64,000 nt of DNA. It comes from Bradyrhizobium commune (GTDB lineage: Bacteria; Pseudomonadota; Alphaproteobacteria; Rhizobiales; Xanthobacteraceae). Shown here piece after piece: positions 1 through 64,000 of this stretch (positions are counted from its first letter, which is position 1; each line of letters starts with the position of its first letter). The translations under genes and the position numbers were made by a program. The DNA is taken from positions 930,001 to 994,000 of the forward strand of contig NZ_CP061379.1 of assembly GCF_015624505.1 (NCBI RefSeq). Direction: 5' to 3'. The notes under the pieces are model-generated. The model made no database searches, was not told where the DNA came from, and saw only the letters and a list, made by a program, of their open reading frames with translations.

Positions 1-269
1 GCCTCTGGCAGCTTCCGCCCGCAACCTTTTCCGGCGGCGAGCAGCAGCGCGTCAACATCGCGCGCGGTTTCATCTCGGATCTGCCGATCCTGCTGCTGGA
101 CGAGCCGACCGCCTCGCTCGACGCTGCCAACCGCGCTGTCGTGGTCGAGCTGATCGGGGAGAAGAAGCGCCAGGGCGTTGCCATGGTCGCGATTGTCCAT
201 GACGACGAAATCCGCCATCTGATCGCCGACCGCATCGTCGACGTCACCAGCTTTGCCGCCGCGGCCTGA
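1..269 (+). CDS. phnL: PhnL, C-P lyase system ABC-type ATPase (3' end only)
   Basis: Only the last ~88 codons are in the window, read from base 3. The ABC signature [15 protein letters not shown], the Walker B segment ILLLDEP and the H-loop region VAIVHDDE are visible, and the lead-in [11 protein letters not shown] is characteristic of PhnL rather than PhnK. PhnL is an ATP-binding-cassette subunit associated with the carbon-phosphorus lyase core complex, needed for phosphonate breakdown in the cytoplasm. It is followed after 10 bases by phnM, in an operon with phnN. The 5' part lies outside the window. Confidence 0.93.
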
Positions 270-279
270 AGGAAGAGAC

Positions 280-1431
280 ATGAAGCCGAACGACATCGTG
301 ATCGCCAATGCCAGGATCGTGCTGGCGGACCGGGTGATCGAGCAGGGCTGGCTCGCTCTTGCCGACGGACGCATTACCGAGATCGGCGAGGGAAGGGCGC
401 CCGCGGGCGGCGAGGACGCTGCCGGCGACCTCATCATGCCCGGCCTGATCGAGCTCCACACCGACCATCTCGAAGCGCATTACGTGCCGCGCCCAAAAGT
501 GTTCTGGAATCCGGTCGCAGCCGTGATCTCCTATGACGGCCAGCTTGCCACTTCAGGCATCACCACCGTGTTCGACTCGCTCCGGGTCTGGCGCGAGGAC
601 GGCGCCGAGGAGGTCGACGGCCGCGCCGGCGTGCTCGCGGCCGCGATCGCGACCGCACGCGACGCGAACCTGCTGCGCGCCGATCACTTCCTGCATCTGC
701 GCTGTGAAATCCCGATGCCGAGCGTGGTCGAGGAAGCCAGGGAACTGATCGACCGGCCCGACGTCAAGCTGATGTCGCTGATGGATCACACCCCCGGCCA
801 GCGCCAGTTCCGCGACGAGGTCAAACTGCGCGACTATTATCGCGGCAAGGGCGGCGGCAAGACCGACGCCGAGCTCGACGAATTGTTCGCAAAGCGATTC
901 GAATATCAGAAGCTTTATGCAGCGACCAATATGCGCGAGATCGTCGCGCTGGCGCATCAGCACAACATTCCGCTGGCGAGCCACGACGACACCACCGAGG
1001 AGAACGTCGCGGACGCCGTGCGCGACCACGTGTCGGTGGCGGAATTTCCGACCACGCTGGAGGCCGCGCGCGGCCTGCACCAAGCCGGCATCGACATCCT
1101 GATGGGCGCGCCGAACGTGGTGCGCGGCGGCTCGCACTCCGGCAACATTGCAGCGGTCGACCTCGCCCGCGAAGGCCTGCTCGATATCCTGTCGTCCGAC
1201 TACATCCCGTCCAGCCTGCTGATGGCCGCGCTGCAATTGCCGGAGCATGTGCCTGCGATTGGCCTGCCGGCGGCAGTTCGGACCGTGACGAAAGCGCCCG
1301 CCGAGGCGGTCGGCCTGTCCGACCGCGGCGAGATCGCGATCGGCAAGCGCGCCGATTTGATCCGCGTGCACGTCGCGGGCAGCGTTCCCGTGGTCCGCAG
1401 CGTCTGGCGCGAAGGAGGCCGTGTCGCATGA
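280..1431 (+). CDS. phnM: PhnM, alpha-D-ribose 1-methylphosphonate 5-triphosphate diphosphatase
   Basis: Encodes 383 aa, the usual PhnM length. PhnM is an amidohydrolase-superfamily enzyme that removes pyrophosphate from the ribosyl-phosphonate triphosphate made by PhnGHI/L, giving the substrate for C-P lyase PhnJ. Metal-binding features are visible: LIELHTDHLEAH near the N-terminus, a central SHDDTTEENV and ILSSDYIPSSLL near residue 310. The ATG at 280 is chosen because GGAAG lies 5 bases upstream and it starts just after the phnL stop; an in-frame TTG at 253 lies inside phnL. The stop overlaps the phnN start as ATGA, implying translational coupling. Confidence 0.96.
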   Translation: MKPNDIVIANARIVLADRVIEQGWLALADGRITEIGEGRAPAGGEDAAGDLIMPGLIELHTDHLEAHYVPRPKVFWNPVAAVISYDGQLATSGITTVFDSLRVWREDGAEEVDGRAGVLAAAIATARDANLLRADHFLHLRCEIPMPSVVEEARELIDRPDVKLMSLMDHTPGQRQFRDEVKLRDYYRGKGGGKTDAELDELFAKRFEYQKLYAATNMREIVALAHQHNIPLASHDDTTEENVADAVRDHVSVAEFPTTLEAARGLHQAGIDILMGAPNVVRGGSHSGNIAAVDLAREGLLDILSSDYIPSSLLMAALQLPEHVPAIGLPAAVRTVTKAPAEAVGLSDRGEIAIGKRADLIRVHVAGSVPVVRSVWREGGRVA

Positions 1432-2024
1432 GCGAGACAGTGACCATGGTCGAGGGCGAAGCGGGCGCGATCGGTCCCGGTCGGCTCGTGCTTGTGGTCG
1501 GTCCCAGCGGGGCCGGCAAGGACACGCTGCTGCGGCTGGGGCAGGCGGCTTGCGTCGATGATCACGAAATCGTTTTCCCGCGCCGTGTCGTGACCCGGGA
1601 ATCCTCCGAAGCCGAAGACAACATCGCAATGAGCCCGGATGAATTCCGCCGCGCGCGCGAGCACGGTGATTTCGCCGTGACTTGGGACGCGCATGGGCAT
1701 TCCTATGCGCTGCCGCTCGAAATCAACGACGACATCCGTGCCGGCCGCGCCGTCGTCGTCAACGTCTCGCGCACCGTGATTGCCGCGCTGCGCCTGGCCT
1801 ATGAGAATGTCCTCGTGGTCGCGATCACCGCGCCGCCGGATGTTTTGGCGCAGCGGCTTGCCGCCCGCGCACGGGTGAGCGACGGCAATATCGCCGATCG
1901 CCTGGCGCGCAGCGTCGACGATGCGACGGCGCAGGCCGACGTCACCATTCTCAACGCCGGCAGCGCGGAGTATCATAGCCGCCATCTCTTGCGGGTGATC
2001 AGGAGCGAAAGCTGGCACGAGTAA
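1428..2024 (+). CDS. phnN: PhnN, ribose 1,5-bisphosphate phosphokinase
   Basis: 198 aa, P-loop kinase of the guanylate-kinase-like fold. Walker A GPSGAGKDT lies at about residues 25-33. PhnN makes PRPP from ribose 1,5-bisphosphate and ATP, the salvage step after C-P lyase action. The segment RRVVTRESSEAEDNIAMSPDEF matches the substrate-binding region of this family. The ATG overlaps the phnM stop (ATGA), so the two are almost certainly cotranslated. It appears to be the last catabolic phn gene in this operon. Confidence 0.95.
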   Translation: MSETVTMVEGEAGAIGPGRLVLVVGPSGAGKDTLLRLGQAACVDDHEIVFPRRVVTRESSEAEDNIAMSPDEFRRAREHGDFAVTWDAHGHSYALPLEINDDIRAGRAVVVNVSRTVIAALRLAYENVLVVAITAPPDVLAQRLAARARVSDGNIADRLARSVDDATAQADVTILNAGSAEYHSRHLLRVIRSESWHE

Positions 2025-2039
2025 CAAGGAGAAAGCGGA

Positions 2040-2651
2040 ATGACGGTGATCGAAACGGTTGAGCAGTTAGAGGCCATCTACGGCGACACCAACGACGCCT
2101 CGATCGTGAAAGTCGCCGATCATGTGACCCCGCTCTACCGAATCTTCATCGAGAAGGCGCCGTTTGCGGCGCTTGCGACCATCGGGCCCGAGGGCATCGA
2201 CTGCTCGCCGCGCGGCGATCTCCCCGGCTTCGTCCGCATTCATGATCCGAAGACGCTGATGCTGCCGGATCGCCGCGGCAACAACCGGGTCGATTCCCTG
2301 CGCAACATCGTCCGCGATCCGCGTGTGTCGCTGATGTTCCTGATCCCCGGCTCCGGCAACGCCGTCCGCGCCAACGGCCGCGCGCATCTCTCGGTCGATC
2401 CGGAGCTGCTGGCCTCGTTCAAGGTCGAGGGCAAAGCACCGCGTAGCGTGATGGTGATGAACGTCGAGGAAATCTATTTCCAGTGCGCCCGCGCCATCGT
2501 CCGCTCCGACCTCTGGAATCCCGACAAGCGCATCGATCCCAAGACGCTGCCGACGCCCGGCCAGATCCTCGCCGAGATGAGCCAGAACAAGGTCGGCGGC
2601 GCGGAATATGACCGCATCTGGCCGGAGCGCGCGGCGGCGACGATGTGGTGA
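2040..2651 (+). CDS. PPOX-type FMN-binding protein (MSMEG_1061-like family)
   Basis: 203 aa with a split-barrel flavin-binding domain: FAALATIGPEGIDCSPRGD near residues 42-60, then NRVDSLRNIVRDPRVSLMFLIPG. This resembles the pyridoxamine-5'-phosphate-oxidase-like family whose members bind FMN or a related deazaflavin; the substrate is unknown. It starts 15 bases after phnN with AAGGAGA upstream, so it probably shares the phn transcript, although no role in phosphonate use is known for the family. It lacks a C-terminal PNPOx extension, so it is not PdxH. Confidence 0.85.
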   Translation: MTVIETVEQLEAIYGDTNDASIVKVADHVTPLYRIFIEKAPFAALATIGPEGIDCSPRGDLPGFVRIHDPKTLMLPDRRGNNRVDSLRNIVRDPRVSLMFLIPGSGNAVRANGRAHLSVDPELLASFKVEGKAPRSVMVMNVEEIYFQCARAIVRSDLWNPDKRIDPKTLPTPGQILAEMSQNKVGGAEYDRIWPERAAATMW

Positions 2652-2688
2652 GCGCCCGTTCTCTCTCGTCTCACTCGCCCCGCTCCCC

Positions 2689-3420
2689 TCAATTGAACGC
2701 CATGCCGCCGCTCAGCGCGATCGTCTGTCCGGTCATGTAGGCGTTGTCGACCAGCAGCATCACGGCCTTCGCGACCTCGTCCGCCGTGCCGAAACGGCCG
2801 AGCGGGATGCGGCTGACGAGTTGGGGCTGGCCGCTCATCATGTCGGTCTCGATCAGCGACGGAGCCACTGCATTGACGGTGATGCCTTCCTTCACCAGCC
2901 GCGCGGCATAGCCCCGCGTGAGACCCTCCATGCCGGCCTTGGAGGCGTTGTAGTGCGGGCCGATTGAGCCGGCGCCGCGCGCAGCACCCGATGAGATGTT
3001 GACGATGCGGCCCCATGTCTTCGCGCGCATCGCCGGCAGCACCGCCTGCGTGCACAGGAAGACGGATTTCAGGTTGACCAGAATGGTCTTGTCGAAATCG
3101 TCTTCGCTGAGATCGTCGACGCCGCGCGTAATCGCGATGCCGGCATTGTTGACGAGGATGTCGATCGGCCCGAGCTCGGTCGTCACGCGTTCGACCATCT
3201 TGGCGACTGGACCGCGCTCCGACACGTCGGCGGCAACGGCTATCGCCCTGCTGCCGGAATTGCGAATGTCGTCGGCCAATTGATTGGCTTGATCCAGCCG
3301 CTCGCGGCAATTGATCGCCACGGCGGCACCTGCGTCAGCCAGCGACTTGCAGACCGCAGCCCCAATCCCGCGTGAGCCGCCGGTCACGAGCGCCACGCGC
3401 CCTTTCAGACTGTCGGGCAT
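2689..3420 (-). CDS. SDR-family oxidoreductase (FabG-like)
   Basis: 243 aa classical short-chain dehydrogenase. The N-terminal VALVTGGSRGIGAAV is the TGxxxGxG cofactor motif, NNAGI is the structural motif, and the catalytic Ser and YNASK (Tyr/Lys) are present in INISSGAARGAGSIGPHYNASKAG. Length and motifs fit 3-oxoacyl-ACP/acyl-CoA reductases, but the substrate cannot be read from sequence. It follows the alpha/beta hydrolase by 34 bases, so it is likely the third gene of a metY-like operon; the link with sulfur metabolism is not obvious. Confidence 0.9.
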   Translation of the reverse strand: MPDSLKGRVALVTGGSRGIGAAVCKSLADAGAAVAINCRERLDQANQLADDIRNSGSRAIAVAADVSERGPVAKMVERVTTELGPIDILVNNAGIAITRGVDDLSEDDFDKTILVNLKSVFLCTQAVLPAMRAKTWGRIVNISSGAARGAGSIGPHYNASKAGMEGLTRGYAARLVKEGITVNAVAPSLIETDMMSGQPQLVSRIPLGRFGTADEVAKAVMLLVDNAYMTGQTIALSGGMAFN

Positions 3421-3454
3421 CTCAAAATCCTTCCCTGTTGTTGCTCTCCTGCGC

Positions 3455-4237
3455 TCAACCCCGCAACGCTGCCAGCAATTCGTCGGGCCGCTCGGCCATG
3501 ATCATGTGGCCGGCGCCCGGCACAACGACGGTTTTGGCGTGCGGGATCGCCGCCGCGAGCGTCCTGCCGGCCTTCGCCGGCGTCATCATGTCCTTCTCGC
3601 CGAGGATCAACGTTGTCGGCACCGTCACGCTCGCGGCCGCCTGAAGCGCATTCGCGTAGGCATTGCAGGCCGACAAATCCCTGAACAGCACGCCCGGCTC
3701 GCAAGACCTCAGCACGGCCTGTGCGCCGCCATGCATCCACAAGCCCGGCGCGAGACTGCCGCCGAGCTCGGCGTTGAAGCCGAGGCCCCAGATCGACACC
3801 ATGTCGTTGGCATCCTGCGAGTTGACCTCGGCGGCCTTCAGCAGATCCGGGCCGACCGTCATCGTCGCGGCCGTGCCGATCAGGCTCAGCGCGGACACCT
3901 TGTCGGGATGCCGCGCCGCCGTCTCCAGCGAGATCAGCGATCCCATGGAGTGGCCGATCAGGTGGGCCTTCGCGACGCCAGCCGCCTCGAGCAATGCTGC
4001 GGTCCAGTCGGCCATCTCGGCGATGCTGGATAACGAAGGGCCGGCCGAGCGGCCGTGACCGGGCAGGTCGGGCGCGAGCACACCAAATCCGTGATGGGCG
4101 AACCAGCGCGTGTGCAGCGCCCAGGTCGAATGGTCGAAGCCGGCGCCATGGATGAAGACGACGGCGGGCAGGGACTTGTCGAACTCGCGGCCGCCGGTTG
4201 CGGCAAACACCTCGGCGCTGTTGACGGAGAGCTTCAT
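3455..4237 (-). CDS. alpha/beta hydrolase
   Basis: 260 aa, cytoplasmic. VVFIHGAGFDHSTW is the oxyanion-hole region, LIGHSMGSLISLE the nucleophile elbow (GxSxG), LGEKDMMTP the acid region and PGAGHMIMAERP the catalytic His region, so the Ser-Asp-His triad looks complete. The start at 4237 (MKLSVNSAEVF) is chosen because a longer reading frame adds 43 arginine/serine-rich residues inside the upstream gene. It begins 4 bases after the sulfhydrylase stop, indicating an operon. The substrate is unknown; esterase or lactonase activity is possible. Confidence 0.88.
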   Translation of the reverse strand: MKLSVNSAEVFAATGGREFDKSLPAVVFIHGAGFDHSTWALHTRWFAHHGFGVLAPDLPGHGRSAGPSLSSIAEMADWTAALLEAAGVAKAHLIGHSMGSLISLETAARHPDKVSALSLIGTAATMTVGPDLLKAAEVNSQDANDMVSIWGLGFNAELGGSLAPGLWMHGGAQAVLRSCEPGVLFRDLSACNAYANALQAAASVTVPTTLILGEKDMMTPAKAGRTLAAAIPHAKTVVVPGAGHMIMAERPDELLAALRG

Positions 4238-4241
4238 CGTG

Positions 4242-5537
4242 TCAAACCTTCTGCGAGATGCGCAGCGCCTGCGCGAGATCGTCGATGATGTCGCTTGCCG
4301 TCTCGATGCCGACCGACAGCCGCACCAGCTCCTCGCCGATGCCGGCGGCCTTGAGCTGCTCGGCATCCATCTGCTGATGCGTGGTCGAGGCGGGGTGGAT
4401 CACCAGCGTCTTGGCGTCGCCGACATTGGCGAGATGGCTGATCATGCGCAGCGATTCGATGAACTTGCGGCCGGCCGGCCGCCCGCCCTTGATGCCGAAG
4501 GAGACGATCGAGCCGGCGCCATGCGGCAGCAGCGTCTTTGCGAGCTGATAGTCCGGGTGGTTCTCCAGCGAGGGATGCAGCACCCAGTCGACGGCCTTGT
4601 TGGCCTTGAGCGCCTCCAGCACCAGATGCGTGTTCTGCATGTGGCGGTCCATGCGCACGCCGAGCGTCTCGACGCCCTGCAACAGCTGGAACGCGTTGGT
4701 CGGCGACAGGCAGGCGCCGAAATCGCGCAGGCCTTCGGTGCGCGCGCGCATGATGAAGGCCGCGGTGCCGAACTGCTCGTCGAAGACGATGCCGTGATAG
4801 CCGCCATAGGGCTCGGTCAGCACGCCGAACTTGCCGGACGCGCGCCAGTCGAACCGGCCGCCGTCGACGAGGGCGCCGCCGATCGCGATGCCGTGGCCGC
4901 CGATCCATTTCGTCGCCGAATGCATCACGATGTCGGCGCCGAGCTCGATCGGGCGGCTGAGATAGGGCGTGGCAAAAGTGTTGTCGATCAGCAGCGGAAT
5001 TTTTGCGTCATGCGCGATTCCCGCAACCTTCGGAATGTCCAGCACCTCAAGCCCGGGATTGCCAATGGTCTCGCCGATCACGAGCCTTGTGTTCGGCCTG
5101 ATCGCCTTCCGGAACGCGTCGAGATCGCGCGGCTTCACGAAGGTCGTCGTGATGCCGAAGCGCGGCAGAGTGTGCGCGAGCAGATTGATGGTGCCGCCAT
5201 AGAGCGAGCTCGACGCCACGATGTGATCGCCGGCATTCAAGAGCGTGGCGATGGCCAGATGCAGCGCGGCCATGCCGCTCGCGGTGCAGATCGCGCCGAC
5301 GCCGCCTTCGAGCGCGGCGAGACGTTCCTCCAGCACGCCGGTGGTCGGGTTGGAGATGCGCGTATAGATGTGGCCGGCGCGTTCCAGGTTGAACAGCGCG
5401 GCCGCATGGTCGGAATCCTGGAACACGTAGGACGTGGTCTGGTAGATCGGCACCGCGCGGGCGCCGGTCGCGGGATCCGGATGCTGGCCCGCATGCAGGC
5501 TCAGGGTTTCGAAAGCGGGCGGTTTTGGCGCGGGCAT
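4242..5537 (-). CDS. metY: O-acetylhomoserine aminocarboxypropyltransferase (sulfhydrylase)
   Basis: 431 aa Cys/Met-metabolism PLP enzyme that joins O-acetylhomoserine with sulfide or methanethiol to give homocysteine or methionine. Opening FETLSLHAGQHPDPATGARAVPIYQTTSY is diagnostic of the MetY branch. VMHSATKWIGGHGIAIGG contains the PLP-binding lysine, and STTHQQM near the C-terminus is typical of O-acetylhomoserine rather than cystathionine enzymes. The ATG at 5537 gives the normal N-terminus; an in-frame ATG at 5582 adds 15 atypical residues. First gene of a three-gene minus-strand operon. Confidence 0.94.
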   Translation of the reverse strand: MPAPKPPAFETLSLHAGQHPDPATGARAVPIYQTTSYVFQDSDHAAALFNLERAGHIYTRISNPTTGVLEERLAALEGGVGAICTASGMAALHLAIATLLNAGDHIVASSSLYGGTINLLAHTLPRFGITTTFVKPRDLDAFRKAIRPNTRLVIGETIGNPGLEVLDIPKVAGIAHDAKIPLLIDNTFATPYLSRPIELGADIVMHSATKWIGGHGIAIGGALVDGGRFDWRASGKFGVLTEPYGGYHGIVFDEQFGTAAFIMRARTEGLRDFGACLSPTNAFQLLQGVETLGVRMDRHMQNTHLVLEALKANKAVDWVLHPSLENHPDYQLAKTLLPHGAGSIVSFGIKGGRPAGRKFIESLRMISHLANVGDAKTLVIHPASTTHQQMDAEQLKAAGIGEELVRLSVGIETASDIIDDLAQALRISQKV

Positions 5538-5765
5538 GCTTGGCCTCGTTAATTCTTTGGTAAGACCTTGGACCTTTGCCACAGATCGAGGGCGCGCGTC
5601 AGCCCGTTGACAGACGGATTCTGCGCCTTTCGGACCGGGCTCATGGCACTGGCCATGCGATGTAACTCAGTTCTTAACGAATTCGCTCTAATTAGGGCGT
5701 TCCCATCCTATGAAACCGTTCGCCTGATTCTCCTGCGCGGCGCCCAGCAACATCGACGAGGCAGA

Positions 5766-7475
5766 ATGCCGGCTCTCAAGAACCTGTTTTCGCTGCGCTC
5801 GATCGGCGCCAAGCTCGCGATCATGACCGTGGTCGGCGCCGTCTGCATGGCGCTGGTCGCCTCCACGGCGCTGTGGACCGCCCGCAACCAGCTCGTCACC
5901 GAGCGCATCGAAAAGGCGCATGCCGCGGTCGATATCGTCTGGAACCTGGCCGATGGCTATTACAAGGCCTACAAGGCCGGCCAGATGACCGAGGAGGAGG
6001 CCAGGAAGCGCTTCCTCGAAGCCAACAATTATGTCTGGTACGAAGACCACGGCAACTACGCCTATATCTACGACTACGAGACCGGGCTGTGCGTCTCCAA
6101 TCCCGGCATTCCGCAATTCGTCGGCAAGGACATGCGTCCGAACAAGGACGCCAACGGCATGCTGTTCGCGGTCGCGCTGATGGACATCGCGAAGAAGGGC
6201 CAGGGCACGTTGCGCTATGCGTTCCGCCGCAACGGCGCCGATGCCACGCCGCTCGACAAGGTCGCCTTCACGCGCGGCTTCGCGCCGTGGAATCTGATGA
6301 TCGGCTCGGCCGAATACATGTCGGAGGTCGACAATTCGTTCTGGTCGATGGTGCAGACCGCCTCCGTCGTGATTGCGGTCTTGATGCTGATCTCGATCAT
6401 GATCGCCTGGGCGGTCGGCCGCAGCGTGGTCAAGCCGCTCACCGGCCTGAAGGCGCGCATGGCCTCGCTCAGCGAAGGTCAGCTTGATGCGCCGGTCGCT
6501 TTTGCCGATCGTCGCGACGAGATCGGCGAGATGGCGCGCACCGTGCAGGTGTTCCGCGACGCCATGATCGAGACCAACCGCTTGCGTGAAGAGCAGGCCG
6601 TCACCGAGCAGCGCCAGGTCGAGGCGCGCAAGGTCGACATGAACCGGCTTGCCGATCAGTTCGAGCGCGAGGTCGGCGAGATCATCGAGCTTGTGTCGGT
6701 TGCTGCCGGCCAGCTCGAGACGTCGTCGACGACGCTGTCGAAGACCGCCGACACCGTCGCGCAGGTGTCCAACCGCGCCTCGACGGCTTCGGGCGAAGCT
6801 TCAGCCAACGTGCATTCTGTCGCCGCCGCGAGCGAAGAGCTGGCCTCCTCCATCGGCGAGATCTCTCGCCAGGTCGAGAGCTCGGCGCGGATCGCCGGCG
6901 AGGCCGTCAGCCAGGCGCAGAAGACCGACAGCCGCATCAGCGAGCTGTCGCAGGCCGCCAGCCGGATCGGCGACGTCGTCGATCTGATCCAGACCATTGC
7001 CGGCCAGACCAATCTGCTGGCGCTGAACGCGACCATCGAGGCCGCGCGCGCCGGCGAGGCCGGCCGCGGCTTTGCGGTCGTCGCCTCCGAGGTGAAGTCG
7101 CTCGCCGAGCAGACCGCCAAGGCCACCGACGAGATCAGCCAGCAGATCGCCGACATCCAGTCGGCGACGCGGGATTCCGTTGCTGCGATCAAGGAGATCG
7201 GGGCTACGATCGGGCGAATCTCGGAGATCTCGGCCGCGATCACCACCTCGGTCGAGCAGCAGGGCTCCGCCACGCAGGAGATCTCCCGCAACGTGCAGCG
7301 CGCCGCCGAAGGCACCTCGCAGGTCGAGACCAGCATCGCCGACGTCCGGCGCGGTGCGTCGGAGACCGGCGGCGCTTCCGCCCAGGTGCAGTCGGCCGCG
7401 CAGTCGCTCGCCGGCGAAAGCGCGCGCCTCAAGCGCGGTGTTGCGAGCTTCATGAACTCGATCAGGGCGGCGTAG
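5766..7475 (+). CDS. methyl-accepting chemotaxis protein with single Cache sensor
   Basis: 569 aa inner-membrane chemoreceptor. A membrane segment at about residues 18-38 is followed by a periplasmic domain with [16 protein letters not shown] and [13 protein letters not shown], as in the small-Cache (sCache_2) class that binds small organic acids. A second membrane helix ([18 protein letters not shown]) leads into HAMP, then a long coiled coil with the signalling hairpin [37 protein letters not shown] 5766 is chosen because the longer frame adds 66 residues without coding character. No CheR/CheB pentapeptide tether is seen at the C-terminus. It is a single-gene unit. Confidence 0.93.
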
Positions 7476-7532
7476 AGCGGCGTCCAAGGTACGATGACTT
7501 TGGGTTAGACCGATCGCGCGGCACACTGGCTG

Positions 7533-7656
7533 CGACCTCTCCCGCTTGCGGGAGAGGTCGGCGCGAAGCGCCGGGTGAGGGCTCTCTCCTCTTGGGGGTT
7601 CTCGATTGCGGAGACACCCTCTCCCCAACCCTCCCCCGCAAGCGGGGGAGGGAGCT
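7533..7656. repeat. paired palindromic intergenic repeat (REP-like mosaic)
   Basis: CGACCTCTCCCGC-TTGC-GGGAGAGGTCG near 7533-7560 is a near-perfect hairpin. After a GCGCGAAGCGCC hairpin and GGGTGAGGG, a second palindrome CTCCCCCGC-AAGCGGGGGAG lies at about 7631-7650. The same building blocks (CACCTCTCCC, GGGTGAGG, CCTCTCCCC) recur at 15697-15863. This fits the short mosaic palindromes common between genes in Bradyrhizobium and relatives. It lies between two convergent genes and may also end transcription from both sides. Confidence 0.7.
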
Positions 7657-7715
7657 CACCTCCGCCGTTGCAGCAATCAGGCCCAGTCTCGTCATGCATC
7701 AGGACGCGACCGCTC

Positions 7716-8723
<1,008 letters not shown>

Positions 8724-8787
8724 GCGAGAGGTCCGGATCGAGGGCGGGCCTCACATATAAGGGCCAGTCGCGCGAGCGCCAGCCGGG

Positions 8788-9432
8788 CTATTGCCGCGCG
8801 ATGCTCTCGCCGCGCAGCGTCCCGCGCCTTCGCCGCATCCATAAGTCCGCCATGAGTTTCACGGTCGCGCCGAGCACCAGCACGCACAGCGCGGCCTTCG
8901 TCACCGTCTCCATCGTCCCCTCGATCAGCATGGCATGGACCACGCTTCCGACGACGATGACAACAGCGAGGGGGATGTGAACGATGCGCCACGTCCGCAA
9001 CCGCAATCCCAACCGCCCGCGCAGTACGGCCAAAAGCGCGACCGCGAAGATCGCCCACATCGCGATCACGCCAAAGGGCGAAAACGGCGTCGGCGATGCG
9101 AAGGTCAGGGCGTCGATCATGTCGGGTGGGCTGGTGATCCAGAGGCCGGCGACATGGATCACGATCGCCAGAGCAAGCGCGCCGCCGATCCAGTGATGGA
9201 CACGCCGGCCGCGATAGGCCGTCAGCGGCGCCAGATAGCCGCCGATCAGCAGGGGCTGAACCAGCACGAGACCCAGCGCGATCATCCCTGCAAATCCGGC
9301 CAGGATGTAGATCGGCCCGCGCCATTCAAGCTGCGGGCTCATCGCCGCGGCGGCCATCGGCACGCAGATGGCCAAGGCAAGGGCAACCCAGATCAGGGCC
9401 ACCCGGGCCGATCTCCATTCGTTCGTGGGCAA
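8788..9432 (-). CDS. ferric-reductase-like transmembrane protein
   Basis: 214 aa with about six hydrophobic segments. Histidines in membrane context (RRVHHWIGGALALAIVIHVAGLW and RIVHIPLAVVIVVGSVVHAMLIEG) are spaced like the bis-heme ligands of ferric-reductase-like/YedZ-type membrane domains. It probably carries electrons across the inner membrane through b-type heme. There is no FAD/NAD domain, so a partner must supply or accept electrons. It starts 5 bases after the stop of the Tat-exported gene 9438-9941, so the two likely form a functional pair. Confidence 0.82.
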   Translation of the reverse strand: MPTNEWRSARVALIWVALALAICVPMAAAAMSPQLEWRGPIYILAGFAGMIALGLVLVQPLLIGGYLAPLTAYRGRRVHHWIGGALALAIVIHVAGLWITSPPDMIDALTFASPTPFSPFGVIAMWAIFAVALLAVLRGRLGLRLRTWRIVHIPLAVVIVVGSVVHAMLIEGTMETVTKAALCVLVLGATVKLMADLWMRRRRGTLRGESIARQ

Positions 9433-9437
9433 ATCGA

Positions 9438-9941
9438 TCAGGCCTGCTGAAGGACGAAGTGCGCCTCGAGGCTGGTTTCCTTCGGGCTCCGCATGATCGG
9501 CCGCAGAAACACGGTTTTGAATTCACCGCTGTCATAGGCGAGGTGGCCGTGCGGCTGGCCGAAGATCGGAATGATCTGCGGCATCTCGAGCCGGAACGCG
9601 CCGTCCTTGTCGGTCAGCGTGGCGCCATGGCTCTGCGGCTCGTGCTCCTGGCCTTCGACCGTATGCGCCCAGATCTGGATGCGCTGTCCGGCCAGCGGAG
9701 CCCCGTCGCCGGCGCGGCGCACGGTGCCGCTCATCCAGAAGCCGCCCTTGCCGATCCGCTCCACGATCGGCGCGCCCTTGCGATAGTTGTTGGCGCCGCC
9801 CGACATCGTCTCGGTCGGGGCGAGGCCGTCCGCGCGCGCGGGCAACAACAGCCCGGAGGCGCCCATTGCGAAAACTCCGGTTGCAAGGACCGAGCCGCCA
9901 GCGGCGAGGAGGGTGCGGCGATTGAGGACGATCGGGGTCAT
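9438..9941 (-). CDS. Tat-exported intradiol-dioxygenase-like protein
   Basis: 167 aa. The start at 9941 gives MTPIVLNRRTLLAAGGS, a twin-arginine signal (RR then a hydrophobic stretch to PARADG). The mature part has a beta-sandwich pattern seen in intradiol ring-cleavage dioxygenase-like proteins: SGTVRRAGDGAPLAGQRIQIW, then TLTDKDGAFRLEMPQ. The Tyr/Tyr/His/His iron ligands of true catechol dioxygenases are not clearly all present, so catalysis is uncertain. The downstream ferric-reductase-like gene suggests a periplasmic redox module. RBS-like GGAGG lies 5-9 bases before the ATG. Confidence 0.75.
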   Translation of the reverse strand: MTPIVLNRRTLLAAGGSVLATGVFAMGASGLLLPARADGLAPTETMSGGANNYRKGAPIVERIGKGGFWMSGTVRRAGDGAPLAGQRIQIWAHTVEGQEHEPQSHGATLTDKDGAFRLEMPQIIPIFGQPHGHLAYDSGEFKTVFLRPIMRSPKETSLEAHFVLQQA

Positions 9942-10152
9942 GTCGGTTCCTCCAGGCGATCGTGCGATTGCCGTCAGGGTACAACAACAGCGGTGAAACG
10001 CCCATGGAGGCAAGGCGTGCGATACGCCGCAATAACAGCGTTGTGAACAGTGTTCCCGGGCGCTCGATCGGCGCCGAACCGGCTGGCTGCGTCGGCTTTG
10101 ATCCCATCCCGGCGAAGGCTATACAGAGCATCCGACCACTCTGGAGACCCCC

Positions 10153-11316
10153 ATGCGCATCGTCGACGTCCGCGAGATCACCAAGCCGATCGCATCTCCG
10201 ATCCGCAACGCCTATATCGACTTCTCGAAGATGACGGCGAGCCTCGTCGCCGTCGTCACCGACGTCGAGCGCGACGGCCGGCGCGTGGTCGGCTACGGCT
10301 TCAACTCCAACGGCCGCTACGGCCAGGGCGGGCTGATCCGCGAGCGTTTCCGCAATCGCATTCTCGAGGCCGATCGCAACCGCGTCCTCAACGAGGCCGG
10401 CGACAATCTCGATCCGCACAAGCTGTGGGCCGCGATGATGAGCAACGAGAAGCCAGGCGGCCACGGCGAGCGCTCGGTTGCGGTCGGAACGCTCGACATG
10501 GCGATCTGGGACGCCACCGCCAAGATCGCAGGCAAGCCGCTGTTCCGGCTGCTTGCCGAGCAGAAGGGGCTTAAAGCCAACCCGCGCGTGTTCGTCTACG
10601 CCGCCGGCGGCTATTACTATCCGGGCAAGGACAACAGTGCGTTGCGCGCCGAGATGCGCGGCTATCTCGATCGCGGCTACAACGTCGTCAAGATGAAGAT
10701 CGGCGGTGCACCAATCGACGAGGACCAGCGCCGCATCGAATCGGTGCTGGCCGAGATCGGCTCGGAGGCGCAGCTCGCCGTCGACGCCAACGGCCGCTTC
10801 GATCTCGAGACCGGCATCGCCTACGCCAAGATGCTGCGGCAATATCCGTTGTTCTGGTACGAGGAGGTCGGCGATCCCCTCGACTACGCGCTTCAGGCCG
10901 CGCTCTCCGAGTTCTATCCCGGGCCGATGGCGACCGGCGAGAACCTGTTCTCGCATCAGGATGCGCGCAACCTGCTGCGCTACGGCGGCATGCGGCCGGA
11001 CCGCGACTGGCTGCAGTTCGACTGCGCGCTGTCCTACGGCCTGGTCGAATATCTGCGCACCCTCGACGTGCTCGATCAATTCGGCTGGTCGCCGTCGCGC
11101 TGCGTCCCGCATGGCGGCCACCAGATGTCGCTCAACATCGCGGCCGGCCTCGGTCTCGGCGGCAACGAAAGCTATCCCGACCTGTTCCAGCCCTATGGCG
11201 GCTTTCCCGATGGCGTCAAGGTCGAAGCCGGCCACATCGTCATGCCCGAGCTCCCCGGCATCGGTTTCGAGGGCAAGTCGGACCTGATCAAGGTGATGCG
11301 CGAGTTGGCGGCGTAG
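10153..11316 (+). CDS. tarD: D(-)-tartrate dehydratase, enolase superfamily
   Basis: 387 aa mandelate racemase/muconate-lactonizing fold. The sequence is very close to what I recall of the structurally characterised Bradyrhizobium D-tartrate dehydratase, whose general acid/base pair is Lys184/His322. Offset by two residues, the equivalents here are K182 (VVKMKIGG) and H320 (CVPHGGH); metal ligands are D211, E237 and E263 (AVDANGRF, WYEEVGDP, TGENLF). The enzyme converts D-tartrate to oxaloacetate and water using Mg2+. GGAG lies 7 bases before the ATG. It stands alone, without an adjacent transporter. Confidence 0.9.
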   Translation: MRIVDVREITKPIASPIRNAYIDFSKMTASLVAVVTDVERDGRRVVGYGFNSNGRYGQGGLIRERFRNRILEADRNRVLNEAGDNLDPHKLWAAMMSNEKPGGHGERSVAVGTLDMAIWDATAKIAGKPLFRLLAEQKGLKANPRVFVYAAGGYYYPGKDNSALRAEMRGYLDRGYNVVKMKIGGAPIDEDQRRIESVLAEIGSEAQLAVDANGRFDLETGIAYAKMLRQYPLFWYEEVGDPLDYALQAALSEFYPGPMATGENLFSHQDARNLLRYGGMRPDRDWLQFDCALSYGLVEYLRTLDVLDQFGWSPSRCVPHGGHQMSLNIAAGLGLGGNESYPDLFQPYGGFPDGVKVEAGHIVMPELPGIGFEGKSDLIKVMRELAA

Positions 11317-11327
11317 GGACCGCGCCC

Positions 11328-11415
11328 GTAGGATGGCTAGAGCCCTTGCGAAACCCATCATGCTTCGTCACCGAGCAAGGCCTTGATGGGTTTCGCTTCG
11401 CTCTACCCATCCTAC
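11328..11415. repeat. 88-bp palindromic repeat, copy 1
   Basis: Starts GTAGGATGG and ends CCATCCTAC; arms pair over most of the length (AGAGCCCTTGCGAAACCCATCA with TGATGGGTTTCGCTTCGCTCT). A near-identical 88-bp copy is at 11966-12053. It lies between tarD and the CNB gene. Confidence 0.9.
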
Positions 11416-11482
11416 GAGCCACGAGCTGAACCTGTCCTGCAGGCCGATTGCCGCTGATGGCTGCGGGGAATATGCTTGCAGC

Positions 11483-11959
11483 ATGCCTGTCAGCGCCCCC
11501 GATCTGAAAGCGTTCCTGCTGGCGACGCCATTCTTCGGCGGCCTGCCGGACGCTGGCCTCGACCTGCTGATGTCGATGCTGGTCGAGCGCCGCTTCGACG
11601 CCGGCGCCACCGTCGTGGCGGAGGGCGAGCCGGGACGCTCGTTGTTCATCGTCAAATCCGGCCAGCTCGCGGTGAGCAAGCTGGCGGAGACAGGGGGCGT
11701 CGTCCCCATCGCCAGCCTGAGACCGGGCGATTTCTTCGGCGAGATGACGCTGATCGAAATGCAGAACCGCTCAGCCACCGTGATCGCCGAGCAGCCGACG
11801 CTGCTCTACGAGCTGACGGCGCAAAAGCTCTACGCCTGCTACAAGGCCGACATCCACGCCTATGTGATCGTCCTGCAAAACATCAATCGCGAGCTGTGCC
11901 GAAGGCTGCGTCGGGCGGATGATCGGTTTACGGGGCACCAGATGGGGGATGACGATTGA
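11483..11959 (+). CDS. cyclic-nucleotide-binding-domain protein (CRP-like sensor without HTH)
   Basis: 158 aa. Residues ~12-130 form one CNB domain: TPFFGGLPDAGLDLLM, AGATVVAEGEPGRSLFIVKSG, LRPGDFFGEMTLIEMQNRSATVIAE. The phosphate-binding cassette keeps G-E but has MQNRSAT where cAMP binders have RxA(T/S), so an R-S-A-T version is present. No helix-turn-helix follows, so it is not a DNA-binding CRP regulator; it may regulate by protein contact. It is closely bracketed by two copies of an 88-bp palindrome, the second beginning 6 bases after the stop. Confidence 0.85.
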   Translation: MPVSAPDLKAFLLATPFFGGLPDAGLDLLMSMLVERRFDAGATVVAEGEPGRSLFIVKSGQLAVSKLAETGGVVPIASLRPGDFFGEMTLIEMQNRSATVIAEQPTLLYELTAQKLYACYKADIHAYVIVLQNINRELCRRLRRADDRFTGHQMGDDD

Positions 11960-11965
11960 CGATGT

Positions 11966-12053
11966 GTAGGATGGGTAGAGCCCTTGCGAAACCCATCATT
12001 CTGCGTCTCCGCACGAGCCCTTGATGGGTTTCGCTTCGCTCTACCCATCCTAC
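11966..12053. repeat. 88-bp palindromic repeat, copy 2
   Basis: Begins GTAGGATGGGTAGAGCCC and ends CTCTACCCATCCTAC, an imperfect full-length palindrome. It differs from copy 1 (11328-11415) mainly in the loop. It sits between the CNB gene and the convergent LuxR gene and could act as a bidirectional terminator. Confidence 0.9.
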
Positions 12054-12075
12054 GGAGTTACCTGATCCATCGCAC

Positions 12076-12942
12076 TCACCGCTCGCGGAGCAGGATGCTC
12101 GCAAGCTCCGCGATGTTGCGCGCACCCAGTTTTCGCATGATGTTCGCACGATGAAAATCCACCGTTCGCGGGCTGATCGCAAGCGCGCGCCCAGCCTCCT
12201 TGCTGGAAAATCCCTTAAGCAATTGGACCAGGATAATCCGCTCACGGTCGGTCAGGCTTTCGGCCCGTGACCTCGAAAGCGTCGTGTTGCCCGAGCATAG
12301 CTCCCTTGTCTCGTTACCTTCCGGAGATCCGATCTCAGTGAGAATCTCCCATCTTCCGTTGCGCATGCTGACTGAAAGATGATGCGTACGGGTAACATCG
12401 AGAATATCCGCTGCTCGGCTCGCCTGTAGCGAATAGGTACAGAGCACCATCATCTTTCGGCCATGCAGCGTGCGATGAAGCGCGCATTCATAGTCGTTGA
12501 ACGCATTCCACATGGCGCTCTCGCACCAGAACGCATTCCCGCTCACGCGCAGTCCTGCTAGGCCCCTGGCGAGGGCCTGATCGAGCTTATGATGCCAGCT
12601 TTCAATGATGCGCTGCGGACTGAATGTATCTCCTTTCAAATACCATTCGTATCCAGGGATCAGTTCAAGCCGACCGTCGCGCACATGCTCGTCGAAACCG
12701 GGTATGCTCGCGCGGAGATGTGTCACCGCCGTAGTGGAAGTGATTGGGTCCGACAGCGCCCAGGTACAGAGCTCGTTGTCAGCCAAGCCCATACGGAGAT
12801 ACCTGACGTGGACGTCCAGCAAGTCTTGCAGCGTCTCGTAGAAGAGGGAGAAATGTGTGCCCCAAGGACGGTCACCGATCACGTTGATTCCGGTCCGGCG
12901 CAAACAAGAAGGAGTCGGTCCGGAAGGACGAGCAGTGGCCAT
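12076..12942 (-). CDS. MEDS-domain LuxR-family transcriptional regulator
   Basis: About 288 aa from the ATG at 12942 (GGAG 11 bases upstream); in-frame ATGs at 12969 and 13026 would add 9 or 28 residues. The N-terminal part (WGTHFSLFYETLQDLLDVHVRYLRMGLADNELCTWALSDP) matches the MEDS sensory domain, first described in methanogen and DcmR-type methylotroph regulators and thought to bind small molecules or hydrocarbons. The C-terminus is a LuxR/GerE HTH: LTDRERIILVQLLKGFSSKEAGRALAISPRTVDFHRANIMRKLGARN. Residue 'HxxxFY' of MEDS is intact. The target genes are unknown. Confidence 0.87.
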   Translation of the reverse strand: MATARPSGPTPSCLRRTGINVIGDRPWGTHFSLFYETLQDLLDVHVRYLRMGLADNELCTWALSDPITSTTAVTHLRASIPGFDEHVRDGRLELIPGYEWYLKGDTFSPQRIIESWHHKLDQALARGLAGLRVSGNAFWCESAMWNAFNDYECALHRTLHGRKMMVLCTYSLQASRAADILDVTRTHHLSVSMRNGRWEILTEIGSPEGNETRELCSGNTTLSRSRAESLTDRERIILVQLLKGFSSKEAGRALAISPRTVDFHRANIMRKLGARNIAELASILLRER

Positions 12943-13093
12943 CGACGAATAGTCTCCACGAAAGGACATATATGGCGTTCCCGCATAATCCCGCCTTCGC
13001 ACCGATGTCCAGCGATCGAAGGTCACCTTTTGGTTAATTGACTTTCGCCGAAGTTGCGAGAAAGTCGCGTGGCTTCAGCACTAAAGGCCACGT

Positions 13094-13726
13094 TCAACGG
13101 ACGTCCGCGTCGCTGTCCCCTGGAAGTGCTGAAGTGCCAGCAATGAAGATGTCGATCGCACCGTCGTACACATCAGCGTAGGAAAAGGCTGTCAGGAACG
13201 AATTCAACACTTCATGTAGAACGAAGCCGCGTACGAGACTTTTGAGCGTACATAGCGCTGTATTTGCGGCCTTGCCGTGGATGCGACACTCCGCGAGCAG
13301 ATTGAGCATGAAGTCGTCGAGGCGCGCATGCGCTTCATTCCATTCCCGGCAATCGGTCGCGGGTGTGCGAAGGGCCGCTGCCGCAAGAACTGGGCGCTCG
13401 ATCGCAAACTCCCGCATTGCGTAAGCGACCGATCTGAGCGCCTGGTGAGAGGTTTTACCGCGGCGCGCTGAATGCAATCGATCGAGGAGTCCTCGGTAAG
13501 CTTTCAGCGCGAGAAACTTCCGCATCTCTCTAACCGAACGCCTTTCGCCGGTATAAGCCTCAAGTTCAGCGATCAGTTCGTCAGCGAGCCTCCTGTCCCA
13601 TGAATTCGATACTATCTCTTCGACCGAGTACCCCTCCTGAGAGGATGTTGTTCCGTCGGTCTCAGCCCGAGACTCCATTTGTACCGCTAAGAGCTTATCG
13701 GGAGAGCGACTTTGCAGGCTCATCAT
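13094..13726 (-). CDS. protein with TetR-type (WHG-like) C-terminal domain, HTH not recognisable
   Basis: About 210 aa. The C-terminal half (RSVAYAMREFAIERPVLAAAALRTP ... ALCTLKSLVRGFVLHEVLNSF ... DIFIAGTSAL) matches the WHG ligand-binding domain found at the C-terminus of one TetR subfamily. The N-terminal region, where the TetR HTH (YRHF-type motif) should be, instead reads DRRLADELIAELEAYTGERRSVREMRKFLALKAY and shows no standard HTH. ATG 13726/13723 is chosen because TGGAGCGAG lies just upstream; this overlaps the end of the PilZ-like gene by ~30 bases. Base composition is lower in GC than neighbours. Confidence 0.6.
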   Translation of the reverse strand: MMSLQSRSPDKLLAVQMESRAETDGTTSSQEGYSVEEIVSNSWDRRLADELIAELEAYTGERRSVREMRKFLALKAYRGLLDRLHSARRGKTSHQALRSVAYAMREFAIERPVLAAAALRTPATDCREWNEAHARLDDFMLNLLAECRIHGKAANTALCTLKSLVRGFVLHEVLNSFLTAFSYADVYDGAIDIFIAGTSALPGDSDADVR

Positions 13727-14237
13727 CTCGCTCCAGGTCATATGACTGCGCGTCCAACACAAAGCTTGGTTTCTTCCGCTGATATTCGACTTCAATTTCC
13801 TCGCCGCTCCTCCAAACTCGCTTGCATCGGCGAAAGACCGGGTTCACCGCCGACGTGAACAATAGAAAAAACTCGTCGAGTTCATCGGTCGACCGGACCC
13901 GAAGCCGTGCTCCACTGTCCCAGACTGCAACGACAACACAGTTATCTGACCAGATGCCATCGATGGACGCCCATTTTGCGGAAAGCGGAGGATCGAACTT
14001 TACGCGTTTCGGCTCCGTCCGAAGCGCCGGAAAACCGATGGTCTGCGGTTGGTCACAGCTGCCCTTTTTGGTTCGAACAAGAGATGCCTTGCGGCTTTGC
14101 GGCTGAACCTGAACGTCGGTCGCACTCAGTGTCTTCATTGCTGTCAGTTCGAACGCCCGATCATCTGTCGAGATTCCCATGACGGCGCATCTTTGTGTTT
14201 GCGGGGTACCCGACGCCTTAATACGTAGGCCACGCAT
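13695..14237 (-). CDS. PilZ-like domain protein
   Basis: 180 aa from the first ATG; starts at 14180 or 14138 are also possible because no start has a convincing RBS. Residues ~85-155 read WASIDGIWSDNCVVVAVWDSGARLRVRS then EFFLLF and RRCKRVWRSGEEIEVEY, the strand pattern of PilZ proteins. The usual c-di-GMP motifs (RxxxR and D/NxSxxG) are degraded: NCVVVAVWDSGARL keeps D-S-G only. It may therefore not bind c-di-GMP. It overlaps the start of the TetR-C-like gene, suggesting coexpression. Confidence 0.6.
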   Translation of the reverse strand: MRGLRIKASGTPQTQRCAVMGISTDDRAFELTAMKTLSATDVQVQPQSRKASLVRTKKGSCDQPQTIGFPALRTEPKRVKFDPPLSAKWASIDGIWSDNCVVVAVWDSGARLRVRSTDELDEFFLLFTSAVNPVFRRCKRVWRSGEEIEVEYQRKKPSFVLDAQSYDLERDDEPAKSLSR

Positions 14238-15121
14238 GTCTGCCTACTGGTAGAGTTGCGAGGAGCACGCTCATTGCCGCCACATCCGCAAAGCCGGCTT
14301 CTGGCCCTTAGCGGAACCTATGGCGGCAGTTGGCCTGACTTCGGCTTGTGTCATCTTCCAGACAGGGGGCGACAACGTCGTTCTTAATGATTGCTACGAA
14401 TTGCGGACCGGAATGGATCTGTTTCGCAACGCCCTCCCGATCCTTAATCACCGACCCGGACCACCCGTCGGGCAAAACACCCGCGTCCCGCCAAACCCCG
14501 TCAACCCTCCGCCGCAAAAATATTCTACTTTACCGAAATTCGGATTTGCGGCACTATCGCGCCATCCCGACCCGGGGAGAGGGGCGATCGTACGTCGTCA
14601 CGAACGTGGGTCGGGGTGCGGTGGACGTGGCTGCGCCGGGCATGCGAAGGCGGGACCAGGGCGAGATGAACCTCGTGAGGTCTCCGTCAGCGTGCGGAAC
14701 GGACGGCGCCAATACCCTGCGAAGCCCTTCGGGGTGAAGCAGGGCGAAGTCGCGTACGGCGAAAACGTGTGGTCCTGGCCGTCGTTGCTACGGTCAAGCC
14801 TTGCGGAGATGGATCGGGGCTCAACCGGGTCGCGGTGCGTCGTCAATTCGCAAGGTGACGGTGACAAGAGGGAACTCGTCGCCGGGGAGAGCGTGCATAA
14901 GCCGTCAACCCATCGCGCAGGGAAGGCCGGGTGTTTTCCGGCCCACCTGTTGTCCGCCTGCGCATTTGCGTGTGCAAATTCTTCGCGCAGCGGGTCATGG
15001 GTGCCAGCCGGCACCCGGTCTTCCCTGCGCCCTCTTCACGGAAGAGGGCGAAAGAGGAGAGCAAAACTCGGGCGTATCGAGCCGCGAGAATGCCGATTTG
15101 TGCGCGATTGAACCCAGAGAA
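14238..15121. other. non-coding region with a probable dispersed repeat
   Basis: No open frame here has convincing codon structure or a domain. From about 14570 to 15060 the DNA has a texture I recognise from repeated non-coding segments in Bradyrhizobium genomes (around CGTGTGGTCCTGGCCGTCG near 14767, and CCCTCTTCAC/GGAAGAGGG hairpin near 15031-15049). Several frames give arginine- and proline-rich shadow peptides only. Multi-copy status is inferred from memory, not shown by this window. Its end is adjacent to tRNA-Thr, downstream of the tRNA 3' end. Confidence 0.4.
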
Positions 15122-15196
15122 TGGTGCTGCCAGACAGGATTGAACTGTCGACCTCTCCATTACCAATGGAGTGCTCTACCACTGAGCTACGGCAGC
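15122..15196 (-). tRNA. tRNA-Thr (GGT anticodon)
   Basis: The reverse complement folds as a standard tRNA: 5' acceptor GCTGCCG pairs with TGGCAGC, D-arm TAGCTCAGTGGTAGAGCA, anticodon stem CTCCA/TGGAG with loop TTGGTAA (anticodon GGT), T-arm GTTCAATC, and an encoded CCA. It reads ACC (and ACT by wobble) threonine codons. Confidence 0.97.
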
Positions 15197-15508
15197 ATGT
15201 GCTGGAGAATCGGGCGCCACGAGGGGCCTACCAACCGGGCCGATATCTGCCACAAGCCCCCCTCCTGTGCAAGCTTGCTGGCCCCGCCAAAACCAGAAAA
15301 TCGGGTCGATATCGCGGCCAAAATGCCTGTTTTGGCGCGAAGCAGCCGACTTTCCGCCGATTTGGGTTCCGATATGCCCCGGCCAACTGGCCAGTTGGCC
15401 GCACCATTGGAGTTGGCCCATTTTGGTTTCGCCCGATCGGATCAGATGCGCCTCTTGAGCTGCCGCATTCGCTAGGCATGTTAGCGCGGTTCGCTGTATG
15501 GACCCGTG
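15197..15508. other. intergenic region with a perfect 20-bp palindrome
   Basis: 312 bases between tRNA-Thr and the small gene at 15509, no gene seen. GGCCAACTGGCCAGTTGGCC at 15381-15400 is a perfect 20-bp palindrome. Being 185 bases upstream of the tRNA (in its direction) and ~110 bases upstream of 15509, it could be an operator or an extruding hairpin; no function is shown. Confidence 0.5.
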
Positions 15509-15694
15509 ATGGCTGACGACAACGACAAGAGCGCGAAGCAGGTGAGGGCGTCCCGCGACGACCGGCTGAAATCGGCGCTGCGTGAAAATTTGAAGCGGCG
15601 CAAGGTGCAGGCGCGCGAACGCGCCGCAACCAGTGACCCCTCGCAGAACGACGATGGTTCCCTAGATGAGGGGACCGCAGGGAAGACGGACTAA
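15509..15694 (+). CDS. small basic hypothetical protein
   Basis: 61 aa from the ATG at 15509 (an overlapping GTG at 15506 adds one residue). Highly charged helix (RDDRLKSALRENLKRRKVQARERA) then a hydrophilic tail. No signal or membrane segment. The composition is unlike shadow frames, and a similar short Lys/Arg-rich protein often precedes murA in this order of bacteria, but murA does not follow here. Function unknown. Confidence 0.55.
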   Translation: MADDNDKSAKQVRASRDDRLKSALRENLKRRKVQARERAATSDPSQNDDGSLDEGTAGKTD

Positions 15695-15696
15695 GG

Positions 15697-15863
15697 ACAC
15701 CTCTCCCGTAGGGAGAGGTCGGATCGCATCGAAAGATGCGATCCGGGTGAGGGGTTACGGTGTCACTGGGTGCCGCGGCCCCTCACCCGGATTGCTCTGG
15801 ACGATGCTCCGCATCGCCAGGAGCAATTCGACCTCTCCCCGCTGGGGGGAGGTGCACCTGGGC
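15697..15863. repeat. mosaic palindromic intergenic repeat (REP-like)
   Basis: Contains ACCTCTCCCGTAGGGAGAGGT hairpin (~15700), GGATCGCATCGAAAGATGCGATCC hairpin (~15720-15743), GGGTGAGGGG / CCCCTCACCC (around 15747 and 15780) pairing over a long distance, and GACCTCTCCCCGCTGGGGGGAGGT. Modules match those at 7533-7656. It sits between the small gene 15509 and the oxidoreductase gene, less than 40 bases from the start of the latter. Confidence 0.75.
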
Positions 15864-15900
15864 CGGCGACTGGAATTTTTTGGAGTGCTTGGACGTGGCA

Positions 15901-17607
15901 ATGGCGCAGGACGGACCGGAACGAGCTGAAAGAGATGCGATGATGTCGCGGTTCACGCGCCCCGAGCAGACGTTTCCGACGCTGACATCCGCCGAGATCG
16001 AGCGGATGCGGAATTTCGGTGAGCTGCGCAGCTATCAGCATGGCGAGCTGCTGTTCGAGACCGGCAAGCCGGGGCCTGGCATGTTCGTCGTGCTGAAGGG
16101 CACGGTCGCCATCACCCAGCGCGACGGGCTCGGCCATGTCACGCCGCTGATCGACCAGGGGCCGGGGCAGTTTCTGGCCGAGCTGAGCCAGCTGTCCGGC
16201 CGTCCCGCGCTGGTCGACGGCCGCGCCGCGGGCGAGGTCGAGACGCTGCTGTTGCCGCCGGAGCGCCTGCGCGCGCTGCTGGTCGCCGAAGCCGAGCTCG
16301 GCGAGCGCATCATGCGCGCGCTGATCCTGCGCCGGGTCAATCTGCTCCAGGCCGGTGTCGGCGGCATCGTGCTGATCGGTCCCTCGCATTCGGCCGGCGT
16401 GGTGCGGTTGCAGGGCTTTCTCACCCGCAACGGCCAGCCGCATCATCTGCTCGATCCCGAGCGCGATCGCGACGCCGCCGAGGTCATCGCGCGCTATTCG
16501 CCGAAGCCTGAGGACTTGCCGCTGGTCGTCGCGGCGAGCGGAGCGGTGTTGCGCAATCCCGGCGAGACCGAGCTTGCGCGCGCGATCGGCATGATCGGCG
16601 GCCCGCGCAATGATCGCATCTACGACGTCGCGATCGTCGGCTGCGGACCGGCCGGGCTTGCGACCGCCGTCTATGCCGCGTCCGAAGGTCTGTCGGTTGC
16701 CGTCGTCGACACCCGCGCCTTCGGCGGCCAGGCCGGCGCCAGTGCCCGGATCGAGAACTATCTCGGCTTCCCGACCGGCATTTCCGGCCAGGCGCTGACC
16801 GCGCGCGCCTTCAACCAGGCACAAAAATTCGGCGCCGACATCATGATCCCGGTGACGGTGAGCTCGCTCGACTGCACGCGCAGGGATGGCGCGTTCGCGG
16901 TCGCGCTCGATGGCAGCGATCCCTTGCGCTCGCGCGCGGTGGTGGTCGCCAGCGGCGCGCGCTATCGCCGGCCGGAGATCGAGAACCTCGAAAAATTCGA
17001 AGGCCGCGGCGTCTGGTACTGGGCCTCGCCGGTCGAGGCGAAGCTGTGCTCGGGCGAGGAGGTGGCGCTGGTCGGCGCCGGCAATTCGGCGGGGCAGGCC
17101 GCGGTGTTTCTGTCGGGACATGCGAAGAAGGTGCTGATGATCATCCGCGGCGGCGGGCTGGGCGCCAGCATGTCGCGCTATCTCATTGAGCGCATCGAGG
17201 CGACGCCGAACATCGAATTGATGTTCAACACCGAGATCACCGCGCTCGAGGGCGACGAGGCGTCGCTGCTGCGGCGGATCCGCTGGAAGAGCCGGCTGTC
17301 GACCGATGAGGATAGTGCCGACATCAAAAATCTCTTTCTGTTCGTCGGCGCCGATCCCGCCACCGGCTGGCTCGACGGCTGCGGCGTGACGCTCGATCGC
17401 GGCGGCTTCGTCGTCACCGGTGCGCAGTCCGAGCAGAACCAGGGCCGGCTGGTGGCGCCGCTCGAGACCTCGGTGCCCGGCGTCTACGCCGTCGGCGACG
17501 TCCGCTCTGGCTCGGTCAAGCGCGTCGGCGGCGCCATCGGCGAAGGCGCGCAGGTCGTGGCCTCCCTGCACGGCTATCTCGGCGACGCCGCAAAACCGGC
17601 GCTTTAG
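15901..17607 (+). CDS. CNB domain fused to thioredoxin-reductase-like FAD oxidoreductase
   Basis: 568 aa. Residues ~20-140 form a CRP-like cyclic-nucleotide-binding domain (ELLFETGKPGPGMFVVLKGTVAI; FLAELSQLSGRPALVDGRA). Residues ~240-560 are a TrxB-like two-dinucleotide-fold reductase: VAIVGCGPAGLATAVYAASEG (FAD), GGQAGASARIENYLGFPTGI, VALVGAGNSAGQAAVFL (NADPH), and GVYAVGDVRSGSVKRVG. The redox-active CxxC of thioredoxin reductase is absent: the equivalent stretch is VWYWASPVEAKLCSG. So it cannot reduce thioredoxin by the classical route. ATG 15901 is used; an ATG at 15940 with AAAGAGA upstream is an alternative. Confidence 0.9.
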   Translation: MAQDGPERAERDAMMSRFTRPEQTFPTLTSAEIERMRNFGELRSYQHGELLFETGKPGPGMFVVLKGTVAITQRDGLGHVTPLIDQGPGQFLAELSQLSGRPALVDGRAAGEVETLLLPPERLRALLVAEAELGERIMRALILRRVNLLQAGVGGIVLIGPSHSAGVVRLQGFLTRNGQPHHLLDPERDRDAAEVIARYSPKPEDLPLVVAASGAVLRNPGETELARAIGMIGGPRNDRIYDVAIVGCGPAGLATAVYAASEGLSVAVVDTRAFGGQAGASARIENYLGFPTGISGQALTARAFNQAQKFGADIMIPVTVSSLDCTRRDGAFAVALDGSDPLRSRAVVVASGARYRRPEIENLEKFEGRGVWYWASPVEAKLCSGEEVALVGAGNSAGQAAVFLSGHAKKVLMIIRGGGLGASMSRYLIERIEATPNIELMFNTEITALEGDEASLLRRIRWKSRLSTDEDSADIKNLFLFVGADPATGWLDGCGVTLDRGGFVVTGAQSEQNQGRLVAPLETSVPGVYAVGDVRSGSVKRVGGAIGEGAQVVASLHGYLGDAAKPAL

Positions 17608-17625
17608 TCAAGGACAAGACAAGTA

Positions 17626-17653
17626 AATGGCAAGCCGATTATGGCTTGCCATT
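17626..17653 (+). terminator. stem-loop after the FAD oxidoreductase
   Basis: AATGGCAAGCC pairs perfectly with GGCTTGCCATT around a 6-base loop, 19 bases after the stop codon. There is no T-run, so this may be a stability hairpin rather than an intrinsic terminator. Confidence 0.5.
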
Positions 17654-17732
17654 GTGCCGTGTCCCACGGACTATCCCCTCGTCGCGAGGCCAATCGCGCG
17701 CGGAAGAACAAAGATTCACATGGGAGGACTCA

Positions 17733-18041
17733 ATGGCCGAACTCGTCGTGCTCTACAAGACGCCCAAAGACGCTGCCGCCTTCGACAAGCATTATGCCGA
17801 GACCCACATTCCGCTCGCCAAGAAACTTCCCGGCCTGAAGAAATACGCCGTCAGCACAGGGACGGTCGGCTCGCCCGCCGGGCCATCAGGTGTTCACCTC
17901 GTCGCCATTCTCTCCTTCGACAGCGTGGGCGACATCCAGAAGGCATTCGGCAGCGAGGCGGGCAAGGCGGCCGCAGGCGACGTGCCGAAATTTGCCAGCG
18001 GCGGTGCCGACATGCTGATCTTCGACACCAAGGACGTGTGA
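17733..18041 (+). CDS. EthD-family protein
   Basis: 102 aa dimeric alpha-beta-barrel (EthD) protein: VVLYKTPKDAAAFDKHYAETHIPLAKKLPGLKKYAVS is the family signature, with the conserved H in Y-x-E-x-H-x-P. Some EthD relatives assist ether-degrading P450 systems, most have unknown roles. GGGAGG lies 6 bases before the ATG; a longer frame from 17646 is not supported. It precedes a membrane protein and a hydrolase gene on the same strand, with sizeable gaps. Confidence 0.85.
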   Translation: MAELVVLYKTPKDAAAFDKHYAETHIPLAKKLPGLKKYAVSTGTVGSPAGPSGVHLVAILSFDSVGDIQKAFGSEAGKAAAGDVPKFASGGADMLIFDTKDV

Positions 18042-18225
18042 TTCAACTTTGGTCGAAAACCTGCTGTCGTTTGCGACAGTGATGCAAAAAATTCAGCCAT
18101 GCGTTTGTCGATTCGCACGATGACGCATGGCTTGGCGCGCAAGCGTGATGCCGGCGCATGTAGCAATCCAATGAGGACCGTAATACTAATCTTTCGATCT
18201 CAATGCAGAGAGTAGGAGAGATGCC

Positions 18226-18735
18226 ATGGTTCTCGGGATGAGCCTGCCCGTCTTCACGCTGGTCCATGTCATCATCAGCCTGATCGGCATCGTCGCCGGC
18301 CTCGTCGTGATGTTCGGCCTGCTCGGCTCGAAGCCGATGCCGGGCCTCACCGCGATCTTCCTGCTGTTCACGATCCTGACCAATGCGACGGGCTTCCTGT
18401 TTCCGTTCAAGGAGCTGCTGCCCTCCTACATCATCGCCGCCATCTCGCTGGTGCTGCTCGCAATCGCCTGCATCGCGCTCTACGGCATGAAGCTCAAAGG
18501 CGTCTGGCGCCCCGTCTATGTCGTGACCGCGATGATCTCGCTCTATTTCAACGTCTTCGTGCTGATCATCCAGTCGTTCCTGAAGGTGCCGGCGCTCGCC
18601 GCGCTCGCACCGGCCGTGCCGCCAGCGCCGCCGTCGGGCCCGGTGTTCGCCGTGGTGCAGGGCCTCGTGCTGGTGTTTTTCGTGATCGTCACGATCGGCG
18701 CCTGGCGCCGCTACAGGCCGATGGCGTTTGCCTGA
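18226..18735 (+). CDS. small integral membrane protein, unknown function
   Basis: 169 aa with four hydrophobic helices (about residues 9-30, 40-60, 68-90, 98-118) and a fifth near 140-160 after an Ala/Pro-rich loop. No catalytic or transporter motif is recognised. AGGAG lies 6-11 bases before the ATG. The downstream haloperoxidase-like hydrolase begins 26 bases after the stop, so the two are probably cotranscribed. Confidence 0.8.
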   Translation: MVLGMSLPVFTLVHVIISLIGIVAGLVVMFGLLGSKPMPGLTAIFLLFTILTNATGFLFPFKELLPSYIIAAISLVLLAIACIALYGMKLKGVWRPVYVVTAMISLYFNVFVLIIQSFLKVPALAALAPAVPPAPPSGPVFAVVQGLVLVFFVIVTIGAWRRYRPMAFA

Positions 18736-18761
18736 ACGTTTCTGACTGAAGGAGTGCCCCA

Positions 18762-19586
18762 ATGCCCACCATCACCACCAAGGACGGCGTCGAGATTTTT
18801 TACAAGGATTGGGGCTCGGGTCAGCCGATCGTGTTCAGCCATGGCTGGCCGCTGTCGGCCGACGACTGGGACGCGCAGATGATTTTCTTCGTCACCCGCG
18901 GCTATCGCGTCATCGCCCATGACCGCCGCGGCCATGGCCGCTCGAGCCAGGTCGCTGATGGTCACGACATGGATCATTATGCCGACGACCTCGCGGCGGT
19001 GACCGCGCATCTCGATCTGAAGAACGCCATCCATGTCGGCCATTCCACCGGCGGCGGCGAGGTCGTGCATTACATCGCGCGCCATGGCGAGAGCCGGGTG
19101 GCGAAGGCCGCGATCCTGTCCGCAGTGCCGCCGCTGATGGTGCAGACCCCGGCCAATCCCGGCGGCCTGCCGAAGAGCGTATTCGACGGCCTGCAGGCTG
19201 CGCTTGCCGCCAGCCGTACGGATTTTTACCGCGATCTCCCTGCCGGCCCGTTCTACGGCTACAACCGCCCCGGCGCAAAACCGTCGGAAGCGGTGATCCA
19301 GAACTGGTGGCGCCAGGGCATGATGGGCGGCGCGAAAGCGCATTACGACGGCATCGTCGCGTTCTCGCAGACCGACTTCACCGAGGATCTGAAGAAGATC
19401 AACGTGCCCGTGCTCGTCATGCATGGCGACGACGACCAGATCGTGCCCTATGCCGATTCCGCGCCGCTGTCGGCCAAGCTTTTGAAGAAGGGCACGTTGA
19501 AGACCTACAAGGGCTTTCCGCACGGCATGCCGACGACGCATGCCGAAACCATCAACGCCGACCTGCTGGCGTTCTTCAAAGAGTAA
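18762..19586 (+). CDS. alpha/beta hydrolase, non-heme chloroperoxidase-like
   Basis: 274 aa. Matches the cofactor-free haloperoxidase/perhydrolase subgroup: [35 protein letters not shown], and nucleophile elbow [10 protein letters not shown] with S95. Acid and base are in [11 protein letters not shown] and [10 protein letters not shown]. The physiological role is more likely esterase or lactonase; halogenation in vitro is a side activity of the group. AAGGAG is 8 bases upstream of the ATG. Its stop is 1 base from the stop of the convergent TetR gene. Confidence 0.92.
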
Positions 19587-19587
19587 C

Positions 19588-20229
19588 TCACTTCAAGATC
19601 GCCCTGATCGCGTCGAACGTCCGCTTCACGAAAGCCTCCGGCTTTTCCCGCGGGCCTTCGCTCATCCAGCTCTCGCCGCCGACGCGCATCGCGCCGGTGG
19701 CGATCATGGCGACGAGGCGCGCCTTGAGCCGCTCCGACTTGCGGCCGGAACGCTGCGCAAGCCCGTCCGCCAGCGCGCGCTCGAGCTTTTCGTATTTGAG
19801 CTGGTCGCGGGCGTGAAGCGCGGGATTGTCGCGCTTGAGCCGCGACATCGCTGCCGCCTCCACCGGGTCGATCCGCTTGACCGCTGTGGCGATCGCATTC
19901 TCCGCCGCCGTCAGCATGGATTCGTCGGCGGGTCTTGCCAGGATCGCGGCGACCAGCGCTGCTGCTGCATCCTCCTGCCAGGCGACGACGACGTCCTCCT
20001 TGGACGCGAAGTAGTGGAAGAAGCTGCGGCGCGACATCTCGGCAGCGCCCGCGATGTCGTCGATGGTCGTGGCCTCGAAGCCGCGCTCCAGGAACAGCGC
20101 GATCGCCGCCCGCTTCAGCCGCTCGCGGGTCTGCTGCTGCTTGCGCTCGCGCAGGCCGGTTGCCGCCGGCGATTTCTCCTCCGCGGGCAAAGGCTTGGCG
20201 CGTTTCCCGGTCTGCTTTGAAGCCTTCAA
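19588..20229 (-). CDS. TetR/AcrR-family regulator
   Basis: 213 aa. The HTH lies at residues ~35-80: TRERLKRAAIALFLERGFEATTIDDIAGAAEMSRRSFFHYFASKEDVV, with the family's HYFxxKE motif. A Lys/Arg-rich N-terminal extension of ~28 residues precedes it. It is divergent from the SDR gene at 20318, and overlapping inverted repeats in the 88-base gap are the likely operator, so it probably represses the SDR gene and itself. Confidence 0.92.
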   Translation of the reverse strand: MKASKQTGKRAKPLPAEEKSPAATGLRERKQQQTRERLKRAAIALFLERGFEATTIDDIAGAAEMSRRSFFHYFASKEDVVVAWQEDAAAALVAAILARPADESMLTAAENAIATAVKRIDPVEAAAMSRLKRDNPALHARDQLKYEKLERALADGLAQRSGRKSERLKARLVAMIATGAMRVGGESWMSEGPREKPEAFVKRTFDAIRAILK

Positions 20230-20239
20230 ATTACTTCAC

Positions 20240-20264
20240 CACTTGCAAATTTGCACCAAGTGCA
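20240..20264. promoter_or_regulatory. candidate TetR operator between 19588-20229 and 20318
   Basis: Three overlapping symmetric elements: TGCAAATTTGCA (20244-20255, perfect), CACTTG-N11-CAAGTG (20240-20245/20257-20262), and TGCAC-CAA-GTGCA (20252-20264). They lie 10-35 bases upstream of the TetR start and 54-78 upstream of the SDR start. Confidence 0.65.
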
Positions 20265-20317
20265 CATTTAGACCCGTCGCGGGCCTTTTCCACCCCTGAC
20301 AGCCCTGGAGTTATGGC

Positions 20318-21256
20318 ATGACCGACTGGACCACGGCAGATATCCCCTCGCTCAGCGGCAAGACTGCCGTCGTCACCGGGGCCACCGGCGGCCTCGGCTA
20401 CGAAACGGCCCTGGCGCTGGCGGGCGCCGGAGCCATCGTCATACTCACCGGGCGCAACGACGCAAAGGGCCTGCGGGCGATCGAGGGCATTTGCCGACGG
20501 TTTCCCAACGCGTTGATCGCCTATGAGCATCTCGACCTCTCGAGCCTGTCGTCGGTCGCGGACTTCGCCGGGCGTTTCGCCGCCGGCAACGAGCAGCTCG
20601 ATCTCCTCATCAACAATGCCGGCGTGATGGCGCTGCCGAAGCGGCAGCAGACGGAGGATGGTTTCGAGATGCAGCTGGGCACCAATTATATCGGCCATTA
20701 TGCCCTCACGGCCCGCCTGTTGCCGCAGCTTCGCCGCGCCAGGGCTGCGCGCGTCGTCAATCTCTCCAGCCTCGCGCACCGCTCCGGCGCGATCAATTTC
20801 GACGATCTCCAGAGCAGGCGGTCCTATCGGCCCTGGCGCGCCTATTGCCAGTCCAAGCTCGCGATGCTGATGTTTTCGCTGGAATTGCAGCGCCGCAGCC
20901 TTGTTTCCGGCTGGGGCCTGATGAGCGTCGGCGCGCATCCCGGCTACGCGCGGACGGATCTCATTCCGAACGGTCCCGGCACCAGCACCTTCTCATGGCG
21001 GGTCGGCCAACTGCTTCAGCCCTTGATCAGCCAGTCCGCCACCGAAGGCGCGCTGCCGACGCTGTACGCCGCGACGTCTCCCGCCGCGGAGCCCGGCGGC
21101 TATTATGGTCCGAACGGGTTCTACGAATTGAAGGGACCGCCAGCGCCGGTGCGGATCATGCCGCAGGCCAAGGATTTCGCCTCGTCAGCGATGCTGTGGG
21201 ATGTCTCGGCTACGCTGACCGGTGTATCCTTCGACGAGATCGCGGCCGCGGCGTGA
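20318..21256 (+). CDS. SDR-family oxidoreductase (retinol-dehydrogenase-like)
   Basis: 312 aa extended-length SDR: AVVTGATGGLGYETALALAGAGA is the cofactor motif, NNAGVMALP the structural motif, and NLSSLAHRSG plus YCQSKLAMLMFSLEL give the catalytic Ser and Tyr-x-x-x-Lys. It resembles the WWOX/retinol-dehydrogenase-like group; the substrate is unknown. It is divergent from the TetR gene and is followed at 27 bases by a NAD(P)-binding protein. Confidence 0.9.
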   Translation: MTDWTTADIPSLSGKTAVVTGATGGLGYETALALAGAGAIVILTGRNDAKGLRAIEGICRRFPNALIAYEHLDLSSLSSVADFAGRFAAGNEQLDLLINNAGVMALPKRQQTEDGFEMQLGTNYIGHYALTARLLPQLRRARAARVVNLSSLAHRSGAINFDDLQSRRSYRPWRAYCQSKLAMLMFSLELQRRSLVSGWGLMSVGAHPGYARTDLIPNGPGTSTFSWRVGQLLQPLISQSATEGALPTLYAATSPAAEPGGYYGPNGFYELKGPPAPVRIMPQAKDFASSAMLWDVSATLTGVSFDEIAAAA

Positions 21257-21282
21257 GCCACGACATCGTTGGGGACGTCACG

Positions 21283-21942
21283 ATGCAAGTCATCATCTTC
21301 GGCGCGACCGGCATGGTCGGGCAGGGTGTGTTGCGCGAGTGCCTGATCGATCCCGGCATCGCGCGCGTGCTGGTGGTCGGACGCAGCCCGACCGGCGTGC
21401 GCAACGCCAAGCTCACCGAGATCATCCATAACGATTTCACCGATTATTCGGCGATCGAGTCTCAGCTGACAGGCTTCGACGCCTGCTTTTTCTGTCTCGG
21501 CGTCTCCTCGATCGGCCTGAGCGAGGAGCGCTACCGCCATCTCACCTACGATATCACGCTCGCGGCCGCGACGACGCTTTCGCGGCTCAATCCGCAGATG
21601 ACCTTCATTTATGTGACCGGCGCCGGCACCGATTCCACCGAGCAGGGCTCGCGAATGTGGGCGCGGGTCAAGGGCAAGACCGAGAACGACCTGCTCAAGC
21701 TGCCGTTCAGGGCGGCCTATATGTTCCGGCCGGGCGCGATCCAGCCGCTGCACGGCGCGCGCTCCAAGACCGCCTGGGTGCAGGCGGTCTATGATTTGAG
21801 CGGGCCGCTGTGGTCCGTGCTGCGCCGGATCTCGCCGCGGCTCGTCACCTCGACCGAGCAGATTGGGCGCGGCATGATCCGGGTCGCCCGCGAGGGCTAT
21901 CCGCGGAAAGTGCTGGAGATGAAGGATATCAATAGCCTCTGA
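21283..21942 (+). CDS. NAD(P)H-binding epimerase-like protein
   Basis: 219 aa: MQVIIFGATGMVGQGVLRECL is a Rossmann GxxGxxG motif; FFCLGVSSIGLSEERYRHLTYDITLAAA and FIYVTGAGTDSTEQG follow the atypical-SDR (NmrA/HTATIP2-like) pattern. MWARVKGKTENDLLKL supplies the Lys. It probably reads or reduces a nucleotide-bound substrate of unknown identity. The ATG at 21283 is preceded by GGGGAC; the longer open frame upstream overlaps the SDR gene and is a shadow. Confidence 0.85.
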   Translation: MQVIIFGATGMVGQGVLRECLIDPGIARVLVVGRSPTGVRNAKLTEIIHNDFTDYSAIESQLTGFDACFFCLGVSSIGLSEERYRHLTYDITLAAATTLSRLNPQMTFIYVTGAGTDSTEQGSRMWARVKGKTENDLLKLPFRAAYMFRPGAIQPLHGARSKTAWVQAVYDLSGPLWSVLRRISPRLVTSTEQIGRGMIRVAREGYPRKVLEMKDINSL

Positions 21943-22023
21943 TTCGCTCTCTGGTTAGCCTTGCGGATATTTTGGCACGTCCGCGCGTTGTGCCGCATCG
22001 GCATCGCAGGAGAACAGCCGGCA

Positions 22024-22500
22024 ATGTCTCCCCAGCTCAAACTGATCGCGCTCGACGCCGACGATCTCGCTGTCATCTCGACTCATGTGCAGGATGCCCG
22101 GGTCCAGACCACCGACATTGTCTGGCGGCAGGGCGAGAAACGCCTGGTGGTCGGCATGAGCCGGCTGGACTGGGAACAGACGCTCGCCGGCGAAGCCGAG
22201 CCGCGCCGGCTGGTGTCGGCCCTTCGTTTCGACCGCGTGCTCGCCTGCAAGTCGCGCAACATCGATCTTGCCGCGTCCGAGGCGGTCCTGGACCTCGTCG
22301 GCATCGAGTTTCACCCCCAGGACGGCCGCGATGAGGAGCCCGGCGGTAGTGCGCTCCTGTTGTTTGCCCAGGGCGGCGCCATCCGCCTCGATGTCGAATG
22401 CCTCGAATGCGAGCTGACCGATCTCGGGGCAGATGAGCTCGGGATGGGGCTGGGGGTCGAGGGGAGGGATGAGCGGTATACCAGCAGCAAGCAGGATTGA
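22024..22500 (+). CDS. DUF2948 family protein
   Basis: 158 aa: LIALDADDLAVISTHVQDARVQTTDIVW is the start of this alphaproteobacterial family, which sits immediately before hisD in many genomes. No catalytic motif is recognised. The ATG at 22024 gives the usual start; the frame runs upstream to 21961 without an RBS. Confidence 0.88.
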   Translation: MSPQLKLIALDADDLAVISTHVQDARVQTTDIVWRQGEKRLVVGMSRLDWEQTLAGEAEPRRLVSALRFDRVLACKSRNIDLAASEAVLDLVGIEFHPQDGRDEEPGGSALLLFAQGGAIRLDVECLECELTDLGADELGMGLGVEGRDERYTSSKQD

Positions 22501-22595
22501 AGCAAGGGTTGACGGCGGGGGGCCGCCGCGCCATTGAGCAGGGGGCCTTGTGACGCCGATCCGCCCCCAAAGACCAGCCAAAAGATCATCGCAAC

Positions 22596-23887
<1,292 letters not shown>

Positions 23888-23891
<4 letters not shown>

Positions 23892-24385
23892 CAAAGCCGC
23901 CCGAACAGGACGACTCGACCAATCGCATCGTCGCGGTCACGCTCGACGAGGACTCGATCGGCCGGTCCGGGCCCGACATCGAGCATGAGCGTGCGATCGC
24001 GATCTACGACCTGATCGAGCAGAATCTGTTCGCGCCCGACGGCGCCGACGGCCAGGGGCCGTTCACGCTGCATATCGGCATCACCGGCAGCCGGCTGATG
24101 TTCGACATCCGCCGCGAGGACGGCACGCCCGTGGTCGCGCATCTGTTGTCGCTGACGCCGTTCCGGCGGATCGTGAAGGACTATTTCATGATCTGCGACA
24201 GCTACTACCAGGCGATCCGCACCGCGACGCCGGACAAGATCGAGGCCATCGACATGGGCCGCCGCGGCATCCATGACGAGGGCTCGCGCACGCTGCAAGA
24301 GCGGCTGAAGGGCAAGGTACGGGTCGATTTCGAGACCTCGCGCCGACTGTTCACGCTCATCACCGTCCTGCACTGGAAGGGCTAG
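23888..24385 (+). CDS. UPF0262 family protein
   Basis: 165 aa starting at the ATG that overlaps the hisD stop. Segments [34 protein letters not shown] and [23 protein letters not shown] are conserved in UPF0262, restricted to Alphaproteobacteria and always next to hisD. Biochemical role unknown. Confidence 0.93.
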
Positions 24386-24432
24386 GGCATGGCCCGGAAA
24401 AGTGTGCAGCGGTTTTCCGGCAAGGCCATGCC
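24386..24432. repeat. 47-bp palindromic repeat (CCGGAAAA...TTTTCCGG type), copy 1
   Basis: GGCATGGCCCGGAAAA pairs with TTTTCCGGCAAGGCCATGCC around GTGTGCAGCGG. A diverged copy lies at 43048-43094. It sits just after the UPF0262 stop. Confidence 0.85.
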
Positions 24433-24457
24433 CTCTATCAAAGAAGGCTAAACGCGG

Positions 24458-24925
24458 ATGGCGGGTCCGCCACGCACACGCGATCCGCAATCGGTGCTGT
24501 TTGCCTGCGCCATGAACAGCGTGCGCTCGCCGATGGCCGAGAGTCTGCTGCGGCACATGTTTCCGCAAGGTCTGTACGTCAAATCTGCCGGTGCCAGGAA
24601 GGGCGAGCTCGACCCCTTCGCCGTCACCGTGATGGCCGAGCTCGGCCAGGATATCTCCACCCACAAGCCGCAGACCTTCGAGGAGCTGGAGGATTGGGAG
24701 GGGCTGAATTTCGACCTCATCATCACGCTCTCGCCGGAGGCGCACCACAAGGCGCTGGAGCTGACCCGGACGCTTGCCGCCGATGTCGAATACTGGCCGA
24801 CCCACGACCCGACCACGATCGAAGGCAGCCGCGACCAGAAGCTCGCCGCCTATCGCGAGGTCTGCGACCAGCTGTTGCTGCGCATCCGCCGCCGGTTCGC
24901 CAAGGTCGGGGCGGCGAGCGGGTAG
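24458..24925 (+). CDS. low-molecular-weight phosphatase / arsenate-reductase-like protein
   Basis: 155 aa. VLFACAMNSVRSPMAE carries the P-loop CX5R(S) (C17 to R23), and YWPTHDPTT carries the general acid Asp of low-Mr protein tyrosine phosphatases. The same fold serves arsenate reductases of the thioredoxin-coupled type, but their extra Cys pair is not seen, so a phosphatase role is more likely. The gene occupies its expected place between UPF0262 and maf. Confidence 0.87.
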   Translation: MAGPPRTRDPQSVLFACAMNSVRSPMAESLLRHMFPQGLYVKSAGARKGELDPFAVTVMAELGQDISTHKPQTFEELEDWEGLNFDLIITLSPEAHHKALELTRTLAADVEYWPTHDPTTIEGSRDQKLAAYREVCDQLLLRIRRRFAKVGAASG

Positions 24926-25083
24926 TCATTTGCTCCGTAACACCGGCGTCACAGAGCGCAGGCACAGGCATGTCCGGGGAGCCTCGAATCGCTTGAGTCG
25001 AGGTTCCCGGGTTGTGAAATCAGCCTCCGTCCGATAGGTTCCGCGCGCAATTCACCCCCTGCTTCGTTCCCCAAAATCAGCTG

Positions 25084-25713
25084 ATGCTCGGCCGCCCCAA
25101 ATTCGTACTTGCCTCCGGTTCGCCGCGACGCCTGTCGCTGCTCAACCAGGCCGGCATCGAGCCGGACGCGCTCCGGCCCGCCGACGTCGACGAGACGCCG
25201 AAGCGGGGCGAGCTGCCGCGCGCCTGCGCCAACCGCCTCGCGAGGGCCAAGGCCGATGCGGCGCTGAAGTCAGTCCAGCTCGACGACGAGCTGCGTGGCG
25301 CCTTCATCCTCTCCGCCGACACGGTGGTGGCGGTCGGCCGCCGCATCCTGCCCAAGGCGAACCTCGTCGACGAGGCCGCGCAGTGCCTGCGGCTCTTGTC
25401 CGGCCGCAATCACCGCGTCTATACCGCGATCACGCTGGTGACGCCGCGCGAGGCCTTCCGCCAGCGCCTGGTCGAGACCCGCGTCCGCTTCAAGCGCCTC
25501 TCGGAGGACGACATCCAGGCCTATATCGGCTCCGGCGAATGGCGCGGCAAAGCCGGCGGCTATGCCGTGCAGGGCATCGCCGGCTCGTTCGTGGTCAAGA
25601 TGGTCGGCTCCTACTCCAACGTCGTCGGCCTGCCGCTCTATGAGACCACGACGTTGCTCGGCGGCGAGGGCTTTCCGATCCGCTTCGGCTGGCTCAACGC
25701 CACGGCGGTCTGA
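25084..25713 (+). CDS. maf: Maf-family nucleoside triphosphate pyrophosphatase
   Basis: 209 aa. [17 protein letters not shown] is the Maf N-terminal signature (Ser-x-Arg binding the triphosphate), [11 protein letters not shown] the catalytic Asp segment, and [20 protein letters not shown] the conserved C-terminal motif. Maf enzymes hydrolyse non-canonical or UTP/dTTP/CTP nucleotides to NMP and PPi. infA, which commonly precedes maf in Rhizobiales, is not in the 158-base gap here. Confidence 0.95.
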
Positions 25714-25859
25714 GCGGTCTGACAAAAACCTCGAAAACAACCCCATGCACAGTAGAATGAGCGAGGGCGACCTCGCCGGGCCCGCCTGCGCGGCCGCCCG
25801 AGGAACCCGTTTGCCGACAGGCGCATGAACGCCGCCACCTCGTACACGCCGCACCTCAT

Positions 25860-26042
25860 ATGGACGACCCCGTCAAAAAGCCCGCCAGCCCCCTCAAGAC
25901 CTGCCCGATCTGCGGCAAGCCGCAGGTGGAGGCCACCCGCCCATTCTGCTCGTCGCGCTGCCGTGACGTCGATCTGAACCGCTGGCTGAAAGGCTCCTAC
26001 GTCATCCCCGGCCGCGACGACGAGCTGGATGACGTGGAATAA
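25860..26042 (+). CDS. yacG: YacG, zinc-binding DNA gyrase inhibitor
   Basis: 60 aa. [10 protein letters not shown] and [22 protein letters not shown] give the CxxC...CxxxC zinc site and conserved tail of YacG, which binds GyrB and inhibits gyrase in E. coli. Between maf and tRNA-Phe as in many Alphaproteobacteria. Confidence 0.95.
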
Positions 26043-26272
26043 TACAATAAAATCAGTATTTTGGTCGCCGTCTTGGCGCCCACGCACCAGCCGCGCCGCC
26101 CCCGCCCGAGCTTGTGCACAGCCGCGCCGCGCCCGGCGAAGCCTCTCCGGCGTCGCCCTGTGGGCTATGCCGGACAAAGCTGGCGAAGCCGGGTGGACAG
26201 GCCGCTCTCGGCCCACTATAAACCGCCCGCTCGATGGGCCTTGAGCTTCTCTTTGGCCCTCGCGTCGAGCAT

Positions 26273-26348
26273 GCCCAGGTAGCTCAGTTGGTAGAGCATG
26301 CGACTGAAAATCGCAGTGTCGGTGGTTCGATTCCGCCCCTGGGCACCA
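26273..26348 (+). tRNA. tRNA-Phe (GAA anticodon)
   Basis: GCCCAGG acceptor pairs with CCTGGGC; D-arm TAGCTCAGTTGGTAGAGCA; anticodon stem TGCGA/TCGCA with loop CTGAAAA (GAA); T-arm GGTTCGATTCC; encoded CCA at 26346-26348. DNA downstream changes character (IS66 relic then an island-like operon), making its 3' end a candidate integration site. Confidence 0.98.
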
Positions 26349-26515
26349 TATTTCCACCATTCGATACAAAACCACGAACAAACGAAGTCCTGACGGCTGC
26401 TGGTGCGGATTTGCAGTCGAGCGATACGCAAGTGGATCGTGCGCATACGACGAAGGCCGCCTGATCGACGCATGCGCGGGAGCACGGCGAGCGCTATGAT
26501 TGCGTTGCGTGCAGG

Positions 26516-26923
26516 TCAGGTGGCCCGCTGACCGGCGGGCTCACTGGCTTGGCGCAGAGGCTTCCATTCCCGCGGCAGCGGTTCGTGCAGACGCGAAGCG
26601 GGAAGATCGGCGATACGGGCGAGGACGTTGGCGAACCAGACCTTGGGATCGACGTCGTTGAGGCGACACGTCGTGATCATGGTCAGCATGATGGCGGCGC
26701 GGTCGGCGCCGCGCAGGCTGCCGGCGAAGGTCCAGTTGCGCCTGCCCAACGCGATGCCGCGCACCTGACCAGCTGGCTCACATGAAGGCCAGCCATGCGA
26801 GCCACGTCGGAAACACTGGCTCCGGGCTCAAGCGAGGCTGCAACAAGCCGTTCCTTCTCATCCTGCGACCCACCGGCGTCGCCGCTCGACCGACGTGATC
26901 ATCTCTGCCCGCGAAATCGTCAT
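26516..26923 (-). mobile_element. IS66-family relic: frameshifted tnpA start fused to tnpC C-terminus
   Basis: Reading leftward from ATG 26923, MTISRAEMITSVERRRRW matches the N-terminus of IS66 TnpA; after a frameshift near the TGA that follows, DEKERLVAASLEPGASVSDVARMAGLHVSQL continues it. At about 26765 the match jumps to the TnpC C-terminal domain (RGIALGRRNWTFAGSLRGADRAAIMLTMITTCRLNDVDP ... WFANVLARIADL), ending at 26516. tnpB and most of tnpC are therefore deleted. No terminal inverted repeats were found. It is inactive. Confidence 0.85.
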
Positions 26924-27068
26924 AGCGCTTCTCCCCTAGGACCTGCAGCGCTCGCGTCCCTCAAACAAGACGGCCTTTGGCGGAGGGATACAGTGGATCG
27001 GCTTGCCGGCCGATCATACGGAGGCTGAAAAGGGCGCCGGCAATGCCGAACGCGATTCAGAACTTGAC

Positions 27069-27117
27069 TTCGGTCGGTCGACCGAATTATTGTTCAATTC
27101 GGTCGTTCGACCGAATT
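27069..27117. promoter_or_regulatory. twin TetR-type operators upstream of the mddA-like gene
   Basis: TTCGGTCG-GT-CGACCGAA (27069-27086) and AATTCGGTCG-TT-CGACCGAATT (27096-27117) share identical 8-bp arms with 2-bp spacers; the second extends to 10-bp arms. Centres are 29 bp apart, close to three helical turns. The nearest ATG is at 27134 and the nearest TetR gene is 27948, in the same operon. Confidence 0.8.
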
Positions 27118-27133
27118 CTGAGCGGAGGTCATT

Positions 27134-27889
27134 ATGGGCGTCATGTCATTGCTCTACGGAATCGTCGTCTACCTGATCTTTCTCGGTACTTTCCTGTACG
27201 CGATCGGCTTCGTCGGCGACGTGGCAGTCCCCAAGACTGTCGATAGCGGAGACCATGGACCGCTCTCGGTCGCCGTCACACTCGATGTGCTGTTGCTTGG
27301 CCTGTTCGCAGTTCAGCACAGCGTCATGGCACGTCCAGCCTTCAAACGGGTCTGGACCAGGCTGGTGTCACGCTCGATCGAGCGGACGACCTACGTGCTG
27401 TTTGCGAGTGGGGTCCTTGTGCTTCTCTACTGGCAGTGGCGGCCGATCCCACAGATCCTATGGCAGGTGGAACATCCTGCTGCTGAGTTGGCGCTACAGG
27501 CAATCTTCTGGGCCGGCTGGGCCCTGGTGCTGCTCAGCACATTCCTGATCAATCACTTTGAGCTCTTTGGGCTGCAGCAAGTTTTTGCGCGCCTGCTTGG
27601 CTTGCCATCACCATTGCCGGTGTTCAAGACGCCCTTTCTGTACAAACGGGTCCGGCATCCGATCTATCTCGGTTTTCTGCTTGCGTTCTGGGCAACCCCC
27701 ACAATGACTCTCGGGCATTTGCTGTTCGCCGCTGCAACGACGGGCTACATCCTGGTTGGCATTTGGCTCGAGGAGCGCGATCTCGTCGCGGTCTTCGGCG
27801 ATCAGTATCGTCAGTATCGGAAGCAGGTCTCCATGTTGATCCCGTTCCCACGCAAGAAGGCGGACCTGCAGGCGCGCATGCGACCCTAG
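27134..27889 (+). CDS. mddA: MddA-like methanethiol S-methyltransferase (isoprenylcysteine methyltransferase fold)
   Basis: 251 aa, five to six membrane helices. RVRHPIYLGFLLAFW and WLEERDLVAVFGDQYRQYRKQVSMLIP are the SAM-binding RHPxYxG and E-E...Y motifs of the ICMT/NnrU-like fold, and the whole sequence resembles MddA, which methylates methanethiol to dimethyl sulfide. Substrate assignment is by resemblance only. GGAGG lies 4-8 bases before the ATG. Twin operators lie 17-65 bases upstream. It is followed by a TetR gene and a hydrolase-glycosyltransferase fusion on the same strand. Confidence 0.8.
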   Translation: MGVMSLLYGIVVYLIFLGTFLYAIGFVGDVAVPKTVDSGDHGPLSVAVTLDVLLLGLFAVQHSVMARPAFKRVWTRLVSRSIERTTYVLFASGVLVLLYWQWRPIPQILWQVEHPAAELALQAIFWAGWALVLLSTFLINHFELFGLQQVFARLLGLPSPLPVFKTPFLYKRVRHPIYLGFLLAFWATPTMTLGHLLFAAATTGYILVGIWLEERDLVAVFGDQYRQYRKQVSMLIPFPRKKADLQARMRP

Positions 27890-27947
27890 CGGATCGCTGC
27901 CCTTCTCGCGAAACCGCTCCGCCGAATCAAGTGAAAGGACCTTCCGG

Positions 27948-28556
27948 ATGGTGCGTGCACTCGCGAAGAAGCCAGGTACCAGCGTGCTGCTCCTCGAAGC
28001 CGCCAAGGTGGTGCTGCGCCGCAATGGCTACGCGGGCCTTTCGACGCGCGATGTCGCCGCGGCGGCCGGTGTGCCTCTCAGTCAGATTCATTATCACTTC
28101 GGGTCCAAGCAGGGCATGATGCTGGCGTTGTTCGAGTACCTTAATGCGCAACTGATCGACCGCCAGACCGCGATGTTTGCCGACACGACGCTCAGTCTGT
28201 CGGAGCGATGGGACCGGGCGTGCGATTATCTCGATGAAGATATTGCGTCGGGATATGTACCCGTTTTGCAGGAATTGATGGCAGCGAGTTGGTCGGATGC
28301 AGGCGTCGCCAAGGTAATCCGAGAGGGCATTTTGTCCTGGTACCGGCTGCTCCGCGACGTGGTTCGGGATTCCGCGGACAAAATCGGCGGCCTCGGCTCA
28401 TTCACACCTGAGGACATCGCGGCCTTGGTCTCCAGCGCGTTCATGGGAGCGGAAAGCCTCTATTTGCTGGGCTTCGAAAAGAGGGGCGCGCCCCTACGCC
28501 AATCCCTGCGTCGTGTTGGCGATCTGATCCGTATCGCCGAAACAAGTGCGAGGTAA
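27948..28556 (+). CDS. TetR-family regulator of the mddA-like operon
   Basis: 202 aa. HTH residues ~13-60: SVLLLEAAKVVLRRNGYAGLSTRDVAAAAGVPLSQIHYHFGSKQGMM, with HYHFGSK ending the recognition helix. It is the middle gene of a three-gene operon and the probable reader of the two TTCGGTCG-N2-CGACCGAA sites, giving autorepression. The effector is unknown. The next gene begins 5 bases after its stop. Confidence 0.92.
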   Translation: MVRALAKKPGTSVLLLEAAKVVLRRNGYAGLSTRDVAAAAGVPLSQIHYHFGSKQGMMLALFEYLNAQLIDRQTAMFADTTLSLSERWDRACDYLDEDIASGYVPVLQELMAASWSDAGVAKVIREGILSWYRLLRDVVRDSADKIGGLGSFTPEDIAALVSSAFMGAESLYLLGFEKRGAPLRQSLRRVGDLIRIAETSAR

Positions 28557-28561
28557 ATGTC

Positions 28562-30658
28562 ATGCGCGCAAGACTCCCTGACCGGGAAGGTTTCGTCGAC
28601 CGTGACGGAGTAAAGGTTCACTTCGAGGTGTATGGGAGCGGGTCGCACACTCTCGTCTTCGTGCCTCCGTGGAGCATCGTCCATTCGCGGGTATACAAGG
28701 CGCAGGTGCCGTTTTTTGCCGAGCATTTTCGCTGCGTGACTTTCGATCCGCGCGGCAACGGCAAGTCCGATCGACCGGACGACATCGCGGCCTATTCGCT
28801 TGATCAGTATGTCGCCGACACGATTGCGGTCATGGACGCGATCAACGCATCCGAGGCGATTGTCGTCGGTCTTTCCTCCGCCGGGATCATTTGCTCTGTC
28901 CTGGCGGCCCATCATCCGGAACGCGTGACGGCTGCTGTACTGATCGGGACCGTCGCGACAATCGGCCCTGGCAATCCCTACATGACCCCACAACATTTCG
29001 GGACGCCGCAGCAACCGTACGAGGGCTGGAACAAGTATAATCGCGACTACTGGCTGACCAACTATACCGATTTTGCGGAATTCTTCATCGGCAGCATTTT
29101 TTCTGAACCTCATTCGACCAAGCAGATCGAGGATGCGCTCGCCTGGGCGAGCGAGACCGACGGCCATATCTTGGGAAAGACCGTGGACGCGCGGACGATT
29201 GCGCCGGCATGCGATGTGAGCGAGGCGATGTATCACGCCATCCGCTGCCCCGTTCTCATCATCCACGGGGACGATGATCGCATCATGCCGTATGCGAGAG
29301 GCGAGAAGGTCGCCGAGGTCATCGGCGGGGAGCTGGTAACCATCGCAGGCGGAGGTCACATCCCCCTTGCCCGCTTTCCGGCGAAATGCAATGCGGCGAT
29401 CATCGACTTCTTGCGGCGCATAGGCGTGATGCCGAGGCCAGGGACAAAAACCCGCAAGGCCAAGACTGTCCTCTATCTCTCCTCGCCGATCGGCCTAGGC
29501 CACGCCCGGCGCGATCTCGCGATCACTCGCGAGCTGCGTAAGTTGCATCCCGACCTGGATGTTCATTGGCTGGCCCAAGACCCGGTGACGCGGCTGCTCG
29601 AACGCGATGGTGAATGCATCCACCCCTTGAGCAAGCGCCTGGCAAGCGAGACCCAACACATCGAGCAGGAATCCGGCGAGCACGAGCTCCATTGTTTTCA
29701 GGCACTGCGCCGGATGGACGAGGTGCTGATCAAGAATTTCATGCACTTTCAGCAGGCGGTGGAGGAGACCCAGTACGATCTCGTCATCGCAGACGAGGCC
29801 TGGGACATCGATCACTACTGGCACGAGCATCCGGAACTCAAGCGCGCGGGCCTTGCCTGGTTCACGGATTTCGTCGGCTATCTACCGATGCCGTCCGGCG
29901 GTGAGCGGGAGGCTTACCTGACGACCGACTACAACGCCGAGATGATCAAACATGTCGAGAACCATCCGTCGGTCCGCGACCGCGCAATTTTCGTAGGATC
30001 GCTCGATGACGTCATTCCGCGCTCGTTCGGCGAGGACTTGCCGGTAATGCGCGACTGGGTGCCGCGACACTTCGATTTTTCCGGCTACATCATTGGCGAG
30101 CACCCTGCGAGCTTCGGCAGCCGCAAGGATCTGCGCGATCAGCTCGGCTACAACAATGGCGAGCGCGTGTGCATCGTGACCGTCGGCGGATCGGGGGTCG
30201 GCGCGCACCTCATTCGCCGCATCCTGCAGAGCTATCCGCTGGCGGCAGAAAAGGTACCCGGGCTTCGCATGATCGTGGTCACGGGTCCACGCATCGATCC
30301 GAGCGCGTTCGGTGGACCGCCGGGTGTCGAGTTGCGTTCGTTCGTGCCGGATCTCGATCGCCATCTCGCGGCCTGCGATCTCGCGCTGGTTCAGGGTGGC
30401 CTCACGACCTGCATGGAACTGACCGCTGCCGGCACGCCATTCATCTATTTTCCGCTCAAGAACCACTTCGAACAGAACTTCCATGTCGCGCACAGGCTGG
30501 ACCGCTATCGCGCTGGTCGCCGGATGGAGTTCGGCACCAGCACGCCGGAGGCCATCGCCGACGCAATGGTCGCAGAGCTCCGAAGGCCTCAACACTTCTC
30601 ACCGGTCGAAGCAGACGGCGCCGCCCGGGCGGCCCGGATGCTCGCCGAATTGCTGTAG
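28562..30658 (+). CDS. alpha/beta hydrolase fused to GT-B glycosyltransferase
   Basis: 698 aa bidomain protein. Residues 1-290 are an alpha/beta hydrolase: LVFVPPWSIVHSRVY, FDPRGNGKSDRP, VVGLSSAGIICS with nucleophile S105, IIHGDDDRIMPY (acid) and IAGGGHIPLA (His). After a short KTRKAKT linker, residues ~303-698 are a GT-B glycosyltransferase of the MurG/UGT type: VLYLSSPIGLGHARRDLAITREL at the acceptor side, VTVGGSGVGAHL and FVPDLDRHLAACDLALVQGGLTTCMELTAAGTPFIYFPLKNHFEQ at the donor side. No signal or membrane segment. The reading frame is continuous with no stop or RBS between domains. Substrates are unknown. Confidence 0.85.
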   Translation: MRARLPDREGFVDRDGVKVHFEVYGSGSHTLVFVPPWSIVHSRVYKAQVPFFAEHFRCVTFDPRGNGKSDRPDDIAAYSLDQYVADTIAVMDAINASEAIVVGLSSAGIICSVLAAHHPERVTAAVLIGTVATIGPGNPYMTPQHFGTPQQPYEGWNKYNRDYWLTNYTDFAEFFIGSIFSEPHSTKQIEDALAWASETDGHILGKTVDARTIAPACDVSEAMYHAIRCPVLIIHGDDDRIMPYARGEKVAEVIGGELVTIAGGGHIPLARFPAKCNAAIIDFLRRIGVMPRPGTKTRKAKTVLYLSSPIGLGHARRDLAITRELRKLHPDLDVHWLAQDPVTRLLERDGECIHPLSKRLASETQHIEQESGEHELHCFQALRRMDEVLIKNFMHFQQAVEETQYDLVIADEAWDIDHYWHEHPELKRAGLAWFTDFVGYLPMPSGGEREAYLTTDYNAEMIKHVENHPSVRDRAIFVGSLDDVIPRSFGEDLPVMRDWVPRHFDFSGYIIGEHPASFGSRKDLRDQLGYNNGERVCIVTVGGSGVGAHLIRRILQSYPLAAEKVPGLRMIVVTGPRIDPSAFGGPPGVELRSFVPDLDRHLAACDLALVQGGLTTCMELTAAGTPFIYFPLKNHFEQNFHVAHRLDRYRAGRRMEFGTSTPEAIADAMVAELRRPQHFSPVEADGAARAARMLAELL

Positions 30659-30894
30659 CGAGCACCTGCTTCGTGTGGACATGATCCATGAGCGAACGCC
30701 GACGACCCAAGCGTTATGTAGCGGATGGCGGCCCGAAGTCACGCGGTGCCAATAGCGAGCATCAGAGTTCCGGTGCAAGCCGCATCGACTGAAATTATAT
30801 GGATACTTCAATGATATTAGAATTCGTGGTTTTGTTCTGAATGGCGCACCATCAGTTTCCCGCGATAGCGACCGCTGATCCCCGCAGAGTTTCC
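30659..30894. other. intergenic region, no gene seen
   Basis: About 236 bases between the fusion gene and the membrane protein; locally AT-richer (AAATTATATGGATACTTCAATGATATTAG near 30795), which may include the promoter of 30895. An alternative ATG for that gene is at 30841. Confidence 0.35.
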
Positions 30895-31293
30895 ATGCGC
30901 AAAGCCATTTCGTTCAAAGGCGTCGTCGTCGGAGCGATTGTCGACGTCTTGGGAACCTATATCGGTCTGTTCGGGGTCATCGGCTATCTCATCATCCGAC
31001 ACCAGGTCTTTGCCCTGCCGCCTGGCGAGCAGAACGCCGAGCTCCAGCGCCTCTATGGCGATCCCGCCGTTGCGACCTTGAACGCCGCCATCGGCTTCGG
31101 CTTCTCGATCGTCGGTGGATATGTCGCGGCGTGGATCGCCGGCCATCATCAGCGGCTGAACGGGGCGCTCTCCGCGTTCCTGTGTGTTGCCCTCTCGGTG
31201 TACACGATGAAGTCTCTCTCGATCGGCTGGGTGATCGAGGGATTTTTGGGAAGCCCTGCGCTCGGTCTGCTCGGCGGTTATCTGAGGCTGTGA
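30895..31293 (+). CDS. small integral membrane protein, unknown function
   Basis: 132 aa from the ATG at 30895 (an upstream in-frame ATG at 30841 adds 18 polar residues). Hydrophobic helices around GVVVGAIVDVLGTYIGLFGVIGYLII, AAIGFGFSIVGGYVAAWIAG, and ALSAFLCVALSVYTMKSL. No motif identifies a function. It is convergent with the outer-membrane protein gene (31 bases between stops). Confidence 0.7.
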   Translation: MRKAISFKGVVVGAIVDVLGTYIGLFGVIGYLIIRHQVFALPPGEQNAELQRLYGDPAVATLNAAIGFGFSIVGGYVAAWIAGHHQRLNGALSAFLCVALSVYTMKSLSIGWVIEGFLGSPALGLLGGYLRL

Positions 31294-31324
31294 CAGATAA
31301 GGCGCTCTGGGAAACGCACGAGTG

Positions 31325-32197
31325 CTACCGGTTGAATTGATAGTTCAGGCCGAGGCGGACGACATTGTCCGTGATGTGGGTCGTGCTCGCCGCAGATGCG
31401 ACGCCGCCGGCGTTGAAGCCAGCGCCGTAGGCGGGATTGATCGCGATCGCGAATGTGTCGGTGAACTTGCCGAGATCGACGTAGAGATATTCGAGCTTTG
31501 CCGACCAGCCGCCGCCGAGCTTGCTCTCGACGCCGCCGCCGAGGCTCCAGCCAAGGCGCGTGTGGGAGAAGCTGGCTCCGCCGGGCAGGAACGGGCCGGG
31601 TTGCAATGGCGCCGGGAAAATCGTCGGGTTGGCGGATCCGAGAAAATTGTAGCTGTCCTTCACGGTACCCCAGGCGAAACCGCCCGTCGCGTACCATAAC
31701 GTGCTGCCGACAATCGCGCCGCCGCGTGCGCGAACCGTGCCGATATCCGTCACCTTCTGCTCTGTCGCCAGACTGTAGCCAAAGCCATTTCCGCCGGCGC
31801 CGAAAAACGCGACGGTCCCGGACGCAGGCGAGCTGTTGCTGACACCGTCTTTCTGTGAGGACCATGCCCAATCGGCTTCCAGGCCGACAACCCAGAGCGG
31901 CGAGACCTGCCAGTTGTAGCCGATCTGGGCGCCGGCGAGCCATCCAGTCGGCGCAAGGCGGCCGGAGCTGCTCAACAGGGTGTTCGCGCCAAGCGCGGTC
32001 GAAGAGAACGTTGCGTTCTGCGACATCGGATCCCAACCGATGCTGCCGCCGGCATTCAAGCCGAGATAAAGGCCGCTCCAGGCGGGGACCGCGATGATCG
32101 GGGGCGGTGCCTTATACGGCAGGTCGGCCGCCGAAGCAGCCGAACCCAAACCCGATATGACCACGGCTGAAAGCAACGAGAGGGAAATAGGGCGCAC
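31325..32197 (-). CDS. outer-membrane beta-barrel protein (Omp25/RopB-like porin family)
   Basis: 290 aa. Sec signal peptide (MRPISLSLLSAVVISGLGSAASAADLPYK) then WSGLYLGLNAGGSIGW, typical first strand of this rhizobial family; repeated beta strands (GWLAGAQIGYNWQVSPLWVVGLEADWAWS, RLGWSLGGGVESKLGGGWSAKLEYLYVDLG) and a terminal RLGLNYQFNR ending in an aromatic-x pattern as expected for barrel assembly. It probably resides in the outer membrane with structural or diffusion roles. Confidence 0.92.
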   Translation of the reverse strand: MRPISLSLLSAVVISGLGSAASAADLPYKAPPPIIAVPAWSGLYLGLNAGGSIGWDPMSQNATFSSTALGANTLLSSSGRLAPTGWLAGAQIGYNWQVSPLWVVGLEADWAWSSQKDGVSNSSPASGTVAFFGAGGNGFGYSLATEQKVTDIGTVRARGGAIVGSTLWYATGGFAWGTVKDSYNFLGSANPTIFPAPLQPGPFLPGGASFSHTRLGWSLGGGVESKLGGGWSAKLEYLYVDLGKFTDTFAIAINPAYGAGFNAGGVASAASTTHITDNVVRLGLNYQFNR

Positions 32198-32375
32198 GTG
32201 AATACCTCGCTCTTAAAACGTTCGTATCAACGAAGCGAATTGAGCGTCCGTCCAAGACCCGAAACTTTTGAAGGGCGGCGCGGCGGCAAGCGACTCTGAC
32301 AAACCTGAGTGCGGTCGCATTGTTGCCGCGTATGGTTAACGAACAGTTATTGCGCGAGATGTGGCCGTTTACGCC

Positions 32376-32468
32376 ATTGCGGTGATAGCGCATTCAATGC
32401 GCGCACGAACCAATGGTCAGCTTGACAGGTCTGCAAAACCACTGGGTTGAGCGCGCTGTCGCCGTAAT
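32376..32468. repeat. 93-bp inverted-repeat element, copy A
   Basis: ATTGCGGTGATAGCGCATTCAA ... TTGAGCGCGCTGTCGCCGTAAT, with internal GGTCTGCAAAA. Roughly three-quarters identical to copy B (34400-34491); it carries mismatches between arms, so it looks older. It lies between the outer-membrane gene and the caspase-like gene. Confidence 0.75.
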
Positions 32469-32490
32469 CGGCGGACTCCTGCAGGGATGA

Positions 32491-34284
32491 TTAATTGCAG
32501 ACTTCTCTGTTGCGACCGGCGGCCCCCATCGACCCCATAGCGGCAGTTGAGGCTGTTTCCAAATGGCAACCTTTTTGCACCGGGCGGCACCCAGCCGCGT
32601 TGCAAACAATTTGTCCCGATGCCTTCGGCGTTGACGCTTCGGAAGCCGCTCTCGCGGGGGCTTGGCGGTCAGTGTTTACTCTCGGTTGTTCGCGCTTTGC
32701 CGTCGGCTTCTTTACGTCGATCTTTTCACAACTATTGTCGTCGCCGATCTCGTAACCTGCGCGGCAGGTGATCTTTGAGCAATGGTCGCCATCTGCCCTA
32801 AAACCATGATCGCAGAGCAGCGGGCAGACTCGGCCTGGCCGGGCTTTGATCGCCTCCAATGCATCGAAGCTTGCGAGGGTCGAGTCGAGCTTCGTTCCGG
32901 CGTACTTGTTGAACAGCGTCAGGGAACGCTGTGACTTGGCGCTCCACTCGATGCTTTCCGCATCGGCAAGACAGCCGACGCGACGAAGTTCGGATTGGAC
33001 CGACTTGACGAGGTCTTGCGGCGACTGCGCCGGTTCGGATGAAGGTGTGGGAGATGGCAGGGCCGCAACCTTCTGGTCGGCTTCGGAGCCGACTTTCTTC
33101 TCTGCGGCCTGCTTGTCGGCGAGAGCCTTTGCAACAGCGGCCTCTGTCTCCTTGCGCCGTTGCTCGGCGGCGGCAACTTTCGTCTCCTCGATCTGCTTGG
33201 CCTTCTCGGCGGCGAGCCGCGCATCCTCGGCAGCCTTGGCGGCTGCGGCGGCTTTGTCCTGTTCGACCTTCTTTGCGCGGTCGGCGGCAAGCCGTGCCTT
33301 TTCGTCTTCGGCCTGCCGAGCCTTATCGACCGCCGCTGCGCGGGCTTCCTCCGCCGCGATCTTGTTGAGTTGCCCCTTGGCGAGGTCGGCATAGAAGCCG
33401 TCAGCGTACCGGCTCAAGAAGGCCGTCCATCCGTCGCGGGTGCCGAGTTGCAGGGCAAGCTCGTAATTGCGGCGAACTGCGTCGTCCGGGTTTGCCTGAG
33501 GGCCGGTTGCCGCCGGCTTGGCCGCGACAAGCGACACGTCATCGCCGCCAAGCGAACCGTACACATACGGTTCCTGCTTGTAGTTGGTGTTCTTCAAGAC
33601 GTCGTCGCGGACAAAGCCGAACGCCTTGCGCAAATCGAGGCCGGGTGTCGGCAGCCGCTCGACAAGCGCCGCGGCAAACGGGCTGTTTTTGGAGTCACCA
33701 TCCGACGCCGTAGACCCCGCCTTGGCAGCGAACGCGATCATTGTATTCGGGCTGGTCGGCTCGATCTTGGCAAGGCCGCGACCGATGGCACGGACGGCAA
33801 CCGTTCTCTTGATGGATCTGGCGAAGGGGTTATCGCGGCAGGCATCAAGGATGATCAGCCGAAGTTGCTTGGCAGGCTCGACCGCGAACAGCGCACGATC
33901 AAGTCCTACGGTCTCATCGAGAACGTCGCTGTCGGTCTCCAGGTTGGCATCAATGGGAATGAGGTAGTTCGTCCCGTCAAGTTCAATGCCGTGACCGGCG
34001 TAGTAGATGACGGCCACCTCGGCATCTCGCGCTCGGCCGCCGAAATCGCGCAGAGCCTTGCGCATCTCGGAGGCGTTCAGATCGGTCCTGACGTCGATCC
34101 AGTCGAACCCGGCCTTCTTGAACATACCACCGACCAGGGCGGCATCGTTGGCGGGGTTGGAGAGCTTGGGGACACTTTTATAGGCTGAATTGCCCATCAC
34201 GAGCGCGATCCGGCGCTCGGCTTGCGCTGAACCGCACATCAGCCAGATCGAAAAGAACAATGTAATCCAGCGGAAAGCGCCCAT
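32491..34284 (-). CDS. secreted caspase-family (C14) peptidase with coiled-coil and Cys-rich tail
   Basis: 597 aa. Start at 34284 gives a signal peptide (FRWITLFFSIWLMCGSAQA). Caspase fold at ~23-260: RRIALVMGNSAYKSVPKLSNPANDA, catalytic H98 in YYAGHGIEL and C149 in LIILDACRDNPF. Residues ~315-410 are a long Ala/Lys/Glu coiled coil, then a domain with paired cysteines (VCPLLCDHGFRADGDHCSKITCRAGYEI) and a short Cys tail. The dyad is intact, so it is a probable active periplasmic or exported protease; the target is unknown. It is flanked by copies A and B of a repeat. Confidence 0.88.
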   Translation of the reverse strand: MGAFRWITLFFSIWLMCGSAQAERRIALVMGNSAYKSVPKLSNPANDAALVGGMFKKAGFDWIDVRTDLNASEMRKALRDFGGRARDAEVAVIYYAGHGIELDGTNYLIPIDANLETDSDVLDETVGLDRALFAVEPAKQLRLIILDACRDNPFARSIKRTVAVRAIGRGLAKIEPTSPNTMIAFAAKAGSTASDGDSKNSPFAAALVERLPTPGLDLRKAFGFVRDDVLKNTNYKQEPYVYGSLGGDDVSLVAAKPAATGPQANPDDAVRRNYELALQLGTRDGWTAFLSRYADGFYADLAKGQLNKIAAEEARAAAVDKARQAEDEKARLAADRAKKVEQDKAAAAAKAAEDARLAAEKAKQIEETKVAAAEQRRKETEAAVAKALADKQAAEKKVGSEADQKVAALPSPTPSSEPAQSPQDLVKSVQSELRRVGCLADAESIEWSAKSQRSLTLFNKYAGTKLDSTLASFDALEAIKARPGRVCPLLCDHGFRADGDHCSKITCRAGYEIGDDNSCEKIDVKKPTAKREQPRVNTDRQAPARAASEASTPKASGQIVCNAAGCRPVQKGCHLETASTAAMGSMGAAGRNREVCN

Positions 34285-34368
34285 CTCAGCCCCGACAATA
34301 TGCGCGCAGCCTATGTGCAATCTCCCGAAAGGCAAGCATCGGCTCTGTGATATTCGTCACATTGCGCG

Positions 34369-34406
34369 GAATTACGGGAATTACGGTGAATTACGCGGAA
34401 TTACGG
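34369..34406. repeat. short tandem repeat GAATTACGG x4
   Basis: Four 9-bp units at 34369, 34378, 34388 and 34398 (third reads GAATTACGC), with 0-1 base spacers. It abuts copy B of the 92-bp element and lies upstream of the caspase-like gene. Confidence 0.8.
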
Positions 34407-34491
34407 TGACAGTGCACTCAATGGGCGTCCGAACCGATAGCCAGTTGAGTGGTCTGCAAAATCACCGAATTAAGTGCACTGTCACCGTAAT
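34400..34491. repeat. 92-bp inverted-repeat element, copy B
   Basis: Terminal arms ATTACGGTGACAGTGCACT and AGTGCACTGTCACCGTAAT are perfectly inverted (19 bp). Internal sequence matches copy A (32376-32468). The stop codon of the oxidoreductase gene at 34418 lies inside it, so the last ~20 codons of that gene are repeat-derived. Confidence 0.85.
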
Positions 34492-36001
34492 CCTTCCGTT
34501 GTGGAAGGATGATGCTGCGAGCACACGGCCTCGAGCCACCATTGCGACCGTTATAGAGCGCGAACAACTCCCGCATCATTTCCTCGTAGCGCTGCAGCGG
34601 ATCCGGAAAGCGGGCCTCGTAGCGGCGCTCGTCGAGGCAGCCAACGGGAAACTCGGGCGCGGCCAGCAGGCAGCGATTGCAGAGTGAGCAAGGCTCGGGC
34701 GCTTCGTAATCGGCGAGGCCTTTCGCTTCCGCCGCGAGGAGCTCGCGCGGAAGGTTGGGATTGGCGATCAGCGGCCTGACCATGGTCACGGCGTCGCAAT
34801 CGCCATCGACGATCGTGTGGCGGATGCCGCCGAGGGTCTGGAAGGCGCCGGTGCACAGGACCTTGATCGTTGGATCCTTGATGGCGGCCCGGATCGCATG
34901 CGATGCTTCCGAATTGGTGCCTTCGAGGCGACGCGCGCCCGACTCCTCGCCTTTTCGCGGGCGCGGGCGCCCAAGCAAAAAGTTGAGCAGGCCATCATAG
35001 AGGTGGCGGCGGTTGGTGCGCTCCCACAACATGCGCGCAACGGCCCGGGTCGGCGCATAGCGAAAAGCGAGATAATTGCCCCACGTCCTGGTGCCGCTGT
35101 CGATCAGGGTCTTGTAGGTGCGCGGCACGAAATCGGCGGGCAGATAGCCGGCAGGATTCCATGGATGCGGAAAGATCGTGCCGGCGGTCACATGAATTGC
35201 ATCGGCGCCGGCCTCGACGCACCATTTGGCGACCTTCATGGCGTCGTCGATCGAGTTGCCGGGGGACCGCCACGGGTAGACCGCATCGTCGCCCTCGCGG
35301 ACGCTCAGTTTTGCGATCAGCGGCATGTCACGCGTCGCCGGCTGGGCGCGGATGCCTTCGATCACCTCGCGCCAGAACCGGAAGCGATTCTCCAGCGAGC
35401 CGCCGTACGCGTCGTCCCGGTCGTTGATGGCCGAGCTGATGAACTGGGTGAACAAATAGCCATTGCCGGAATGCAGCTCGAGACCGTCGAGCCCGGCTTC
35501 GGCCGCGCGTCGCGCACCGGCGACGAACATGTCGACGAGCTTCTTGATCTGCTCCACGCTCATGCGGCGTCCGCGCAGGCCGTTGAAGAAATCGGGCTTC
35601 TCGGTCGGAGCCCAGGGCCGCATGTCGCGTTGGTCGAAGGGGGGCTTGTCGAGATTTTCGATGCCGCCGAGATCGCGCTGGCGGCCCGAATAGGACAGCT
35701 GGAGAAAGTACGGACAGTCGTTTGGCAGCGCGAGCTTCAGCCGCCGCCAGAACTCGGTCTTGTCATCGGCGTCGATGAACGCATAGTTCGGCAGGACGCG
35801 GCCGCTATAGTGCACCGGCACGTGCGACGAGATGATCGCGCCGATGCCGCCCTTCGCGAAGGTCTTCTCGAAATTGATGCGCCACTCGCTGCCCGAGCCG
35901 TCGAAATTGTCGATACGGCCGGAAATGCTGGAGCGCAGCATGCGGTTCTTGATGCGCACGCGGCCTATGTCGAACGGAGCGCCAACTACCGGGTCTGCCA
36001 T
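34418..36001 (-). CDS. NADH:flavin oxidoreductase / Old Yellow Enzyme-like with 4Fe-4S motif
   Basis: 527 aa. TIM-barrel FMN domain: [61 protein letters not shown], and [24 protein letters not shown] resembles the CxxCxxC-x11-C iron-sulfur cluster of 2,4-dienoyl-CoA reductase-type enzymes, but the FAD/NAD(P) C-terminal half of those enzymes is absent. Unusually, the final residues ([21 protein letters not shown]) are encoded by repeat copy B, so the original stop may have been replaced. The ATG at 36001 is chosen; the upstream frame adds ~126 non-family residues. Confidence 0.85.
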
Positions 36002-36158
36002 CAGCTCTTCCCTCCGAGTTCGATTTGCGCGTCGTATGCGGTGGTGATCCTTCCCAAGCGTCAATTCAGTACAGGTTGTACTCAAGCATAGCATCAACTG
36101 AGGGAAAGCAAATCGAATTGGAGCGGCGGCAGTCCGGTTATTTCGCTCGTGGCAGCTT

Positions 36159-36207
36159 GTGACAGTGCAATGCGCTTTCGAAGTTACCGCATGACGTGCA
36201 CTGTCAC
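36159..36207. repeat. short inverted repeat, related copy C
   Basis: GTGACAGTGCA (36159-36169) and TGCACTGTCAC (36197-36207) are the same ends as copy B but the interior is shorter and different. Located upstream of the OYE gene, downstream of the SDR gene. Confidence 0.7.
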
Positions 36208-36237
36208 CCGTGGTCTCCGATGTCCCGGTCGCGGCCG

Positions 36238-37206
36238 TCAGAAGCGCTCGCCCACCATCTTCTCGCTCCTGGCCCAGAGCGCCTTGGCGTGCTCCGGATC
36301 GAGCGCATAGGGTCTTACGCCGGGACTGACCGGGCTGATGGCCCCTTCGGTGATGTCCGACACCTGGCAGTTCTCGCAATAATGCCCGCCGACATCTTCG
36401 GCCGGGGCCACCACGGCGGCCCAGACCGACGTTGCTGCGCCCTGCGGGATCGTCTTGAACTGAAACGGCGGCTGGCCTGCCGTGGCGAGCTGGGCGTTGA
36501 TCTGTCCCACGAGATTGTCGAGCTCGCCGGGCGCCATGTGGCGATCGAGCTCGGTCTTGATCCCGCCCGGGTGTAGCGCGGTGGCCCGCACGCCGCGCGC
36601 TTTGTGGCGCCGGTCGAACTCCACCGCGAACAGGATGTTGGCGGTCTTGGACCGACCATAGGCGACCATCGGGTCATACGGCGCGCGTTCGAAATTGGGG
36701 TCGTCGAGGTCGACGTCGGAATAGCGATGGCCGGATGACGCGACGTTCACCAGCCGTCCCCCCGGCGCGATCAGCGACGCGATGCGGTTGACGAGCACGA
36801 AATGGCCGAGATGGTTGGTGCCGAACTGCGTCTCGAAACCATCGGCGGTGTGGCCGAACGGCGTGCGCATAACGCCGGCATTGGCGATCACGACGTCGAA
36901 ACGACGGCCGTCGGCGACCAGCGCGTCGGCGCAGCCGCGCACGCTCTTGAGCGAGGCGAGATCGAGCTCGATCAGGTCAAGCCCGCCGCCATTTGCGGCC
37001 TGGGCGCGAACCTGCGCCGTGGCCTGCTCTGCCTTGGCGAGATCGCGCGCCGCGCCGACGACTTGAGCCCCGTGCGCCGCGAGCGCGCGCGCCGTCTCGA
37101 CGCCAAGCCCCGCCGAGACGCCGGTGACGAGCACGCGCTTTCCCTTGAGATTTCGTCCCGCCAGCACATCGTCAGTGGTGGAGGTCGCTCCAAAGCCCTT
37201 CGTCAT
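36238..37206 (-). CDS. SDR-family oxidoreductase
   Basis: 322 aa extended-type [59 protein letters not shown] and [14 protein letters not shown] (Ser, Tyr, Lys). ATG 37206 with GAGGAGT 5-11 bases upstream. It resembles retinol-dehydrogenase/WW-domain-like SDRs; substrate unknown. Divergent from the TetR gene at 37345, with symmetric operator-like sequence between. Confidence 0.9.
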
Positions 37207-37289
37207 CGTCAACTCCTCGAATTTGGACGCAGCACTCCTCCGGGCGGCAAGCCATTGTTTGCCAACCCTTTTTAGCGTAAGGGGAGAGC

Positions 37290-37320
37290 GTCTCCGTTTT
37301 AGATACGGAGACACTCTCCG
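37290..37320. promoter_or_regulatory. candidate TetR operator (SDR/TetR divergon)
   Basis: GTCTCCGT (37290-37297) and ACGGAGAC (37305-37312) are perfect 8-bp inverted arms; a nested CGGAG-ACACT-CTCCG (37306-37320) and upstream GGAGAGCGTCTCC extend the pattern. It lies 25 bases before the TetR start. Confidence 0.7.
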
Positions 37321-37344
37321 TTTATCAAGAGGTCATTTCGAGAA

Positions 37345-37929
37345 ATGGTGGACGAGGCGAAAGGGGCTCCCGCGCGCAGGCCACGCGCCGATGCGCAGCG
37401 CAACCGCATCCGCCTGCTCGAAACCGCAAAGGCTGCCTTCGCCGAAAAGGGGCCTGGGGCCAGCCTCGACGAGATCGCGCGGACCGCGGGCGTCGGGGCC
37501 GGGACGCTCTACCGTCATTTTCCCACCCGCGACGCGCTGATCGAGGCGGTCTACCGCAACGAGACGGAACAGCTTGTCGCAGCGGCCACACGATTAGCCG
37601 GGACACAGTCTCCGACAGGCGCCTTGCGCGAATGGTTGCTGCTGTTCGTGGAGTACATGTCCGCCAAGCAGGGAATGTACGAGGCGCTCAACTCGATCGT
37701 CGGCGGCACGTCCGAGCTGTACTCGGCGTCAACAGAACAGATGAAGCGGGCCATCGCAGAGCTGATCGATCGCGCGGTCGCGAGTGGCGACGTCCGCCTG
37801 GATATCGACCCGCTCGACTTGCTGCGCGCGCTGGCCGGCGTTGCGAACATCGGTGCGGGACCGGATGGAAAGCGAGCCGCCAAGCGCATGGTCGATATCC
37901 TGATCGCGGGGATAAGGACGCAGGCGTGA
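37345..37929 (+). CDS. TetR/AcrR-family regulator
   Basis: 194 aa: RNRIRLLETAKAAFAEKGPGASLDEIARTAGVGAGTLYRHFPTRDALIEAVY is a canonical TetR HTH with TLYRHFPTRD. The C-terminal domain (TetR_C_8-type look: LLLFVEYMSAKQGMYEALNS) binds an unknown ligand. Divergently paired with the SDR gene, which it probably represses through the inverted repeat at 37290-37320. Confidence 0.93.
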   Translation: MVDEAKGAPARRPRADAQRNRIRLLETAKAAFAEKGPGASLDEIARTAGVGAGTLYRHFPTRDALIEAVYRNETEQLVAAATRLAGTQSPTGALREWLLLFVEYMSAKQGMYEALNSIVGGTSELYSASTEQMKRAIAELIDRAVASGDVRLDIDPLDLLRALAGVANIGAGPDGKRAAKRMVDILIAGIRTQA

Positions 37930-38012
37930 GGTCGCGGAGCGGCGTGGCGCGTGCGTCCGTGGCTCGATTCCCCTTAGTGCTCAAGTGGGAATGCGCACCA
38001 AAGCTCCCGCGA

Positions 38013-38531
38013 TCATGCGGATGGTGCTGTCGCTGACGACGATGGTATCTGCGATAGCGCTGTGATGGGCCTTCCGGGCCGCCCGATCAAAGCCTTGCGG
38101 TAAAAGAAAAGCCTCTGATCCGCGGTGTCGCTCGCCGCGGGCGCGGTCCCGAGCTCACTAAACAGTTCATATCCGTTCTTGCTGCAAAATCCCGGTGTCT
38201 GGAAAGCGTACATGCTGAGCCAGCAGCCCAGGCACCCATTGTCGCGTGCGGCGTTCTCGATGGCCGCCAGCAGGCGCGAGCCAAGGCCCTGGCGGCGATC
38301 GGCTTCGGCGACGAACAACAAATCGATCAGCAGCCAGCCGTAAAGGATGATGCCCCAGACGCCGCTGGTGACCTCGCCGGTATCTGAATCCCTTATGATA
38401 ATCGCGATATTGCGGTACCCGCCCGGTCCACCGTTGGCCAGATTGGCGTTGGCCAGCCGCTGCAACAGGGCGGCGTGATCGCGGGAATCGGGCGACCAAT
38501 CGACGAAAAGCTCGTGCTTCACATTACTCAC
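38013..38531 (-). CDS. GNAT-family acetyltransferase
   Basis: 172 aa. IDLLFVAEADRRQGLGSRLLAAIENAARDNGC contains the acetyl-CoA-binding R/Q-x-x-G-x-G/A motif (RRQGLG). FQTPGFCSKNGYELFSEL is the typical GNAT 'F-Y-x-x-x-G-F' equivalent. The substrate is not predictable. It is divergent from the NRPS-like gene at 38635, only 103 bases away, but nothing else ties it to that cluster. Confidence 0.88.
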   Translation of the reverse strand: MSNVKHELFVDWSPDSRDHAALLQRLANANLANGGPGGYRNIAIIIRDSDTGEVTSGVWGIILYGWLLIDLLFVAEADRRQGLGSRLLAAIENAARDNGCLGCWLSMYAFQTPGFCSKNGYELFSELGTAPAASDTADQRLFFYRKALIGRPGRPITALSQIPSSSATAPSA

Positions 38532-38634
38532 GTTTTTCTATGCTTCTATGCGGTTCGTGCTCAGCGGCGCGAGCCAGAATCTTTCGGAAAAAATCAGTTC
38601 GTTCGACACTTCATTCGACACATAGAAAAGAAGT

Positions 38635-41046
38635 ATGACAGCTCTGCTAGCGTCCGCGAATGCAGCGGCAGCATTGCCACACGCCGGCCCGGCATCTGCA
38701 TCCCAGCGCCGGGCGTGGTTCATGGAGCTGGTCGCTCCAGGCACCGCGCAACATCATCTGCCGTTCGGGCTCGAGATTTTCGGCGACCTCGATATCGCAG
38801 CGCTTCAGTTCAGCCTCGATTTCCTTGTCGACCGTCACGAAGCCTTGCGGACGGTATTCCTGGATGATCGCGGCGAGCTTCTCCAGGTCGTCGGACGACC
38901 CCGCGCAGTCGTCGCACATGTCGATGCCCCATCCGGTCCCGACACCGACCTGCACGCCATCCTTCGTGAAAAGGTGTCGGCTCCCTTTGACCTCGGCGCC
39001 GGCCCTCTGCTCCGTCTGGTTGCCGTCAGGCGCGCACCGGGGGTACATGTCCTGGTCTTCGTCCTGCACCATATCATTGCCGACAACCTGTCGCTCGGTC
39101 TGTTCGCGCGAGAGATGGCCGAGGTCTATCGCGCCTTTGCAGCGCGCAGCGTGCCGACGCTGACTCGGCTGCCATGGCAATATGCCGACTTTGCCATCGC
39201 TGAAGACCGTTGGCTCGAGGGTGCCGCATTCGGCTCGCGCCTGAAGCGTTACGCGGACTTGATCGGCCCGGCCGCAGCGAAGCTGGACTTTGGTCCCGGA
39301 CAAGCGGGGCAGGGCACCGCCAACCACCTCATGTCACTCGATGTCACATTGGTGCATCGCCTCAAGCAGGTCGCGCAGCGATCGGGCGTGACGCTGTTCA
39401 CGGTGCTGCTTGCCGCCATCGAAACGGTGCTCGCACATTACGCGGACGGCCCGGATTTCGTTATCGCTGTGCCTGTCGGCGGCCGCACCAGTGACGGTGC
39501 GGAAGGCGTGATCGGCCCATTTGCCAATATCATCGGCGTCAAGACCAGCCTTCGCGCAGGCGGGACCATGGCTGAGCTTCTGGTCGACGCCCAACGCCAG
39601 CTTCTTGCCAGTCTCGAGTATGAGAACGTGCCCTGGGACGCGCTGGTGCGTGTCAAAAATCCTGCGCGCTCGGCCGGTGCTTTGCCGTTTGGTCAAGTCA
39701 TGCTGTCTTCGATCGCGGTGCCGGCGCCGTTTCAGCGCTTCGGGAGCCTGCCGTGCCGACAGATCTGGCTGCCTTCCCCCCCACCACCAAGCGATCTCTT
39801 TGTCAGCGCATCGGAGAGCCCGGACGGGCTCCTGTGGCTCGGTTTCGACAGCGGGCCGGACAAGGTATCTCCCGGTACCGTCGCCCGTCTGGCGGACGCG
39901 CTGCGCGCCGTTCTGCTGGACATCGCTTACGGCGACATTACCGGCCTCGAGCCGTATCCGGGACGCGACACCGGCGCCGGTGCGCCTCGTCATCACGTCC
40001 ATGATGCTGTTGGAGTCAAGACCGCCGACAGCCCAGCCCGCAATGCCGCCGGAACGCAGGAGCGTCGCAAGGTGCTCGAGACGCTTGTTGCCGGGCTGTG
40101 GCGGGAGCATCTCGGCGTCCCGGCAGGTCACGCGGAAGAAGACTTCTTCGAGTCCGGCGGCGACTCGCTGCTGGCGGTGCGTTTGATGTCGCAGCTATGC
40201 TTGCGGCTCGATCGCAAGCTTCCGGTAGCACTGTTCTTCAGGGATCCCACGCTCAATGGCCTCGTGAATCATCTCCTGGAAAACGAGAGCGGCGAGCCGG
40301 ATTACGCCGTCGTCAAGCTCGCGGACGGCGTTGATGGCCGGGTGCTGTTTGCAAGCACCGGGCAGGAAGGTCTCAACGAACTGGCCGCAGCGATGCAGCC
40401 AGGGCCATCGGTCTATGACTTGAACACTTACTTCCTTCAAGAGCAGCGACTGCTTGCCGGCCAGCCGATGTTCGACAGCGTTGAGGCCATCGCCGCGGAA
40501 TTCCGGCACCGGCTGAAGGCGATCCAGCCAAAAGGTCCCTATCTGCTGGCAGGCGGCTGCGAAGGCGGCGTGCTGTTTTTCGAGCTGGCGCTTCAGCTTC
40601 AGCGGCAAGGCGACGAGGTTGCTTTCCTCGGCCTGCTGGATACGCCCGTCCGCGGTTACTGGGAGTCGAAACCGGCCTTTCTCGAACCGTTCAGGGAGGC
40701 CAAGCGGCGGCTGCTGGAATTGATCGCGCGACAGCGATCCCAGCCGAAGGCGCCGGAGGACGAGCGATACGAACTCATCTGGGCAAAGGTCTGGCAGGCC
40801 GTGCGCGCGTACCAGCCCGAACGCCGCTTTGACGGAGACGTTCACCAGTTCAAGGCGACGAAAACGAGATTCGGAGTTGCCGATGTTGCGCTTGGTTGGG
40901 ACACGAGGATCACCGGCCGGGTCATGGTCCATATGGTAGAGGGCGGCCACATGAGCTGGATCACCAATCCGCAAAGCGGCGCGACCGTCACCGCCGTGCT
41001 GGATGCAACGGTGCCGGCTCCCGCCTCGCCCGGACCTGTCCGGTGA
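38635..41046 (+). CDS. NRPS-like protein: condensation - carrier - thioesterase
   Basis: 803 aa. Condensation domain at ~20-440: QRRAWFMEL start and catalytic motif HHIIADN at 145-151 (HHxxxDG with N for G). Carrier domain ~475-550 with phosphopantetheine Ser511 in FFESGGDSLLAVRL. C-terminal thioesterase ~565-795, where the nucleophile elbow is GGCEG with Cys642 in place of the usual Ser; acid and base look to be LLDTP and EGGHMSW. There is no adenylation domain, so the carrier must be loaded in trans, for example by the A domain of 43164-46502. First gene of an operon with an ABC exporter (GTGA overlap). Confidence 0.88.
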   Translation: MTALLASANAAAALPHAGPASASQRRAWFMELVAPGTAQHHLPFGLEIFGDLDIAALQFSLDFLVDRHEALRTVFLDDRGELLQVVGRPRAVVAHVDAPSGPDTDLHAILREKVSAPFDLGAGPLLRLVAVRRAPGVHVLVFVLHHIIADNLSLGLFAREMAEVYRAFAARSVPTLTRLPWQYADFAIAEDRWLEGAAFGSRLKRYADLIGPAAAKLDFGPGQAGQGTANHLMSLDVTLVHRLKQVAQRSGVTLFTVLLAAIETVLAHYADGPDFVIAVPVGGRTSDGAEGVIGPFANIIGVKTSLRAGGTMAELLVDAQRQLLASLEYENVPWDALVRVKNPARSAGALPFGQVMLSSIAVPAPFQRFGSLPCRQIWLPSPPPPSDLFVSASESPDGLLWLGFDSGPDKVSPGTVARLADALRAVLLDIAYGDITGLEPYPGRDTGAGAPRHHVHDAVGVKTADSPARNAAGTQERRKVLETLVAGLWREHLGVPAGHAEEDFFESGGDSLLAVRLMSQLCLRLDRKLPVALFFRDPTLNGLVNHLLENESGEPDYAVVKLADGVDGRVLFASTGQEGLNELAAAMQPGPSVYDLNTYFLQEQRLLAGQPMFDSVEAIAAEFRHRLKAIQPKGPYLLAGGCEGGVLFFELALQLQRQGDEVAFLGLLDTPVRGYWESKPAFLEPFREAKRRLLELIARQRSQPKAPEDERYELIWAKVWQAVRAYQPERRFDGDVHQFKATKTRFGVADVALGWDTRITGRVMVHMVEGGHMSWITNPQSGATVTAVLDATVPAPASPGPVR

Positions 41047-41879
41047 CCGAGCGCCCTGTCATCGTGATCGGGCGCGCAACGCCGGCGTTGCGGCGCGTGC
41101 CCGCAGGCCTCGCTGAACTGGCCGCCTACCGCGAGTTGCTCGGATACATGACGGCCAATCGTCTCCAGGTGCGCTATCAGGACAGCTGGCTGGGGTGGGC
41201 CTGGGCCGTGTTGCAGCCGCTCGCGTTGCTGGGATTTCTCCTGGTGGTTGGACTGGCGATCGGCGCCCATACCACCACTGGCGCTGCTTACCCGCTATTT
41301 ATCCTCGCCAGCCTGTCGCCGTGGACCTTCTTCGCGACATCCCTGAGCACTGCGGCTGCGGCAGTGTTGAACAGCAGATCGCTCATCGCCAAGGTGTATT
41401 TCCCGCGCGAGATCGTGCCGCTGTCCTGCGTCTTCGCCGCGCTCGCCGACCTCGCGGTCGCCACGGCGGTGACGATCGTAGCTCTGCTCTGCGCCGGCTA
41501 CGGCATACCGGCGACGGCCATCGAACTTCTGCCGATCGGCCTCATCCTGATTGTCTACGCGGCGGCTTTTTCGTTGCTGATCTCGATCGCGCAGATCGGA
41601 TTCCGCGATATCGCAATCGGATTGCCACTGCTGCTCCAGGGATTGATGCTGACGACGCCGGTGCTGTATCCGCTGGACGCCGTTCCCGAGCACTGGCGCC
41701 TCGTCTATTCGCTCAATCCCCTGGCGCTGCTGGTTGAGGCCTTCCGCGACGCCTTGCTAGACAGGCACACCGTCAGCTTCGGGCAACTCGTTTACGCAGC
41801 GGTCGTCGGGCTGATCCTGCTCGCAATGGCGTATTTCGTGTTCAAGACCGCAGAGCCCGACATGGTCGACGACATCTAG
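41043..41879 (+). CDS. ABC transporter permease, ABC-2 polysaccharide-export type
   Basis: 278 aa from a GTG that overlaps the NRPS stop (GTGA), supporting coupling. Six hydrophobic segments in the Wzm/TagG arrangement, with RYQDSWLGWAWAVLQPLALLGFLLVV and SPWTFFATSLSTAAAAVLNSRSLIAKVYFPREIVPL being family hallmarks and a C-terminal LNPLALLVEAFRDALL. It forms the membrane channel with the ATPase 41896-43047. This type normally exports O-antigen, teichoic acid or lipid-linked glycans; here context suggests a natural-product cargo. Confidence 0.9.
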   Translation: MTERPVIVIGRATPALRRVPAGLAELAAYRELLGYMTANRLQVRYQDSWLGWAWAVLQPLALLGFLLVVGLAIGAHTTTGAAYPLFILASLSPWTFFATSLSTAAAAVLNSRSLIAKVYFPREIVPLSCVFAALADLAVATAVTIVALLCAGYGIPATAIELLPIGLILIVYAAAFSLLISIAQIGFRDIAIGLPLLLQGLMLTTPVLYPLDAVPEHWRLVYSLNPLALLVEAFRDALLDRHTVSFGQLVYAAVVGLILLAMAYFVFKTAEPDMVDDI

Positions 41880-41895
41880 CCAAGCAAATCCAACC

Positions 41896-43047
41896 ATGTC
41901 CGCTGTCGATATTGTCGCCCGCAACGTCTCGAAGTCCTACCGCGTCCATCACGACGGCAGGCGCGGCCGTGGCCTGTTCGGGTCTGGGACGACGGAACGC
42001 TTTTGGGCATTGAAGAATGTCGGCTTCGAGGTCCGGCGGGGCGAGGCGCTCGGCGTTGTCGGTCCGAATGGCTCCGGCAAGACGACCTTGATCAAGCTGC
42101 TCGCCCGCATCACGTCGCCGGATAGCGGGCAAATTTCCATCGCCGGCCGGTTGATGTCGCTGGTGGAGGTCGGAGCGGGTTTCCATCCCGAACTCAGCGG
42201 CCGCGACAATGTCTTCCTGAACGCCGCCATCTTTGGCGTTCCGGTCGAGCAGGTGCGAAAGCGCTTCGACCACATTGTGGAATTCTCTGGCCTCGCGGAT
42301 TTCATCGACGCACCCGTCAAGACCTATTCATCCGGCATGTTCGTCAGGCTGGGATTTGCCGTCGCCTCGCAGCTCGATGCGGATATCCTGCTTCTCGACG
42401 AAGTTTTGGCGGTCGGCGATTTGGCTTTCCAGGCGCGCTGCATCGACAGGATCGCGGAAATCCGACGATCCGGACGCACGATATTGCTGGTGTCCCATGA
42501 TCTCGCGGCCGTGGAACTGCTTTGCGACCGTGTCCTTCTCCTCGCCTCCGGCAAAGTGGCGGGCGACGGCGGACCCGTTGAGATGATCGAGAGATACCAG
42601 GCCATGGCGGCAACGTCCGCTCCTGGTTGCGGCTCGGCTGTGCAAGGCGGCGTCGCCACCCTTGAGGGCGTCAGCTTCGCTGGCCGTGACGGTGCGCGCC
42701 CCAGGACCGGAGATCCGCTGACCGTGCGCGTGAACTACCACGCCCTGTCGGCGGTCGATGATGCCGTGGTCACGGTGAGCTTCATATGGCCCAGCGGCTA
42801 TATCTGCACCGAGTTGGTGTCATCGACGTCCACGCTCGCTGCCGGGCACGGGTCCATTGTCTTCGATTGCCCGATGCTTGCCATGCAGCGGGGGCTTTAC
42901 ACGGTCGATCTCACCGTCTCCGCCGGCGCCGGTCGTGTCCTCGCAAAATGCGTGCGTGCCGCGCCGTTTCGGGTCGACCCGGGTCTTGTCGTGCACGGCG
43001 ATTTCCATATGACCCACAGCAGCAGGCTGGAGCCGGCCGGGACCTAA
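41896..43047 (+). CDS. ABC transporter ATP-binding protein, Wzt-like with C-terminal binding domain
   Basis: 383 aa. Walker A GPNGSGKTT, Walker B ILLLDEVLAVGD, signature region TYSSGMFVRLGFAVASQ, and H-loop SHD. The VEVGAGFHPELSGRDNVFLNA segment is typical of Wzt/TagH exporters. After ~residue 240 a beta-rich C-terminal domain (PLTVRVNYHALSAVDDAVVTVSFIW ... VDLTVSAG) resembles the Wzt carbohydrate-binding domain, which recognises the cargo. It starts 16 bases after the permease stop and closes the operon. Confidence 0.92.
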   Translation: MSAVDIVARNVSKSYRVHHDGRRGRGLFGSGTTERFWALKNVGFEVRRGEALGVVGPNGSGKTTLIKLLARITSPDSGQISIAGRLMSLVEVGAGFHPELSGRDNVFLNAAIFGVPVEQVRKRFDHIVEFSGLADFIDAPVKTYSSGMFVRLGFAVASQLDADILLLDEVLAVGDLAFQARCIDRIAEIRRSGRTILLVSHDLAAVELLCDRVLLLASGKVAGDGGPVEMIERYQAMAATSAPGCGSAVQGGVATLEGVSFAGRDGARPRTGDPLTVRVNYHALSAVDDAVVTVSFIWPSGYICTELVSSTSTLAAGHGSIVFDCPMLAMQRGLYTVDLTVSAGAGRVLAKCVRAAPFRVDPGLVVHGDFHMTHSSRLEPAGT

Positions 43048-43094
43048 AGCATGATCCGGAAAAGTGCGAAGCGGTTTTCCGGAAAGATCATGCT
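43048..43094. repeat. 47-bp palindromic repeat, copy 2
   Basis: AGCATGATCCGGAAAA ... TTTTCCGGAAAGATCATGCT, the diverged partner of 24386-24432. Confidence 0.85.
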
Positions 43095-43105
43095 CAAGCA
43101 ACAAC

Positions 43106-43148
43106 CTAAAGCGCGATGATGATTCATCCTGATCTCATCGCGCTTTAG
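43106..43148. terminator. bidirectional stem-loop between convergent operons
   Basis: CTAAAGCGCGATGA (43106-43119) pairs perfectly with TCATCGCGCTTTAG (43135-43148) around a 15-base loop. It sits between the ABC ATPase stop (43047) and the NRPS stop (43164), so it may end both transcripts, though no strong T-run is present. Confidence 0.6.
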
Positions 43149-43163
43149 ACGCTTCAGGGCATC

Positions 43164-46100
43164 TCAACTTCTGGCGCTGCGGATCAGCGCGTCGAGTTCC
43201 TCCGGCGACAATTGGGCAAGTCGGTCCCTCAGATCGTTCAGCTCCGCTCTGGATCGCGGCTGGGGACTGATCTCCGCCAGCCCGTCGTCCTGGGCCGGAG
43301 GGGCCGTTTCGACGACTTTCGAGAAGCCGGCCAATGTCGGGTTGTCGAACAGCGCGCGGATCGGGATGTCGATGCCGAACCGGCGCCGCACGCGAGAAAC
43401 AACCTGCATGACGAGCAATGAATTGCCGCCAAGTCCGAAGAAATCGTCGGTCGCGGCGATCTCGTTCTCGTTCAGGACAGTTCGCCAGATTTGCGCGACG
43501 TCGGCATTGACCGGGAGCGCGTCGACTGCCGGCTCATGCTGGGGAGAGGTGTCAGCGAGCGATTCAAGCTTCACCTGATCCACCTTGCCGCTCGGCAGCA
43601 GCGGAAGCGCGTCGATCACAAGCAGTTTGGCCGGAACCGCAGCCGGCGGCAGTCGCTCCTGAAGGTAGGCGCGCAAGGCACCTGGATCGGGGTCCTCGCC
43701 GGTCTGACGTCCGACCACGAATGCGATCAGACGCTGGCGGTCGGCATCACCGACAATGACGGTGGCCGCCTCCCTCACCGTGGCATGGCTGCGCAGCACC
43801 GCCAGGATCTCGCCGAGCTCCAGCCTCACGCCGCGCAACTTCACCTGACCGTCGGTGCGGCCGAGATAGAGAATAGTGCCGTCCTCGCGCCAGACACCGC
43901 GGTCGCCGGTATCAAACAGCAACGGCGAAGGCGCACCCGCAATCGGGTTGGCCTTGAAGCGCTCGGCCGTGAGGTCGGGTCTGCTCCAATAGCCCAGTGC
44001 GAGGCAGTCACCACCGACGTGAATCACGCCGGGCAGCCCCACCGGCGCAGGTTGGCCCGCGCGGTCGATGATGTAGACCTGCGTATTGGCGATGGGTTTG
44101 CCGATCGGCGCGGGCCCGTTGACGTCTGCGTCCCGAACCTCGTGGATCAGGACGTCCGCCGCCACCTCCGAGGATCCATAGATGTTGATGAGCTTTCGGC
44201 CAGGGCAGGCGAGGTTGAAACGCTGCACCAGATCGGGCGACAACGTTTCGCCGCTGACCGACCACACAAGGAGAGCCGGCAGGCGCCTGCCCAGATCCGG
44301 CGCGTAATCCAGCAGCACCCGCAGCAAGGTCGGGACCAGCACAATTCGGGTGACGCCATGCTGCCTGAGCAAGTTGATGAATGCCTCCGGATCGAGCAGG
44401 ATTTCATCCGGAACGATCACTGTCGGTATGCCTGCCAGCAAGGCGCCCAGCATTTCCCAGACGGAGTCGACGAAACCGATCGGCGTCTTGCAGCAGGCGA
44501 CCTCGCCAGCTGCGAATGGGTAGGCCTCGTGCATCCAGTCGATGCGGTTCATCAGGGCCCTGGTCGCGCCCATCACGCCCTTTGGCACCCCGGTCGAGCC
44601 GGATGTGAAAAGCACATAGGCAAGCTCGCTGCTGGACCCGGTCGCGATTGGCCCGGCCGGCTCGCTCCAAAGCGGCGCATCCGGATCCATTGGTACGGTC
44701 GCAAGCCGCTCGGGCAGGCGATTGGCCAGGGCGCGAAGAGTCAACGCGGTACGGCAGCCCGAGAGCTCGACGAGCTGCGCGAGGCGCGTGTCCGGCTGTG
44801 CCGTATCGAGCGGCAGCCAGGGGATGCCTGCGGTCAAGCAGCCCAGCATCGCGGCAAAGGCCTCGACAGAACGGGGCAGGAAGATTCCGACCGGCCCCGC
44901 TGCGGTGGCGGCCTGGCTGCGCAGCGCTGTCGCGACCTGCCCGGCTCGCCGGGCAAGCTCGCGGAAGCTGATCCGTTGGCCATCGCAGATCAACGCGATG
45001 TCGTCCGGCCGTTCGTCCGCAATCGCGGCGAAGAGTTCTGCCGGCGTCCGTTGTCCGTAGTCGCGTGCCGTGGCGTTCCAGTCGAACACCGCGCGCTGCC
45101 ACTCATCATCGTCGAGCAGCCGAATGCTGCCGATCGGTCGCTCGGGCTCTGCTGTCACCGCTTCCAGAATGCGTCGGAAATGCGCGACCAGCCGCGCCAT
45201 GATCGGCCGGTCGAACAGCTCGCTGTCATATTCGAAGGAGCAGAGGAGTTCGTCGCCCTCGACGATCTCGAACGTGAGATCCAGCTTGGCGAGGCCAGGG
45301 TCGACGGCGACCTCCTGAATTTCGAGGCCGGCCAATTCCGGCGCCTTGTGCCCGAAATTGTGCAGCACGAACATGACCTGGAACAGCGGCGAATGATCGC
45401 GCGCCCGCGGCCGTTCCAGTTCCGCGACGACTCGTTCGAACGGAACCTCCTGGTGCTCAAGCGCATCCAGCATGAATGAACGGTTCCGCCTCAGCAGCGT
45501 GGTGAAGGTTGGATCGCCCGAAAGATCGCCTCGCAGCGTCAGCGTGTTCACGAAGCAGCCGATCAGCGGCGCAAGATCCTCGTCGCGATGTGCCGACAGC
45601 GGTGTTCCGACGACGACATCGTCGGTGTCGGCCCAGCGCTGTAGCAGCACCTGAAATGCCGAGAGGAGCCCCATGAAAAGCGTGGCGCCGTGACGCGCGC
45701 ACAAGCTGCTCAATGCCTTGGTGCGAGGCTCGTCGATTTCGAAACCGATGCGTTTGCCGTGGTGTTTCTGAATGGCGGCGCGGGGGCGGGCGGTCGGCAG
45801 CGCGAGGAGCGGAGGCGCGCCGGCGAGCGCCCTCTTCCAGAACGCGATGTTCCTGTCGAAACCGGCCTGCGCGTATCGCCGTTGCTGGCGCTCGGCGAAT
45901 TCGGTGTATTGGAACGCAAGATCGGGGAGCACGGCAGAGCTGCCGCGTCGTTCGGCGTCGTAGAAACTTGCGAGCTCCGCGAAGAACGGCCCCATCGACG
46001 ATCCATCGATGATGGCGTGATGGAAGACGATCACGAACTGATGCTCTTCCTCGGCGAGGCGCACCAGCGCCGCCCGGAAGTGCGGCGGGACGGCGAGGTC

Positions 46101-46502
46101 GAAAGCCGTTTGGCCCATCCGCGCCGCAAGCGCGTCTGCCTGCTGGCTGCGCTCCGGCTCCTGGTGGGCGCTGAAGTCGTGCTCTTCGAGGATAAACTGG
46201 ATACGCTCATGCACGTCTTGCAGAACGGTTCCATCCCGTTCGACAAGCCCGGTTCGCAGCACTTCATGTCGTGCAACCAGCCCGCTGAAGGCGCGTGCCA
46301 GGCTGTGCTTGTCGACCGCGCCCTTGAGCTGCAGCACTCTGGTTATATTGAACGCAGGGGCACCTGGGTCGAGCTCATTGGTTAGCCAGAAAGCGCGCTG
46401 TTGAGCGGAAGCTGTTCGCAGGTGCTTTCGACGTACGAAATCAAGCAAACCAAATCTCCATCCCGGCGCTATATTCGGGTGCTGGAAAGAACGCGGCGGC
46501 AC
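43164..46502 (-). CDS. NRPS module: condensation - adenylation - carrier
   Basis: 1112 aa, starting at GTG 46502. Condensation domain ~25-465 with intact HHAIIDG (161-167). Adenylation domain ~480-985 with YVLFTSGSTGVPKG, GYWSRPDLTAERF, FDTGDRGVWREDG, LGRTDGQVKLRG and PSGKVDQVKL. Carrier domain with Ser1028 in FFGLGGNSLLVMQ, then an acidic helical tail. No epimerase or thioesterase. By hand alignment to GrsA the specificity residues read V-D-W-V-S-S-I-A-D-K, close to codes reported for beta-alanine; this is tentative. It may feed the A-less C-T-TE protein. Convergent with the exporter operon and downstream of sagB-like. Confidence 0.9.
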   Translation of the reverse strand: MPPRSFQHPNIAPGWRFGLLDFVRRKHLRTASAQQRAFWLTNELDPGAPAFNITRVLQLKGAVDKHSLARAFSGLVARHEVLRTGLVERDGTVLQDVHERIQFILEEHDFSAHQEPERSQQADALAARMGQTAFDLAVPPHFRAALVRLAEEEHQFVIVFHHAIIDGSSMGPFFAELASFYDAERRGSSAVLPDLAFQYTEFAERQQRRYAQAGFDRNIAFWKRALAGAPPLLALPTARPRAAIQKHHGKRIGFEIDEPRTKALSSLCARHGATLFMGLLSAFQVLLQRWADTDDVVVGTPLSAHRDEDLAPLIGCFVNTLTLRGDLSGDPTFTTLLRRNRSFMLDALEHQEVPFERVVAELERPRARDHSPLFQVMFVLHNFGHKAPELAGLEIQEVAVDPGLAKLDLTFEIVEGDELLCSFEYDSELFDRPIMARLVAHFRRILEAVTAEPERPIGSIRLLDDDEWQRAVFDWNATARDYGQRTPAELFAAIADERPDDIALICDGQRISFRELARRAGQVATALRSQAATAAGPVGIFLPRSVEAFAAMLGCLTAGIPWLPLDTAQPDTRLAQLVELSGCRTALTLRALANRLPERLATVPMDPDAPLWSEPAGPIATGSSSELAYVLFTSGSTGVPKGVMGATRALMNRIDWMHEAYPFAAGEVACCKTPIGFVDSVWEMLGALLAGIPTVIVPDEILLDPEAFINLLRQHGVTRIVLVPTLLRVLLDYAPDLGRRLPALLVWSVSGETLSPDLVQRFNLACPGRKLINIYGSSEVAADVLIHEVRDADVNGPAPIGKPIANTQVYIIDRAGQPAPVGLPGVIHVGGDCLALGYWSRPDLTAERFKANPIAGAPSPLLFDTGDRGVWREDGTILYLGRTDGQVKLRGVRLELGEILAVLRSHATVREAATVIVGDADRQRLIAFVVGRQTGEDPDPGALRAYLQERLPPAAVPAKLLVIDALPLLPSGKVDQVKLESLADTSPQHEPAVDALPVNADVAQIWRTVLNENEIAATDDFFGLGGNSLLVMQVVSRVRRRFGIDIPIRALFDNPTLAGFSKVVETAPPAQDDGLAEISPQPRSRAELNDLRDRLAQLSPEELDALIRSARS

Positions 46503-46836
46503 CGGGAGCCCGCATTCCAGAGCAACACATCCAGCAGGACTGCGGCCATAAAGGTCCGCGTTTCAAATCTCATTCGATGCCGATCGCGATCTTGAAATGT
46601 GCTTGATGCGCCGACACTGCAACCTAGCGCCAATTGGCGACAACCATTTGTCGTGGAAGTGGAATTCGTCCACTCTGCAGTTGTTGGATCGCGGACATAT
46701 TGTCGCCGCGCCATCGGCTCCTTCCGCAGGTCCCTCCCGCAAAGATCGCGGGCTGAATTGTTACGCAATCTGAATAACATAACAGTTCGCGATTTATTCC
46801 GAACGGTGCGGTATTTTTGCGCGCGGTCGAGGCCGG
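46503..46836. other. intergenic gap between sagB-like gene and NRPS
   Basis: 334 bases without a gene. It is AT-richer than its surroundings around 46745-46815 (TTGTTACGCAATCTGAATAACATAACAG region). As it precedes the NRPS on the minus strand it may hold a promoter for that gene; no terminator hairpin was recognised after the sagB-like stop. Confidence 0.4.
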
Positions 46837-48300
46837 CTACATCTGGCTCGCGACCTCCGGCTTCCTCCCCCGCCCCAGCGCGAACTGTCCAACCGCGCCC
46901 TCCACGTAAAATTCCAGCCCCGTCATTCCCCCAAACAGATCGATGTTGCCCGTCCCGATGGCGCAGCCGCCGAGGCCCATGTCGGTGGCTGCCAGATAGA
47001 ACGTCTGGAGCAGGCAGCCGACGTCCTTCAGGATCAGCGAATAGGCGATCGAGCTGTACTTCCAGGAGATTCGGCCGAAGCGGGCGGCGATCGTGATCAG
47101 GACTTGCGGCGGACCGGATGCGCCCATGGCGAATTCGGCGGCCGCCAAAAGCGCCTGGAGCTGTTGGGCCGAAGCGTCGATCGCGACCAGGGCGTGGCCG
47201 CTCGCGTCGTAGTGATAAAGTCCGCGCGCAAGGCCCTCGCAGTTCGAGACTGCCAGATACAGCTCCAGCTCATAGGCGCTGCCTGCACCCGGATACGGCC
47301 TCGCGCTGTAGGTGACTTCCGGACCATCGTCGAAATCTGCGGCGCCCTTCCATTCCGACAGCACGCGAGCGGTGGTGTCGAGAAACTGCGCGAGCTCGGC
47401 GAGCGTGAGGGGATGCTGGTCGTCAAAATCCCGCGTTGAATGGCGCTCGCGCAACAGGTTTGCGAAGGGTGATTTTGGCTCGAGCGCGGTGCGTTTGCCG
47501 AGCGCGATCGTTTTGCCCGGCCAGCGCGGGCGCACCGCGGGCAGGGGCGGAACGACCCGCGCATGGAGGTAGGCGCCGCCAACGGGATTGACGTGCCGGC
47601 CCTCCGTGCTCCGCGTGTGAAACACGAGATCGTGGAAATCCCAGAGCACGAGATTGCGGTCGCCTTCATTCACCCGACCGCCGTCTGCGTCGTTCGCACC
47701 GAGCTTGAGCAGCATCTCGGCTTCGAGCAGCAAGCCGAGCAGGTCGAGGTTCACAGCGGCCATTTGCTTGCGAAGCGCGCTGATTTTTTGCGGTTGAGAC
47801 AGCGCTGCCAGCGTGGCGACGATGGCGGGATCGCAAATCCGAAACAGCGCGCCGGCACGCGGCGATTCCAGCACCATCTCGTTGCCGCGTCGGCGCAGAT
47901 AGGCAAAGCGCGACAACACGATGGTATCGCTGCTCGACAGCTTTGCGGTGTGCGGCCAGTAGTCGGCGATCAGTGGTTCGATGACCACCAAATCTTGCGC
48001 ATCGCGAGGAGAGAACAGGCGATAGGCAAGAAGCCCGTGCCGCGCCAGTCGTTGCACCAGACCATGAACCTGCTTGGCGAGGACGCTCTTGCCGGCAAGG
48101 GCGGCGAGCGGCAGGCCGGTCGCAAGATGCCCCGCGCGCTCGATCGCCGCGGCGCTGAACTGTCCGAGGCTGACCGCATAATCGCTGGAGACGGCGGCAA
48201 TGCTGCCGTCGGGCTGCATCTGAAGGGAGAAACGGCCATTCAGGCGGGCGGCGATGATCGGTGCGCTTGTCCTCGTCGGCTTTGTCCGGGTCGTGCGCAA
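46837..48300 (-). CDS. sagB: SagB-type FMN dehydrogenase (azoline oxidase)
   Basis: 487 aa. The nitroreductase-fold domain begins near residue 275: NLLRERHSTRDFDDQHPLTLAELAQFLDTT, followed by ARPYPGAGSAYELELYLAV, DVGCLLQTFYLAATDMGLGGCAIGTG, all typical of SagB/McbC enzymes that oxidise thiazolines/oxazolines to thiazoles/oxazoles with FMN. The N-terminal ~270 residues form the extra domain found in long SagB proteins. It starts 12 bases after the YcaO fusion stop, so the two are cotranscribed. Confidence 0.92.
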   Translation of the reverse strand: MRTTRTKPTRTSAPIIAARLNGRFSLQMQPDGSIAAVSSDYAVSLGQFSAAAIERAGHLATGLPLAALAGKSVLAKQVHGLVQRLARHGLLAYRLFSPRDAQDLVVIEPLIADYWPHTAKLSSSDTIVLSRFAYLRRRGNEMVLESPRAGALFRICDPAIVATLAALSQPQKISALRKQMAAVNLDLLGLLLEAEMLLKLGANDADGGRVNEGDRNLVLWDFHDLVFHTRSTEGRHVNPVGGAYLHARVVPPLPAVRPRWPGKTIALGKRTALEPKSPFANLLRERHSTRDFDDQHPLTLAELAQFLDTTARVLSEWKGAADFDDGPEVTYSARPYPGAGSAYELELYLAVSNCEGLARGLYHYDASGHALVAIDASAQQLQALLAAAEFAMGASGPPQVLITIAARFGRISWKYSSIAYSLILKDVGCLLQTFYLAATDMGLGGCAIGTGNIDLFGGMTGLEFYVEGAVGQFALGRGRKPEVASQM

Positions 48301-48312
48301 CGAGGCCAGCCT

Positions 48313-50553
48313 TCAGGTGTGTGGCAGGAATGGAGTGAGCTCGCTTTCCAGTCGCGGGCGATCCAGGAGCCCGAGCTTTACCGGGACATCGTAAAGCCGG
48401 CCGGGCCCGAAGCGGCGATAGAAATGCCGCAGGCCCGGAACCAGCACCCTGACGACGGGGACCTCGACATCGGGCCGCGTCTGGTCGAGCACGAGGAAAT
48501 CGTACCCCGCGCGGGTGGCAATCTCGACGCAGGCATTGACCTGGTCGCGCGTGTTGTCGTGAACCTTGAGGCTTGGTGCCGGCGGGAGAAGCGGCTTGTC
48601 GTCGGGGATCAGGAACGGATAATCGTCGAGCCGTAGCGGCGTGAGGCCGTCAAGCGACGGTTTCTCGCCGCTTCCGCCGCCCATCATGCCGATCGACATG
48701 AACTGGGTCAGCTCGGTGAGGGAGCGCAGCAATGCGATGCGGCGATCGAAATGCGATCCGGACCCGAACTCGATATTCTCGTGTCCGTTCTGCATCCAGT
48801 GCATGATCGCGACGTAGGAGGGAATGCCGAGATCGCTGGTGATGTCGAGCACCCAGAGCCGGCGCCCCGCGTCGGCAAACTGGTTTTGGAGATCCCGTAC
48901 ATAGGAATCCTCGAACTGCGAGAGGTCGAGCTCGGCGCGGCGGACGCGATTGTACCACCAGATCGCGTAGGCATCGCGCTCGACCAGCTCGAGGAAGCCC
49001 TGGACGATCGCCTCCTCACGGGTGTTGCCGGCCGCGCACCCGTTGGAATCTGTGTGGAAGCCGCCATAGAAGAAATACAACAGCCCGGTCGGAAGATATT
49101 TGAAGCGCTTGTCACGCAAGGACCAGACCGGGGACCACTCCGTCCTGGTCGAAGGATCGAACGGCTCCGGGACCGGATGCGAATCGTCCGGTTGCGGGAC
49201 GTACCTGTTCTGAAACTGCGTGTCGCTGAAGAACTGGACGTCGTTGGGAAGCAACGCGTCACCGGGCGCGAAATCGGCAAAGCGGCGCTTTGCCCTGATC
49301 TCGTCACCCTGGAAAATGCCGGAGTAGCGCTCGATCGCCTCCATCAGCGCGCTGGCCTCACCCTGCTCGGCCGTGGAGCCCTTGCCGAAACTGCCGCCGC
49401 TGAGGCCGGACCTGAGCTGGTCGACATTCCAGGCCGGTGCAGAGAAATTGTGGTGGGCGAAAAAATTGGTGTTCATCGGCAGATCGGCCTCGATCCGCTC
49501 GAGCCGCGACACCACGCCGGTCAGCGGACTGACATGCTTGCGATACCGCGCCACGGTGGCCCGCGACGTCACGGTGCGATATCCGCCGCTGGTCATGACG
49601 AGCTTGCTGCCCTCGGCGATGTCGACCGGCACTGCTGCCCGTCGCGGATTCCTCAGCTTCTTGCTGCCGCAGGTCGCGCATTGCGGGCGCTTCGCGACAT
49701 AGTGCTTGGCGATAACGGCGCCGGTCAGATCGAAGCTTGCGATGTGATCGCTGAGATCGGTGCGGAATCCCGAGGCGATCGCCTTGGCGATTTCAACGGC
49801 AGCGAAGTGGATCGCGGTCTGTCCGACGGTGTGGCTGACCAGCGGCGAGATGGCGACCGCTTGCGCGGCGCCGCGGTCGAGAAATCCCTTGATCTCGCGA
49901 TTGCGGATCATGCGGTCGTGCAGGCAGGTCCGGCAGGCGCTCTCGCCCGGCTTGAACACAGGCCCGACCAGTGGAAACACGCCGGACGGCTGCACCAGCA
50001 GCCAGGGTGTCCCGCCGGCGACGCGCTTCTCGTTCAATTCGACGAGGTGCCGCTCGAGGTAGTCGTTCACAAGCGTGATGGTGAGGCTGGGCGACCGCTT
50101 GGCGATGTGAACGCCGAGCTTGCTCAACGCCGCGCTCAGCTCGGTCGCGCCTTTGACGTCGATCGATTCCACCCGCACCGGCCAATTGCGCAGGTTCTCT
50201 GCGGCGGTCTCGGGAGGCAGGCCGAGGCTTGCCCAATATCCATCGACAGCACTCCTGTGCGATGCTCCGCTGACGACGTAGCGGCGCTCCAGCAAACGCC
50301 TGATCGCCTCCTCGATCTCGGCTATCGGGAAACTCTTCGACAGCTGGCGGATGATCTCCGGCGCGGCCTTGCCGTTTTTTCCGATCGCGCTCGCCACGGC
50401 GCAATAGAGATCGCCATGCAGGAAGAACTTGCGGTTCTCGGAATAGAGGCAGACCGCATTGGGCGGAAGCAGGTAGGCGGTGAAGTTCGGCGCAAATCGC
50501 AAAATGTCGTTGCGGATCTGCTTCGCGGCGCGGCTGTTTCGCTTGACTGTCAT
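48313..50553 (-). CDS. TOMM cyclodehydratase, fused E1-like (C) and YcaO (D) protein
   Basis: 746 aa. An N-terminal PqqD-like winged-helix (~20-100) is a likely precursor-recognition element. An E1-like C domain follows with Zn ligands C207/C210 (SACRTC) and C292/C295 (QCATC). From ~345 the YcaO domain has SFGKGSTAEQGEASALMEAIERY and SNGCAAGNTREEAIVQGFLELVERDAYAIWW, the ATP/Mg-binding motifs. It would convert Cys (or Ser/Thr) in the precursor to azolines. The C-terminus ends TPFLPHT rather than the canonical PxPxP. Upstream is the Cys-rich precursor; downstream the SagB oxidase. Confidence 0.93.
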   Translation of the reverse strand: MTVKRNSRAAKQIRNDILRFAPNFTAYLLPPNAVCLYSENRKFFLHGDLYCAVASAIGKNGKAAPEIIRQLSKSFPIAEIEEAIRRLLERRYVVSGASHRSAVDGYWASLGLPPETAAENLRNWPVRVESIDVKGATELSAALSKLGVHIAKRSPSLTITLVNDYLERHLVELNEKRVAGGTPWLLVQPSGVFPLVGPVFKPGESACRTCLHDRMIRNREIKGFLDRGAAQAVAISPLVSHTVGQTAIHFAAVEIAKAIASGFRTDLSDHIASFDLTGAVIAKHYVAKRPQCATCGSKKLRNPRRAAVPVDIAEGSKLVMTSGGYRTVTSRATVARYRKHVSPLTGVVSRLERIEADLPMNTNFFAHHNFSAPAWNVDQLRSGLSGGSFGKGSTAEQGEASALMEAIERYSGIFQGDEIRAKRRFADFAPGDALLPNDVQFFSDTQFQNRYVPQPDDSHPVPEPFDPSTRTEWSPVWSLRDKRFKYLPTGLLYFFYGGFHTDSNGCAAGNTREEAIVQGFLELVERDAYAIWWYNRVRRAELDLSQFEDSYVRDLQNQFADAGRRLWVLDITSDLGIPSYVAIMHWMQNGHENIEFGSGSHFDRRIALLRSLTELTQFMSIGMMGGGSGEKPSLDGLTPLRLDDYPFLIPDDKPLLPPAPSLKVHDNTRDQVNACVEIATRAGYDFLVLDQTRPDVEVPVVRVLVPGLRHFYRRFGPGRLYDVPVKLGLLDRPRLESELTPFLPHT

Positions 50554-50795
50554 CGGGTCAGCACGCTGATCCTGTTCCCGTCATGTTGCCAGCGCACCAC
50601 GGACGCTTGGCCGGCCAAGCTGTGCGCCGAGCATCGCTGTCTTTCGTTGCATGAGTTGGAACATACTCGCGCGCGATCGGCAAGCTGAGGCCAGCGAAGC
50701 GAACGCCGTCATGAAAACAGCAATTGGCCGGGTCGTTTGCGCGCCCGGCCAATGAAATCGCGACCTGTCGATGTGCAGTCAGGGAGCGCCAACGC
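50554..50795. other. gap between precursor and YcaO gene
   Basis: 242 bases, no gene. Short symmetric GGCCGGGTCG...GGCGCGCCCGGCC near 50727-50751 could form a processing or attenuation hairpin between the abundant precursor message and enzyme genes. Confidence 0.35.
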
Positions 50796-51257
50796 CTAGC
50801 ACCAGCGGCAGCGGCCCCATGATGCGCAGCAGCCCGTGCATGCTACCGGCACGCCGATCCAGCCAATGCCGCAACCGCCACAACCACCGCACCCGACACC
50901 GCAGCGGCAGGCTCGGCAGCCTCCGCAACCTCGACAGCCGCGGCAACCGCCGCAGCCACGGCAACCGCAGCCACCGCATCCGCGCGCGAGCAGCACGCCG
51001 CTCAAGGTTTTTTCGTCGCCGGCGAGATGGAAGGTGGCGAGGTTGACGTCGGCGAGCTCTTCCTCGCTGAGCGCAGTGAAGTGGCCGGGCGTGAAGCTCG
51101 GTCGTTGTTGAGGCTCGGCTGCCGGCAGTGCGGACGCCATCGCGCTTCCCGCCAGTGAAAACGTCAGTCCGGCGAATCCGAGCGCAGGCACTGCGGCTTT
51201 GACCATTCGGGCTTCGGTCATTCGCTTCTTTTTCGAAGCTTGCTTCGTTCGCTGCAT
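50796..51257 (-). CDS. Cys-rich TOMM/LAP precursor peptide
   Basis: 153 aa from the ATG at 51257, chosen because GGAGG lies 9-13 bases upstream; the frame runs 23 codons further without an RBS. The first ~92 residues contain no Cys: a basic start (RTKQASKKKR), a hydrophobic stretch (AAVPALGFAGLTFSLAGSAMASA) that looks like a Sec signal, and ALSEEELADVNLATFHLAGDE like a leader recognition helix. From residue 94, 18 Cys alternate with Gly and Arg (CGGC, CRGC, CGGC) and end TGCCASWGRCRWC. It lies directly upstream of cyclodehydratase and oxidase genes. Conversion of these Cys to thiazoles is inferred. Confidence 0.9.
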   Translation of the reverse strand: MQRTKQASKKKRMTEARMVKAAVPALGFAGLTFSLAGSAMASALPAAEPQQRPSFTPGHFTALSEEELADVNLATFHLAGDEKTLSGVLLARGCGGCGCRGCGGCRGCRGCGGCRACRCGVGCGGCGGCGIGWIGVPVACTGCCASWGRCRWC

Positions 51258-51462
51258 GGCCGCATCCTCCATGTGGGAAGAACGATCTTCTGCAACGATC
51301 CTACGGTGCGCAATCAAACTGGGCAAGATTCACGTGAACACGAAATGGTATGGCGCCCGTTCGGATTCTATTCATCTTCATGAACACTTGGCGGTAAATT
51401 CTTGTCCATGCGGCGCATGATGCAGTGCGCAATCGTCTGCCCGCGCGAACGGGGAAGCTAGC

Positions 51463-52332
51463 TTGGCCGATCAATCCGGACACTTCGTTTGGTACGAGCT
51501 TCTGACGACGGACGTGCCGTCGGCCGCTGCTTTTTACGCCGAGGTCGTCGGCTGGACTGCAAAAGACGCGTCGAGCCCGGAGCTGGCCTACACGCTGCTG
51601 ACGACAGGCGGCGCTCCGGTCGTCGGTCTCATGAATCTCCCTGAAGAAGGGGTTCGCATGGGCGCAACGCCGAGATGGCTCGGCTACGTCGCCGTCGATG
51701 ACATGGATGTCATGATTGCGCAAATCCGTCGGCTCGGCGGCACCATCCTGGTCTCGCCGACCGACAGCAACATCGGCCGCATTGCAGTGGTCGCCGATCC
51801 GCAAGGCGCGACGTTTGGATTGGTCACGGGCCTGACACATGGCCAATCGCAACCGGGCGGATCGGACCAGCCCGGGCGCGTGGGCTGGCACGAGTTGCTG
51901 GCCGAAGATCGGCGGAGGATCTTTCCGTTTTACCGCGAGCTTCTCGGCTGGCAACAGGCCGACGCTGGATCCGATCCGGCAGACGTGTACGACATGTTTT
52001 CAGTGGCGGGGCAGACGATCGGCGGCATGCTCACCAAGCTTCCGAGCGTATCGCAGACATGCTGGCTGCATTACTTCAATGTCGAAGACGTCGGCGCGGC
52101 GGCGAGACGCGTCGATGCCGGCGGAGGACGGGTTCTCCAGGGGCCGATCGAATTGCCCGATGATTGCTGGATCGTGCGATGCGTCGATCCCCAGGGCGCC
52201 CTGTTTACGCTCCAGGGGGCGTGGGACCGGAAGGGCATCGAGCGATCCTCCGCCTCGGAAGTCAGCTGGTCCGCGAGATGGGGCGATATCGCGTCACAGG
52301 GCCGGATCGTGCGTGACAAGACCAGGCGCTAG
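51463..52332 (+). CDS. VOC-family (glyoxalase-like) protein, two tandem VOC modules
   Basis: 289 aa, start TTG at 51463 with GGGGAAG 9 bases upstream. Two VOC halves: FVWYELLTTDVPSAAAFYAEVVGW ... VADPQGATFGLV, and VGWHELLAEDRRRIFPFYRELLGWQ ... VDPQGALFTLQG. Such proteins resemble the glyoxalase/bleomycin-resistance superfamily and the 27-kDa antigen Cfp30B type. It is divergent from the precursor gene; it might protect against the product, but that is inference only. Substrate unknown. Confidence 0.87.
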   Translation: MADQSGHFVWYELLTTDVPSAAAFYAEVVGWTAKDASSPELAYTLLTTGGAPVVGLMNLPEEGVRMGATPRWLGYVAVDDMDVMIAQIRRLGGTILVSPTDSNIGRIAVVADPQGATFGLVTGLTHGQSQPGGSDQPGRVGWHELLAEDRRRIFPFYRELLGWQQADAGSDPADVYDMFSVAGQTIGGMLTKLPSVSQTCWLHYFNVEDVGAAARRVDAGGGRVLQGPIELPDDCWIVRCVDPQGALFTLQGAWDRKGIERSSASEVSWSARWGDIASQGRIVRDKTRR

Positions 52333-52426
52333 GCCGGGGTTGCAAGATGGTGTGATGCAACCCATGTCGCGGCGTGATATCCTTCCACTCAGGAACGGAA
52401 TTGACCGTCCGCGCATTTGGAAGGGC

Positions 52427-52920
52427 ATGGCCATGAAGTCTTCACGCTTCGTTGCGAGTCTGACTGTCGCGATCTCGTCGATTGCTCTTTGAGCAGCACG
52501 GCAATGTCTCAACCGACGCCTTCCGACGGAGCCGGTCAGCTTCCCGGCATCACGATCGACGCGCCGAAGCAAGTCGCAAGGCCTCACCGGCCGGCGCATC
52601 ACGCCGTCGTCCACAGCACCAGGTCTCTCCCGGCGTCGCGCGCGGTTTCGACGGCGCCGATGTCGGATGCCGCGAAGCTTGCCAAGCTCGCGCGCGAAAC
52701 CGGCAGCTGCGTCGGCGGTTGCCAATCGAGCTTCAAGACGCCCAATCAGCCCTGGGTCGGCTGCAACGCGACGGGCGGCGTCTACTCGGCGACGTGCCGA
52801 AACGTCGGCAATTACAAGAGCTACGACGAGTGCAAGGAGGCCGGACGCGTCACCGGCTGGCGCTCCGGCGAGACCTCGGCCTATTGCAGCAGCGTGGCGC
52901 TGGCGGCGGGCTGGCGTTGA
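52427..52920 (+). pseudogene. secreted small Cys protein, frameshifted in signal peptide
   Basis: From ATG 52427/52433 the frame reads MKSSRFVASLTVAISSIAL then TGA at 52490. One base added to the TTT run at 52488-52490 joins it to LSSTAMSQPTPSDGAGQLPGITI, giving a complete Sec signal peptide and a ~135-aa mature protein with six cysteines (SCVGGCQSSF, VGCNATGG, ATCRNV, DECKEAG, AYCSSV). The mature part still has an open frame from ATG 52504 but without export signal. RBS AAGGGC precedes the ATG. Either a recent mutation, slippage site or sequencing error. Confidence 0.75.
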
Positions 52921-53098
52921 CCGAACTGGCTTGATGATCAGGGCTGGCTTGATGGCGTGGAGCGCGTAGCCACATCGGAACTCTGTCACCGTCACCGGAA
53001 CCTGCGCCCGCATCGACGCGCGCGGCGCCGATGGCACCGTTCTGTCACTGTCGTGATGTATGGACGGTGCTCGGGGCGTGCAGCAGACGGAGGCAACA

Positions 53099-53434
53099 AT
53101 GATCCTCTGGTCGGGATTGGGAATACTGACCGTCCTTTTCGCGCTCGGCGGAGCCATGCTCGGCTCCGCATTGCATGGCCTCATTCCGGCATTGTCGGAT
53201 CAGGTCGGCGTTGCCATCGGCCTGCTCGCGGCGGCTGCGGTGAACTGGTGGGTCGGTTTCCGTCTCAACAGCCGGCCCGGGCGCGAGCTGATCGACCCCA
53301 AGACCGGTGGCCGGGTCATGCTGAGACGCCGCCACACCCTGTTCTGGCTGCCGATGCAGTACTATTCCGTGCTGTTTCTGCTCGTTGCCGTCGTCGCGCT
53401 GTTCGCTCCGGCGCACAGGGTCGGCGGAGCCTAG
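53099..53434 (+). CDS. small integral membrane protein, unknown function
   Basis: 111 aa, GGAGG 6-10 bases before the ATG. Hydrophobic helices at the N-terminus (ILWSGLGILTVLFALGGAMLGS), in the middle (GVAIGLLAAAAVNWWVGF) and at the C-terminus (MQYYSVLFLLVAVVALFA), with a charged cytoplasmic loop (LIDPKTGGRVMLRRRHTLFW). No function recognised. Confidence 0.8.
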   Translation: MILWSGLGILTVLFALGGAMLGSALHGLIPALSDQVGVAIGLLAAAAVNWWVGFRLNSRPGRELIDPKTGGRVMLRRRHTLFWLPMQYYSVLFLLVAVVALFAPAHRVGGA

Positions 53435-53552
53435 CGGACATCACGTCCGCTCCGCACGTCGCGCCGGCGGTCGATTCGCGATTGTGAGGCGGGTGCACAA
53501 GCCATCCGCCTCACCTCATGCTATGACTGCCCCGCAATCTTGCGAGGCCGCC

Positions 53553-54230
53553 ATGCTCCCCATTCCCGCCGACATCTTCACCGAGCCGGACGACGTCTCC
53601 CCGGACAGCCTTGCCAATCTCGGCCCGCTGCGCCGACTCGCCGGCACCTGGCAGGCCGACAAGGGCATCGACATCAATCCAAAGGGCAATGGGCCGGAGC
53701 GGCGGGTGTTCATCGAGCATATCCGGATGGACCCGATCGATGCGCAGGCCAACGGGCCGCAGCTGTTCTACGGGCTGCGCTATCACATCCACATCAACAC
53801 GCCCGAGGAGGACATCACCTTCCACGATCAGGTCGGCTACTGGCTCTGGGAGCCCGCGACCGGGCTGATCATGCAGACGCTGGCGATCCCGCGCGGCCAG
53901 GTGCTGCTCGCTTCCGGCAAGGCCAAGCCGGACGACAGAAAGATCTCCGTCACGGCGAAGCGCGGCGAGACGACCTACGGGATCTGCTCGACCGATTTTC
54001 TGGAACAAGCTTTCCGCACCGATTCCTATCGCTGCGACATCACGTTCAACGACGACGGCAGCTGGAGCTATTCGATCCAGACCGAGCTGTTCGTGCGCGG
54101 CGCGCCGTTCAACCATCACGACAGCAACACGCTGAAGCTCGTCGCGCCGCCAAAGCTCAATCCGCTCGCGGTGATCGTGAACGATCGCGCCAAGGGCGAC
54201 CGTGACAAGGGCAAAGGCCCGGCGGCGTGA
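53553..54230 (+). CDS. FABP-like heme-binding beta-barrel family protein
   Basis: 225 aa from ATG 53553 (GCGAGG upstream; an ATG at 53523 would add 10 residues). LGPLRRLAGTWQADKGIDINPKG is the G-x-W nitrobindin/FABP-like start; YHIHINTPEEDITFHDQVGYWLWEPATGLIMQTLAIPRG follows the 10-stranded barrel family. Some relatives bind heme and react with NO or peroxynitrite. The distal role here is unknown. Confidence 0.82.
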   Translation: MLPIPADIFTEPDDVSPDSLANLGPLRRLAGTWQADKGIDINPKGNGPERRVFIEHIRMDPIDAQANGPQLFYGLRYHIHINTPEEDITFHDQVGYWLWEPATGLIMQTLAIPRGQVLLASGKAKPDDRKISVTAKRGETTYGICSTDFLEQAFRTDSYRCDITFNDDGSWSYSIQTELFVRGAPFNHHDSNTLKLVAPPKLNPLAVIVNDRAKGDRDKGKGPAA

Positions 54231-54252
54231 CGCGGATGCGCGGAGACTTTTC

Positions 54253-54957
54253 ATGAAGCCTTACGTCATCTGCCTGATGCATTCGAGCCTTGACGGCCGC
54301 ACCCATCCGAGCCGCTGGCGGCCGAAGGGCGCCGGCACCGACTGGTTCGAGAAGATCCACGACGAACTCGGCGGCGATGCCTGGGTGATCGGCCGCGTCA
54401 CCGGCTCGGAGTTCGCCAAGGGCGAGCCCTATCCCGCAACGACGCGCGAGACGTTCCCGCGCGAAAGCTGGTTCGCGCGGCGCGACGCGAAAACCTATGG
54501 CGTCGTGCTCGATGCGCACGGCAAGATCGGCTGGGGCCGATCCGACATCGGCGGTGATCCCATCGTCGTGGTGCTGACGACAAGCGTGCCGGATTCGCAT
54601 CTTGCTGGGCTTCGTGGCGAGGGCGTCTCCTACATCTTTGCAGGCGAAGCGGAGATCGACCTCGCGCAGGCACTCGATACCCTCAATCGCGAGCTCGGGG
54701 TGAAGCGTTTGCTGGTCGAGGGCGGCGGCATCGCCAATGGCGCGTTCCTGCGTGCCGGTCTGATCGACGAATTCAATCTGATTCTCAGCCCCGCGATCGA
54801 CGGCGCGCGTGGCGCACCTTTCGTGTTCGATTCGACGGACGCCGACAGCGACAAACGCGCGCCGCTCAGCGCGATGACGCTGGAGAGCACGCGGCCGCTC
54901 GACGGCGGCGTGCTGCTGTTGCGCTACCTGATCCAGAACGACGTCGCGGACAGGTAA
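54253..54957 (+). CDS. RibD C-terminal-like (dihydrofolate-reductase fold) reductase
   Basis: 234 aa. VICLMHSSLDGRTHPS, the internal GDAWVIGRVT and KRLLVEGGGIANGAFLRAGLIDEFNLILSPAIDG follow the RibD reductase domain family; NADPH probably binds at VEGGG. Without the deaminase domain and away from rib genes, it is probably not a riboflavin enzyme. GGAG lies 8 bases before the ATG, and the amine-oxidase gene begins 10 bases downstream. Confidence 0.88.
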   Translation: MKPYVICLMHSSLDGRTHPSRWRPKGAGTDWFEKIHDELGGDAWVIGRVTGSEFAKGEPYPATTRETFPRESWFARRDAKTYGVVLDAHGKIGWGRSDIGGDPIVVVLTTSVPDSHLAGLRGEGVSYIFAGEAEIDLAQALDTLNRELGVKRLLVEGGGIANGAFLRAGLIDEFNLILSPAIDGARGAPFVFDSTDADSDKRAPLSAMTLESTRPLDGGVLLLRYLIQNDVADR

Positions 54958-54967
54958 AAGCAGCGGC

Positions 54968-56236
54968 ATGTCCGACACGTCAGAGCACATCGCCATCGTC
55001 GGCGCAGGGGCCGCCGGACTGATGGCGGCCCGCGCGCTCGCGCGTGCAGGCAAGCGGGTGACGATCCTGGAGGCGCGCGAACGCTGCGGCGGGCGCATCC
55101 ATCCGCTGCCGGCCGCCGAGTTCGGCTATCCGGCCGAGGGTGGTGCCGAGTTCGTCCATGGCGAGGCGCCGGTCACGCGCGGCCTGCTGCGCGAGGCCGG
55201 ACTGTCGTTGCAAGAAATCGAAGGCAGCCAATGGAGTTTTGACGGCGCGCAGCTCTCGCGCGAAAGCCGTCATGATCCGCACGAAGCGGAACTTCAGGCC
55301 GTGCTCGGCGAGCTGAAGGACGACCTCACCGTCGCCGAATTCCTGCGCCGCCATTTCGCAGGTGACGTCTACGCGCGGATGCGGCAATCGATCGAACGGA
55401 TGGTCGAGGGCTACGACGCCGCCGAGCCCGAGCGCGCCTCCGTCCTGGCGCTACGCGAGGAATGGATGGACGGCGGACACCATACCCAGGCGCGCATCGT
55501 CGGCGGCTACGGCGCGCTGATCGAATTTCTGGCGGCCGAGTGCCGCAGGCATGGCGTCGCCATTCGTTTCGGTGCCGTGGTGACGGCGATCGAGGAGAAC
55601 GGCGCTATCGCCGTCCGCTGCGCCGGCGGCGATGCGCTCGCATGCGACAAGGTGATCCTCACCGTGCCGCTGCCGTTATTGCGGAAGATCGCGCTGCCCG
55701 CGACGGCGCGCGACAAGGCCGCGGCCGCCGATGACATCGGCTTTGGCAATGTCATCAAGATCCTGCTGCGTTTCACGCGGCCATTTTGGCGGCAGACCAG
55801 GGAAGATCTTTCGGACCTCACCTTCCTGCTGTCGGATGAGACGATCCCGGTGTGGTGGACGCAGCGCCCGTCCGATCATCCCGTATTGACCGGCTGGTTC
55901 GGCGGGCCGCGGACGGCTGAGCTCGTCGGCCTCGATCGCGCAGCGCTGATCGACGCCGGGATCGCTTCGCTCGCGACGGTGTTCGGCCTCTCACCTCATG
56001 ATCTCGCATGTGATGTCATGGCGGCAGAGGCGACCAACTGGGCCCACGATCCCTTCGCGCGCGGCGCCTATTCCTGGGCGACGCCGCGGACGCGGGCGGC
56101 GCAGGCGATCCTGGCGCGCGCCGACGGCCCGGTGCTGTTCTCCGGCGAAGCGCTCTATCGCGGCCGCGACATGGGCACGGTCGAGGCCGCGCTCGCGAGT
56201 GGCCTCGAGACGGCAGGCCTAGTCTTCCGCGGATGA
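54968..56236 (+). CDS. FAD-dependent amine oxidase family protein
   Basis: 422 aa. IAIVGAGAAGLMAARALARAGKRVTILEARERCGGRIHPL is the FAD dinucleotide-binding and GG doublet; GGYGALIEFLAAEC and the C-terminal ADGPVLFSGEALYRGRDMGTVEAALASGLETA match flavin monoamine/polyamine oxidases. Cytoplasmic; no signal peptide. The substrate amine is unknown. Ten bases after the reductase gene, so they may share a transcript. Confidence 0.9.
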   Translation: MSDTSEHIAIVGAGAAGLMAARALARAGKRVTILEARERCGGRIHPLPAAEFGYPAEGGAEFVHGEAPVTRGLLREAGLSLQEIEGSQWSFDGAQLSRESRHDPHEAELQAVLGELKDDLTVAEFLRRHFAGDVYARMRQSIERMVEGYDAAEPERASVLALREEWMDGGHHTQARIVGGYGALIEFLAAECRRHGVAIRFGAVVTAIEENGAIAVRCAGGDALACDKVILTVPLPLLRKIALPATARDKAAAADDIGFGNVIKILLRFTRPFWRQTREDLSDLTFLLSDETIPVWWTQRPSDHPVLTGWFGGPRTAELVGLDRAALIDAGIASLATVFGLSPHDLACDVMAAEATNWAHDPFARGAYSWATPRTRAAQAILARADGPVLFSGEALYRGRDMGTVEAALASGLETAGLVFRG

Positions 56237-56260
56237 AAAAGGCCCGCGTGTGCGCGGGCC
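56236..56260 (-). terminator. intrinsic terminator of the 56286-56573 gene
   Basis: On the minus strand, GGCCCGCG-CACA-CGCGGGCC (stem 8 bp) is followed by TTTTT (AAAAA at 56236-56240 on the plus strand). It also lies directly after the amine oxidase stop, which overlaps its T-run side. Confidence 0.8.
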
Positions 56261-56285
56261 CTTGGTTCAGCGGCGAATGGTCCGC

Positions 56286-56573
56286 TTACCAGCGACGGCC
56301 GCCGTAATAGCCGTAGGGTCCGCCGCCATAATAGCGGTGATGCCGCGGGTCGTAGCCATAGCTCCGGTAGTACGGACGGTAATGGCCGTGATGCGGGCGC
56401 CAATGGTGAGGGCGGTATCCGCGGTGGCGATGGCCGTGATGGTGGCGATACTGCGCGCTGATGTCGGTTGGGCCGGCGTTCGCCGTCGCCTTTGCGCTGC
56501 CAGCCGCGTTGGCCGTGGATCCGCCGGCGAGCGCGGCAGCACCGACAGCCATCGCGACAAAGAGATACTTCAT
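56286..56573 (-). CDS. small exported His/Tyr/Gly-rich protein
   Basis: 95 aa with a Sec signal peptide (MKYLFVAMAVGAAALAGGSTANA) and a mature part full of His, Arg, Tyr and Gly (YRHHHGHRHRGYRPHHW, YYGGGPYGYYGG). Such peptides are frequent in Bradyrhizobium; metal binding or envelope roles are possible but unproved. A good terminator follows. Confidence 0.78.
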   Translation of the reverse strand: MKYLFVAMAVGAAALAGGSTANAAGSAKATANAGPTDISAQYRHHHGHRHRGYRPHHWRPHHGHYRPYYRSYGYDPRHHRYYGGGPYGYYGGRRW

Positions 56574-56680
56574 GTCATCGCTCCAGTTGAGATGTCGTGA
56601 CAACAGATGGGGGCGCCTCGCGTTCCGGCGAGAGCGGGCGTCGAAACGACGCAGACCTGATTGATGGAGCGCGCTGAGAT

Positions 56681-57256
56681 TTATTGTCGCAGCGTTGCGA
56701 GCGAGGTGATCACGTCATGCGCGGTCACAATGCGGGCGAATTCGCCGTTGAGATTCGACAACGTCATCGCGTGGATGTCTTCGGCCGAATGTGTGTCGCC
56801 GTCGGGCCCGATGCGATCGAATGTCCAGGTCGCGTCGCGCACCAGCGCGGCGTCGAAGCCGAGATTGCCGGCCATCCGCGTCGTCGTCTCGACGCAATGA
56901 TTGGTGGTGGCGCCGCAAATGACCAGCGTGGCGATTCCGCCCGCGCGCAGCCGGCTTTCGAGATTGGTGCCGATGAAGGCGCTGTTGACGCGCTTGACGA
57001 TCACCGGCTCGCCGTCCTCTTCGCGGGCTTCGTCCTTGACGGCGTAGCCGGAGCTTTCCGGACGGAACGTCGAGCTCGGCTTAGTGCCCTCATGGCGGAT
57101 GTGGAAGATCGGCGCGCCGCTCGCCCTGAACGCTGCGAGCAGGTCAACGATGCGCGCCACTGCATCCGGATTGTTGCGCCGCTTGCCGGCCGCTTCCCAT
57201 TGGTCGAACGCGCGCTGGACGTCGACGACGATGAGGGCGGGGAGGGCGTGTGCCAT
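56681..57256 (-). CDS. isochorismatase-like cysteine hydrolase
   Basis: 191 aa. Catalytic triad segments: LIVVDVQRAFD (Asp), VKRVNSAFIGT (Lys), and CGATTNHCVETTTRMAGNLGFD (Cys). These enzymes hydrolyse C-N bonds of small amides (nicotinamidase-like) or isochorismate; the substrate is unknown. ATG 57256 (MAHALPALI) is chosen because the longer frame adds 59 non-family residues. Confidence 0.9.
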   Translation of the reverse strand: MAHALPALIVVDVQRAFDQWEAAGKRRNNPDAVARIVDLLAAFRASGAPIFHIRHEGTKPSSTFRPESSGYAVKDEAREEDGEPVIVKRVNSAFIGTNLESRLRAGGIATLVICGATTNHCVETTTRMAGNLGFDAALVRDATWTFDRIGPDGDTHSAEDIHAMTLSNLNGEFARIVTAHDVITSLATLRQ

Positions 57257-57350
57257 GGCGGAATTCCGGCGACTGTCGTGACGAGTATGCGGGGCGTGTG
57301 CGGTTGCAGGCAACGGCGATTTTCCCTCGTTTCGGGACAAGGCCTGCACA

Positions 57351-59207
57351 CTACCGCGTCGCCGCCAGCGGCAGGCTGATGTGAAACACGGCGCCGCCGG
57401 TCGGCGCGTTCTCGGCCCAGATGTGCCCGCCATGCGCCTCGACGATGGTGCGCGCGATCGAGAGGCCGATGCCCATGCCTTGCGTCTTGGTCGTGAAAAA
57501 CGGCTTGAAGATCTCGGTCACCTTGTCCTCGAGGATACCGTCGCCTGCATCGGCGATGGAGACGAGGGCCAGATTGCCATCGGCGACACTGGTTCGACCG
57601 ACGACGCGGCGTCGCTCGTCCGGGAGATCGGCGACGGCGTCCATGGCGTTCACAACCAGGTTCAGAATGGCCTGCTGGAGCTGCACCTTGTCGGCTTTGA
57701 CACGGATATTCGCGGACGATGGCTCCGTCGCGAGTCCGACGTCGTAGGTCAAGGCCTGCACGGAGAGGAACCGAAACACTTCGCCGACTGTCGCGTTGAG
57801 GTCGAGCTCGTGCCGTTCGGTCGGGACCCGCTTCAGGAACGAGCGCAGCCGGCCGATGACATCGCTTGCGCGTTGATCGTCGCGGAGGATGTTGCCCAGT
57901 ATGTCCCTGACTTCGCTGAGGTCAGGAGCCGGATGCCGCAGCATCTGCTCGGCCGTCTCGGCATTGATCAGGATGGCGGCGAGCGGCTGGCTCAATTCGT
58001 GCGCGATCGAGGCGGACATCTCTCCCGCGGTCGCGCGCCGATTCATGTGGGCGAGCTCCGACATGCGCTGGCGTGCCTCGACCTCGGCCAGGAATCGCAA
58101 GCGTCGCTCGCGCAGCAGGATCGTGATCATCAGCGCCTGCACCAGCATCACGCTCGCGACGATGGCGGTGTGCCAGTAATACTGCTCCCAGAAGCTCGGT
58201 TCGCGAAACCGCAGCTCGCTGCCCGGTGGCAGATTGGCCTCAGCCACATTCCAGCGTTGCAGTTGCCGCCAGTCGAAGATCGGCTTCACGTTGTCGCCGT
58301 TGAAGGATGGGATGCTCGATGCCGCTTCGCCGCCCAGAATTCGCATCGCCACCTTGCCGGTTTCCCGTCCGATGATCTCGGGCAGCAGCAGGAAGCCGCC
58401 CACGCCGGCCCGCCCGAGAAATGTATCGGACGTGATGATGACCGGGCGGTTCGCACTCTCGGCAATGCGTGCGAGCGCGGCGACCGGTGAATAATAGGTG
58501 CCTTCGCCATCCGAATACATCGCCGAGGTCAGGATCGCCGAGCGATCGGGTAACGCAGCGATTTGCTTGCGGACGTCGCGCAGCACCTCGCCGGACAGAT
58601 CGGTGACCTCGAGACCGGGCATCGCGGCCGCGAAATCCTGCTTCCAATGTCCGTATGTCAGCGGGTTCTTCCAGGCTTCGCCGACCAGGACGACACGGGT
58701 CAGGTCAGGGACGATTGCGCGCGCGGCAGTCAGCAGCTGCGTCGGCATCACCCTTGCGAAGATGGCGGTCGAGTCGGGCAGAAACAGCGCGCGCGTCTCG
58801 GGCAGATCGGGCACGAAGCCGTACACGACGGGCGCGGCGGGCCAGATCTCCTGCTTGCGCTTCTGAAGGAATTTCGCCGATGCGACCCCGATCGAAACGA
58901 TGATTTCGATCGGCCGCAGCGCATATTTGGTCTTGAGGTGACCGACCAGGCTCTCTTCGTAGTCCGGTCCCGGGAAGCGGGCGAGATCGAGACTCTCGCC
59001 GTAGATCACCGTGTGGATCGTCCGGTTCTCCTTCGCCGCCGCGCGGATGCCGTCGAAGATTTCCGAATAAAACGGCGAACGAAAATCGGCGTCTTCCAGC
59101 ACCAGGATCGAGCGCTGCCGCGCCCCATCGGCAGCAACGCAGTCGCGCGCCAGGCTCGCAAACAGGCAGACGATCAGGATGCGCGCGAGCCCAGTGATGA
59201 TACGCAT
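57351..59207 (-). CDS. sensor histidine kinase with periplasmic ABC-substrate-binding-like domain
   Basis: 618 aa. Signal/anchor start (MRIITGLARILIVCLFASLARDCVAA), then a ~290-aa domain with the two-lobed look of ABC sugar/peptide-binding proteins (SILVLEDADFRSPFYSEIFDGIRAA, IIVSIGVASAKFLQ, VVYGFVPDL, PVIITSDTFLG). A membrane helix at ~347-365 leads to HisKA with H403 in SIAHELSQPLAAIL, and HATPase_c: LQQAILNLVVNAMDA (N box), SIADAGDGI (G1), FFTTKTQGMGIGLSI. No receiver domain and no response regulator gene beside it. Ligand unknown. Confidence 0.9.
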   Translation of the reverse strand: MRIITGLARILIVCLFASLARDCVAADGARQRSILVLEDADFRSPFYSEIFDGIRAAAKENRTIHTVIYGESLDLARFPGPDYEESLVGHLKTKYALRPIEIIVSIGVASAKFLQKRKQEIWPAAPVVYGFVPDLPETRALFLPDSTAIFARVMPTQLLTAARAIVPDLTRVVLVGEAWKNPLTYGHWKQDFAAAMPGLEVTDLSGEVLRDVRKQIAALPDRSAILTSAMYSDGEGTYYSPVAALARIAESANRPVIITSDTFLGRAGVGGFLLLPEIIGRETGKVAMRILGGEAASSIPSFNGDNVKPIFDWRQLQRWNVAEANLPPGSELRFREPSFWEQYYWHTAIVASVMLVQALMITILLRERRLRFLAEVEARQRMSELAHMNRRATAGEMSASIAHELSQPLAAILINAETAEQMLRHPAPDLSEVRDILGNILRDDQRASDVIGRLRSFLKRVPTERHELDLNATVGEVFRFLSVQALTYDVGLATEPSSANIRVKADKVQLQQAILNLVVNAMDAVADLPDERRRVVGRTSVADGNLALVSIADAGDGILEDKVTEIFKPFFTTKTQGMGIGLSIARTIVEAHGGHIWAENAPTGGAVFHISLPLAATR

Positions 59208-59346
59208 TCCTGGACTCCGCGCCCCTGCCTGTGGCCGCAACCGGCGCTCCCCAATGAGGACGCACGCGGGAGCATACAAGCCTGACCCGGAGTTTCAACG
59301 GAAGGATGTGCGTCCGCGCCGATCAGCGGGACGGGACGAAGGACCG

Positions 59347-59925
59347 CTACCTGAACGGATCCTGGATCGACGGCGCGGACTGCCGGATGCGGCGCACGCT
59401 CACCGGCTTGCCGTCGGAGACGAACAACAGCTCGTACTTGCGGCCCTGATTGTCGGTCGCAGAGCAGGTGACGTCGTTCACCTTCTTGGCGGCGAAATTA
59501 CCGGTCTGGCGGCAGACACCGGTGGAGGTCTGCTCCGACGGTACCGGCAGGCCGTCGACCTTCGGCCGGTCCTTGGAATTGAGCAGCATGCGGTCGATCG
59601 GCAGCTCGTAGGAATTGTCGTCGGCCCGCTTGCCGTTCTCGCCGGAGAACGACACCACGTGGTTCTCGTCGCTGGGATCGTCGACGGCGACCGCGAAGTT
59701 GACCCGACCCTTGTCGTCATGGGCGTAGGCCACGGTTTTGCAGGGGAACGGGCGCCCGGCGACCTTCAGCGTCTTGCAGTGGCCGGAGATCAGCGCCAGC
59801 AGGTCGATGACGGAATTTTGTTGCGCGGGCGGATTGTTCACCGGGATCGGGGTGGAAGACTCGGCAAAACAAGGGCTTGCAAGGGAGACGAGGATTGCAG
59901 CCAGGACCGGTCGGCGGAGGCGCAT
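59347..59925 (-). CDS. exported hypothetical protein
   Basis: 192 aa from ATG 59925, with a signal peptide (RRPVLAAILVSLASPCFA). Four Cys (GHCKTLK, FPCKTV, GVCRQ, VTCSAT) could form disulfides. No known domain recognised. Convergent/tandem arrangement with neighbours gives no clue to function. Confidence 0.7.
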   Translation of the reverse strand: MRLRRPVLAAILVSLASPCFAESSTPIPVNNPPAQQNSVIDLLALISGHCKTLKVAGRPFPCKTVAYAHDDKGRVNFAVAVDDPSDENHVVSFSGENGKRADDNSYELPIDRMLLNSKDRPKVDGLPVPSEQTSTGVCRQTGNFAAKKVNDVTCSATDNQGRKYELLFVSDGKPVSVRRIRQSAPSIQDPFR

Positions 59926-60136
59926 GGTCAGGCTCGTATGCCAGGGGAGGGCGGACAAGTTCCGCTTACTAACCATCGAACCGCAAATTGGTTGCGATCC
60001 CGTTTGCTCAGCCAAATCCGCCTGGAATACCACCGCGCCACCCATCGGCGATTCGCTTCCATCGCCCGCCCGTCCCGGCAGGCACTTGCCGCCAGGCCGA
60101 TGTTTTTTTCGTGGCAGAGACGAGCGACAAAAGCAA

Positions 60137-60880
60137 TCACGCGGCCTGTTTCATGGTCCGGGCGAAGGCCGGATAAGTCTCGGCGAGCTCATCGAGAATT
60201 TTTCCGCGCAGCAGCGAAAGCGTCGCAGTGTCGGGCTGCGGCGTCTCCCGCACCACCTCCGGCTCTGCATAGGCGAAGCCGGTATTCTCCCGGATGTCGG
60301 CCGGCGTGAAGGGCGGGTGCACCGAGCGCAGTGCGAAGCCGCCCGCCTCGCGGTCGAAATCGAACAGCGCCATGTTGGTCAGAAGCGCGTGCGGGCCGCC
60401 GCGGCGCGGGACCTCGGGCGTGATGGCGCGGGCGCTGACGAAATCGACCTTCGGCACGAACACGCGCGGTGAGTGCTCCTCGCGAAACAGGATCACGCGC
60501 GGCACGAGGTGATAGAGATAGGCCGAACCGAACGAGCCGGGCCAGCGCACGCCGCTGGTTGGATAATCGCCGGTGCCGACCAAATTGATGTTGCCTTCGC
60601 CGTCGATCTGGCCGCCGCCGAGGAAGAAGGCGTCGACGCGGCCCTGCGCGGCGCAGTCGAACAGCTCGATGCCGCCATTGGTAAAGAAATTATGCGCCTG
60701 CGATCCCAGGATGGAGATGCGCACCGGCGGCTTGCCGTCGCGCTGCTGGCGTGCGCGCAGCAGCATGGCGCCGGCGGCCGGAATCGGCGACGACGCGCCG
60801 ACCGCGACGTGGCGGATGCCGTCGAGCAAATCGGCGATGGTGGCGATCAGGATCTCGCGCCGGTCGCGTTCGGCCGACAT
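60137..60880 (-). CDS. CoA-transferase subunit beta
   Basis: 247 aa. ISILGSQAHNFFTNGGIELFDCAAQGRVDAFFLGGGQIDGEGNINLVGTGDYP is the class I CoA-transferase/hydrolase B-subunit core. The ATG shares its A with the alpha-subunit stop (TGATG), so the subunits are coupled. The active-site Glu of class I transferases is not in a canonical SENG context; GctB/IpdB-like ring-opening hydrolases also lack it, so the reaction (transferase or hydrolase) is open. Confidence 0.87.
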   Translation of the reverse strand: MSAERDRREILIATIADLLDGIRHVAVGASSPIPAAGAMLLRARQQRDGKPPVRISILGSQAHNFFTNGGIELFDCAAQGRVDAFFLGGGQIDGEGNINLVGTGDYPTSGVRWPGSFGSAYLYHLVPRVILFREEHSPRVFVPKVDFVSARAITPEVPRRGGPHALLTNMALFDFDREAGGFALRSVHPPFTPADIRENTGFAYAEPEVVRETPQPDTATLSLLRGKILDELAETYPAFARTMKQAA

Positions 60881-61698
60881 CAGGCTACCTGCTTGCGATG
60901 CGACAGAAAGGTCGAGAGATAGGCACGAAAACCCTCGTCGCTGCGTGCCATCCCGGCGTAGCGCGCGATCTCGGCCTCGTCGGCCGGATATTCATCCCAC
61001 AGCGCCAGCGGCCAGGCGCCGCGCGCGGCGACCGCGATGGTGTCGACATAGAGCGAGGGCAGCACGCCGGCAGCGGAATCTTCGCTCTCCAGCAGATTGC
61101 GGTCGACGATGCGCTCGACAGTGACCAGCGTGCGCTTCGAGGCATAAGCGAGATCGGCGAGCTCGCGGTGGCGGCCGATCCGGACATTGCCGGCGCGGTC
61201 GGCTTCCGGCGCATGAAACAGCGCAACATCGGGGGAGATCGCGGGCACCACGACCACCTTGCGCGCCTCGCCGACGGGGCTGTCGATCACCTGCCAGTCG
61301 GGCCGCACGTTGAGGAGATCGCTGCCGATGATGCCAGCGATCGGCATGAACGGCACGCCTTTTTGCGCTGCGAGCAGACCTGCGAAGATCGCCGGGCAGG
61401 TGGAGTCGCGCAAGGCGAAGGCGCCGGTCTTGACGCCCGCGGTGAAGCGCGGCGCGGCGCCGGCCTCCCCCAGCGACACCGCGCTGGTCTCGAGCGAGGC
61501 GATGGCGCCGGCACCGATCAGCAGATCCGCCTGAAGCCCCGAGATCGGCACGCAGATCAGCTTGAGATCGCGGATGCCGGCCTCCAACAGCGCGGCGGTC
61601 GCCGCCATCGCTACGCCCGAGCCGTCGACCGGGATGGCTAGCGACTGCCCCGATGTGACGCGGGTTGCCAGCGCCTCCAGCGCAACGATCTCGGTCAT
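60880..61698 (-). CDS. CoA-transferase subunit alpha
   Basis: 272 aa. The class I A-subunit pattern is visible: SLAIPVDGSGVAMAATAALLEAGIRDLKLI, GAGAIASLETSAVSLGEAGAAPRF and the family end ARSDEGFRAYLSTFL. GGAGG lies 5 bases before the ATG at 61698. It is 35 bases after the TPR gene and overlaps the beta subunit by one base. Acyl substrate unknown. Confidence 0.88.
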   Translation of the reverse strand: MTEIVALEALATRVTSGQSLAIPVDGSGVAMAATAALLEAGIRDLKLICVPISGLQADLLIGAGAIASLETSAVSLGEAGAAPRFTAGVKTGAFALRDSTCPAIFAGLLAAQKGVPFMPIAGIIGSDLLNVRPDWQVIDSPVGEARKVVVVPAISPDVALFHAPEADRAGNVRIGRHRELADLAYASKRTLVTVERIVDRNLLESEDSAAGVLPSLYVDTIAVAARGAWPLALWDEYPADEAEIARYAGMARSDEGFRAYLSTFLSHRKQVA

Positions 61699-61733
61699 GG
61701 GCGTCCTCCGGCCTTGTTTTGTCCTATCCTGCC

Positions 61734-63047
61734 TCAAGCCATCGCCGCCTGCCAGCGTGTATCGCGCAAGGAGGGGCGGCGATGCAGTCGGGCGTCGAGC
61801 AGGCTGCGGGCGCGCGGCAGCTCGCCGTTGCGCATCAGCGCGACAATAAAGGTGTCCTCGATCAGCTCGCGCTGGGCGTGGCTGCCGCCGATGCGCACGA
61901 CCTCAGTGAGGACGGGCGCGAGCGTTTGCGCGCATGCGGCATAATCCTCATCCGCAAAGGCCGCTAGCGCCCGGCAAATCGCCGGCACAACGGGGCCGGC
62001 CGGCAGCTTGCCCTCGGCGAGCCGCTGCTCGATCACGGCGAGGCGTGCGGCGAGTGCGTCGCGATTTTGCGTCGCGGCGTCGAACAGCGCCATGTGGACG
62101 TCGGCGAAGGGCAGGCCCGATTTCGGGAACAGTTTTTGCGCGGCGGCGTCGGCCTCAAGCCACAGCGCCTTCGGCACGGCGTGGCCGTAAGCCGACAGCC
62201 GCCACAGCAGCGAGGCGCTGTCGGTGATGACGTTCAGCGGCGGTGCCTGGGTCGCCGAGGGCTGAAGCACGTCGGCATAGATTGCGAGCGCGCGTGCCGC
62301 GTCGCCATGCTCGAGCGCGCCGAGCGCCTGGTGCCAGAGGATATGGCCGTGCAAAATTCCGGCGCGGCGGTAGGTCGGAAGCCACTCCTCGACCAGCCGG
62401 TCAGCCTCGTCGATCGAGCCGTCCTCGAACATCGCATGCAGCACCGCGTGTGCAGCATGTGCGTTCTGCCGGCGCAAGGAGAAGCCGCGCTCAGTGACCT
62501 TGCGGCCGCGGGCGACGTCGCCGTTCTCGGTCATCGCCCAGCCGGACATGGCGAGGAACCACCAGTCCTCGCCGTAATGATGCGCGACGCTCACGCACAG
62601 CTCGTGCCGCGCGCGGTCGTGATCGGCCATGCCGGAGAAGGCGAACAGGCCGAATGCGCCGAGCGGCAGCGACAGCACCATGGCATCGCGCGGCCATGTG
62701 TCGACATGCTTGCGCATTGCCGCGATCGCCTCGGGCAGCCGGCCCTCGATCGCAAGCGCCAGCGTCTCGACATGCGAGCGCTCGCGCTCCGTGCCGCGTT
62801 TGGCGACGAGCTCGCGCGCGGCCGCCGCTTTCTGCCGCGCGAGATCGCCCTGCTGATAGAAGGCATGCACGCGGGCGCGGGCGATATGGGCCAGCGCGAA
62901 ATCCGGATCGGCCGCGATGGCGCGCTCCAGCGCCTCCGCCGTGCCGGTCCAGCCGGCGAGCATGAGGTCGACGCCCTCGCGATAGGCGGATGCCGCCTCG
63001 TGCGAGGTGATGGAGAGCGGCAGGCCGTAGCGGTCTTCCAACGCCAT
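61734..63047 (-). CDS. tetratricopeptide-repeat protein, TTC38 family
   Basis: 437 aa. Full-length TTC38-like alpha-solenoid: LMLAGWTGTAEALERAIAADPDFALAHIARA, ERSHVETLALAIEGRLPEAIAAMRKHV, EDWWFLAMSGWAMTENGDVARGRKVTERG and AGILHGHILWHQALGALEHGD. No catalytic motif; the family's function is unknown. It sits between an aldo/keto reductase and a CoA-transferase on one strand with 15-base and 35-base gaps, so an operon is likely. Confidence 0.85.
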   Translation of the reverse strand: MALEDRYGLPLSITSHEAASAYREGVDLMLAGWTGTAEALERAIAADPDFALAHIARARVHAFYQQGDLARQKAAAARELVAKRGTERERSHVETLALAIEGRLPEAIAAMRKHVDTWPRDAMVLSLPLGAFGLFAFSGMADHDRARHELCVSVAHHYGEDWWFLAMSGWAMTENGDVARGRKVTERGFSLRRQNAHAAHAVLHAMFEDGSIDEADRLVEEWLPTYRRAGILHGHILWHQALGALEHGDAARALAIYADVLQPSATQAPPLNVITDSASLLWRLSAYGHAVPKALWLEADAAAQKLFPKSGLPFADVHMALFDAATQNRDALAARLAVIEQRLAEGKLPAGPVVPAICRALAAFADEDYAACAQTLAPVLTEVVRIGGSHAQRELIEDTFIVALMRNGELPRARSLLDARLHRRPSLRDTRWQAAMA

Positions 63048-63062
63048 TGTCGCCTCCCGCTC

Positions 63063-64000
63063 TCACGCCGTCCGCGCGCGCCGCCCCTCGATCGGATAGG
63101 CCGGGTCGTTGTAGCCCGGCGTCGACGGATGGCCCGGCACGACCAGCCGGTCGATCAACGCCTCGTCCTCCGCAGTGAAGCGGTAGTCGAGCGCGCTGAT
63201 GTAGCCGTCCCACTGCTCTTCGGTGCGAGGACCTGCGACGATCGATGAGACGAAGGCGGAATTGAGCACCCAGGCGACCGCGAGCTGACCGGCGGTGATG
63301 CCCTTCTTCTCCGCGTGGCTCTTGATCTCCTGCGCAAGCTGGAGCGATTCCGGCCGCCACTCGGTCTGCATCATGCGGGTGTCGTTGCGGCCCGCGCGCG
63401 TTTCCTTGTCAGGCGCGGCATCAGGCTTGTACTTGCCGGTGAGCACGCCGCGCGCCAGCGGGCTATAGGGCACGATGCCGAGGCCGTAATAGCTGCACGC
63501 CGGAAAATGCTCGACCTCGGGCATGCGGTTCATCGCGTTGTAATAAGGCTGGCTCGCCACCGGCCGGTCGATGCCGAGGCGGTCGCAGATGTTGCAGATC
63601 TCCGCGACGCGCCAGGCGCGATAATTCGAGACGCCGAAATAGCGGATCTTGCCGGCTCGGATCAGATCGCCCATCGCGCGCACCGTCTCCTCAAGCGGCG
63701 TCGCGTGGTCCTCCTTGTGCAGATAGTAGATGTCGATGTGGTCGGTGCCGAGCCGCTTCAGGCTTTCGTCGGCGGCCTGCAGCACCCAGCGCCGCGACAG
63801 CCCGACGCGGTTGGGGTCGTCGCCCATGGGGTTGGCGAGCTTGGTCGCGAGGATCCAGGCGTGACGGTTGTTGCCGATCGCGCGGCCGACGACCTCTTCG
63901 GAGCCGCCCTTCGAATAGGCGTCCGCGCTGTCGATGAAATTGATGCCGGCGTTATGCGCCTTCGCAATGATCCGCCGTGAGGTGGCCTCGTCGGTCGGCC
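63063..64000 (-). CDS. aldo/keto reductase (5' end cut by the window)
   Basis: 313 codons visible, running off the window at 64000. GINFIDSADAYSKGGSEEVVGRAI gives the catalytic Asp/Tyr, LATKLANP the Lys, and YYLHKEDHATPLEETVRAMGDLIRAGKIRYFGVSNY the family's central motif. NADPH-dependent TIM-barrel oxidoreductase; substrate unknown. An internal ATG at 63827 is not the start because the family motifs continue upstream of it. Confidence 0.92.
   Translation of the reverse strand, partial: PTDEATSRRIIAKAHNAGINFIDSADAYSKGGSEEVVGRAIGNNRHAWILATKLANPMGDDPNRVGLSRRWVLQAADESLKRLGTDHIDIYYLHKEDHATPLEETVRAMGDLIRAGKIRYFGVSNYRAWRVAEICNICDRLGIDRPVASQPYYNAMNRMPEVEHFPACSYYGLGIVPYSPLARGVLTGKYKPDAAPDKETRAGRNDTRMMQTEWRPESLQLAQEIKSHAEKKGITAGQLAVAWVLNSAFVSSIVAGPRTEEQWDGYISALDYRFTAEDEALIDRLVVPGHPSTPGYNDPAYPIEGRRARTA

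Follow-up and report, generated by a model that had tools for sequence, protein, structure and literature searches.

A predicted LynD/TruD-like azole-RiPP cassette and a rare NRPS/exporter block, probably independent neighbours, in Bradyrhizobium commune

The locus studied here lies in a 64,000-nucleotide stretch of Bradyrhizobium commune contig NZ_CP061379.1 (the window) and sets genes for azole-peptide formation beside NRPS and exporter genes. Does it encode a single hybrid RiPP-NRPS pathway, as the original prediction held, or two neighbouring gene sets? ORF, Pfam and NCBIfam checks of the window recovered all of the genes that had been named, in the orientations given; the VOC gene, just beyond the predicted boundary, and the GNAT gene were absent from that list. 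The features are as follows.

38013-38531, minus strand: GNAT acetyltransferase (Pfam)
38635-41046, plus strand: C-T-TE protein, member of the probably separate block (domain profiles)
41043-41879, plus strand, ORF open from 40896: ABC-2 permease, same block (Pfam)
41896-43047, plus strand: Wzt-like ABC ATPase, same block (profile matches)
46502 to 43164, minus strand: C-A-T NRPS, same block (domain profiles)
48300 to 46837, minus strand: SagB/ThcOx-type dehydrogenase with WKY motif (ThcOx PF22767, TIGR03605)
50553 to 48313, minus strand: fused E1-like/YcaO cyclodehydratase, LynD/TruD-like (TIGR03882, TIGR03604, PF02624; LynD in the PDB)
51257 to 50796, minus strand: putative azole-RiPP precursor, 153 aa, GGAGG 5' of the ATG at 51257
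51463-52332, plus strand: VOC protein, glyoxalase/bleomycin-resistance superfamily (PF00903, two matched stretches)

The GTGA overlap suggests the GTG at 41043 as the probable start of the permease, and the Wzt C-terminal Pfam match falls under its cut-off (26 against 30.4 bits). A promoter and terminator scan of 46300-51700 gave no signal exceeding shuffled sequence. We consider it probable that the locus comprises two neighbouring but independent gene sets, an azole-RiPP cassette (46837-52332) and a rare NRPS/exporter block (38013-46502).

The cyclodehydratase scores 219.5 with TIGR03604 (cut-off 219.25) and 147.9 with TIGR03882 (cut-off 36.9), as expected of the YcaO/E1 component of an azole-forming RiPP system, and a PDB search matched it to LynD at 1.4e-142 and to TruD at 4e-137, the LynD alignment spanning residues 17-741 of 746. 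The oxidase matches CyaGox at 4e-54 and, with TIGR03605 at 178.2 (cut-off 78.4), has the profile of a flavin dehydrogenase; the WKY motif is present in 82 of 83 SagB stretches, and the single miss (L046) is truncated at a contig end. Together with a Cys-rich precursor conserved alongside both enzymes, this homology supports the azole-RiPP part of the original prediction, and we read the cassette as a LynD/TruD-like azole-RiPP system whose substrates would be dispersed. Of 67 named loci, 61 carry a divergent VOC gene with the cassette; such a gene also adjoins one of 20 orphan precursors and is missing from three Methylocystis-type loci. The VOC protein may act in product binding or self-protection.

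The precursor is laid out as a signal-like N-terminus (residues 1-42), a linker (43-61), a recognition segment (62-80) and a core (93-153). The precursor is Cys-rich, as had been predicted, but 61 core residues rather than 63 were counted after LLAR, among them 18 Cys, one Ser and one Thr; what adjoins the enzymes is a precursor with a conserved leader, rich in Cys and with few Ser or Thr. Across the family, precursors begin with a signal-peptide-like N-terminus, carry the recognition segment (EEELADVSLATF) and have a core rich in Gly and Cys; the C-terminal end SWGxCRxC occurs in 75 of 80, and when the cores are pooled Gly precedes 908 of 1321 Cys. None gave a Pfam match at E<=1 or a relevant NCBIfam match. 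In a codon comparison of these precursors, which are related and not independent sequences, third codon positions change in excess across the whole protein, and synonymous change predominates in the signal-like N-terminus, the recognition segment and the core, but not in the linker or residues 81-92. The h-regions are moderately hydrophobic (best 14-mer mean 1.26-2.18), and in a control on the window precursor alone its hydropathy was reached by 0.027 of shuffles. A lenient [ASVT]xA site is found in 79 of 80 precursors, the leaders being Ala-rich and the pattern uncontrolled. Judged by charge, hydropathy and this lenient site, the precursors are probably Sec-exported; we know of no TOMM precursor bearing a Sec signal.

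If the locus were a true RiPP-NRPS hybrid, in this strain at any rate, the polyazole would receive an aminoacyl or acyl group from the C-A-T and C-T-TE proteins and leave the cell through the Wzm/Wzt-like exporter. The adjacency of block and cassette in the window speaks for such a pathway, as does the presence of the cassette in all four genomes that bear the block (chance 0.037), an association that we take as a weak hint. However, homologues of the C-T-TE protein, the C-A-T NRPS and the permease were found at E<=1e-3 in none of the 67 named cassette loci, so that the NRPS conservation alongside the cassette expected of a hybrid cluster is not seen in relatives; SagB was matched in 66 of these loci, 57 of which extend at least 5 kb past it. 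Block orthologues occur in just 4 of 265 genus genomes, and 112 of the 116 cassette genomes therefore have no C-T-TE orthologue. Even in the three other carriers the block lies on a different contig from the cassette or 1.7 Mb away, the latter in a single-contig genome (G223), and at the corresponding chromosomal site a relative (G029) lacks the block, window stretches 32481-34369 and 46842-52322 being separated there by 3 kb as against 12.5 kb in the window. The homologous clusters thus consistently lack the NRPS and exporter genes, an observation that the original prediction had itself named as counting against a hybrid pathway. Because they do, acylation or aminoacylation of the polyazole by the NRPS and its export by Wzm/Wzt have no comparative support, and we regard the hybrid as highly improbable, though NRPS and cassette may have become coupled recently in this one strain. 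Wzm/Wzt was dismissed as the RiPP exporter on the same comparative grounds; the ABC ATPase matches in some cassette loci reach just 25-32% identity. Adjacency of RiPP and NRPS genes is by itself insufficient ground for calling a hybrid pathway.

Under the arrangement of two independent sets that we favour, the C-A-T/C-T-TE block with its own exporter would make a different small molecule, and would have come to adjoin the cassette in this strain. Its C-T-TE protein carries GGCEGG, with Cys in place of the expected TE serine, and a GNAT gene accompanies the block in two of its three other copies. A C-T-TE search of 378 sampled phylum genomes returned the source genome (G000) itself and two partial matches (32-33%), and a plasmid search gave no match at E<=1e-60. 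Mapped onto a GrsA A-domain fragment and read by eye, the putative substrate code of the C-A-T NRPS is V-D-W-V-S-S-I-A-D, which resembles beta-alanine codes, an assignment of low confidence.

The precursor-YcaO-SagB cassette is far more widespread than the block, occurring in 116 of 265 Bradyrhizobium genomes, and each of the 116 genomes with a leader match also carries the cassette YcaO. Between two and seven leader matches at E<=1e-3 are present in 34 of these genomes, at least 26 of which have, among the matches listed, two or more with E<=8.2e-15, and all 20 distant leader copies that were fetched encode family-type precursors. Because the recognition segment is shared and co-occurrence is strict, the cassette enzymes would serve these scattered precursors. 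Our close-clade search, which relied on short patterns and detects close relatives only, placed the cassette in Bradyrhizobium and Methylovirgula, in three Methylocystis-type loci and in a few differently named records. A class-level YcaO search matched 13 of 385 genomes, the source included, at 32-43% identity. Around these wider homologues and those of 34-38% identity within the genus, no family-type precursor was found among the best four Cys-rich ORFs per locus, and the longer stretches (L167-L182) held no ORF with a recognition-like motif or a Cys/Gly-rich tail at the thresholds used. The Methylovirgula precursor copy has a multicopper oxidase gene on one side and cbb3 oxidase genes on the other and, like several orphans, contains Cys/His/Gly repeats. 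The precursor on Methylovirgula plasmid pHY1 has no entry among the gene-table rows listed, an example of how such precursors may escape annotation.

We propose that the conserved segment of the leader is the docking site for the E1-like domain, and that YcaO with ATP would cyclodehydrate core cysteines to thiazolines, by homology to LynD/TruD, which the SagB-type enzyme would likewise oxidise to thiazoles. The modified chain would cross the inner membrane by means of its signal-peptide-like N-terminus and not through a dedicated exporter, and may then be bound or neutralised by the VOC protein. Extra precursors elsewhere in many Bradyrhizobium genomes would be modified by the same enzymes.

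Like the cyanobactin heterocyclases and oxidases LynD, TruD and CyaGox/ThcOx, such a system includes a ThcOx/SagB-type oxidase and a cyclodehydratase that fuses E1-like and YcaO domains and aligns almost end to end with LynD. Cyanobactin pathways, however, use subtilisin-like PatA/PatG proteases, whereas a Pfam scan of 19 window ORFs turned up no subtilase, and their short macrocyclised cassette differs from the long Gly/Cys core and signal-like leader seen here. Microcin B17 and other linear azol(in)e-containing peptides likewise combine a Gly-rich core, Cys mostly following Gly, with YcaO and a dehydrogenase, but here the cyclodehydratase is of the fused type, no exporter recurs with the cassette in relatives and the extra precursors are dispersed in the genome. 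Bufferins have a Cys-rich RiPP precursor with a signal peptide, matched here by signal-like sequence features; they are defined by an MNIO and a DUF2282-type precursor, whereas this cassette has YcaO/SagB and a precursor outside Pfam. Prochlorosins also have many precursors per enzyme set, but rely on lanthipeptide chemistry rather than the azoles predicted here.

What the product does may be read in several ways. It is possible, although on balance we doubt it, that the product is a secreted azole antibacterial whose core resembles that of microcin B17 and against which the VOC protein confers immunity: the Gly-Cys order and the recurring VOC partner fit, and bleomycin-resistance proteins of the VOC superfamily bind thiazole-containing drugs, but core codons change mostly synonymously, the C-terminus is nearly invariant, the clustered neighbour families (few of them annotated) include no recurring exporter or maturation protease, and the three Methylocystis-type loci do without VOC. 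It is unlikely, though the signal-like N-terminus, the Cys/His/Gly repeats, the oxidase genes flanking the Methylovirgula copy and the related cassette in a Methylocystis record would agree with it, that the modified protein is a periplasmic ligand for copper or a similar metal, bufferin-like in function through YcaO chemistry, given that His is scarce or absent in most cassette cores. That the Cys stay unmodified or partly cyclised in a structural Cys/Gly-rich cell-surface protein seems very unlikely; a core that reaches about 21 Cys is long for complete heterocyclisation, but leader and enzymes stay together in 116 of 116 genomes and SagB retains its WKY motif.

We tentatively suggest, as a speculation, that Cys/Gly(/His)-rich proteins with a signal peptide and azole modification form a family of their own. 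A single YcaO-SagB pair would serve several scattered precursors (up to seven leader matches), export would follow the general pathway and the products would be extracytoplasmic metal ligands or surface proteins, not antibiotics. If true, azole RiPP chemistry would act on general-export substrates in 116 of the 265 genus genomes examined, and a single enzyme pair would serve dispersed precursors.

The genes named in the original prediction are all found in the window, which derives from a 7.62 Mb single-contig genome (G000:C1:930001-994000), and their orientations are as it stated. Its reading of them as one hybrid RiPP-NRPS cluster did not survive comparison with relatives, as homologues of the cassette (precursor, fused E1-like/YcaO enzyme, SagB oxidase and VOC genes; 46837-52332) occur there without NRPS or permease genes, an outcome that the prediction had itself named as refuting. 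We identified 67 cassette loci by a sequence-pattern search of named genomes, an approach limited to close relatives; the best of these have YcaO proteins 92-93% identical to that of the window, and the closest named records are mostly Bradyrhizobium. YcaO was detected in 67/67 loci, SagB in 66/67 and a window-type precursor leader in 61/67 (tblastn, E<=1e-3). At the same threshold, homologues of the C-T-TE protein, the C-A-T NRPS, the permease and the GNAT protein were found in none of the 67, and ABC ATPase matches there were merely 25-32% identical. Sequence extended at least 5 kb beyond SagB in 57 of the 66 SagB-positive loci and at least 8 kb in 51. A further 17 cassette loci, one with just 3.2 kb past SagB and some probably from the same genomes as among the 67, held no NRPS-block match at E<=1e-20.

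The NRPS block (GNAT, C-T-TE, permease, ATPase and C-A-T genes; 38013-46502) has a distribution of its own. Orthologues of C-T-TE (64-100% identity) are present in four of 265 Bradyrhizobium genomes, i.e. that of the window and G036, G223 and G106, with partial matches of only 30-33% in six others; C-A-T orthologues (73-100%) occur in those four carriers as well, and any other C-A-T match is about 40% identical or below. The GNAT gene accompanies two of the three other copies (E<=1e-20). Beyond Bradyrhizobium, neither plasmids nor 378 genomes sampled across the phylum yielded a C-T-TE orthologue. In the single contig of G223 the block lies at 2.388-2.396 Mb and YcaO at 4.088 Mb; G036 carries block and cassette on separate contigs, with the block inside one of 91 kb; in G106 the block is split over contigs of 13 and 16 kb, with an in-frame stop codon in C-A-T, and the cassette is on a third. 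All four block carriers possess the cassette (chance 0.037), a weak association that favours the hybrid and counts against independence. The same chromosomal site is found in the genome G029 (stretch L139), where 3 kb replaces the 12.5 kb that holds the block (blastn):

Window 32481-34369 corresponds to L139 3096-4985
Window 46842-52322 corresponds to L139 8046-13532
Window 53528-57296 corresponds to L139 15193-18999

Either G029 has therefore lost the block with its neighbouring genes, or these were acquired next to a cassette already in place; gain is the simpler reading, since only four genomes carry the block. Taken together, these comparisons indicate that cassette and block are two gene sets rather than a single hybrid. 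A caspase-domain (Peptidase C14) protein is encoded to the left of the block (32491-34335) and near the cassette in G029. In a scan of 46300-51700, the one promoter-like and four terminator-like elements did not exceed shuffled sequence (0.8 and 4.6). The thioesterase motif of C-T-TE (38635-41046) reads GGCEGG, with Cys at the expected Ser, in all four copies; the block probably makes a small molecule for export, of the lipo- or aminoacyl kind.

The cassette is far more widespread in the genus. The YcaO protein matched 119/265 genomes at E<=1e-30, three of which were set aside: G057 and G113, whose sole match is a 37-38% identical homologue, and G144 (81% complete assembly), with a partial copy only. 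The remaining 116 are exactly those in which a leader query that excluded core sequence found a match, so that each leader-bearing genome has a cassette YcaO. Fused YcaO proteins of 34-38% identity also occur as a second copy in G108 and G116 and as the only copy in G057 and G113; a search near these four found no family-type precursor.

The window precursor has 153 residues, with a 61-residue core containing 18 Cys. Aligned precursors share MxRxKQASKKKR at the N-terminus, then a moderately hydrophobic stretch that runs close to an AxA-like site. Next come a variable linker and EEELADVSLATFHLF, and the Gly/Cys-rich core that follows has CCASWGRCRWC as its usual C-terminus. We compared 80 precursors: the window's own, 64 of the named loci and 15 distant from any cassette, here called orphans. 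Their n-regions have a median charge of +7, and an [ASVT]xA site is present in 79, a count by a lenient pattern and without a control. The SWGxCRxC end is found in 75, the others being three Methylocystis-type precursors and two damaged or shortened orphans. For the window precursor only, the hydropathy shuffle value is 0.027. Searches of three precursors found no Pfam match at E<=1 and, in NCBIfam, nothing besides one irrelevant match (0.14).

Table. Codon differences between 19 precursors compared pairwise (pairs non-independent), synonymous/non-synonymous.
Signal-like segment: 1455/1036
Linker: 699/1391
Recognition segment: 602/483
Residues 81-92: 515/707
Core: 2648/1080

Third positions carry most of the codon change in all segments of these 19 precursors. 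From this pattern we read the N-terminus, recognition segment and core as translated and constrained. The AxA-like site, charge and hydropathy are the only features by which we call the N-terminus signal-like.

Precursors are also dispersed. Two to seven leader matches at E<=1e-3 are held by 34 of the 116 genomes, and 26 have two or more leader places among the matches listed (to about 8e-15); the window genome has a single copy. The leader is encoded at each of the 20 distant places examined, from 13 genomes. The precursor C-terminus is SWGxCRxC at 17 of them and RWGACRIC at one; at the other two (L196, L204) the core is damaged or shortened. YcaO or SagB was found beside none of the 20 (about 3 kb either side). 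The G234 orphan is only about 20 kb from YcaO; for the others the distance exceeds 100 kb and can reach megabases, or the copy sits on a different replicon or contig. Mobile-element genes (DDE transposase, reverse transcriptase) occur close to two orphans (L193, L194) and may have helped to disperse them. In two genomes, three orphans (L196, L198, L199) are immediately preceded by a Peptidase C13 (legumain-like) gene, assigned by clustering for the family and by Pfam for two of the three, which may encode a maturation protease.

The VOC protein (PF00903 match) is encoded upstream on the opposite strand, about 1 kb away, in 60/67 loci and downstream in L098; the six loci lacking it are three of Methylocystis type and three short or cut contigs. 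On the Methylovirgula plasmid pHY1 it again lies downstream of SagB, and a 51% identical relative adjoins one of the 20 orphans (L202). Its retention despite rearrangement suggests a functional link with the cassette, which may be product binding or protection from the product. L209, from plasmid pHY1 of Methylovirgula sp. HY1, carries a Cys/His/Gly precursor ORF (8287-8772) that the record's gene table, itself incomplete, does not list. The ORF is upstream of the TOMM, SagB and VOC genes and has a multicopper oxidase gene on one side and ccoNOPG on the other. The VOC-less Methylocystis-type cassettes (L086-L088) have WGWG and CRG repeat cores; L086 is flanked by carbamoyltransferase and amidase genes (Pfam), with relatives at matching places in L087 and L088 (clustering).

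The cassette enzymes are of cyanobactin type. In the PDB, the fused YcaO enzyme matches LynD (1.4e-142), TruD (4e-137) and MusD (1.1e-128), and SagB matches CyaGox (4e-54) and, weakly, McbC. A WKY motif is present in 82/83 SagB stretches, the exception (L046) being truncated by a contig end, and YcaO ends in LPH[TS] in 78/84, the other six being three Methylocystis-type PRT, two PHT and one cut copy. The precursor cores are long, like that of microcin B17. As judged from sequence, the cassette joins cyanobactin-type enzymes with long cores, a signal-like leader and dispersed precursors.
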